In this document: piece by piece, positions 1 through 35,801 of the stretch
Layout: every line of letters begins with the position of its first letter
Position numbering within the stretch: the stretch's first letter is position 1
Origin: Fidelibacterota bacterium
GTDB taxonomy: Bacteria; Fidelibacterota; Marinisomatia; SCGC-AAA003-L08; TS1B11
DNA length: 35,801 nucleotides
NCBI GenBank assembly: GCA_020355065.1
Contig: CP070656.1
Location: 2,698,599 to 2,734,399, forward strand
Direction of reading: 5' to 3'
Program-made: the position numbers and the translations under genes
The notes under the pieces: generated by a model
The model's database searches: none
Told to the model about the DNA's origin: nothing
The model's input: the letters and a program-made list of their open reading frames with translations, nothing else

Positions 1-2
1 CC

Positions 3-710
3 ATCGATGCCAAGATAGGTTTCAACTTCATGCCGGTCATCGACGACACCTGGGGAGAATCCATGGCCGCGAGCTACTACGCCGATAACGATATCGCCTA
101 CGGCCATCGCGGGGATAGTACCCAGATCGGTTTCAAGTTTCTATCCCATGAGCTGGCGGCTTGCCGCATTATAGATTATGCAGACTACAGCTATGAGACC
201 GATACCACGCTGTACACCTATGTGACCTATGATGGAATCGATACTGATTTCGTTTCGCCGGGTGCCGACGGGCCAGTGGTTTTCCCTTCCATCGCTGCGG
301 TCACCCTGGCCACTGGAGACTCGGTGGAGGTTTTCGTTGGGATCGCCTTCGGGCGGGATTCCACCAGCATGGTGGATAACATGGAGGCTGCCGAGACGGC
401 CTACGGTGGGCTCCTGGGTATCGATGCGGATACCTCCCCGATCCCTCAGGCTTTTGTCCTGAAGCAGAACTACCCCAATCCCTTCAACCCGGGTACGGCC
501 ATCGAGTTCGATTTGAACGCCAGTGGCCGTGTGTCACTCCAGGTGTTCAACCTGCGCGGGCAATTGGTGAGCACCCTGGTGGACAATTGGCTTTCAGCAG
601 GCAACTACACGGTGATGTTCGATGGTGCTGACTTGCCCAGTGGTATATACTTTTACACCCTGGCTGCAGGTCGGACGTTCACAACACATAAGATGGTACT
701 GTTGAAGTAG
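3..710 (+). CDS. C-terminal part of a secreted protein with a T9SS sorting domain (5'-truncated by window edge)
   Basis: The reading frame is open to the left edge (first full codon at position 3), so this is the last ~235 residues of a longer protein. The upstream part has Asp/Tyr-rich beta-strand-like sequence and no recognised catalytic motif. The last ~85 residues are a type IX secretion type A sorting domain: it opens with QNYPNPFNPGTAIEFDL, continues with a VFNLRGQLV strand and a PSGIYFYTL segment, and closes with a basic strand ending HKMVLLK. By family knowledge such proteins are exported through the T9SS translocon and then released or anchored at the cell surface. The enzymatic role of the lost N-terminal part cannot be judged. 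A hairpin follows directly after the TAG stop. Confidence 0.85.
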   Translation: MDAKIGFNFMPVIDDTWGESMAASYYADNDIAYGHRGDSTQIGFKFLSHELAACRIIDYADYSYETDTTLYTYVTYDGIDTDFVSPGADGPVVFPSIAAVTLATGDSVEVFVGIAFGRDSTSMVDNMEAAETAYGGLLGIDADTSPIPQAFVLKQNYPNPFNPGTAIEFDLNASGRVSLQVFNLRGQLVSTLVDNWLSAGNYTVMFDGADLPSGIYFYTLAAGRTFTTHKMVLLK

Positions 711-717
711 ATAAAAA

Positions 718-764
718 GTGACGGTTCCCGGATCGTGAATCACCGTCCGATCCGGGAACCTCAC
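718..764 (+). terminator. Perfect 13-bp inverted repeat, terminator-like (possibly operator)
   Basis: Arms GGTTCCCGGATCG (723-735) and CGATCCGGGAACC (748-760) are perfectly complementary around a 12-nt loop. GTGA (718-721) and TCAC (761-764) can add four pairs past a bulged C. An A-run lies to the left (713-717) and a CTTTT to the right (767-771), so the element could terminate in both directions. It sits between the stop of the sorting-domain protein and the ATG of the RpiR regulator at 774, which leaves no room for a promoter after it. An autoregulatory operator is therefore an alternative reading. Confidence 0.65.
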
Positions 765-773
765 CGCTTTTCC

Positions 774-1619
774 ATGACCGAAGTCGAGATCAAAGAAAAG
801 ATCCGTAATCACTATCAGGAGCTTTCCCGAAACCAGAAATTGTTGGCGGAATACATCATCGACCATTTAGACCGGATTCCCTTTCTCAGTGTCCAGGAAG
901 TTTCGGACAATAGTGGCGCCAGTACGGCCACCATCGTTCGTTTTGCCCAGCGGATCGGCTTCTCCGGGTATGGCGATCTGAAAGAGGCGATCTCCCTCGT
1001 GCTTCAGGAAAGTTTCAAGAAGAACGTATTTCCGTCCATGGCGGGACTCGGCGACGATGTGCTCTCGTCGGTTGCTCGCCAGGACCTGCAGGACATCAAT
1101 GACACCCTGGTTGGCCTGGACCGGGACGATTTCAACCGCACGATTGAGCTGATCCTGCAAGCCGACATTGTGTATACGGCTGGACTGGGAGTTTCTTATC
1201 TGCTGGCCCAACTGCTGGCTTATCAACTTAACCAGGCCGGGATAGAGTCCCGGTCCCTGCAGAGGGGTTCTACCTCGTTCCTTGAACAACTCCTCTTCGC
1301 CGGAGAAGAGGATCTGTTGATCGTTTTGTCCTATCCCCCCTATTCAAAAGAGACCATCGAAGCGGCGAAATATGCCATCGAGAAAAAAGTAAAGGTGGTG
1401 GCCATTACCAATAAACCGGCCTCGCCGGTTACCTTCTATTCCACCATCAGCCTGGTGGCTCGAAGCGAGAATGTACTCTATACCAACTCGTTCGCCGCCA
1501 TGGCCGTCCTGATGAACGCCATCGCTACGGAATGTGCCAGCGGGGATAAACCGCGGGCGGAGCAGATGCTGCACGAAGTCGAGAGGATATACAAATCATA
1601 TGGGGATACAATTCCATAA
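774..1619 (+). CDS. RpiR/MurR-family transcriptional regulator (HTH plus SIS domain)
   Basis: A 281-residue protein with the two-domain layout of RpiR regulators. Residues ~1-77 form an HTH_6 domain (SRNQKLLAEYIIDH, then SVQEVSDNSGASTATIVRFAQRIGFSGYGDLKEAI). Residues ~120-250 form a SIS sugar-phosphate-binding domain (DIVYTAGLGVSYLLAQ, then DLLIVLSYPPYSKETIEAAKYA and VVAITN). The family senses phosphosugars and represses or activates sugar catabolism genes. I chose ATG 774 over the in-frame GTG at 735 because the GTG lies inside the hairpin stem and the HTH domain starts right after 774. No strong Shine-Dalgarno precedes 774. Its end overlaps nothing, but it is only 22 nt from the TBDT start, so co-transcription with the three following genes is likely. 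Confidence 0.87.
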   Translation: MTEVEIKEKIRNHYQELSRNQKLLAEYIIDHLDRIPFLSVQEVSDNSGASTATIVRFAQRIGFSGYGDLKEAISLVLQESFKKNVFPSMAGLGDDVLSSVARQDLQDINDTLVGLDRDDFNRTIELILQADIVYTAGLGVSYLLAQLLAYQLNQAGIESRSLQRGSTSFLEQLLFAGEEDLLIVLSYPPYSKETIEAAKYAIEKKVKVVAITNKPASPVTFYSTISLVARSENVLYTNSFAAMAVLMNAIATECASGDKPRAEQMLHEVERIYKSYGDTIP

Positions 1620-1641
1620 CCGTTTTCCAATGGAGGGAGGA

Positions 1642-4137
1642 ATGAGAACAGTTTCCATTCCGATTTTCATAGCCTGCCTTGCGTTTCCACTGGTTCTGAG
1701 TGCGGGAATTACCGGGAAGGTAGCAGGCCAGGTACTGGATGCCGAAACGCAGACACCCCTGATGGGGGCCAACATTCAGCTGGTCAATACACCGCTTGGT
1801 GCCGCTACGGATAACAGGGGCAACTTCGTGATCCTGAATGTGCCACCGGGCACCTATTCCGTTCGGATATCGTATATCGGCTACGCTGATGCGGTGCATC
1901 AGGAGGTAGAGGTCAATGTAGACCTCACCACCAGCCTGCTCGTTACCATGGAACGAACCATCATCGAGGGACAAGAAGTCATCATCACCGCCCAGGAGAA
2001 AATGATCCGGCAGGATGTCACCAGTACCCTGGCGGTGGTCAGACAGGAGGAGATCGATAACCTCCCCATATCCGATTTCACGGAAGCCTTGACGCTCCAG
2101 GCGGGAGTTGTGGGTGAAGGCTCACAGATCAATATCCGGGGTGGGCGGTCCAATGAGGTCGCTTACCTTATCGACGGAATGCACGTACAGGATCCGCTGC
2201 TCGGCGGACTGGCTACCGAGGTCAGCAATGACGCCATCAAGGAGATGAGCTTGCTGAGCGGGACCTTTAATGCCGAGTACGGCAACAGCCTAAGTGGCGT
2301 GGTCAACATCATTACCCGCGAAGGCGGGGAGCAGCTCCAGGGGCGGGTGGAATACCGCACCAGCCAGTTTGGCGTGAAGCGCTATGCCGACCTGGAAGAG
2401 ATGCGGGTCAACGCATTTGTGGGCGGACCACTACTGACCGACTGGTTACGCTTCATCGTAGCCGGTGAGATCGACAACCGCGGCAGCTATCTACCCTTCG
2501 GCTTCCGGAAAGCGGAATCCTTCATGAGCAAGCTCACTTTCGCCGGTATCCCGGCCATCAAGATGAACCTGCTCTACCGGGCCAGCAGAGCCCGGCGGCA
2601 AGGGTACAGCCATCGCTGGAAGTACATCCCCCACCGGTATACTCAGAGGCACACCACCAGCGACCAGCTCGCGCTCACCATGTCCCATACACTCGGCAAT
2701 CGCTTCTTCTACGACATGCGGCTATCCTATTTCCAGCAAACCTACAAGTCCGGCATCTACATCGACAGTATCGAGGCCTTTCAGGACACCGCCGATTATA
2801 TGACCACCGGGGCACGCACGTGGGTGCGCGATGCCGGCAACGGTATTGAGTTCTATTCGGCGGCTGATCCCCAGCAATACTGGCAGAACAGTACTCATTA
2901 CACTGAGTTCCACGCCGGGTTCGTGTGGCAGGTAGGCCGACGAAACGAGGTCAAGTTCGGCCTGCAATACAAACAGCACTTCCTCAAGATGTTGGACGTC
3001 TATGATCCGGCCCGGGATCACCCGTACATCGACGACTATACCACCAGGCCATCCGAAGGAGGGGCCTATATCCAGGACAAGATCGAGTTCCCCTTCCTGG
3101 TGATCAATCTGGGTCTGCGCTATGACTACCTGAACGCCAACGCCGAGTTCCGGATCGATCCATTGGGGCCGGATACCGTGAAGGCCAACCCCCGAAGCCA
3201 GCTCAGCCCCCGCCTGGGTATTTCCCATCCCATCTCGGACCGCACCAAGATCCATTTCGCCTACGGTCACTTTTTCCAGAATCCGGAATTCGAGGATCTG
3301 TACGAGAACAGCGCCTATGATCTGGATGTGCGTGAACCCCTTTTCGGACAACCCAGCCTGGATGCCGAGAGAACCGTGGCCTATGAGGTGGGACTGGCGC
3401 ACCAGTTCTCCGAGCGTGTCGCCATGCACCTCACCGTGTACAACAAGGATGTCACCGGACTGATCGGCACCCGCTACTATGCCGCCTATACCGATGAGGC
3501 GCCCGATCGTTACGTAGGCTACACCCTCATCATCAATGAGGACTATGCCAATATAAAGGGATTCGAGGTCAGGCTGAAGGTCCGTCCAGGTGGGCTATTT
3601 TCGGGTGGCTTGAGCTACACCTACCAGGTGGCCAAGGGTAGTGCTTCCTCCGAGATGGAGCAATACCCCGGAACCAGTGAATCGAGCAAACTCTACTACC
3701 TGGATTTTGACAAGCCCCATATCTTCAATACCTACGGGGTTTTCGAACTCCGGGAAGGGCAGGGTCCACTCGTTCTTGGCTACCCTGTTCTGCAGAACTC
3801 GGACCTGAGCTTTGTTATCCGCGCCAGCTCCGGTTATCCTTATACGCCCAGTGGCCGCGATATCGGTTTCGTGGACCGGAACTCCCTGCGCATGCCCTCT
3901 ACCTATACCATCGACCTGGAAGTCGGCAAGGAGTTCGCTTTTGGCCGATGGGTCCGGGGCCGCGTGTTTGCCGAGATCCTCAACCTCACCGACCATCGCA
4001 ATATCCGCTATGTCTATCCCGACACGGGCGATCCCGAGTACACTACGGTGGGGATTCGCTCCGAAGAATATATGAAAGACCCCTCCAATTTCGGGCCTCC
4101 TCGCGTGATCAGGATCGGCCTGGGGTGGGAACTGTGA
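1642..4137 (+). CDS. TonB-dependent outer-membrane receptor (SusC-like, with carboxypeptidase-regulatory-like domain)
   Basis: An 831-residue receptor. It starts with a signal peptide (MRTVSIPIFIACLAFPLVLS). A CarboxypepD_reg-like domain follows at ~24-110 (GQVLDAETQTPLMGANIQL ... GNFVILNVPPGTYSVRISYIGY). The plug domain spans ~116-230 (INIRGGRSNEVAYLIDGM, SLSGVVNIITREGG) and a ~600-residue beta-barrel follows. The start at ATG 1642 is set by GGAGGGAGG at 1632-1640; longer in-frame starts have no ribosome site and would overlap the regulator. The family imports oligosaccharides or metal chelates using TonB energy. No SusD-like lipoprotein is adjacent; the next gene encodes a large secreted protein instead. 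Substrate unknown; the RpiR regulator upstream suggests a sugar. Confidence 0.92.
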   Translation: MRTVSIPIFIACLAFPLVLSAGITGKVAGQVLDAETQTPLMGANIQLVNTPLGAATDNRGNFVILNVPPGTYSVRISYIGYADAVHQEVEVNVDLTTSLLVTMERTIIEGQEVIITAQEKMIRQDVTSTLAVVRQEEIDNLPISDFTEALTLQAGVVGEGSQINIRGGRSNEVAYLIDGMHVQDPLLGGLATEVSNDAIKEMSLLSGTFNAEYGNSLSGVVNIITREGGEQLQGRVEYRTSQFGVKRYADLEEMRVNAFVGGPLLTDWLRFIVAGEIDNRGSYLPFGFRKAESFMSKLTFAGIPAIKMNLLYRASRARRQGYSHRWKYIPHRYTQRHTTSDQLALTMSHTLGNRFFYDMRLSYFQQTYKSGIYIDSIEAFQDTADYMTTGARTWVRDAGNGIEFYSAADPQQYWQNSTHYTEFHAGFVWQVGRRNEVKFGLQYKQHFLKMLDVYDPARDHPYIDDYTTRPSEGGAYIQDKIEFPFLVINLGLRYDYLNANAEFRIDPLGPDTVKANPRSQLSPRLGISHPISDRTKIHFAYGHFFQNPEFEDLYENSAYDLDVREPLFGQPSLDAERTVAYEVGLAHQFSERVAMHLTVYNKDVTGLIGTRYYAAYTDEAPDRYVGYTLIINEDYANIKGFEVRLKVRPGGLFSGGLSYTYQVAKGSASSEMEQYPGTSESSKLYYLDFDKPHIFNTYGVFELREGQGPLVLGYPVLQNSDLSFVIRASSGYPYTPSGRDIGFVDRNSLRMPSTYTIDLEVGKEFAFGRWVRGRVFAEILNLTDHRNIRYVYPDTGDPEYTTVGIRSEEYMKDPSNFGPPRVIRIGLGWEL

Positions 4138-4142
4138 CACGC

Positions 4143-7022
4143 ATGAAACCATCATTACAACAGGGTACTATGAGGACTTCCAATCTCAAGATTCGACAGG
4201 TCGGACTGGTGCTTTGCCTCGCTTCGCTGGTTGCCGTTGTATACGGAGCGGATGCCAAGGATGCCGGAACCGACCGCTCCGGTCTCACCAAGGTCCTGAG
4301 TATCCAGGACCGGGCGGCTGGTGTCCACGACGCCGGTAACATCGGCATGTTCTTCGAAAACCGGGGCAAGCTCTATCCCCGACGGGCAGCCGATGGACCC
4401 TACGGGGAATTCCCCATCAACAGCGGCCGCCATTATATCTATCGGATCAATCCCATGGTTGGGGTGGCGGCCGATCCTGCCAGTGGCAGACTGGTCAATG
4501 TGATCCAGGGACGCTATACCACCAACGAAGAATGGGAGGCCGCCGCCGGCTACAAGAATCCCGATCTGGCCAAGGTGGCCTTCAGTGACGATCCCATCAC
4601 CTGGCCGCCCTACGGCTGGCCGGTCCAGGATTCCGCCGGGAATCCCTTCATACTCTCCGACCAGGACAGCTACTGCGTCTACAACGACAGCAATAATACC
4701 GTCCAGGTGCTGGGGGTTTCCGTCATTCAGACCGGCTATGTCTTCGCCTCGCGCTTCGCCGAGGATATCATCTTCTACAAGTTCGAGATCGTCAATAATG
4801 GTCCCATTGATCTGGACAGCGTCTTCTTCGCTCTCTATTTCGACTGCGATGTCGGCAATATCAGTGGAGGTGAGCCTGAGTATGGGGACGATCTGGTGGG
4901 CTTCGATCAGGCAGAAAATCTCCTCTATATGTACGATTCGGACGGCTATTCCGCCGAGTGGGGCGGTGCCACCGGGTACTTCGCCACCACGTTCATTCAA
5001 ACGCCTCTCGTCGATGGCGAGGAACTGGGTATTACGGAGATGCACTACAACCTCTATGACTATGATCTGGATAACGACAGTCTCCAGTACGCCATCCTAT
5101 CCAGTGATCTGAGCTATGTACCAGGCAACATCCAGGCGGTCGGTAACACCGGCAATTACTTCCACCCCGGTTCTGCGGGGAACACGCACTACGATGATCC
5201 CGCAACGCAACCAGTAGATGGACAGGATGTCCTGGGCACAGCCAGCTCCGGTCCCTACTTCCTTGCCCGGAATGATACGCTGACATTTGTCACGGCAGTG
5301 CTGGCGGGCGTGGACCTGACAGACCTGTATCTGAACCTGAAAGCCGCTAATGATGTTGTCGCCTCAGGATTCAATCCGCCGAAACCACCACCCAGTCCTG
5401 TGCTGGGTGTGGAACCGGGTGACGGTCGTGTACGGCTTTTCTGGGGTGATCTTTCCGAGAAAGTCATTGATGAATTTTCGGGCGAAATGGACTTCGAGGG
5501 CTATCGCATCTACAAGAGTATCGACTACGGCGCCACCTGGGATCAGATTGACCGCAATATCAATCCGGCCACCGGCGAACAGGCGGTGCCGCTAGTTGAG
5601 TTCGATATCATTAACGATGTAGGCGACAATACCGGCCTGCAGTACAGCTATATCGATTCCAACGTCGTCAACGGCTTCGAGTACTGGTACAGCCTCACGG
5701 CATTCGATCGGGGCAGTGATATCCTCGAGAGTCTCGAGAGTCCGATCGGGAAAAAACTGGAATCAGTGAACACTGTCTCCGCCGTACCACGATCGGCAGC
5801 GGTGGGACGGCTGCCAGTCAGGTCCCAGAGCGTTCAGCACCTGAGGTCCGGAAGTTCCAACTATGTCCTGGCTGTCGAACCGGTTGATATTGACTCGCTC
5901 GCTGGGCACCAGTATGACATCAGCTTCGGCTACGAAGTGAATCGGGTGAACGGTGATCTTACGACCGAACTCGAACTGATCGTGACGGATTCGTCACGTA
6001 CCGTACCTTACCATTTCGGTATCGAATTCATTTCGGAAACTTACTTTATCGTCAAGAACCTGATATCGGGTGCGACCATCGGTCGTGAGATCCCCTACAG
6101 GACTGGTGTCGTATTTAAGGATAAGATCGGCTACGGTTTGAATTTCATGCTGACCGAACCTGCAGAACCTATACTCCCGGAAAACGGCGATCTGCTGGCC
6201 ATCAATTTTGTGGTGAATGTGGACAAAGATGAAACGCATGCCCTCATCCAAGGGCGTTTGTTTGCCGTGAATAAGCCCTACGCCGCCAGTGATGGGTTCA
6301 TCTTTACCCTTCGTGAATCGGAGGACACACTGGATGTGACTCCGCCGCTGCTGGAGAATTTCAGCCTGGCTTTCTCCGTATCCAATGCGGACGTGTTGAT
6401 CGATACTTCCTACGTACTCGTGGTCTCTGAGACGGGCCTCGATAACTCTGCGAATCCCTTCGTGTCGCTGGCGGCCTATTACGATGACCTTGGTTCGTAC
6501 GTGCTGGTGGACACAGTGGATTCGCTCCAGTTGGATGATACCTTCGTGTTCGATGGGATCGAAGTAGCGATCGAAGAGCTTGACGGTACGGATCTACCGG
6601 CTGTGGGAACTGTATTTGCCCTTCGCTCGGTGCCGTCAGTTATGCCCAGTCTGTTGGATGTCTACCGCGTTCAACTTCAGGGTTCCACCGTCGCAGAACA
6701 GGTGGCGAAGGACGAATTAGAGCAGATCCGTGTTGTCCCGAATCCCTACGTGGTCTCATCATTATGGGAACGGGAATTTGGCGAGCTGCGGCGTGAACCG
6801 ATCCGGCAGCTCCAGTTTATCAACCTGCCATCCAGGTGTACCATTTATATCTTCACGGTTGCAGGCGATCTCGTGCAAAAACTGGAACACGATAGTCCCG
6901 GTGGAACGGAAGTCTGGGATCTGCGGGCTGAAGGGGGTCGCGAGATTGCCCCCGGCATCTATCTCTATCTGGTCAAGACTGAATCTCGGGAATACCTAAA
7001 CCGATTCGCCGTGATAAAATAG
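4143..7022 (+). CDS. Large secreted protein with FN3-like domain and C-terminal sorting-like domain
   Basis: A ~959-residue secreted protein, 5 nt after the TBDT stop. The start is either ATG 4143 or ATG 4170. Both leave the hydrophobic signal sequence VGLVLCLASLVAVVYG intact, and neither has a strong ribosome site. Residues ~70-400 are beta-rich with many Asp/Tyr/Gly. An FN3-like stretch lies near 415-545 (GDGRVRLFWGDLSE ... FEGYRIYKS, then FEYWYSLTAFDRG). The last ~100 residues (from VVPNPYVVSS, with RQLQFINLPSRCTIYIF, GIYLYLVKT and a final NRFAVIK strand) look like a T9SS or FlgD-type Ig sorting domain. No catalytic motif is recognised. From context I infer a surface protein working with the TBDT, perhaps in place of SusD, but this is not shown. 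Confidence 0.8.
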   Translation: MKPSLQQGTMRTSNLKIRQVGLVLCLASLVAVVYGADAKDAGTDRSGLTKVLSIQDRAAGVHDAGNIGMFFENRGKLYPRRAADGPYGEFPINSGRHYIYRINPMVGVAADPASGRLVNVIQGRYTTNEEWEAAAGYKNPDLAKVAFSDDPITWPPYGWPVQDSAGNPFILSDQDSYCVYNDSNNTVQVLGVSVIQTGYVFASRFAEDIIFYKFEIVNNGPIDLDSVFFALYFDCDVGNISGGEPEYGDDLVGFDQAENLLYMYDSDGYSAEWGGATGYFATTFIQTPLVDGEELGITEMHYNLYDYDLDNDSLQYAILSSDLSYVPGNIQAVGNTGNYFHPGSAGNTHYDDPATQPVDGQDVLGTASSGPYFLARNDTLTFVTAVLAGVDLTDLYLNLKAANDVVASGFNPPKPPPSPVLGVEPGDGRVRLFWGDLSEKVIDEFSGEMDFEGYRIYKSIDYGATWDQIDRNINPATGEQAVPLVEFDIINDVGDNTGLQYSYIDSNVVNGFEYWYSLTAFDRGSDILESLESPIGKKLESVNTVSAVPRSAAVGRLPVRSQSVQHLRSGSSNYVLAVEPVDIDSLAGHQYDISFGYEVNRVNGDLTTELELIVTDSSRTVPYHFGIEFISETYFIVKNLISGATIGREIPYRTGVVFKDKIGYGLNFMLTEPAEPILPENGDLLAINFVVNVDKDETHALIQGRLFAVNKPYAASDGFIFTLRESEDTLDVTPPLLENFSLAFSVSNADVLIDTSYVLVVSETGLDNSANPFVSLAAYYDDLGSYVLVDTVDSLQLDDTFVFDGIEVAIEELDGTDLPAVGTVFALRSVPSVMPSLLDVYRVQLQGSTVAEQVAKDELEQIRVVPNPYVVSSLWEREFGELRREPIRQLQFINLPSRCTIYIFTVAGDLVQKLEHDSPGGTEVWDLRAEGGREIAPGIYLYLVKTESREYLNRFAVIK

Positions 7023-7032
7023 GAAGTTTGCC

Positions 7033-8028
7033 ATGAAAAGGTATCTATATCCGTCGCTTGTAGCAGGCATACTCACAAGTATGGCTCTGGCTCAGAATCC
7101 TAACTTGGGGACGGCCGGGGCTCAATTTCTCAAACTCCCCGTTGGAGCGCGAGCTATCGGTATGGGGGGTGCAGCGGTCGGTATCACCGGTGATGCATCC
7201 TCCATGTTCTGGAATCCCGCCGGAATAGCAGCTGTCAACCGACCTGCAGCCCACTTCTCACACATGAACATGTTCAAGTACTTTGATTTCAGCGCCGCGT
7301 CCTTGGCGTTCCATGCTCCCAAATTGGGGCACATTGCCGTGGGAGTACTGGTCTTCAGTATGCAGGAGATGGAGACCACTACCGAATTCGAGCCCCTTGG
7401 AACCGGCCACTACTTCGATGCTCAGGATATCGCGCTGGGTGTTACCTATGCACGCAGTCTCACTGATCGCTTCCATGCGGGCATTTCGGGCAAATATATC
7501 TACCAGCGAATCTGGAACGAAACCGCTCAAGGAGTGGCCTTCGATCTGGGCACCCAATACAGGATTGACTTCATGAACCTGACCCTGGCCATGAGCATGT
7601 TCAACTTCGGACCAGAGATGCGCCTGGCCGGCCCGGAGCTCAACGTGACCTATGACAGTAGCCCCGAGTACCCGAACCGCCTGGTTCCAGCTCAGAAACA
7701 GACCGAAACCTACCCGTTACCCCTGACCTTTAAATTCGGATTGGCTCTGGACATCATCAACACGCCCCTTCTAAAGATGCGAGGCGGCTTGGATGCTGTC
7801 CACCCCCTTGACAATGATGAACGAATTCAAGTGGGTACGGAGATCTCTTTCGCCGACCGGTTCTTCATCCGGGGCGGTTACAAGTTCAACCACGATTCGG
7901 AACGCGGCAATGCTGGCATTGGTATTCATACCTCCGTTTCAGGCCTCATCCTCAGCCTGGATTATGCCTACTCTGTAAATGACCTATTGCCTGATGTCCA
8001 GCAACTGTCCGTGGGCTTTCGTTTCTGA
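7033..8028 (+). CDS. PorV/PorQ-family outer-membrane beta-barrel protein
   Basis: A 331-residue protein with signal peptide (MKRYLYPSLVAGILTSMALA) and the N-terminal signature of the PorV/PorQ (UPF0164-like) family: GAQFLKLPVGARAIGMGGA followed by DASSMFWNPAGIA. The rest is alternating amphipathic strands, ending with the barrel-type terminal VGFRF. PorV shuttles T9SS cargo to the attachment complex in Bacteroidota; many paralogues in other FCB phyla sit next to secreted proteins and may serve specific cargo. An AGGA at the TAG stop of the previous gene gives the ribosome site, and the gap is 10 nt, so it is the last gene of the RpiR-TBDT-secreted protein unit. Confidence 0.85.
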   Translation: MKRYLYPSLVAGILTSMALAQNPNLGTAGAQFLKLPVGARAIGMGGAAVGITGDASSMFWNPAGIAAVNRPAAHFSHMNMFKYFDFSAASLAFHAPKLGHIAVGVLVFSMQEMETTTEFEPLGTGHYFDAQDIALGVTYARSLTDRFHAGISGKYIYQRIWNETAQGVAFDLGTQYRIDFMNLTLAMSMFNFGPEMRLAGPELNVTYDSSPEYPNRLVPAQKQTETYPLPLTFKFGLALDIINTPLLKMRGGLDAVHPLDNDERIQVGTEISFADRFFIRGGYKFNHDSERGNAGIGIHTSVSGLILSLDYAYSVNDLLPDVQQLSVGFRF

Positions 8029-8172
8029 GCATATCGGGTAGACCATCCAAATCTGCCGGCTGCTGCTCCCCGTTCTTCTGCCGATTCTAGCCGGGCGCTG
8101 ACAGCCACAGCTGTGCACCCTGGATCCCCGACCGTACTGCACTCTGCTACGGACGACTACCATCTAGTTCGC
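8029..8172. other. Convergent intergenic gap, no gene seen
   Basis: These 144 bases lie between the PorV-like gene and the convergent racemase gene. I see a short palindrome CACAGCTGTG near 8106 but no T-tract terminator and no convincing coding frame. Confidence 0.4.
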
Positions 8173-9276
8173 CTAAAATTCCTCGGTATGAACTGTAACA
8201 GCAGCCAGTCGTTCTTCCAGGACATGAACACCGATTCCCGGCCCGGTAGGCACAGTCATTTTTCCATCGGGTGAAACGATAAATTCAGGATCAACTATAT
8301 CTTGGGTAAAGTAGCGTCTGCTGGCTGAGATATCTCCGGGAAGTGTAAAATTTGGCAGGGATGCCAGCGCCAGATTTCCCGCTCGGCCTATCCCTGATTC
8401 CAACATGCCGCCGTGCCATACAGGTACACCTTGAGCGGCGCACAGATCATGAATTTTGATAGATTCGCTAAATCCACCCACCCGGCCAGGCTTGATATTG
8501 ATGACCCGGCAGCTCTCTAACGTCAGTGCTGTGTGCGCATCGCCTACTGAGTGAATACTCTCATCAAGGCATATTGGAGTAGTAAGGTCTCGCTGAAGAA
8601 GGGCATGTTCATATATATCATCATAACCCAATGGTTGCTCAATCAGCATGAGACCATAATTGTCCATGGCCTTAAAAATATCTGCATCTGCCAAGGTATA
8701 TGCCGAGTTCGCATCTACCTGGAGGGCAATATCGGGATATTCCTGGCGAATAGCTTCGATATATCTCAGGTCTTTGCCAGGTGCAATTTTGATCTTGATC
8801 CTACCATACCCCTGCTGTAGATAAGTAGAAACCTCTGCAAGCATGCTTTCAGTTGATTCCTGCATACCTATACTCACACCTACGTCTACAGCTGTTCGTG
8901 TCCCACCTAGTAGGTTTGATAGGGATACCTGTTTTTGCGTTGCATGAACATCCCAGAGTGCTGCTTCCAGGCCAGCCTTGGCCATGTGGTGACCCCGTAC
9001 CCAAGACCAGGTGTCCAACGCTTCAGAAACGGAGGGGAATCGTTTACCGAGCACACTGGGAATGATGGCATCAGTGAGGACATGCCAGGCTGTAGCTACC
9101 GTTTCTGGTGAATAGGCCGGCAAAGGTTCAACGACACACTCGCCCCATCCGGTAGCTCCTTCGCTGTCTACTCTGACGATGATGTGCTCTTCATGGGTTT
9201 CAACACCAAGGGATGTCTCAAATGGACGAACCAGTTCGAGTTGGACATGTCGTAATTCGATGCGGTCAATAAGCAA
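8173..9276 (-). CDS. Enolase-superfamily enzyme: o-succinylbenzoate synthase / N-acylamino acid racemase type (MenC-like)
   Basis: A muconate-lactonising subgroup enolase. The N-terminal capping domain begins LIDRIELRHVQLELVRPFET, a typical opening for the OSBS/NSAR group. Counted from the TTG start, the barrel carries K161-x-K163 (KIKIAP), D188 (QVDANSAY), E213 (IEQPL), D238 (LDES) and K262 (NIKPGRVGG), the full set of metal ligands and the two catalytic lysines. The positions lie within one residue of those I recall for the Amycolatopsis enzyme. In-frame ATGs exist upstream (9300, 9312), but AGGAGG at 9285-9290 lies 8 nt before TTG 9276, so I prefer TTG. No menaquinone genes are nearby; racemisation of an N-acyl amino acid or dipeptide, or dehydration of an acid sugar, is as likely as menaquinone synthesis. 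Composition is more AT-rich than the neighbouring cluster. Confidence 0.85.
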   Translation of the reverse strand: MLIDRIELRHVQLELVRPFETSLGVETHEEHIIVRVDSEGATGWGECVVEPLPAYSPETVATAWHVLTDAIIPSVLGKRFPSVSEALDTWSWVRGHHMAKAGLEAALWDVHATQKQVSLSNLLGGTRTAVDVGVSIGMQESTESMLAEVSTYLQQGYGRIKIKIAPGKDLRYIEAIRQEYPDIALQVDANSAYTLADADIFKAMDNYGLMLIEQPLGYDDIYEHALLQRDLTTPICLDESIHSVGDAHTALTLESCRVINIKPGRVGGFSESIKIHDLCAAQGVPVWHGGMLESGIGRAGNLALASLPNFTLPGDISASRRYFTQDIVDPEFIVSPDGKMTVPTGPGIGVHVLEERLAAVTVHTEEF

Positions 9277-9284
9277 GAGGAGAT

Positions 9285-9290
9285 CCTCCT
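9285..9290 (-). promoter_or_regulatory. Shine-Dalgarno AGGAGG that decides a TTG start
   Basis: On the minus strand AGGAGG ends 8 nt before TTG at 9276-9274. Neither upstream in-frame ATG (9312, 9300) has a comparable site, and the protein from the TTG begins exactly where OSBS/NSAR homologues usually begin. Confidence 0.65.
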
Positions 9291-9392
9291 CGACGGTCAT
9301 AATCTGATGCACTGAAAGTTGCTGGTTTTGTTGAGTAGATTAAAGGCATTCTCGCATCAAATAGAAATTATAAGCTAGCGAAAAACCCTCCA

Positions 9393-9421
9393 ATTCTATA
9401 CTCATAACTACTCAGGGTCAA
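9393..9421 (-). promoter_or_regulatory. Sigma70-type promoter for the MenC-like gene
   Basis: Minus strand: -35 TTGACC (9421-9416), a 17-nt spacer, and -10 TAGAAT (9398-9393), each one base from consensus. A perfect TATAAT also lies downstream at 9372-9367 and could serve as a second -10 element. The predicted transcript start is near 9386, giving a leader of about 110 nt. Confidence 0.55.
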
Positions 9422-9521
9422 ACAGTACCTATGTGCGATAGGTAGACAGGATCCGGATGTTCCTGCGAGACTTGACTTCGATCAATGTGTATTTTGGGGT
9501 TCAATTCAAGCTAGGATAATA

Positions 9522-9749
9522 ATGTTGAGACAAATCATCCCTAAAGCTCTCACCCTGACGTTCCTTTTCAGCGGTTACTCTTGTATGCCAAAGCCTGCAC
9601 AGGTGAAGGCTGACTTGGTTTACAAGAATGGTCAGCTCTATACCGTGGATTCTGATCGGCGGACGGTTCGAGCCATGGTTAGTCCACACTCCATCCGCTC
9701 ATCAACGCTGGCCAGATCCGTGATAATCTATTGCATGGATAAGCGATAG
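9522..9749 (+). pseudogene. Truncated 5' stump of an amidohydrolase (YtcJ-like) lipoprotein gene
   Basis: The frame starts at ATG 9522 behind TAGGA and gives a lipoprotein-type signal sequence (LTLTFLFSGYSC). The opening of an amidohydrolase_3 domain follows (ADLVYKNGQLYTVDSDRRTV); members continue for ~500 more residues with metal-binding His motifs. Here the similarity stops after about residue 50 (near 9680). The frame then runs 20 more codons of unrelated sequence into the 3' end of the convergent gene. I see no continuation in other frames, so the body of the gene was deleted. A recruited short lipopeptide is possible but unlikely. Confidence 0.65.
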
Positions 9750-11608
9750 TGAATCTTGATCTTGGATTCCTTCTCCTGTAGTGGGACTTCGAGGACGATG
9801 GGAAAGGCTTTTATGGAAGGGTAGATAGAATAGAACCGTTCTTCATCCTCTCCCAACGTGAGTGTCACATTCCCCTCGAACACCTCGAAACGAAATGTCC
9901 TTTCGGTACCCCGGATATCTACGGTACGGTCGTTCACTTCGTGAAATTCCATGCCGGGCTGTTCGACGATGGGCTCAACAATGCGCACGGTTGGCCTGGC
10001 TCCGTGATATCGCAGCTCGACCCGTTTATCCACCGCATGATCCGATATGGTATGCTCCCAGGTGTAGGCCACACCTCCGGGCAGGAGATTCCTGTCCGTC
10101 AGTTCACCGGAAGTGGAGACGAGAGCGATAATCCCTACCTGCTCTGGAGTCACCGTCAACCTGCCATCGTACTCATACAGGTTCGTGAAGTAGCCGTTCT
10201 CGTCAGTGAATTCGATCCGGGGTGTCAGGCAGTGAGTGCTGTCGAGCTCCGGGAAGTGCATCGGTTCCCAGCGGTGGTATTCGGTCTGGCTCGAGATCTG
10301 GAGGAATCCATGGTCCTCTACCCAGAGGTTTGAGATGGAGCCCCCTGCAGGACGATGCATGTACTTGCTGTTGTACGTCCGTTTTAGATCCTTGTAGCGG
10401 TAGGCGGTGATGGTGGTCAGCAGATTCTCGGACCGCACCAGCACCACATCCACGGTGGGGAAATGCCTGAACCAACCGCTTTCCTCAGTGGGCAGAAGTG
10501 CCAGTGGACCTGGTCCCTGATCGCCCATCGCCACTGCCATCGCCAGGTTCTTCGATCTGGCGAAGGTGGGATAGATACAGGGAGGTCCATCGAAAAGTTG
10601 CCCGTAATGGGGACCATATCCGATCAAGCCGTTCTTGATCATCGTGCGGAGGTATTCCAGGTTCTTCATTGCCGCCGTCCGGCAGCGGGGATCTTCATGA
10701 GCGAACAGGCTAAACAGGATTTGGCAGCCGTCAGCAGTGGCGCTACCGTAGGTGGTCCACTTGTTGGAGCGGATCCCCCAGGAGCCATCGATGGCGCCGT
10801 TGGGATAGACAAAGTACAAGTGTTCCGCGAGGGAATGACGGACGGTTTCCAGTACCTCCTGATCGCCCACCTCCAGTGCATACAACGCCAAGCCCCATAA
10901 TGACATGTCGATCTCATAGCCCACGTCAGCCCCGTACTTGTTGCCGTAGATGCGTCCGCCTTCCGCGTGGATGAAGCCCGCGGCATCCATTTTTGACAGG
11001 ACCTGGGCCGCCAGATCCCTCGCTTTTTCGACGTACCGTTGGTCCGGAAAGTAGCGGTGGGTCATGACCAGTGAAGCCGTCGTGGTGGCGCAGTAGTTGA
11101 TACTGGCGAAACCGGGGCTCATCATTCTCACGAGATAATCGGCCGCTGCGCGAATCGACCGCTCCCAGGTCTGCCGCTCCGCTATGCTCAGGCTATCTTT
11201 GATGATGGGAAACGTCAAAGCCATCATCAGCAATTGATCAGTGGTCGTACCGGTCCATTCTTCCGGGGTTTCCTTCCATTCGCCGCCGGGCTGCTGCTGC
11301 CGGATCAGCCAATTCCCCAGCAGGACGGCTGCCTGAAGATAGCCCGGATCACCGGTCTGTTGATAGGTGACGGCAAAGGGGTAGACCGCCTCAGCAGCCC
11401 GGGTGTGGTACACATTGCATCTGGGGCAGGTAAGCGCTCCATAATCGGGATTTGCAGGATCCGTGACCTGCACCTCAACCAGACGATCCACCAGCTGGCG
11501 AAGGGTCTCGGAACACTCTGCCCGCAGGTCAACCGGCTCTGCGGATTCCCGGCAACTGCCAATCGCCAGTATGAGTAACGCACTAGTAGCCAGTATAGAT
11601 TTTTTCAT
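9728..11608 (-). CDS. Lipoprotein with (alpha/alpha)-toroid and C-terminal beta-sandwich; polysaccharide-lyase-like, unassigned
   Basis: A 626-residue lipoprotein: MKKSILATSALLILAIGSC, lipobox Cys at 19. Start ATG 11608 is set by AAGGGGA 7 nt upstream. Residues ~30-390 contain helical-hairpin repeats with aromatic-rich loops (AEAVYPFAVTYQQTGDPGYLQAA, GNWLIRQQQPGGEWKETPEEWTGTTTDQLLMM, FASINYCATTTASLVMTHRYF). The region after ~400 is beta-rich (VDVVLVRSENLLTTITAYRYKD, GGSISNLWVEDHGFLQIS). This layout resembles heparinase II/III or other toroid-plus-sandwich lyases. A pair of Cys in LTCPRCNVYHTRAAEA may bind a metal or form a disulfide. I cannot assign a CAZy family. It is the last gene of the minus-strand cluster, after another toroid lipoprotein. 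Confidence 0.85.
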   Translation of the reverse strand: MKKSILATSALLILAIGSCRESAEPVDLRAECSETLRQLVDRLVEVQVTDPANPDYGALTCPRCNVYHTRAAEAVYPFAVTYQQTGDPGYLQAAVLLGNWLIRQQQPGGEWKETPEEWTGTTTDQLLMMALTFPIIKDSLSIAERQTWERSIRAAADYLVRMMSPGFASINYCATTTASLVMTHRYFPDQRYVEKARDLAAQVLSKMDAAGFIHAEGGRIYGNKYGADVGYEIDMSLWGLALYALEVGDQEVLETVRHSLAEHLYFVYPNGAIDGSWGIRSNKWTTYGSATADGCQILFSLFAHEDPRCRTAAMKNLEYLRTMIKNGLIGYGPHYGQLFDGPPCIYPTFARSKNLAMAVAMGDQGPGPLALLPTEESGWFRHFPTVDVVLVRSENLLTTITAYRYKDLKRTYNSKYMHRPAGGSISNLWVEDHGFLQISSQTEYHRWEPMHFPELDSTHCLTPRIEFTDENGYFTNLYEYDGRLTVTPEQVGIIALVSTSGELTDRNLLPGGVAYTWEHTISDHAVDKRVELRYHGARPTVRIVEPIVEQPGMEFHEVNDRTVDIRGTERTFRFEVFEGNVTLTLGEDEERFYSIYPSIKAFPIVLEVPLQEKESKIKIHYRLSMQ

Positions 11609-11699
11609 TGGTCGTCCCCTTATTCCTGAGGTAGGGTATAAGATCGAGTAGTCATAGGCAAAGGTTATCACCCTTCGGCCACGTTACACCCCGGATGTC

Positions 11700-12965
11700 C
11701 TACTCCCGGCCAAATGCGTACTCGTAGTAATCGCATAGGAAGCGCACACCGAAGGCGGTACCCACGTCACGATGGATCAGCAGCACGCCGTTCTCCTTTT
11801 TCTTGGTCCGCAGCTCGGGGAAACCTCCCGCCAGGTTCTTGTCGGGATGATCCTGTGGGTATCTGTTTTCCAGAATCCACCTTAGTGAACGATCGACGTT
11901 GGCCTCGAACTCTGTTCCGACACCGTATTGCAGCAGACGGAGCCAGAGAATCCCGGCAAAGGCGACGGTCGAGCCGCTGATGGAGTAAGGATCGACGGAT
12001 CCATCCAGGAAGTTTCGATAGTAGAAGGTCCCATCTTCCTTTTGAAACCTGGTATAGAATCGCGCGGTCTTCAAGGCAGCATCCAGATACCTTTTGTCCT
12101 GCGTGAGGTCGTAGCCTTCTAGAAGTGACTCGGCGTACCACAGATTGAAGCGGGGGTGAAAATAGCCCTTCTCCTTGTTATTCGGTGTGAAATCCATCCA
12201 GATCCCTTCGGGTCCCTGCTTCTCTATGAGGCTCTCGCAGATCTCCAGAAACAGGTCCCGGTACTTCTCATTGCCGGTATACTCGTAGATATCCTTATAA
12301 AGCGAGCCTTCATTGTTAGGCCGGGCGACATCGTTCAGGGTCTGGGCGTCTTTCTCCTCCCAGAACGGGCTCCACTCCTTCATCACCGCGCCGGTTTCAG
12401 GATCGACGGCATCGTAGAACATCCGGCTGTTGGGTTCCCACATATGGGCATACATCCAATCACCGGCCCTGGTGGGGACGCTGGCGTAGCGTTCGTCACC
12501 GGTCAGGTCGTAAAGCCTGAAGAGCCCGGCGGTACCGTCAGTAACCGTAGCGAAGATAATATAATCCACACCGGCACCATGAATTGCCTTGACCATGCCC
12601 TCCAGCTGCGGATGGTCTTTGATCTCCAGGCTCAACCACCAGTCGCCCGCCTTCTTCGCTGTCCTGAGATAACCCTTGCTGCCGGTTGCCTCGTATGCTC
12701 TCGTTAGGGCATAGATTATCTGTCCGGTGTGCCAGGCCGGTTCGTAATCCTGCCACTTGCCTTCCAGGATCGAATACTCGCAGCGGCTCTTGCCATTCTC
12801 ATCTAGGAGTACATGGACAGCATAATCCGCGCCTGCGCGAATCGCACCCTCAATCTGGCCTCTGAGATCAGGCTGGCCTGCTCCACACGCTACTGACAGG
12901 ATGAGAATGGTGAAAAGGAGAACGAAGTGAACTGTCGGCTTCTGCCGGTTCCAGGTATTGGGCAT
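11700..12965 (-). CDS. Six-hairpin-like (alpha/alpha)-barrel lipoprotein, unassigned glycan enzyme
   Basis: A 421-residue lipoprotein: hydrophobic segment VHFVLLFTILILSVAC, Cys 27. The mature part consists of repeated helical hairpins with Gly/Trp/Tyr-rich turns (PAWHTGQIIYALTRAYEATG, AGDWWLSLEIKDHP, AGDWMYAHMWEPNSRMFYD, FNLWYAESLLEGYDLTQDKRYLDAALKTARFYTRF). This is typical of six-hairpin glycosidases, GH88/GH105-like hydrolases and some lyases or epimerases. It lacks the WGRxNGW signature of the GH105-like gene in the same cluster. AAGGGA lies 6 nt before the ATG. It is 38 nt downstream of the Nramp-like gene and precedes a second lipoprotein, so these are probably one operon. Specific reaction not known. 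Confidence 0.85.
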   Translation of the reverse strand: MPNTWNRQKPTVHFVLLFTILILSVACGAGQPDLRGQIEGAIRAGADYAVHVLLDENGKSRCEYSILEGKWQDYEPAWHTGQIIYALTRAYEATGSKGYLRTAKKAGDWWLSLEIKDHPQLEGMVKAIHGAGVDYIIFATVTDGTAGLFRLYDLTGDERYASVPTRAGDWMYAHMWEPNSRMFYDAVDPETGAVMKEWSPFWEEKDAQTLNDVARPNNEGSLYKDIYEYTGNEKYRDLFLEICESLIEKQGPEGIWMDFTPNNKEKGYFHPRFNLWYAESLLEGYDLTQDKRYLDAALKTARFYTRFQKEDGTFYYRNFLDGSVDPYSISGSTVAFAGILWLRLLQYGVGTEFEANVDRSLRWILENRYPQDHPDKNLAGGFPELRTKKKENGVLLIHRDVGTAFGVRFLCDYYEYAFGRE

Positions 12966-13003
12966 GCTCTTTCCCTTAAGATATCATGTGAGGAAATCCG
13001 TAA

Positions 13004-14251
13004 CTAGAGCAACCCTCTGATCCCGACTATGCCGGTGACCGCCATGAAGACGGTGAAGAGGAGGATGGCTCCTACCAGGAGATTGAAACCCGGACCGGGC
13101 CGATGCGAGCCCATCACCCCCTGCTTGTTCTGCAGAATGAGCATGCACAGCACGATGACCGGGGTCGCCACGGCCGCCAGCACCTGGGAGACGATCATGA
13201 TTAATACCGGCCTCATTCCGAGGATGGGGACCACCAGTCCCAGGCTGGTGGTGAACAGGGCGATCATCCGGTTGGAGGTCTTGCGCATATCGCGGGGTTG
13301 ATTCCGGATGTCCGCCAGGAACCAGGGTGCCAGCAGGAGATGGGGGAAGAGCGAAGATAGTCCGGCGCTGACGATCCCGGCCACGAAGATGGAGATGGCA
13401 AACCGGCCGGCCAGCGGCTCCAGCAGTTTCACCATGGTGATGGCATTATCGACCTCCAGGCCGAGCGGATGGAGTGTCCCGGCGGCGGCAGCCATGATAG
13501 CGGCGCTCAGCAGGAACATAACTGCGGCGGAGATCAGGGCGTCCCGCCGCTCCTGCCGTAAATCGCTGACTCCCCAGCCCTTCTCCTTCACCAGGATGGA
13601 CCTGACCAGGTACAGGACTCCGCCCATGGTGGTACCTACCATGCCTGCGATGAGGAGGGCGGCGTTGGACTCCTGCGGCAGGCGCGGCACGAGTCCGCGG
13701 ATGACTTCCATGGGATCGGTAATGACCATGAACATGGTCAGGATGAAACTCAAGCCCATGAGCGCCACGAAGATCATCAGTATCTGCTCGAAGAAGCGAT
13801 GCGAGCCTTTCCAGAACAGGTAGTAGATCAATGCGCCGAAGAGGACACTCAAGAGGATCATGCTGATGCCTTCACCGGAGGGGGTGAAGGGCCGTGACCA
13901 TTCCTTCACGACTTCGGTGATAACCCCCATGACTCCCATGAACGCCACCCATTCACTGAAAACGACGGAGATCAGGATAAAGGCTGCCACTCCGGTGCCA
14001 AAATGGTTTCGGAAGCTGAACAACGCGGTTTCGCCCGTGACCGCGGTGTATTTGCCGAAGGCAATGATGAGAACGAACGTGAAGATACACGATAGCAGCA
14101 GCGGCCACACGAACATCATCCCGTACGTGGCACCTGTGGAAGCGGCCGTGGTAACACTTCCGGTGCCGATATTATACCCGATCAGAAAGATCCCCGGCGC
14201 AATGGATGCGAGGAACAGGCTGATCTTTTTCCAGCTGAGATTCCCAAGCAT
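13004..14251 (-). CDS. Divergent Nramp-like inner-membrane transporter lacking canonical metal ligands
   Basis: A 415-residue, ~11-helix membrane protein that follows the Nramp/LeuT layout. TM1 begins APGIFLIGYNIGTGSVTT at residues 18-35 and TM6 carries GTTMGGVLYLV near 206-216. In true Nramp divalent-metal transporters TM1 has DPGN and TM6 has MPH. Here DPGN is replaced by the NIGTGS stretch (27-32) and MPH by MGG (209-211), so the metal-coordinating Asp, Asn and the gating His are absent. It lies among glycan-degradation genes. I infer that it carries something other than Mn2+ or Fe2+, perhaps an organic acid or sugar, or has a structural role. It begins 53 nt after the 858-residue gene, with GGGG 7 nt before its ATG. 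Confidence 0.82.
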   Translation of the reverse strand: MLGNLSWKKISLFLASIAPGIFLIGYNIGTGSVTTAASTGATYGMMFVWPLLLSCIFTFVLIIAFGKYTAVTGETALFSFRNHFGTGVAAFILISVVFSEWVAFMGVMGVITEVVKEWSRPFTPSGEGISMILLSVLFGALIYYLFWKGSHRFFEQILMIFVALMGLSFILTMFMVITDPMEVIRGLVPRLPQESNAALLIAGMVGTTMGGVLYLVRSILVKEKGWGVSDLRQERRDALISAAVMFLLSAAIMAAAAGTLHPLGLEVDNAITMVKLLEPLAGRFAISIFVAGIVSAGLSSLFPHLLLAPWFLADIRNQPRDMRKTSNRMIALFTTSLGLVVPILGMRPVLIMIVSQVLAAVATPVIVLCMLILQNKQGVMGSHRPGPGFNLLVGAILLFTVFMAVTGIVGIRGLL

Positions 14252-14304
14252 TCAGGTGCCCCGTTCAGTCGTAAATCAGTATCTTGCTCCTCATCACCAG
14301 TCCA

Positions 14305-16881
14305 TCAAAGCGGTTCGATTCGCAAGTGGACCAGTTCCCGCCCCGGTAGTGTGATTCCGATCCGTTGACCGCGATTGCTGATCTCAATCAGCTGGGACTT
14401 GGTCTTCTTATTCTCTCGATGAAGACTCAGACGGTATACGCCCGGATCAAGACGCCATAGTCGCGCGGTGATCTTCACCTTCCGCCTGCTGTGTGAGAAC
14501 AGGTCGACGGCAAGAGCCTGTTGATGGGCGTCGGTTACCAGTGCCGTGAAGTTCCTATCGGTATCTTCCCAGGTGACGTGCCCGAACGGCGATGCTCCTT
14601 CCGAGGCGCCCGATCCGGTGAGCATGGCTTTCAGGTGGTCATGTCCTGGCATGTAGACTCGATCTGTGTGTAGTACTTCTGTCGTACGTAGCGGGCGATT
14701 GTGGCGGAGCTGATCCAGTAGCGGTTCGAGACCAGCTACCAGTTGTCGTTCATCCCCCGTGATCCGGTACCGGGCATACGAGCTGCCGAAGCGGGTGATG
14801 AGGTCATCGAAACGGTCGTCCTCTGTTTCCAAACGCCAGCACTCGACCACGTTCCAGAAATCGTCGCTTTCCAGCAGCTCCAGCGCAGCCCACTCTACTG
14901 TTCCGGGAGGGTAAGCAGGCCGGCCATGCTCGCGCTCTGCCTGAACCAGGTCGTGCACCAGTTCCAACGAGAGGGTAATTGGGGACAGCAGCTCCTCATT
15001 GCCGGTGAGTATATATGTGAACAGCAACTGGTCCATGAGCATGGTGCCGTGATTGTGGTCCCAGTCGAAGTAGTTCCAGTACATATTCGCTTCAAACCAG
15101 TTGGCCTCATCACCATTGATGGCGCCGTCGCTGGCGCGGTAGGAGGCGGGTATGATCCCCAGCGGCTTACCCTTGTCGGTCTTCATGGCGGCGGCCACCC
15201 AACCCAGCGACCATGCTTCCAGGGCTCTGGTAACCGCTTCGTCTCCGGTGATAAAGGCCAGGTAGCGCACGGTCTTGACCGCCCGGGTGTTCATCTCCAG
15301 GTCCCGGTCGCGTGGCGGCCGCGCATCGACTTCCGTGGAACTGAACCACGCGGATTTGAAATACCGGTACCCCTCCTCGGTCACTGTTGTCCAGGGACCC
15401 AGGAAATAATCCGTAGAGTATCGCAGCCGGTCCACATAGAGAGGATCATCCAGGTACAACGCCAGTTCGGGTGCGGTGTCGGAAATGTATTCGGAAGCGT
15501 GTTCCACATCGAGAGGCCGCCTCGAATACCCTGCATGCACTTTGGGACTGCTCCAGGCGGCATCCGCCAGTTTACGCCAACCCTCTCTGGCTTCCAGATC
15601 TCCTGCTGCCAATAGGGGAGACCACCAGCGTAGCAGCTCTACATCATCACCGATCTTGCCGCCGAATTCACCGTTCTCAGCTTGACGCTCATCCACCCAC
15701 CACTCGATCTCATCCCGCATCCGGCACAGGACCTGCCGTTGGGAATGGGACCAGTCCGGGGCACCGGAAGTCGGCTGTAACACATCGCAGACACTGGGTA
15801 CTTCAACCATGGCACCACTATACATGGTGAGTAGCTGGTCGTCCGGGTAGAGATGTGCCAACGCCTGAATATCCCGGCTGGCGGAACTGGCCTCCCAGGG
15901 GCCTCCCCGCTCCAAGTCCAGCCAGTATAGCATCCGCGCACGGTGGAACAGGGCACGTTCATACAGCGGATTATCCTGGGCTTCCGCATAACCCAACAGA
16001 CCATCCAGCAGCATCACGATCTGGAAGTAGCGGTCGAACAGGCCCAGCCCGACCTCGGTATTGGCCCACTCCCAGCCCATCATCCGCAATAGATCTTCCG
16101 CCTGGATCAAAATGCTGAGCTGCTCGTTCCAATAGGCGGCGAACGAATTCGATTCGTCAGCGCCTGGATCATCCTCGAGTTCCACCAGCAACGGACGCAG
16201 CCGGTCCGGTCCTTCACCGTCTGCGACCATCTGGTCCAAGGCCAAGTGCTGGCCATAGGTGCCCAACTGCTTCAGATGATTCAGGAAGGACACCTGGGAG
16301 GTACTTATCGGTTCTGCGTAAGGGATCAGGCTCAGTCCCAGCAGCTGCACCTCGTCGGATTGTGATCGGAAAGCCAGTTCAAGCCCCGCCTTGTCCAACG
16401 TCAGCAACTGGTGGTACACCCGGTAATTGACCAGTGGATTTGTACGTCCCTCTGCCGGGGGATTGAACGCTTGCCAGACAGGGCTGATCTGGTGTTTGTT
16501 TGCCGTGATGATGAGCGTGCTGGAGTCTTCCATTCCGGCATTGAACCAGGCGGTGATCCCCCAGGTCCCTTCAGGAAGATCGATTTTGAATACCAGTTCT
16601 TTTCCCGCAACGCCGTCGATAGTAAGGGCATCACGGGAACGGCTCCAGGTGTCGTCTCGCAGAGTGCGCACTGGGACTGTCAGCCATCCGAAACCTCGCT
16701 CGGGCATGTACATGTCTTCCGGTGTCAGCTCCGCCATACGTACAGCAATTTCCGAGTCCGCCGGGCCCATGTCGAAACGCCATGGTTGCACCGTCATCTC
16801 CGATCCCATGATCAAGACCGGTAAGCAGAGCATAGTCAGCAGCTGTGGCTTTGGGAGTAAACCGTTGTATCGCGATCTCAT
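14305..16881 (-). CDS. Large secreted protein: N-terminal galactose-binding-like domain plus (alpha/alpha)-barrel region; candidate lyase/hydrolase
   Basis: 858 residues with an N-terminal hydrophobic export sequence (LLTMLCLPVLIMGS). Residues ~33-190 open with a FDMGP ... LTPEDMYMPERGFGWL pattern like the galactose-binding-like domain seen at the N-terminus of some rhamnogalacturonan-active enzymes. Residues ~200-740 are helical with aromatic repeats, including EWWVDERQAENGEFGGKIGD near 400 and NWFEANMYWNYFDWDHNHG near 620, rich in Asp/His/Trp that could form an active-site cleft. A short beta domain ends the protein. I do not recognise the catalytic family. The ATG overlaps, as ATGA, the stop of a degraded upstream reading frame, so the gene was once translationally coupled to a lost partner. 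It is followed at 53 nt by the Nramp-like gene. Confidence 0.85.
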   Translation of the reverse strand: MRSRYNGLLPKPQLLTMLCLPVLIMGSEMTVQPWRFDMGPADSEIAVRMAELTPEDMYMPERGFGWLTVPVRTLRDDTWSRSRDALTIDGVAGKELVFKIDLPEGTWGITAWFNAGMEDSSTLIITANKHQISPVWQAFNPPAEGRTNPLVNYRVYHQLLTLDKAGLELAFRSQSDEVQLLGLSLIPYAEPISTSQVSFLNHLKQLGTYGQHLALDQMVADGEGPDRLRPLLVELEDDPGADESNSFAAYWNEQLSILIQAEDLLRMMGWEWANTEVGLGLFDRYFQIVMLLDGLLGYAEAQDNPLYERALFHRARMLYWLDLERGGPWEASSASRDIQALAHLYPDDQLLTMYSGAMVEVPSVCDVLQPTSGAPDWSHSQRQVLCRMRDEIEWWVDERQAENGEFGGKIGDDVELLRWWSPLLAAGDLEAREGWRKLADAAWSSPKVHAGYSRRPLDVEHASEYISDTAPELALYLDDPLYVDRLRYSTDYFLGPWTTVTEEGYRYFKSAWFSSTEVDARPPRDRDLEMNTRAVKTVRYLAFITGDEAVTRALEAWSLGWVAAAMKTDKGKPLGIIPASYRASDGAINGDEANWFEANMYWNYFDWDHNHGTMLMDQLLFTYILTGNEELLSPITLSLELVHDLVQAEREHGRPAYPPGTVEWAALELLESDDFWNVVECWRLETEDDRFDDLITRFGSSYARYRITGDERQLVAGLEPLLDQLRHNRPLRTTEVLHTDRVYMPGHDHLKAMLTGSGASEGASPFGHVTWEDTDRNFTALVTDAHQQALAVDLFSHSRRKVKITARLWRLDPGVYRLSLHRENKKTKSQLIEISNRGQRIGITLPGRELVHLRIEPL

Positions 16882-17059
16882 AGCAAGTCGTATTCCTTCA
16901 GGTAATCCGTTAACCAGGTCGCGCTCTGAAGATAGGCCTCATCCAGGTTCGTCAACCCTGTCTCCGTTCAGTATCGTCCGCGGGAGGAGGATAGCCATAC
17001 TTCGATATGAAGTAGAGGTAGCAGGCGGTGATGCGATCGTTCAGCAATCTGATTTTCAC
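16878..17059 (-). pseudogene. Frameshifted C-terminal remnant of an unidentified gene
   Basis: In the 194-nt gap between the GH105-like stop and the next ATG, one minus-strand frame reads ...RLLNDRITACYLYFISKYGY then PPPADDTERRQG and stops near 16957. A neighbouring frame continues LTNLDEAYLQSATWLTDYLK then EYDLL and stops at TGA 16880-16878. Joined, they give a smooth protein C-terminus with no low-complexity sequence, which suggests one indel in a decayed gene whose 5' part is lost. The final TGA overlaps the next gene's ATG (ATGA), as in a coupled operon. The family is not recognised. Confidence 0.45.
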
Positions 17060-17075
17060 TGGACTTGCGGCACTA

Positions 17076-18899
17076 TCAATCATGCCACTTGGATATCTCC
17101 ACACCGGCGATGATCATCGATCCTAATCCACGCGGATCGTGGTCAAAGGTAGGCCGGTCGTAGTAAAATTGAAAATCTTCCCCTATCCCGGTACCGCGGC
17201 AGATCCCATGGACGGTTCCGTCGGCCTCTACCTTCCCGGAGAGGGCTTCCCACCCTTTCAGCGCAATGGACCGATAAGCATCGTCCAACCACCCAAGCTG
17301 CACTCCCCGCGCCATGGCCAGTACGAACATGCTGGTGCAGGATGTTTCCTCATAGGATTGGGGGTGGTCAAGGATCTGGTGCCACATACCGCTCTCTTGA
17401 TCCTGGTACCGCGTCAGGCCCGCCATGTGTTTGCGAAAGAGTTCCAAGATCAAGGCGTACTTGGGGTGATCCTCAGGTAGATGCTTCAGCGTTTCCGCTG
17501 TCGCCCAACTGACCCAGCCGTTGGCGCGCCCCCAGAAAGCGATGGATCGTTCACCGGTGGGCTCAAACCAGCCGTGCTTGTACAAACCGGTCTCTTCTAC
17601 GAAAAGCAGGTCAGCGAAGTTGACCACTTGCCGTGCGGCATCATCGTAGTACGATGGATCACCCGTCAGTTGCCCCATGCGCAGGAGGTAGGGCACGCTC
17701 ATGAACAGGTCATCAGCCCAGACGGTGTAGGGGACGGGCTCCGGCCGGCAGAACGTACCGTTTTCCAGCCGGACCTGCTGATGCGTGATATAATCCGCCA
17801 CCGGGTAGACAATCTCTTCATAGGCTGCCGTTTGATCACGGATGGATAGCTCCAGAAACGGCAGCGCTGGTGCGCCGGTATCATCGAGCATCGTGCGCCT
17901 GAAGAGTCGATGGAAACTACCCCGGAACGCATGCAGCTCGGTGTACTGCCACTGAAAGTACGCGTAATGCTCCATGATGAAATCACAGTAGCGCTGGACG
18001 AAGTCCCGGTAGCGGTTATCCCCGGTGGCATCCGCCAAGGCCAGGATGCTCCGCATGGTCGCACCATGTGAGTAGTGCCAGTCGTTATAAGCCCAGCGCG
18101 GGTAGTCGCTGGTCAACTTCCACAGCCGGGACTGCACCGGTGTGACCCAGGTATACCCGTTCAGGTTCTCTTCGTGAACTTCCCCAGAGAGAAAGTCCAC
18201 CTCGATCTTAAAGGGACGGTCCAGCATTGCAGTAAGGGAGCTGCCTTCAGCTGCCAGAAAAGGTCCCAGGCAAAGCCATTGAGTTTCGGCCGGTTCGATA
18301 GCGACGGATTCCTGCGTGAAGGAAACGGCCCTTTCCAGATCACCGTCGGGATTAATGGGGCGCAGGAAGAAGATCCAGGGGTGATCTTGGGCGGCGACCT
18401 TCACCAGAATAGGATTGGTGCCCGTACGTAGCTTAACCGAAAACGTGTCCTGAAAGGCAAAGCGATCGTAGGCGATTTCGGTTAATTCAGGTTTTCTGCG
18501 CTCATTCCAGCGATAAGCCAGGCTGCTGTTGAGGAAAACCTTGATACCGTCGCCGGCACTGACCCCGAATGTGATGGTAGTGTCATGATCGCTCACCACA
18601 TTGCTGAGAGCGTACCCGACACCCGGGCCGTCGGTTCCGAACATCCGGCGGAAATCGACCAGCTCCACCCCCAGAATCCCTTCCTGGGGCACAGACTCAA
18701 ACTCGAAGGTTGTCCCTTCGATAACCTTGTCGGCTATCGCGGTGGCGATCTCGAGCGGTGTCCGGGTAGGTTCTGATCCCGTACAGGCGGGTAAGATCCA
18801 CAGCCAGAGTAGCATGCTGCTCAGAGGTAATAGCCCAACCATAGGCCTAAGGGACCATCCCAGCTTCAGGCGTGAAGAAAGCAGATGAGCAATTCGCAT
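17076..18899 (-). CDS. GH105-like unsaturated uronyl hydrolase (lipoprotein with N-terminal accessory domain)
   Basis: 607 residues. The lipoprotein signal ends LWLWILPAC (Cys 39). Residues ~45-260 are a beta-rich accessory domain containing an ITFGVSAGDGIKVFLNSSLA stretch like those of sugar-binding PA14-like folds. Residues ~270-607 are an (alpha/alpha)6 barrel with GH105 landmarks: YTVWADDLFMSVPYLLRMG (DD 396-397), GLYKHGWFE (His 442), FWGRANGW (456-462), MWHQILD and the closing GLGSMIIAGVE. GH105/GH88 enzymes hydrate the 4,5-double bond of delta-4,5-uronyl ends made by polysaccharide lyases and so release a 5-keto uronate. This implies that a lyase acts in the same pathway, possibly one of the toroid proteins next to it. 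GH88 is the alternative family. The lipid anchor puts it in the periplasm or at the surface. The start has only a weak ribosome site. Confidence 0.85.
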   Translation of the reverse strand: MRIAHLLSSRLKLGWSLRPMVGLLPLSSMLLWLWILPACTGSEPTRTPLEIATAIADKVIEGTTFEFESVPQEGILGVELVDFRRMFGTDGPGVGYALSNVVSDHDTTITFGVSAGDGIKVFLNSSLAYRWNERRKPELTEIAYDRFAFQDTFSVKLRTGTNPILVKVAAQDHPWIFFLRPINPDGDLERAVSFTQESVAIEPAETQWLCLGPFLAAEGSSLTAMLDRPFKIEVDFLSGEVHEENLNGYTWVTPVQSRLWKLTSDYPRWAYNDWHYSHGATMRSILALADATGDNRYRDFVQRYCDFIMEHYAYFQWQYTELHAFRGSFHRLFRRTMLDDTGAPALPFLELSIRDQTAAYEEIVYPVADYITHQQVRLENGTFCRPEPVPYTVWADDLFMSVPYLLRMGQLTGDPSYYDDAARQVVNFADLLFVEETGLYKHGWFEPTGERSIAFWGRANGWVSWATAETLKHLPEDHPKYALILELFRKHMAGLTRYQDQESGMWHQILDHPQSYEETSCTSMFVLAMARGVQLGWLDDAYRSIALKGWEALSGKVEADGTVHGICRGTGIGEDFQFYYDRPTFDHDPRGLGSMIIAGVEISKWHD

Positions 18900-18952
18900 G
18901 GTTCGGGTATCCAGAGTGTGTGATTATTGGATATTACGCGTGTACGAAATAC

Positions 18953-18973
18953 CGATGTGCCAATGGCACATCG
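18953..18973. promoter_or_regulatory. Perfect 21-bp palindrome between symporter and GH105-like gene; candidate operator
   Basis: Arms CGATGTGCCA (18953-18962) and TGGCACATCG (18964-18973) flank one central A. A one-base loop cannot form a good hairpin and no T-run follows, so a protein-binding site is more likely than a terminator. It lies 5 nt past the symporter stop and ~54 nt before the GH105-like start. The TGCCA/TGGCA half-sites recall those at 28953-28968. Confidence 0.5.
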
Positions 18974-18978
18974 TCAAT

Positions 18979-20691
18979 CTAGGCACCCACGATTGAAAAG
19001 AGCCACATCATCACGATGAAGAACAAGACGATGCCCGCTCCTGAGAGGAAACCCAGGATATCGGTTCTGTAGCGCGACCAGGAAAATTTCTTCGGCAGGG
19101 AGAGGAGATCGACGATCAGCAGCCCATCCTCACCCTCATGGCTGAAGAGCCACTTCACAATCCATGACTTCTTCGAATCCACTGCCTTCTTGCTCTGGGA
19201 TAATCCCTCGAGTTTAATCTCGATATTCACGTCCCTCAGCCTCTGTTCCTCGCCAACCGGAGTATTCAGCAAGGTGTAGAATTTACGCAGCTGTCCCTCC
19301 GGTTCTGAGCGCGTGAATCGGCTCACCACTACCATGACCACCAGTCCGACTGGCAGGTAGGCCGCGATTTGATACTGAACGGGAAGGTCGAGCTGGAACT
19401 GGACGTATAACGACACCGCCACCATGCTTAGGGTGCTCACCAACGCGCCGTAGCGGTTCGCCCGTTTCCACATGACACCCAGCCAGAATGCGATCCCGAG
19501 ATAGGCAGTGACCTTCCACACTTCCATCAAGCCCTGCACCACGCTGGGGAAATTGAAAGCGAAGAACAAACCACCGGCCACGATGAATAGGGAGGTAACC
19601 CGTCCCACACGCAGCAGGGTTTTATCGGAGGCAGTCTTGTTAAAGTAGGGCAGGTAGATGTTGCGTGTGAACAGCGCTGCGGCGTGGACCATGAAAGCAT
19701 CGCAGGTGGACATGACGGCGGCGGTCATGGCCGCGATCATCAAGCCCACCAGTCCCACCGGCAGCAGGTTTTTGGCGGCCAGCCCGAAGGCCAACTCCCG
19801 CTCTTCAAATCCCAGGCCCGGATAAAGAAAGGCCGCGAACACGCCGATGAAAGCCCATCCCATGGTGGCGAACCGCTTGAGGAAATTACCGTAGGTCCAA
19901 CCGGTCCGGCAGGCGATCTCCGTTTTGCCCGAGCCGCCAATAGCCATATGATGGGGCTGCACCACCACTCCTACCAGTCCGTTAATGACGATCATGATAA
20001 TGAAGAACAGCGTGACCTCATGGGGTGCCACCAGGCTGAACATGTGTTCCGGCAGGCCCTCATGGAAAGCACTCATGCCGCCGGCCGCCGAGATCGCAAA
20101 GGGGATCAGCATAAATGACATTACCAGGATCAGCACGCCCTGGATCAGGTCGGTGATTACTGCCGCTACCAACCCGCCGGCCAGGCCGTAGATCACAAAC
20201 ATTACCGTGGCCACCAGGATGGTCGGCTCTTCAGGTATGGTGCCTCCGGTGAGCCCCTCGATGGTCACACCCGTCCCCTTGAGCATGATACCGATATCCA
20301 TGCAGAAATACACGATTCCCATCACCGTATACAGGATCGCTAGAGTGGAACCGTAGCGCTCCTGGAAGAAATCGGCCATGGTGACGTAGCGGAGCCGGCG
20401 GTAGATGGGCGCGATGATCCAATAGAACGGGGTGGAAAACAGCCACATCCACTGATACCAGATCCCGGCCAAGCCGGTGGTGTAGGAAGCTCCCGCGACC
20501 GAAACCGGCTGGTCGGTGTGTGTCCCGGCGCCAAAAGCTTGGGCTACCATCAGGATCTTCCCGAAACGGCGGTTCGCCATGAAAAAGTCACTCGATGAGG
20601 CGATCTGCTTGTGCGTCCAGAATCCAAGGATCACGATACCGACGAAGTACGTCAGCAGAACGATCAGGTCCAGTGGTGCTATCCCAAGCAT
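18979..20691 (-). CDS. SSS-family sodium/solute symporter
   Basis: A 570-residue polytopic protein of the solute:sodium symporter family. It has the first-helix region LDLIVLLTYFVGIVILGFWT followed by SSSDFFMANRR, the GAGTHTDQPVSVAGASYTTG loop, TMADFFQERYG, and the YGLAGGLVAAVITDLIQGV segment in the middle of the protein. The MIAAMTAAVMSTCDAFMVHA stretch contains the Na2-site Ser/Thr region. About 13-14 helices are visible, with a long polar stretch (~435-525) before a last C-terminal helix. Family members take up sugars, uronates, sialic acid or small acids with Na+. Its place between beta-glucuronidase and the GH105-like gene suggests a uronic-acid-containing mono- or disaccharide (inference). 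Start ATG 20691 has only a distant GGAAGG. Confidence 0.9.
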   Translation of the reverse strand: MLGIAPLDLIVLLTYFVGIVILGFWTHKQIASSSDFFMANRRFGKILMVAQAFGAGTHTDQPVSVAGASYTTGLAGIWYQWMWLFSTPFYWIIAPIYRRLRYVTMADFFQERYGSTLAILYTVMGIVYFCMDIGIMLKGTGVTIEGLTGGTIPEEPTILVATVMFVIYGLAGGLVAAVITDLIQGVLILVMSFMLIPFAISAAGGMSAFHEGLPEHMFSLVAPHEVTLFFIIMIVINGLVGVVVQPHHMAIGGSGKTEIACRTGWTYGNFLKRFATMGWAFIGVFAAFLYPGLGFEERELAFGLAAKNLLPVGLVGLMIAAMTAAVMSTCDAFMVHAAALFTRNIYLPYFNKTASDKTLLRVGRVTSLFIVAGGLFFAFNFPSVVQGLMEVWKVTAYLGIAFWLGVMWKRANRYGALVSTLSMVAVSLYVQFQLDLPVQYQIAAYLPVGLVVMVVVSRFTRSEPEGQLRKFYTLLNTPVGEEQRLRDVNIEIKLEGLSQSKKAVDSKKSWIVKWLFSHEGEDGLLIVDLLSLPKKFSWSRYRTDILGFLSGAGIVLFFIVMMWLFSIVGA

Positions 20692-20741
20692 GGTGTCTGC
20701 TTAGCCTTCCATTTCAATAAGACGATTCTGGGTGTACGGAA

Positions 20742-22547
20742 CTACGATCCGGACTTCTCACCGGGAATTGATTTCGAGCACCAACGGTCACGAATGGCGA
20801 ATGCTACCTGCTTCGGCTCACGTTGACGATTGAAAACTCCCTTCTTGTTCAGAATAATCCGCCGGTGGTGCTGGGCGGTCCTGAAATCGGCGAAGTTCCA
20901 GATGTGCTCTCCGATCATAAAAGGCAGGGAATCGATGACCTTAAAATATTCTGCCAGGAGCAGACTCTGGTACTCCTCAGTGAACATCTGAGGATACGTG
21001 GCATGTTGGCCTTCGATGGTGTCTGCGCCGAATTCGGACAATAGAATAGGTTTCCCGTAGCGTTTGTACAAGCCCTCCAGTTCACTCTTCAGCTGCACAA
21101 CAGCTTCATCGACCTTGACCGGGATCTCGTACCATCCCCAATAGCGGTTGACGGAAATAAAATCGGAATAGAGGTAGGCCGGATCCACATCCCTGGTCTG
21201 TACACAGGTCGGAAGAGTAATCGGACGGGAATCATCCAGTTCTCTGGTATGTTGGAATATATCCTTCCAGTATCCGATCCCTTTCTCGGTGACGGCTTCC
21301 GCTTCTCCCCAGATCCCGGCTTCATTACCTACACTCCACGCGATGACGGAGGGATGGTTCCGGTCGCGAGTGATCAGTTCGGTCAACGCCTGCTTGTGCT
21401 GTTGCAGGGTCTGATCGGTAGCGTACTTCAGATTGAGACTCACAGCAGGTACTTCATCAACGACCAGGAATCCCATCTGGTCAGCCAGCTGCATGAGCTC
21501 GTCAGCGTACGGGTAGTGGGAGGTGCGGAACGAGTTAGCACCGATCCAGTTCATCAGCTGGAAATCCTTCACCACCAGGGGATAGGAGAATCCCTTTCCC
21601 AGAACGGGAAAATCCTCATGCTTCCCGAATCCCTGGAGGAATACCGGTTTCCCGTTCAGGAGCAATTCCTTGCCCTCGACAGTAATTTCCCGGATGCCCA
21701 CCTCGAGTTGGTATTCATCCAATAAGGTATCCCCATCCCTCAAGCTGAGGTGTAGCCGATAGAGGTGGGGGGACTCGGGTGACCAGAACCTGCATTCAGG
21801 TATCTGCATCTCTCCGGTGCAGGAGAGGTCGCCCTGTGCGACTTCTTGCGAAGCGATGGATCGGTCGCCGTCCCCTAAGACTGCCTTGATCGCGGCTCCC
21901 GGCATCTCTTCTGACAAAGTCGCTGCGAACTTGAGCTGACCGGCTTTTTCAACGATCCGGGTCTGCACGCGAATAGCACTGATATACTGGGGTGGCAGGG
22001 CCAAGAGTTTCACTGGACGGGGAATACCACCGTAGGGGAAGAAATCGAAATTGGCCGGAGGGAAGGTTTGATCGCGCTCCTTCCCGAAATCCGCGTAATC
22101 CTCCTCGCTGACACCTTGGGGGATCGTATCATGGCTCAAGACATTGTTCGCCCTGACAACCAGGACGTTCTCACCTTCCCATTGTACCAGATCAGTGATA
22201 TCGAGCTCGAAAGGCAGGAAGCCACCGCGATGTTCGCCGGCAGATTCGCCGTTCACCCATACGGTTGCATGGTGATCCACCGAGCCGAATCTGAGTATTA
22301 GCTTTCGACCAGTCCAAAAAGTGGGTAGCGTGAAATGCGTCTGGTACCAGACCGAGCCGATGTAGTTCATAAGCCCCAGCTCAGAGAGCTGCTCATTCCA
22401 GCTGCCCGGTACTCCAGCACAGAGGTCGGTGGCGATACCGCGGGACCAACCATCCTCCAGCCCGCGTTCAGCTGCATCGACCTTTAAATCCCAGAAACCG
22501 GATAGATCCATCACGGTTCGGCAACGATTATTCTGTGGATAGAGCAT
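20742..22547 (-). CDS. uidA: Beta-glucuronidase, glycoside hydrolase family 2
   Basis: 601 residues, the usual length for bacterial GUS, with no signal peptide, so cytoplasmic. Domain order: jelly-roll sugar-binding (to ~180), Ig-like (~185-290), TIM barrel (~295-590). The catalytic acid/base is E409 in SVGNEAG and the nucleophile is E505 in LLSEFGADT. The NxK pair that recognises the glucuronate carboxylate is present as NKKGVFNRQREPK (N567, K569), close to N566/K568 of E. coli GUS. This makes beta-glucuronidase more likely than beta-galactosidase. It cleaves beta-D-glucuronides after uptake. An intact copy 50 nt before the symporter suggests an operon. The start lacks a good ribosome site. 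Confidence 0.9.
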   Translation of the reverse strand: MLYPQNNRCRTVMDLSGFWDLKVDAAERGLEDGWSRGIATDLCAGVPGSWNEQLSELGLMNYIGSVWYQTHFTLPTFWTGRKLILRFGSVDHHATVWVNGESAGEHRGGFLPFELDITDLVQWEGENVLVVRANNVLSHDTIPQGVSEEDYADFGKERDQTFPPANFDFFPYGGIPRPVKLLALPPQYISAIRVQTRIVEKAGQLKFAATLSEEMPGAAIKAVLGDGDRSIASQEVAQGDLSCTGEMQIPECRFWSPESPHLYRLHLSLRDGDTLLDEYQLEVGIREITVEGKELLLNGKPVFLQGFGKHEDFPVLGKGFSYPLVVKDFQLMNWIGANSFRTSHYPYADELMQLADQMGFLVVDEVPAVSLNLKYATDQTLQQHKQALTELITRDRNHPSVIAWSVGNEAGIWGEAEAVTEKGIGYWKDIFQHTRELDDSRPITLPTCVQTRDVDPAYLYSDFISVNRYWGWYEIPVKVDEAVVQLKSELEGLYKRYGKPILLSEFGADTIEGQHATYPQMFTEEYQSLLLAEYFKVIDSLPFMIGEHIWNFADFRTAQHHRRIILNKKGVFNRQREPKQVAFAIRDRWCSKSIPGEKSGS

Positions 22548-22569
22548 AATAGTGATATCTTGGAATTTT

Positions 22570-22672
22570 AGTTAGTATGAATTCGCTCGGGGCGATCCAG
22601 GTCCAGTGAGGGGGCAGCCGGGGATTCAAGGTCAATCCTGTGCTGTCTTCGGTACATTGTAGTAGGTTGAGT
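22570..22672 (-). pseudogene. Possible C-terminal remnant of a glycosidase between regulator and GH2 gene
   Basis: In the 125-nt gap one minus-strand frame reads VELNLLQCTEDSTGLTLNPR then LPPHWTWIAPSEF. The GLxLNPRLPPxW pattern is common near the C-terminus of several (alpha/alpha)-barrel glycosidases (GH78-, GH94- or GDE-type). The frame runs on to a stop at 22528 inside the GH2 gene and has no complete domain, so it would be a leftover of a deleted gene. The match is short and may be chance. Confidence 0.3.
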
Positions 22673-23827
22673 TCAACGCAACACATTGACATCAGCGCTA
22701 GTGGCTCTCGATGATTCATCCACCGGATTTCGCCGGGCACCACACGATTCACGAACGACCAGCCTTGGTTCCAGGAACGTGCGTGTCACTTCTTCATCCC
22801 CCTCGATCTTTCTGATGAGAGTTTCCAGCGCAGCTATACCGATTCTTCTCGTCGGTTGATGGATCGTCGTAAGCGGCACGGGTGCGTGTAAGTCCCGCTC
22901 GATATCATCGAAACCGACAATGGATATATCATCGGGTACCCTCAATCCTTGCGAGAGCACAGCCGCCTCAAAACCCAGTGCCGAAAGATCGTTGTAGGCA
23001 AATAATGCATCAGGTCTTCGATTCAGTCCGGCGATATGCAGACCGACTTGGTACCCACCTTTGTAATGATCCGATTGGTATGGCATGGGTATCGGGTACA
23101 CAAAGTCTTCGTTAAGAGACCGGCCGTGCGTATCCAATGCTCGTACATATCCCTGCTGGCGCAATTCGCCGAGGACATTCCCCTCTTCACTATTCAGATA
23201 CCCGACCCGTTCATTTCCCAGGTTGATAAGATGCTCCGTAGCCAGATAGGCACCATGTTCGTGATCCGTTCCCACGTAGTTAACATCTTCATTCTGCACA
23301 AAGGATACCATTACGAAAGGAAATTTCTCTTTCTGGAGCTCCAGTATCTTTGGCGTGGCTCGATGTAAGTAGCTCATCGAGGCAATGATCATGCCGCTGA
23401 CCCCAAAATCACGAAGCCGGGAAATTTGGGTCTCTTCCCGCTCTTCGCGATCACGGCTGCTCGAGATCAGGAGGTTATAGCCAAGCTCCGAAAGCTTCTC
23501 TTCCACGCTGTGTACAATCAGCGAGAAAAAGGGATCCTTCAAATCCCGGAGTACCAGGCCGATGGTCTGTTGTGCTGCTGGATCGGTCGTCTTGCGTTTT
23601 TGGGCTACGAATACGCCTTTGCCTACCCGGCTGTACAAAAGGCCTGAATTGATCAATTCAGCTCTGGCTTGCTTGACCGTAAGCAAACTTACGCCATACT
23701 CCCGTGATAGTTCGTTCTGGGAGGGGATCTTATCACCCGGTTGTAGCTCTCCTGAGGAGATTTGCCGTTTGATATCAGCAATGATCTGGCGGTATAGTGG
23801 CGTGGGATTGTGGATATCAATGGCCAT
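22673..23827 (-). CDS. GntR-LacI hybrid transcriptional regulator (AraR-like)
   Basis: 384 residues. Residues ~8-77 are a GntR winged-helix domain (PLYRQIIADIKRQISSGELQ, PGDKIPSQNELSREYGVSLL, TVKQARAELINSGLLYSRVG). Residues ~88-365 are a LacI/periplasmic-binding-type ligand domain (QTIGLVLRDLKDPFFSLIVH, ERVGYLNSEEG, ALFAYNDLSALGFEAAV, DISIVGFDDIERD, PLTTIHQP). This architecture is that of AraR, a repressor released by a sugar. It stands between the beta-helix gene and the GH2 gene, so it is the probable local regulator. Candidate operators are the palindromes at 28746-28770 and 28953-28968. The C-terminal ~20 residues are poorly conserved and may be extended by local rearrangement next to the remnant downstream. 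Confidence 0.9.
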   Translation of the reverse strand: MAIDIHNPTPLYRQIIADIKRQISSGELQPGDKIPSQNELSREYGVSLLTVKQARAELINSGLLYSRVGKGVFVAQKRKTTDPAAQQTIGLVLRDLKDPFFSLIVHSVEEKLSELGYNLLISSSRDREEREETQISRLRDFGVSGMIIASMSYLHRATPKILELQKEKFPFVMVSFVQNEDVNYVGTDHEHGAYLATEHLINLGNERVGYLNSEEGNVLGELRQQGYVRALDTHGRSLNEDFVYPIPMPYQSDHYKGGYQVGLHIAGLNRRPDALFAYNDLSALGFEAAVLSQGLRVPDDISIVGFDDIERDLHAPVPLTTIHQPTRRIGIAALETLIRKIEGDEEVTRTFLEPRLVVRESCGARRNPVDESSRATSADVNVLR

Positions 23828-23944
23828 TATGGATCGGTCTATCTTCGAGTAATAGTAATTTTGTCATCTCTCCTCAGAAACTACTCGAGTGCCCGGTGTT
23901 GGTTTCTCCATCGAGAGCATTTGTAATATAATGAAGCGCGAAGC

Positions 23945-23984
23945 CACTGCTCCACCTCTCACGGAGAATAGGGGTGGAGCAGTG
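23945..23984 (-). terminator. 12-bp hairpin after the beta-helix gene
   Basis: CACTGCTCCACC (23945-23956) pairs perfectly with GGTGGAGCAGTG (23973-23984), with two further pairs possible at the inner end and a ~12-nt loop. It lies 26 nt past the stop of the beta-helix gene and before the regulator. The following minus-strand sequence is only moderately T-rich (GCTTCGCGCTTCATT), so termination may be partial, or the hairpin may protect the mRNA 3' end. Confidence 0.6.
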
Positions 23985-24010
23985 ACCTGTCGCCTTCTAT
24001 GAATGCTGTT

Positions 24011-25588
24011 CTAGCGCAGGAACAGCATCTTCCGTGTCTGAGTAAGTCCTTCTGCTTTCAGGCGGTAGAAGTACACACCGCTGCTTACCAAACTACCGGT
24101 AGCATCACGGCCGGTCCATTCTGCTGTATGAGTACCAGCTTCTTGGTGACCATACTCCAATCTTACGACCTCCTCACCCAACAGGTTGTATACCGTCAAT
24201 TGGATGCTAGCAGCATGGGGTAACTCATACTGGATCGTTGTCGCTGGATTGAACGGATTGGGATAGTTCTGTGACAAGCGATACGCTTCGGGAACCTGGA
24301 CTCCGCGATCTTCAACTGCCAGTAATTCCGGGAACCAGTTCAGGTCTCCCAAGGGCATACCTCCATCGCCTGCAGTGTAGGACGCCGTTGTGGTCGGATA
24401 GGAGAAATCCCAGGGCATGGTCCCAAAGCCAGGCTGACCAAATCGCATCACACCACCGCTATCAAAAGGTGATTGGTAGTCTGAATCACCATTGAATTCC
24501 TCCCACACGGTGGTGATGATACTCAGTGTAGTATCCATAAGAGGCCCATTGGTGAACGTAATAGCCTCACTGATCAATGTCGTCGTATCCGCCAGAGCCA
24601 GACCCACAGAATCGAACACGGCTCTCTGGACAACTGTAAAGCCCGTCACATTAAGGCTCGCATGAGCCGCGACAATCGCCGGATCCAGGAAGACGTTGTT
24701 ATTGCGGAATTCGACGGTTTGGGTCTCGCCCGCAGCCGTAAGCAAACCCGCAAGTTCTTCATGTACCACGGGCTCGATCCCCTCCATAATGGGACTGACC
24801 GTTGTCGCAAGAGAGGATTCGCCTAGAAATCCGGCATCAATGACGAGGTTATTGGTAAAGATGAGTGTACCGATCTGGTAATATTCATTTAATACAGTGC
24901 CGACATTGACGAAGGTATTGTGGTTAAACTTAAGGTACTTGACGTAGCCGGTATCGCCTGATCGCATGATTTTACTTATCAGGTTGTAGAAGGTGCAGTT
25001 CTCAACCACTATTGAATCAACCTTATTGCCCCGGCGGTCCAGCCCACGGCCGTTATCGACACTCCAGCTGAGAATGGAATTGGTGATATATACTTTCTGA
25101 TAATGAGAATCGAATCTGACAAAGGACTGGTGATCCCCATTTAGATGGCAATCATCGATGATGACCCGATTGCCTTCCCCCGAAACCCTGACAATATTCT
25201 TATCTGAAAATATTGAGCCTTCCTGATCTATATCTGTTAGATACAGCCCTTTCAGGGTCAGATCGCCCATCGGTTGGAAACAACGTGTTGCTACGCCACC
25301 GGAAATAATGCCCGGTACCAGTTTGGGCCGGTCGCCCTCGCCATCCTCAGCGACAATCGTCAGGTGGTATCCCGTGTGTGAGATGGTACCATCCAGGAGA
25401 TAATAAGCATCTGGCCCCCGCTCTAATTCAAAGATTACATTATCCGCTCCGCTCGCCGTGACAGCATCATTCAATGTGCCAAATCCCGGAGCGACTGGTA
25501 TTACCTGTTGGGCTTTTACTGCACTGCTAAATCCACCAATAACAATACACACCAGTATTGCTGTCATAACTTTTAGGCAAGTTCTCAT
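24011..25588 (-). CDS. Secreted parallel beta-helix protein with T9SS sorting domain; candidate lyase or glycan-binding protein
   Basis: 525 residues with signal peptide (MRTCLKVMTAILVCIVIGGF ... VKA). Residues ~30-300 show parallel beta-helix (pectate-lyase-like) coils: DLTLKGLYLTDIDQEG, NRVIIDDCHLNGDHQSFVRF, VYITNSILSWSVDNGRGLDR, SIVVENCTFYNL, LKFNHNTFVNVG, LIFTNNLVIDAG. The last ~85 residues are a T9SS type A sorting domain (QNYPNPFNPATTIQYELP ... LVSSGVYFYRLKAEG ... KMLFLR). Related helices are found in PL6-like and other secreted proteins of Bacteroidota glycan loci, but I cannot name catalytic residues. GGAGG is 7 nt before the ATG. It lies 140 nt after the TBDT on the same strand and probably hands material to it at the surface. 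Confidence 0.85.
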   Translation of the reverse strand: MRTCLKVMTAILVCIVIGGFSSAVKAQQVIPVAPGFGTLNDAVTASGADNVIFELERGPDAYYLLDGTISHTGYHLTIVAEDGEGDRPKLVPGIISGGVATRCFQPMGDLTLKGLYLTDIDQEGSIFSDKNIVRVSGEGNRVIIDDCHLNGDHQSFVRFDSHYQKVYITNSILSWSVDNGRGLDRRGNKVDSIVVENCTFYNLISKIMRSGDTGYVKYLKFNHNTFVNVGTVLNEYYQIGTLIFTNNLVIDAGFLGESSLATTVSPIMEGIEPVVHEELAGLLTAAGETQTVEFRNNNVFLDPAIVAAHASLNVTGFTVVQRAVFDSVGLALADTTTLISEAITFTNGPLMDTTLSIITTVWEEFNGDSDYQSPFDSGGVMRFGQPGFGTMPWDFSYPTTTASYTAGDGGMPLGDLNWFPELLAVEDRGVQVPEAYRLSQNYPNPFNPATTIQYELPHAASIQLTVYNLLGEEVVRLEYGHQEAGTHTAEWTGRDATGSLVSSGVYFYRLKAEGLTQTRKMLFLR

Positions 25589-25728
25589 TAGTGTTCCTCC
25601 ATTTATGAGTTGATCGTATCTCTATGATTCGCGAATGAAATTGTAACTGCCTGAATACAACCATTTAGGCCTATTGGCACCGATAGCATTGTGTCAGGAC
25701 TTGGGATGATGCTCATCACGGTGATTAC

Positions 25729-28623
25729 TTAAAATTTATACCGTATACCCAGATCGGCAGTCCAGCCAAACAACTCCTTGCTGGTTGTAAAGGGCCGGTC
25801 TTTTTTCCACAAATAAGCGCCTTCGGACCGATCGGTGATATTGTTCAGATCCAGATAGAGGCTAAACCCTTCGAAAAGCTCCTGCTGCATGGCAATATCC
25901 CAGCGAACAAAGTCATTATCGTATTCATCCAATTCTTCTCGCACGTCTACATTCCTCAGGATTTCTCCCTGGTAGATCATCGAGATCCGACCGCTGAAAC
26001 CGCCCTTCTCGTAGCCGATGGCCAAGTTGGCTATGTAGTCGGCCTGGCCGATCATGGGAGCGACCCTGACCGTATCAATGAAAATAGATCTGAAGAAGGG
26101 AGGCGGGCCTCTTTCAACGAGCAGAAATGGGTAATAAGTTTCAGAGAAAACGCGTGAATAATTGGCATAGATAACGATACCATCCAGAGGGCTGGGCAGC
26201 GATTTCAGATTGGTTTGAAGTTCGATTTCATAGCCACGTACTTGGGTTATATCATCTACATTTTCTGGCTGTATTATTGTATGTAGCTTTTCCAATCCGT
26301 ACTCTACTTTTTCTTCTGCTGAGACGCGGCGCGTTCTTATGTAGTCAACATCCTCAACTTCCTTTGCAAACACACCGACCGTGAAGAGCCCCAACCGATT
26401 GTAAATTGAGAAAAAGGCATCGTAATTCCAGCTCTTTACAGGACGGAGACCAGGATTCCCTTGAACAAGCAAGGTCCCTTCTTCTTTGAAAGACCGGTAA
26501 GGCACGAGATTATGATAGTCCGGCCGGGTGAGGGTTCTGGTAGCGGCCAGACGGATATCAGACCAGGTAGTGGGCCTGTATCGAATATGTAGCATCGGCA
26601 GCAACTCTTCATTAGTCTGCTGCCCCGTAGTATCGATAACGCCTCTCAGGAGCATCCTTTCTTCGTCGTCGGTAGTCACCGGAAGCGCATGGATGGTCTT
26701 ATATCTATTGATGGTTTGCTCGTAGCGTACACCCGGCAGAAACATCAGTCTTGGCCCGAGATTGAGCTCCATCATCACGTAACCAGCGGTTATCTTCTCG
26801 CCAGCCTCATAACTATCTATTAGAACATCCATTTCATATTCGTACAAAGTATCTGAAGGATCGTCATTAAAATACTCGTAGCGGTAGGTATGGAGAAAAT
26901 CATTGAGATTATCAACATCTAATCCCGGGCCAAACTCATATCTGCCTCCTAAAAAATCACCAGCCGTGTAATCGGGGTCAATATAATTCCCTAATGTAAT
27001 CCTCCCCTCTGAATCCAAATTCCAACGGTCGGGATATTTCGCAGGGAGGGCCTCGACGACTCCAAAATGGGATGTCGTAAACTCCGATGTTTCACGATCC
27101 CTGTTCTTGTCTCGAAATTTGCCGCCCATTTTAAAATAGCCGGCGATACCCTTCCCTAAAGCAAAAGGCATTTTAAGATCCAGCTGCGCAGTAAGGTTGT
27201 CGTCATTGATCCATTCTTGCTCCACGACACTATACTTGAAGAACGTTTCATCCTCCCGACTGTATGCAGCCTGAGGAATGAACTCCGGACCTTGATCTTC
27301 TATGAGGCTATCAGCATTAAAGCCGCTGAGTTCATAAAAGCGGACGGTGTGTGAAAAGGGTGTTTCCTGGGCAGTCTTTGAATATGAGGCCTGCCAACGC
27401 AGGTCTATATTCAGGCTTTTGGGAAGCAGGTTATGTTGCCCGCTTATCGAGTTGGCCGATAACCGCGTTTCCAGTTGACGATCCCTTAAAGTACGTTCCT
27501 GTCGAAAAGCACCAAGATTATACCTGCGTCTACGGCGCAATTCATCCCGGTCGGTCTGACCCCAGAAACTGTTGAAGAGTATTTCGCCATTTTCGAGGCC
27601 AAGGTCAAGCATGAGACTAGCACTATAGCGCTTACGTATTTCGAACCGGTCACCCAAGTTCAAACCATCAATAAGAACATTAGCGGTTCCATCCTCTTTC
27701 TCCCCGCTGATAAAATACCCGGCGTCCATGTAATCGGAACTACGATTGGCACGCTGCAAGCTTCCAGTCAGCATCACGCCGATCTTATTTTTCCAGTAGC
27801 GGTCACTGAGACTTACACTGCCCTTATATTGCCCGTATTCCTCCTCATGACCATTGTAACCGGTTTGAAGACGGGTATTTGTTCGGAATCCCTCGGGGGC
27901 CTTTCTGGTCACAAAGTTGACGGCCCCACCGACGGCATCGCCGTCCATGTCCGGCGTCAACGACTTGAATACCTCGATACCAGCCAACACATCCGGCGCG
28001 ATCATGCTAAGGTCCACCGAACGGTCCTCTGGGTCGGTGGACGGGATACGCTGACCATTAACTGTTATGGTATTGAACCGGGGCGACAACCCGCGCACGA
28101 CCACCTTCTGGCCTTCACCGGCGTCTCGCATAATCGATATCCCCGGCAGCCGGCCAACCGACTCGGCGGCGTTCTGGTCGGGCAACTCCATGATTTTATC
28201 CGCCGATACGATATTGACAATGGTGTTGGAAGCCAACTGCTGGTTGATCGCCTGGGCTTGGCCTTCCAGCAGTGCGGTAACCACCACCTCCCGGCCCTGG
28301 ATGACGGCGAAGGAGAGCTCGATGTTCAGTGCTACCGCTTGATTCTCCTCGATCGTGACCGGAAGGGTCTGGCTATCGTACCCAATGTAGGAGATATGAA
28401 GGGTGAACTCACCGGTAGGGATTTTCGAGATGGAGAAGAGACCGTCTCGATTCGTCGCTGCGCCCAGAGCTGTGCCTTCCAAGACCACATTCGCCCCCGG
28501 TAGAGGAGCACCCGTATCAGCATCTCGCACGGTCCCCGATATGGTTCCCGTCGCACCTGCAAGCAGGTGGACCGCGAAGAAAGAGATCAGTCCCAACTTT
28601 GCTAGATTGGATGTAGGTATCAT
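25729..28623 (-). CDS. TonB-dependent receptor, large sugar-uptake type
   Basis: 964 residues from ATG 28623 (AAGG 6 nt upstream; the TTG at 28629 touches the AAGG and is unlikely). It has a signal peptide (LGLISFFAVHLLAGATG), a carboxypeptidase-regulatory-like domain ~25-105 (ISGTVRDADTGAPLPGANVV ... GLFSISKIPTGEFTLHISYI), a plug ~125-235 (MELPDQNAAESVGRLPGISI, VVRGLSPRFNTITVNGQRIP, GDAVGGAVNFVTRKAPEGFR), and a barrel that ends in the terminal Phe of LGIRYKF. The plug matches the Xanthomonas/Caulobacter-type TBDTs (TIGR01782-like) used for large sugars. No SusD partner is near. A strong promoter and overlapping operator lie upstream. Composition is lower in GC than the enzymes to its left. 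Confidence 0.92.
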   Translation of the reverse strand: MIPTSNLAKLGLISFFAVHLLAGATGTISGTVRDADTGAPLPGANVVLEGTALGAATNRDGLFSISKIPTGEFTLHISYIGYDSQTLPVTIEENQAVALNIELSFAVIQGREVVVTALLEGQAQAINQQLASNTIVNIVSADKIMELPDQNAAESVGRLPGISIMRDAGEGQKVVVRGLSPRFNTITVNGQRIPSTDPEDRSVDLSMIAPDVLAGIEVFKSLTPDMDGDAVGGAVNFVTRKAPEGFRTNTRLQTGYNGHEEEYGQYKGSVSLSDRYWKNKIGVMLTGSLQRANRSSDYMDAGYFISGEKEDGTANVLIDGLNLGDRFEIRKRYSASLMLDLGLENGEILFNSFWGQTDRDELRRRRRYNLGAFRQERTLRDRQLETRLSANSISGQHNLLPKSLNIDLRWQASYSKTAQETPFSHTVRFYELSGFNADSLIEDQGPEFIPQAAYSREDETFFKYSVVEQEWINDDNLTAQLDLKMPFALGKGIAGYFKMGGKFRDKNRDRETSEFTTSHFGVVEALPAKYPDRWNLDSEGRITLGNYIDPDYTAGDFLGGRYEFGPGLDVDNLNDFLHTYRYEYFNDDPSDTLYEYEMDVLIDSYEAGEKITAGYVMMELNLGPRLMFLPGVRYEQTINRYKTIHALPVTTDDEERMLLRGVIDTTGQQTNEELLPMLHIRYRPTTWSDIRLAATRTLTRPDYHNLVPYRSFKEEGTLLVQGNPGLRPVKSWNYDAFFSIYNRLGLFTVGVFAKEVEDVDYIRTRRVSAEEKVEYGLEKLHTIIQPENVDDITQVRGYEIELQTNLKSLPSPLDGIVIYANYSRVFSETYYPFLLVERGPPPFFRSIFIDTVRVAPMIGQADYIANLAIGYEKGGFSGRISMIYQGEILRNVDVREELDEYDNDFVRWDIAMQQELFEGFSLYLDLNNITDRSEGAYLWKKDRPFTTSKELFGWTADLGIRYKF

Positions 28624-28745
28624 ACTCAACCTTGTTTGGTTTTCTTGATGTATGAAACTGAGATAGCTGGCGGGGGAGATGCTCGATCGAATTGAGCATC
28701 ACTGCTGGGCGCGTAGTCTATCCTGAGTTTGATATTAGAATAGAA

Positions 28746-28770
28746 ACTTGGCATACCTGGCATGCCAAGT
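28746..28770. promoter_or_regulatory. Palindromic operator overlapping the TonB receptor transcription start
   Basis: Arms ACTTGGCAT (28746-28754) and ATGCCAAGT (28762-28770) are perfect inverted repeats around 7 nt. On the minus strand the site also reads as two tandem 9-mers, ATGCCAGGT directly followed by ATGCCAAGT. Its position over the -10 box and start point suggests repression, most simply by the GntR-LacI protein at 22673-23827. Confidence 0.6.
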
Positions 28771-28796
28771 GTACATACGCCCGCTGGGTTTGTCAA
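28768..28796 (-). promoter_or_regulatory. Sigma70-type promoter of the TonB receptor gene
   Basis: Minus strand: perfect -35 TTGACA (28796-28791), exactly 17 nt, then -10 TACACT (28773-28768). Predicted transcription starts near 28761, giving a leader of about 138 nt. The -10 box overlaps the first bases of the palindrome at 28746-28770, the layout of a repressible promoter. Confidence 0.65.
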
Positions 28797-28952
28797 GACT
28801 TTATGCTTTCAAAAAGGAGGTAATAACGCTCTCTGGAAGAAGTAGATCAATCATTACTTGGTTGCTTGGGAGGTTGGGAGGCAGTTAAGACAAGCTCTGG
28901 ACAATCCTATTTGTCTGGGTAGACACGTTTGTGTTCATCCAAGTCCCAATGT

Positions 28953-28968
28953 ATGCCAGATCTGGCAT
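28953..28968. promoter_or_regulatory. Perfect 16-bp palindrome ATGCCAGATCTGGCAT
   Basis: It is fully symmetric and lies 8 nt beyond the stop of the downstream sulfatase gene, about 160 nt upstream of the receptor -35 box. Its ATGCCAGAT half differs by one base from the ATGCCAGGT repeat at the receptor operator, so a second site for the same regulator (possibly for looping) is plausible. No T-tract follows on the minus strand. Confidence 0.5.
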
Positions 28969-28976
28969 CGTGTGCG

Positions 28977-30587
28977 CTACACTCCACATCGTCTAGCCCA
29001 CGCATTGTACATGGCGAGGAGCTCCTTGACCAGCTCCGGTTGCTCTCCGGCCAGGTCGTGGAGTTCGGTGCGGTCGGCTTCCAGGTCATATAATTCCCAG
29101 GCGCCATTTTCCACAGAGACCAGTTTCCACCTGCCCCGCCGGACGGCTCGGTTACCCTCGTGTTCCCAGTAGAGGGCATCGTGTCCTTGGCGCTGTTCAC
29201 CCTGCAAGATGGGGAGGAGGCTCTTGCCCTCCAAGGGATGTATATCTCTGCCTTGGTAGGTCTCAGGATATGGTACACCGGCCAGGTCACAGCAGGTGGC
29301 CATGAGATCGATGACGTGACCTCCCTGGTGGTCAATCTGCCCGCGCTGCTTGATCACGGCCGGCCAGCGGGCTACAAACGGGGTGGCAATACCGCCTTCA
29401 TGGACCCAGTGCTTAAACAGTCTGAACGGCGTGTTGCTGGCATTTGCCCAGGCGGACCCGTAGCTCATGAACGAATCCACGCCGCCGGGGGGCAGGCCGT
29501 TGTTCCGCAGATCGAAGCCCAGGGGACTATCCTCGTGGCAGCCGCCGTTGTCCGATAAGAACAGCACCAGAGTGTCCTGCTCTTTGCCGAGCGAGCGTAA
29601 TGTGCGGAGTATCCGGCCGATCCCCTGATCCATCCTGTCGATCTGCGCTGCATAGACGGCCATCTTCAGGTCCATCTCGGCCTTATTCTCGATCGATTGC
29701 CAGGGGGGTACCTCCGCGTCTCGGTCAGACAATGACCATTTGCGGTCAATAAGACCCAATTCGAGCAACCGCTCATATCGTTCCTTCCGCAGGGTATCCC
29801 AGCCCTTCCGGTATGTTCCCCGGTACTTCTCGATATCTTCCGGCAGCGCGTGTAGAGGCCAGTGAGGAGCCGTGTACGATACGTACAGGAAGAAAGGCTG
29901 ATCCTGGTGACCATATTCTGCGAGATAATTCACGGCGTACTCTGAGATAGCATCGGTCAGGTAAAAGCCCTCTTTGGGCGGCACGTACGGCTGGTCATCG
30001 ATGGCGATTACCCTTTTTCTCCCGGGCGCCTTACCTTTCGTGAAGTCGAAGTAATTGGCGGCACCATTGATCAGTCCGAAGTAGCGCTCGAAACCACGGT
30101 CCAGGGGCCAATGGGGTTTGCTTTCACCTACGTGCCATTTGCCGGACATGAGGGTATGATACCCGGCTCCGCGGAGGACTTCCGCGATCGTCACACACTG
30201 GTCGTTAAGATACCCTTGGTACGGTCCTGGCGGCTTGGGATTGTCGGGACGGCTTACCATTCCGCCTATACCGGCCTGGTGGGGATACAAGCCCGTCAGC
30301 AGTGCGGCGCGGGTCGGGCAGCAGCGGGCGGCATTATAGAAATTGGTAAATCGAATCCCATCGGCCGCCAACCCATCGATGTTGGGCGTGTGGATCTCTC
30401 CTCCGTAGCACCCCACGTCGGAAAAGCCCATATCGTCGGCCATGATCAGGATGATATTGGGTCGATTGGCTGCTTCGGTTGTCGTGAACTGCCCCAGGGC
30501 TCGCACCCATCCCGGGGTTGCCAGGGCGGCAGTACCCAAACCCATTGTCGTCAGGAAATCACGACGGCTGTATCTTGGTCTGTCCAT
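28977..30587 (-). CDS. Formylglycine-dependent sulfatase (arylsulfatase type, S1 family)
   Basis: 536 residues with a Tat-type signal (YSRRDFLTTMGLGTAAL), so it is folded before export. The active-site motif is C89-C-P-T-R93 followed by AALLTGLYPHQAGIG; C89 is the residue converted to formylglycine. Metal and sulfate ligands appear as MADDMGFSDVG (D51-D52), SGKWHVG (K151, H153), APHWPLH, and LFLSDNGG. The sequence around the motif resembles arylsulfatase-like S1_4 enzymes, but the subfamily is a guess. It removes sulfate esters from glycans. It is 25 nt after the other sulfatase gene, so co-transcribed. Exo- or endo-action and linkage cannot be read. Confidence 0.92.
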   Translation of the reverse strand: MDRPRYSRRDFLTTMGLGTAALATPGWVRALGQFTTTEAANRPNIILIMADDMGFSDVGCYGGEIHTPNIDGLAADGIRFTNFYNAARCCPTRAALLTGLYPHQAGIGGMVSRPDNPKPPGPYQGYLNDQCVTIAEVLRGAGYHTLMSGKWHVGESKPHWPLDRGFERYFGLINGAANYFDFTKGKAPGRKRVIAIDDQPYVPPKEGFYLTDAISEYAVNYLAEYGHQDQPFFLYVSYTAPHWPLHALPEDIEKYRGTYRKGWDTLRKERYERLLELGLIDRKWSLSDRDAEVPPWQSIENKAEMDLKMAVYAAQIDRMDQGIGRILRTLRSLGKEQDTLVLFLSDNGGCHEDSPLGFDLRNNGLPPGGVDSFMSYGSAWANASNTPFRLFKHWVHEGGIATPFVARWPAVIKQRGQIDHQGGHVIDLMATCCDLAGVPYPETYQGRDIHPLEGKSLLPILQGEQRQGHDALYWEHEGNRAVRRGRWKLVSVENGAWELYDLEADRTELHDLAGEQPELVKELLAMYNAWARRCGV

Positions 30588-30612
30588 ATTCTATATGATA
30601 CCATTGATGATC

Positions 30613-32202
30613 CTAGTGACTTTCAGGCAAGAGGTGTTCGGGGACGTATTGTCCCTCCTGGATGAATTTCGGATTGTACTTGCCGTACTCTTTGAAGCCC
30701 TCGAGGTCGCGCATCCGATTGAAGCGCGGGTAACTCTCAAAGATATCTCCGTAGCCTAGAACGCGCGGATCTCCCTGAGCCGTCAGAACCCGCTCCAGCT
30801 CCGCATGCAGGTTGTCTCTGATCCTCTCGTACGCAAGGTCATCAGCCAGATTATGGAGGCAGCCGGGATCGTTTTCCACCGCGTAAAGCTCCTCGGCTGG
30901 CCGTTTGCCGATGGCCAGATCGAATAAACGCTGTGCTTCTTCCTCCTCCACATTCTCGATGAGCGCTGCCTTGGAGGGAGAATCGTAGTCATCGATGTCA
31001 TGGTACCCGGGCGGATCACCGGCTGGCCAGCGGTCGGGTTTGAAATTGCAGATGTACAGATATTCGGCAGTACGAAGTGCGCGGCTGGGGTAGCCCAGAT
31101 TGTCAGGTCGGGTGTGCGTATGCCGCTCCCGGCCGGTGAGAACGTATTCGCGTTCGGGGTCTATCCGCCCCGATCTGGATGAGTCCAGTATCTTCATCAG
31201 GCTCCTGCCGGTCATCGTTGGCGGTGTCTCCAGTCCGGCTGCTTCCAGAAATGTAGGCGCCAGATCAATGAAACTGACGAGATCGTCCACCGTACGACCA
31301 CCTCGAATCCGGTCGCCCCAGCGGATAGCCAACGGCATGTGTGTCCCATACTCGTACAGGTTGGCCTTGGCCCGAGGGAAAGGCATCCCGTTGTCCGACG
31401 TTACGATAAGGAGGGTTTGATCGAGCTCACCCAGGTCTTCAAGGATCTGGAGCATGCGCGCCAGATGGCGATCGAACCATTCGATCTCCAGGGCATAGTC
31501 CAGTAGATCGCTGCGCACCGCCTTGGTGTCCGGCAAGAAGGGTGGCACCTCCACATCCTCCAGCTTTTTGCCGGCCCGCAGACCTGATCCCTGTTCGTAT
31601 GTACGATGAGGTTCTCTGGCGCCGTACCAGAAGCAGAAGGGCTGCCCGTCAGGACGTGCCTCAAGGAAATCCTTGAAGTTCCCAGCGTAATCGGTTGATC
31701 CGATTTCCGAGGTATCGGCGGTAATGCTATGTCGATTGAATTCCTGTCCTGCCGGATTCCGTTTCCTTCCACAGTCCTGCCAGTTGCCCGGGCCCCAGGG
31801 CTTGCCGGTGTAGCCGACAAAATATCCGCTCGCTTCCAACAACTCCGGGTAGACCTGGTACTTGCCGGGGAACAGACTGGCATGCGTACCGGCCTCTTCC
31901 AACTGCCAGATATTTCGGCCCGTGAGTAATGCCGCGCGGCACGGGCTGCATTGCGGTGCCGGGCAGTACCCGTGAGTGAATAGGATGCCCTCTTCTGCGA
32001 TCCGATCGAAGGCCGGGGTCTTGACGAAGTCGCATCCGTATGCCCCGGCGTGAGGCCATGACTGGTCGTCGGAGATGGCCAGCAGGATATTGAGACGCTT
32101 TGCCCGCCCTCCACACCTGAGAATCAAACCCGGCATCGACAGTGCGGTAGCGCCCAGGCCCAATACCTTCAAGAAATCCACTCGATTGAAACGTTTATTC
32201 AA
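30613..32202 (-). CDS. Formylglycine-dependent sulfatase (heparan N-sulfatase-like S1 subfamily)
   Basis: About 530 residues. The motif C-S-P-C-R, with the formylglycine Cys at 85, is followed by AALLTGRNIWQLEEAGTHAS, as in S1_8 / sulfamidase-like enzymes. Metal ligands lie in ISDDQSW and VTSDNGMPF. Start: in-frame GTG 32223 has no ribosome site, whereas AAAGGGAG (32216-32209) lies 6 nt before TTG 32202, so I take TTG. The signal reads KRFNRVDFLKVLGLGATALS; it has the Tat FLK pattern, but the second Arg is replaced by Val, so export may be Sec-dependent or atypical. It is the first gene of the minus-strand run and is divergent from GH28. Its substrate is probably a sulfated uronate- or aminosugar-containing chain. 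Confidence 0.9.
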   Translation of the reverse strand: MNKRFNRVDFLKVLGLGATALSMPGLILRCGGRAKRLNILLAISDDQSWPHAGAYGCDFVKTPAFDRIAEEGILFTHGYCPAPQCSPCRAALLTGRNIWQLEEAGTHASLFPGKYQVYPELLEASGYFVGYTGKPWGPGNWQDCGRKRNPAGQEFNRHSITADTSEIGSTDYAGNFKDFLEARPDGQPFCFWYGAREPHRTYEQGSGLRAGKKLEDVEVPPFLPDTKAVRSDLLDYALEIEWFDRHLARMLQILEDLGELDQTLLIVTSDNGMPFPRAKANLYEYGTHMPLAIRWGDRIRGGRTVDDLVSFIDLAPTFLEAAGLETPPTMTGRSLMKILDSSRSGRIDPEREYVLTGRERHTHTRPDNLGYPSRALRTAEYLYICNFKPDRWPAGDPPGYHDIDDYDSPSKAALIENVEEEEAQRLFDLAIGKRPAEELYAVENDPGCLHNLADDLAYERIRDNLHAELERVLTAQGDPRVLGYGDIFESYPRFNRMRDLEGFKEYGKYNPKFIQEGQYVPEHLLPESH

Positions 32203-32208
32203 CTTCGA

Positions 32209-32216
32209 CTCCCTTT
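32209..32216 (-). promoter_or_regulatory. Shine-Dalgarno AAAGGGAG that decides a TTG start
   Basis: It lies 6 nt before TTG 32202-32200 of the sulfatase gene. The upstream in-frame GTG at 32223 would place this site inside the coding region and has no ribosome site of its own. Confidence 0.55.
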
Positions 32217-32223
32217 GCTGCAC

Positions 32224-32478
32224 TCAGGGGGTGGCACCGGCTGTTTAACTTATGGCTTAGAGTGACTAGATTGAAGTAATCGCTGACTCTCATTATTACA
32301 GACCGCTGTATTGAGCAGTAGAAAGTAACGAATCGTAGCCGTTTGAGGTAACAATAGGATTCGCGAGTGCAGCGGCGATAGCCTTGAATACTGCGCTGGC
32401 CGGGTGAGCGTTGGAAAAGGTTGTTCCCAGGGACGCGGCACGAATAAAATCACAGGTCTAATCAAACGGGAGATCAAC
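32224..32478. other. Divergent intergenic region between sulfatase and GH28 genes
   Basis: About 255 bases that should hold two opposed promoters. I see no consensus -35/-10 pair and none of the ATGCC-type repeats found elsewhere. A longer in-frame GH28 start at 32404 is possible, but GGGAGA before ATG 32479 is better. Confidence 0.35.
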
Positions 32479-34161
32479 ATGCCTGCCAGGAAATCCAGAT
32501 TTCTGTTTGTTGCCCTTCTGCTGAGTGTGTTTACGGGCAGCATGTTCACAAGCTGTGGTGGTGACCGTGTTTCCGGCGGTGATGCTGCCTGGGACCAGGT
32601 GCCGGCTATCCTGGAGCGGATAAGGCCGCCTAGCTTCCCGGCCAACGATTTCGCTGTGGGGGACTACGGAGCCGTGGCTGATGGGATGACCGATTGCCGC
32701 CTGGCTATCACCGCCGCCATCGAAGCCTGCGCGGCGGCGGGTGGCGGCCGGGTGGTCCTGCCTGCGGGGGAGTACCTCGTGAATGGTCCCCTGCACCTGA
32801 AATCCAACGTGAATCTGCACCTGGCGAAGGGTGCCACGGTGCGTTTTGGGGTGAATCCGGTGGACTACCTACCGCCGGTGCTGGTGCGCTGGGAGGGGAC
32901 GCGATGCTACAATTATTCGCCCCTGATCTATGCCTACCAGCAGGAGAATGTCGCCATTACCGGGTGGGGTACCATCGATGGACAGTGCGAACAATTCTGG
33001 TATCTATGGAAGCTGATCCAGGAACCGGATAAGGCCCGCTTACGGAAAATGGGGCGGGAGCTGGTGCCTGTGGAAGAACGGGTATTCGGGGAGGGGCATT
33101 TCCTCCGACCCACACTGATCGAGTTCTTCGAATGCGAGAACATCCTCATCGAGGGGGTGACGGTGAAGAGCAGCCCTTTCTGGACCATCCATCCGGTACT
33201 GTGCACCAATGTCACGGTTCGCAAGGTTACGGTGCAGCGGGGCAAGAGCAATGACGACGGGTGCAATCCCGAGTCAAGCCAATATGTGCTCATCGAGGAC
33301 TGCACCTTCTACACCCAGGACGACAACATCGCCATCAAGGCCGGCCGGGACAATGACGCCTGGGTGGAGAACGGCGGGCGGCCTACGGAGAACGTCATCA
33401 TCCGCAACTGCGACTTCCGGGGCGAGACGGGAGCGCTGACCATCGGGAGCGAGATGTCAGGAGGTGTGCGCAAGATCTTTGCCGAGAACTGCACCATGGA
33501 CACCACGCGGCGGCCGTTCTACATCAAGTCCAACACGGACCGGGGCGGGATCGTGGAGGACCTGCATTACCGCAACATCGCGATCAACCACGCCACGGAC
33601 GCAGTGATGCTGGTCCAGCTGGATTACAAGGGAGGGACCGGCGGCCCTTACCCCGCCACTTTCCGGAATTTCCATTTCGAAAACATTGCCTGCAATAGCG
33701 CATCCACGGGCTTCCGGATTACCGGGTTGCCGGATAAGACAGTGGATTCCATCTTCATCAATGGTCTTACGATCAACAATGTTGAGCAGGAGGCGGAGAT
33801 CGTATACGTGCACAACCTGATGCTGGATGAAGTACAGCTGGGTAGACTGGGAGCGTCTGCAGAGGAACTTGAGGTTGAAGCGGGTGAGGAGCAGCCAGGA
33901 CGGTTGCGGTGGAAGGATCTGCCAGAACCGGTGCGCCAGGCGTTCCTGGAGGCCTTTAACCGGGTGGTGGATGGCAGCACTGGAGTACCGGCCGTCGCCC
34001 GGGAAGAAGTGAAGCGAGCTTTCGCCGAGCATCCCACTATCACGATCATTGAATCCCTGCGGGCAGCAGGCCGGTCGACGTATCGACTGACCCAGATCTT
34101 CGGCAGTGATAACATTGTGGTGCTGATCGCGGAAGACGGGAGGGTGCTGGAGAGCCTTTAG
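32479..34161 (+). CDS. GH28-like glycosidase lipoprotein with altered active site and C-terminal PepSY-like domain
   Basis: 560 residues. Signal and lipobox FLFVALLLSVFTGSMFTSC (Cys 26). GH28 right-handed beta-helix from ~55 (NDFAVGDYGAVADGMTDCRL) to ~450. The four family motifs are: NDDG at 258-261 (usual NTDG, catalytic Asp 260 kept); QDDN with D281-D282 kept; the usual GHG replaced by ETG (T317 where His is expected) within GALTIGSEMSGG; and the usual RIK replaced by YIK (348-350). GH28 enzymes hydrolyse galacturonans or rhamnogalacturonan with inversion. These changes suggest another specificity or mechanism, not necessarily loss of activity. Residues ~475-560 form an extra domain (RLRWKDLPEPVRQAFLEAFN ... 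STYRLTQIFGSDNIVVLIAE) with a PepSY-like pattern. It is divergent from the sulfatases and followed by the MFS gene. Confidence 0.85.
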   Translation: MPARKSRFLFVALLLSVFTGSMFTSCGGDRVSGGDAAWDQVPAILERIRPPSFPANDFAVGDYGAVADGMTDCRLAITAAIEACAAAGGGRVVLPAGEYLVNGPLHLKSNVNLHLAKGATVRFGVNPVDYLPPVLVRWEGTRCYNYSPLIYAYQQENVAITGWGTIDGQCEQFWYLWKLIQEPDKARLRKMGRELVPVEERVFGEGHFLRPTLIEFFECENILIEGVTVKSSPFWTIHPVLCTNVTVRKVTVQRGKSNDDGCNPESSQYVLIEDCTFYTQDDNIAIKAGRDNDAWVENGGRPTENVIIRNCDFRGETGALTIGSEMSGGVRKIFAENCTMDTTRRPFYIKSNTDRGGIVEDLHYRNIAINHATDAVMLVQLDYKGGTGGPYPATFRNFHFENIACNSASTGFRITGLPDKTVDSIFINGLTINNVEQEAEIVYVHNLMLDEVQLGRLGASAEELEVEAGEEQPGRLRWKDLPEPVRQAFLEAFNRVVDGSTGVPAVAREEVKRAFAEHPTITIIESLRAAGRSTYRLTQIFGSDNIVVLIAEDGRVLESL

Positions 34162-34285
34162 GTGGGGCCGATTGTTCCGACAGTGTAGGGTGAATATTGC
34201 GTTCCCGTGCGCGAGATGATTCAGTATATATTTATGCCTAGTGAATAGCTAACAAAATGCCTGGTATTAAGAAGGATACTGCACA
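34162..34285 (+). other. AT-rich leader of the MFS gene
   Basis: 124 bases between the GH28 stop and the MFS start. It contains a TATATT (34227-34232) that could be a -10 box without a good -35, the two ATGCC-type repeats listed separately, and AAGGA (34272-34276) as ribosome site. Confidence 0.4.
34234..34265 (+). promoter_or_regulatory. Direct repeat ATGCCTAGT / ATGCCTGGT, candidate operator
   Basis: The copies lie at 34234-34242 and 34257-34265, 23 bases apart (about two helical turns). Together with ATGCCAGGT and ATGCCAAGT at the TonB receptor operator they fit ATGCC[AT][AG]GT. They sit just downstream of a TATATT and upstream of the MFS start, so a common regulator of both uptake genes is plausible. 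Confidence 0.45.
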
Positions 34286-35632
34286 GTGAAGCCAAAACTC
34301 ATGGCAGCCACACTAGTTGCTGCATTAGGTGGATTTCTGTTTGGATTCGATACCGCAGTGATATCAGGGACAACCCAATGGCTGAAAGAAGTCTACTCGC
34401 TATCATCCTTTCTGCTCGGCTTCACTGTGGCCACTGCACTAATAGGTACCATGATTGGAGCCTTGGCTGTAGGCAAACCAGCAGACAAGTATGGGCGCCG
34501 AACACTGCTGTTAATTCTGGCGATACTATACCTGGTTTCAGCTCTGGGTAGTGCTTTAGCCTGGAACTGGACTAGTTTATTGTTTTTCCGTCTGATTGGT
34601 GGTCTCGGTGTTGGTGGCGCATCGGTCGTTTCGCCCATGTATATCGCTGAGCTTTCACCTGCCAGATTCAGGGGGCGGTTGGTGGCTGTGACCCAGTTCA
34701 ATATCGTGGTGGGTATCTTGGCCGCCTATTTCTCCAACTTCGCAATAGCCGGATCTGAGCTTGGCCAGATCGAATGGCGCTGGATGTTTGGTGTAGAGGC
34801 TTTTCCGGCGGCTCTCTTCTTCGGTCTGCTGTTTATGATTCCGAGAAGTCCCCGCTGGCTTGTTGCCCAAGGCCGTCTTGATGATGCACGGGTTGTTCTG
34901 GACAACTACGGTACAGATACAGGCAGCCTGGATGAAGAGATAGAAGCCATCAAAGCCTCCCTCGATATAGAGCACCATAGCCTGCAAGAGCCGTTCTTTG
35001 TTAAGAAGTATGCCAAGCCGATTATGCTGGCAGTGATGATTGCCATATTTAATCAGCTCAGTGGTATCAATGCCCTGATGTATTATGCACCTCATATATT
35101 CAAGATGGCGGGGGCTGCGGCAGAGTCTGCGCTACTGCAAACTATTGCCGTTGGGGGCACTAATCTGATCTTTACTATGGCTGCCCTCGCAATCATCGAT
35201 CACTTTGGGCGGCGGAAGCTAATGCTGGTGGGTTCGATCGGGTACATCATCAGTCTTGCCGCCACAGCCTGGGCATTTTACACTTATGGCGCCGAATTCA
35301 ATGACACAGGTAGCCTGGTTGTGCTGCTAGGCTTGCTGGTCTTTATAGCATCGCATGCTTTTGGGCAGGGTGCCGTAATCTGGGTATTTATCAGCGAGGT
35401 ATTTCCCAACCGGATTCGGGCTCGTGGTCAGGCGCTGGGCAGTTTCACCCACTGGATAATGGCTGCGCTGATTTCATGGACATTCCCCATCATTGCCGAT
35501 ATATCCGGGGGACATATCTTTGCCTTTTACATGCTCTGCATGATTGGCCAATTAATCTGGGTACTTAGAATTATGCCCGAAACCAAAGGCACTTCTCTAG
35601 AAGATATTCAAAAGGAAATGGGTATCGAATAG
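34286..35632 (+). CDS. MFS sugar porter (XylE/GLUT-like proton symporter)
   Basis: 448 residues, 12 helices. Sugar-porter signatures are complete: GFLFGFDTAVISGT in TM1, GKPADKYGRRTLL between TM2 and TM3, RLIGGLGVGGASVVSPMYIA, ELSPARFRGRLVAV, the IPRSPRWLVAQGR loop, the QLSGINALMYYAPHIF sugar-contact helix with Gln and Asn, DHFGRRKLM, and PETKGTSLEDIQ at the end. The family takes up hexoses or pentoses with H+. Start is GTG 34286 with AAGGA 9 nt upstream; ATG 34298 is the alternative. It is AT-richer than most cluster genes and may have joined the cluster separately. It probably imports a neutral sugar freed from the glycan. Confidence 0.92.
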   Translation: MKPKLMAATLVAALGGFLFGFDTAVISGTTQWLKEVYSLSSFLLGFTVATALIGTMIGALAVGKPADKYGRRTLLLILAILYLVSALGSALAWNWTSLLFFRLIGGLGVGGASVVSPMYIAELSPARFRGRLVAVTQFNIVVGILAAYFSNFAIAGSELGQIEWRWMFGVEAFPAALFFGLLFMIPRSPRWLVAQGRLDDARVVLDNYGTDTGSLDEEIEAIKASLDIEHHSLQEPFFVKKYAKPIMLAVMIAIFNQLSGINALMYYAPHIFKMAGAAAESALLQTIAVGGTNLIFTMAALAIIDHFGRRKLMLVGSIGYIISLAATAWAFYTYGAEFNDTGSLVVLLGLLVFIASHAFGQGAVIWVFISEVFPNRIRARGQALGSFTHWIMAALISWTFPIIADISGGHIFAFYMLCMIGQLIWVLRIMPETKGTSLEDIQKEMGIE

Positions 35633-35801
35633 TAGTGTGATTCGTATGGCCGATCGTCAGAAAGCTAGGCTCCTCCGAAACGGGTCTGGTTTCTAATTTC
35701 AATTACTTAACCTTATTTATTGGTGCATTAGAATCAGTTTAATGGCCGAGGCAAATTTGGATGTGCCTGGCTGGGCGATGCAGATACCCAGGCCAACCTC
35801 T
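35633..35801. other. Downstream sequence to window end, no gene seen
   Basis: 169 bases, AT-rich up to ~35740. A GCCTGG ... CCAGGC inverted pair occurs near 35766-35793 but without a T-run. No coding frame is convincing before the edge. Confidence 0.35.

Follow-up and report, generated by a model that had tools for sequence, protein, structure and literature searches.

Described Nramp-type carriers with metal or proposed organic substrates

Canonical Slc11/Nramp proteins, which transport Mn2+/Fe2+ with H+ coupling, carry a DPGN motif in TM1, which supplies Asp and Asn ligands, and an MPH motif in TM6 with a Met ligand and a His. Both motifs are missing from a broad set of "Nramp-related" proteins, which published trees place as paraphyletic to the canonical Nramps (PMC12873925). 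Among them, EleNRMT transports hydrated Mg2+ and retains the TM1 Asp within a DxxG motif (PMC8806188). An organic substrate has also been proposed: PxpT of C. glutamicum, an Nramp-family protein 50% identical to B. subtilis YcsG, was required for growth on 5-oxoproline in deletion and complementation experiments, with metal transport left possible by the authors (PMC13274462). Conversely, YcsG/MntG has been reported to increase Mn levels in the cell and claimed to be a Mn importer (PMC10448178), and MumT, encoded in a urea operon, aids Mn accumulation (PMC5050338).

Here we describe a group of Nramp-related proteins that we call the IGTGS clade, defined by GTGS in TM1, GTT plus Arg217 in TM6 and membership in a single clade. 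Literature searches on Nramp proteins combined with GlcNAc, sugar transport, hydantoin or glycan loci returned no substrate or gene context for it. The "orphan outgroup" and "G-motif" groups resemble it in being paraphyletic to the canonical Nramps and in lacking DPGN and MPH (PMC12873925, PMC4072509, PMC10606218); this comparison is by published description only, and the groups may overlap.

A full-length Nramp-fold carrier

We analyzed a stretch of 35,801 nucleotides (the window) from a 3.06-Mb Fidelibacterota genome. Among named relatives of this genome, the nearest are MAGs of Candidatus Neomarinimicrobiota, at 95% and 85% protein identity, and of KSB1, at 73-80%. The carrier gene is intact and encodes 415 residues. 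The protein and the segments discussed below are as follows.

13004..14251, (-): Nramp-related LeuT-fold carrier of the IGTGS clade, 415 aa (Pfam Nramp 182.8 bits; clade SH-aLRT 99)
14156..14167, (-): motif G29-T30-G31-S32 of the unwound TM1 segment, at the DPGN position (invariant in 34/34)
13913..13915, (-): TM3 acidic residue E113, a candidate coupling or substrate residue by inference (D/E in 33/34 clade members)
13601..13636, (-): TM6 segment G206-T207-T208-M209-G210-G211-V212...R217, with G/V at the Met/His ligand positions and R217 invariant (alignments)

The product matched the Pfam Nramp profile (PF01566) over positions 1-354 of 357, far above the curated cut-off of 29.8 bits, which places it in the Pfam Nramp superfamily. 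In addition, a profile built from 29 clade sequences aligned end to end with solved Nramps, namely EleNRMT (7qia, 1e-41), 10ky (2e-38), which we take to be BfraNramp, and MntH (8e6i, 7e-27). These matches bear out the Nramp fold and helix pattern that a preliminary description of the window had read from the sequence. An AlphaFold2 model of the carrier generated from six close sequences had a pLDDT of 52 and a pTM of 0.57. The same genome encodes two further Nramp-type proteins (46% and 26% identity), neither of which has DPGN.

Replacement of the metal ligands by a conserved motif

The register of the ligand positions was set by two alignments, one to the HMMER profile and one made with MAFFT that included canonical DPGN proteins from these genomes. 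Both placed G29-T30-G31-S32 opposite D-P-G-N and G210-G211-V212 opposite M-P-H. The preliminary description had read NIGTGS and MGG at these sites; it was right in substance on the first, where the aligned tetrad is GTGS, and right about the ligand loss on the second, although its reading was one residue off from the aligned GGV.

Although alike in fold and length, the clade differs from canonical Nramp/MntH proteins (DraNramp, BfraNramp) at five positions. The equivalent of DraNramp D56, the TM1 Asp, is Gly in all 34 clade sequences, and that of N59 is Ser, so that GTGS stands at the DPGN position in 34/34. The M230 position holds S, G, A, F or T and Met in none, the H232 position A, V, S, G, I or P, and the MPH Pro between them is A, G, S, P or V; at H237 the clade has the invariant Arg217. 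In the same alignments, canonical Nramps of the same phylum retained D, N, M and H. The NRMT (Mg2+) signature, DxxG in TM1 with TxxA/T in TM6, was likewise not found, as TM1 reads GxxS without the Asp while T207 is present in TM6. EleNRMT, the best PDB profile match, thus shares with the clade the Nramp fold and the lack of canonical DPGN and MPH, but its TM1 aligned as DAGG, whereas the clade has GTGS, the invariant TM6 Arg and a setting in glycan and organic-acid loci.

All known side-chain metal ligands are therefore absent from the carrier. The preliminary description had named the recovery of equivalent ligands by alignment as evidence that would speak against it, and none was recovered at the level of sequence profiles. 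GTGS, G206-T207-T208 and R217 were invariant in 34/34 clade sequences, and the TM3 acid at E113 was present in 33/34. Since the motif is invariant throughout the clade, chance or a frameshift was excluded as its origin. The conservation of the replacement residues indicates that the site is under selection for something other than metal.

The IGTGS proteins form a single clade

Further members came from searches of the window's phylum (100 genomes) and of the KSB1 phylum (82 genomes), the latter yielding about 26 places above 380 bits with a family profile. In a tree of 83 Nramp-type proteins, all 34 IGTGS proteins, including the window carrier, fell on one branch (SH-aLRT 99), separate from the canonical DPGN, NRMT, IGPGT, LGPGS, IGAGD, IGVSH and other types. 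The tree was made by a quick method, has some long branches and is unrooted, and only the unity of the clade is taken from it; being unrooted, it fits either a loss or an ancestral absence of the metal ligands. A scan of viral contigs for further relatives found none.

The carrier gene lies in a glycan locus

The carrier gene is part of a run of seven same-strand genes (22547 to 9728) separated by 28-194 bp, in the order GH2, SSF symporter, GH88, 858-aa exported protein, carrier, putative lipoprotein and exported protein. The genes of the locus other than the carrier are listed here.

9728..11671, (-): exported protein of unknown family (no Pfam/PDB match; homologues at L004 and L005)
11700..12965, (-): putative lipoprotein with weak C5-epimerase-C/GH127/GH88 similarity (lipoprotein signal by eye)
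14305..16881, (-): exported protein of 858 aa and unknown family, encoded 53 bp upstream of the carrier (no Pfam/PDB match; homologue in L093)
17076..18899, (-): GH88 (unsaturated glucuronyl hydrolase family) with a lipoprotein-like N-terminus (PF07470, 273.8 bits)
18979..20691, (-): sodium:solute symporter (SSF), same directon (PF00474, 136.7 bits; SGLT relatives in the PDB)
20742..22547, (-): GH2 enzyme of the beta-glucuronidase type, in which no signal peptide was seen (NF007538, 596.7 bits, cut-off 544)
22673..23827, (-): GntR/LacI-type sugar-sensing regulator
25729..28629, (-): TonB-dependent receptor
28977..30587, (-): sulfatase (PF00884)
30613..32223, (-): sulfatase (PF00884)

The locus additionally holds a GH28 gene. 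The glycan locus recognized in the preliminary description was thus confirmed by the GH88, the GH2 glucuronidase-type enzyme, the C5-epimerase/GH88-like protein, the two sulfatases, GH28 and the TonB-dependent receptor. The putative lipoprotein gene lies 38 bp downstream of the carrier gene, and a homologue lies near the carrier in five clade loci. The 9728-11671 and 14305-16881 products matched no Pfam, NCBIfam or PDB family, and their homologues recur in related loci; they are candidates for new families of polysaccharide-active enzymes.

By eye, several of the locus enzymes have signal or lipoprotein-like N-termini, and the GH2 and MR/MLE-type enzymes have none. The products of breakdown would therefore arise on the outer side of the inner membrane, and the last step on a glucuronide may take place inside. 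The MR/MLE-type gene, of the enolase superfamily, lies beside the glycan locus (8173-9312, (-)). Its score nevertheless exceeded the o-succinylbenzoate synthase cut-off of NCBIfam, and it could serve menaquinone synthesis or encode a sugar-acid enzyme.

Clade members recur beside genes of glycan and organic-acid catabolism

We examined 38 clade loci. The neighbours differed by subclade, yet most belonged to glycan or organic-acid catabolism. A NagA-like GlcNAc-6-P deacetylase gene stood beside the carrier in seven loci and a NagB-like deaminase gene in six; one locus (L088) consists of a stand-alone Nramp-NagA-NagB run with gaps of 40 and 73 bp amid unrelated genes such as PheST, and another (L100) has the order NagA-Nramp-NagB. 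Elsewhere the carrier gene adjoined genes for alginate-lyase-family proteins (L091, L114), beta-helix proteins (L086, L123) or, at L110, a LarA-type hydroxyacid racemase homologue together with Gfo/Idh/MocA and sugar-isomerase-like proteins. GH88, GH2 and sulfatases were also among the neighbours, with sulfatases near seven clade loci.

Twenty seed neighbour proteins were taken from clade loci, and 28 other Nramp-type loci of the same phyla served as controls. Homologues of the seeds lay within two genes of the carrier in 27/38 clade loci and 2/28 control loci (p = 2e-7), a comparison biased by the choice of seeds from clade loci. Random genome stretches gave a background of 5 seed-family matches in 136 genes. 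Ten of the 38 clade loci had no seed-family match within four genes, one of them being the E. coli operon described below, which is outside the seed coverage. A Pfam-based count of the adjoining genes on the same strand, which is less biased, assigned about 34/106 in the clade and about 4/53 in the controls to sugar, glycan or solute-symporter families (p = 6e-4), these figures being sums of family counts among the 25 families listed and not per-protein counts; both p values are optimistic because loci within a subclade are related and not independent. No MgtE-like neighbour was present among the families listed beside clade members, and the 5-oxoprolinase genes pxpABC were absent from the window locus and from the 25 commonest families beside clade members. 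The gene-context evidence for an organic substrate is correlational. Together, the single clade and its recurrent organic-catabolism neighbours are the outcome of the phylogeny with locus context that the preliminary description had proposed as a check.

A predicted carrier of organic glycan-breakdown products

Taking motif and context together, we consider it likely that the window protein is an inner-membrane secondary carrier of the Nramp/LeuT fold that imports a small organic product of glycan breakdown rather than a metal. Its cargo is probably either a glucuronide disaccharide or a uronic acid, the latter in saturated or unsaturated form. Exported enzymes of the gene run would release this cargo outside the cytoplasm, and the apparently cytoplasmic GH2 glucuronidase would finish it after import. 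By analogy with LeuT-fold organic-acid carriers, the unwound TM1 G-T-G-S could offer backbone amides and hydroxyls where canonical Nramps have their metal-binding Asp and Asn; the invariant Arg217 in TM6, which occupies the DraNramp His237 position, is a candidate partner for a carboxylate or sugar, and the TM3 acid may provide coupling to H+ or Na+. For each subclade, we infer the substrate class from the same two lines of evidence. The preliminary description had argued for an organic substrate from ligand loss in a glycan locus. That argument is strongly supported clade-wide by the conserved motif and the recurrent catabolic neighbours, and gains from the pattern being shared by the whole clade rather than a quirk of one locus; PxpT provides a precedent (PMC13274462), and the setting of the IGPGT clade described below points the same way. 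It remains a reading of motif and context.

The main rival to an organic-solute carrier is a divalent-cation importer with an unusual site, comparable to EleNRMT with its hydrated Mg2+, which would supply cofactor metal to the neighbouring enzymes; we regard it as unlikely. NagA homologues are metalloenzymes, and the closest solved structure is that of a Mg2+ transporter. Furthermore, YcsG/MntG and MumT, which are Nramp-type proteins in metabolic operons, are claimed as Mn importers, and these reports count against an organic substrate (PMC10448178, PMC5050338). On the other hand, the TM1 Asp that EleNRMT keeps (PMC8806188) is Gly throughout the clade, and no carboxylate, Met, His or Cys is conserved at the clade's ligand positions. 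The sulfatases, lyases and lipoprotein enzymes among the neighbours look exported and would gain nothing from metal brought into the cytoplasm. Moreover, a canonical MntH is also present in E. coli.

The SSF symporter of the window operon could be the main sugar carrier, which counts against an organic substrate for the Nramp-type protein. The presence of this second transporter, along with the disappearance of the usual substrate- and proton-site residues, would fit a substrate sensor or degenerate carrier (a transceptor) retained in glycan loci. This is improbable, as the clade proteins are full length, have no signalling domain and keep a tightly conserved new site, and the Nramp-NagA-NagB run of L088 contains no other transporter. 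Slightly less probable still is the import or export of an inorganic anion such as sulfate freed by the locus sulfatases. The two sulfatases of the window, those near other clade loci and the invariant TM6 Arg are consistent with it, but sulfatases are lacking near many clade loci, among them several Nag clusters and the operon of E. coli, and sulfate was rejected as a shared substrate of the clade on this ground.

Possible organic substrates in other Nramp-related clades

Proteins of the IGPGT type adjoin hydantoinase/oxoprolinase genes, with no gap on haloarchaeal plasmids (L126-L128) and also in the KSB1 phylum (L135, L136), which suggests hydantoin or 5-oxoproline as the substrate. The LGPGS clade, with TTFVLH in TM6, has Gfo/Idh/MocA genes near two members (L116, L117), a 3-keto-disaccharide hydrolase gene at L117 and a GH44 gene at L122. 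PxpT, YcsG (MntG) and PxpG of the pxp operons resemble the IGTGS clade as Nramp-family carriers in operons for catabolism of an organic compound, but differ in operon and predicted substrate; they were compared with it by description only. Since PxpT/YcsG has already been proposed for 5-oxoproline (PMC13274462), the "new role for this family" in the preliminary description is better put as a new clade whose substrate class is likely to be new than as the first hint of organic transport. What appears new is that the organic role would extend to sugars and amino sugars, and to carboxylates in E. coli.

A broader proposal, to which we give even odds, is that the IGTGS proteins are an unrecognized Nramp-fold family for sugars, uronates, amino sugars and small carboxylates, the E. 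coli member included, and that together with the IGPGT and LGPGS clades and PxpT they reflect organic transport by much of the Nramp-related diversity; metal transport would therefore be a derived specialty within the family. If the clade does carry sugars and acids, several glycan and amino-sugar pathways would gain the uptake step they lack, and the origin of metal transport from organic-solute LeuT-fold carriers would become directly testable. The question also bears on the conflicting reports of YcsG/MntG as a Mn importer and as a 5-oxoproline carrier. Clade proteins are by default annotated "Nramp family divalent metal transporter", and many genome annotations would in that case be wrong.

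A clade member in Escherichia coli

Between dnaB and qorA, the E. coli chromosome encodes a clade member that shares 44% identity with the window protein and bears the same RefSeq label. Its operon (L132:6001-11698 in strain SK1144) encodes an acyl-CoA:acetate/3-ketoacid CoA-transferase, an enoyl-CoA hydratase, the carrier and a fumarate-reductase-like FAD enzyme, and a LacI-family gene diverges from it. The CoA-transferase, hydratase and FAD enzyme suggest a small carboxylate as the cargo, and the operon offers a tractable system for the question of an organic role. Of 5,426 complete E. coli genomes, 825 (about 15%) gave a match to the locus, 546 of these covering at least 80% of the query. 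In E. coli STO_Bone7, the Nramp-type gene copy (L125:12001-13220), intact in other E. coli, is frameshifted; it lies on pBone7_3, an 834-kb "plasmid" record that bears the chromosomal genes dnaB, alr, qor and dusA. In the E. coli BRG214 chromosome (H41; NZ_CM188609.1, 2010138-2018900), an ISEcp1/CTX-M-14 unit lies within the matched stretch of the operon.
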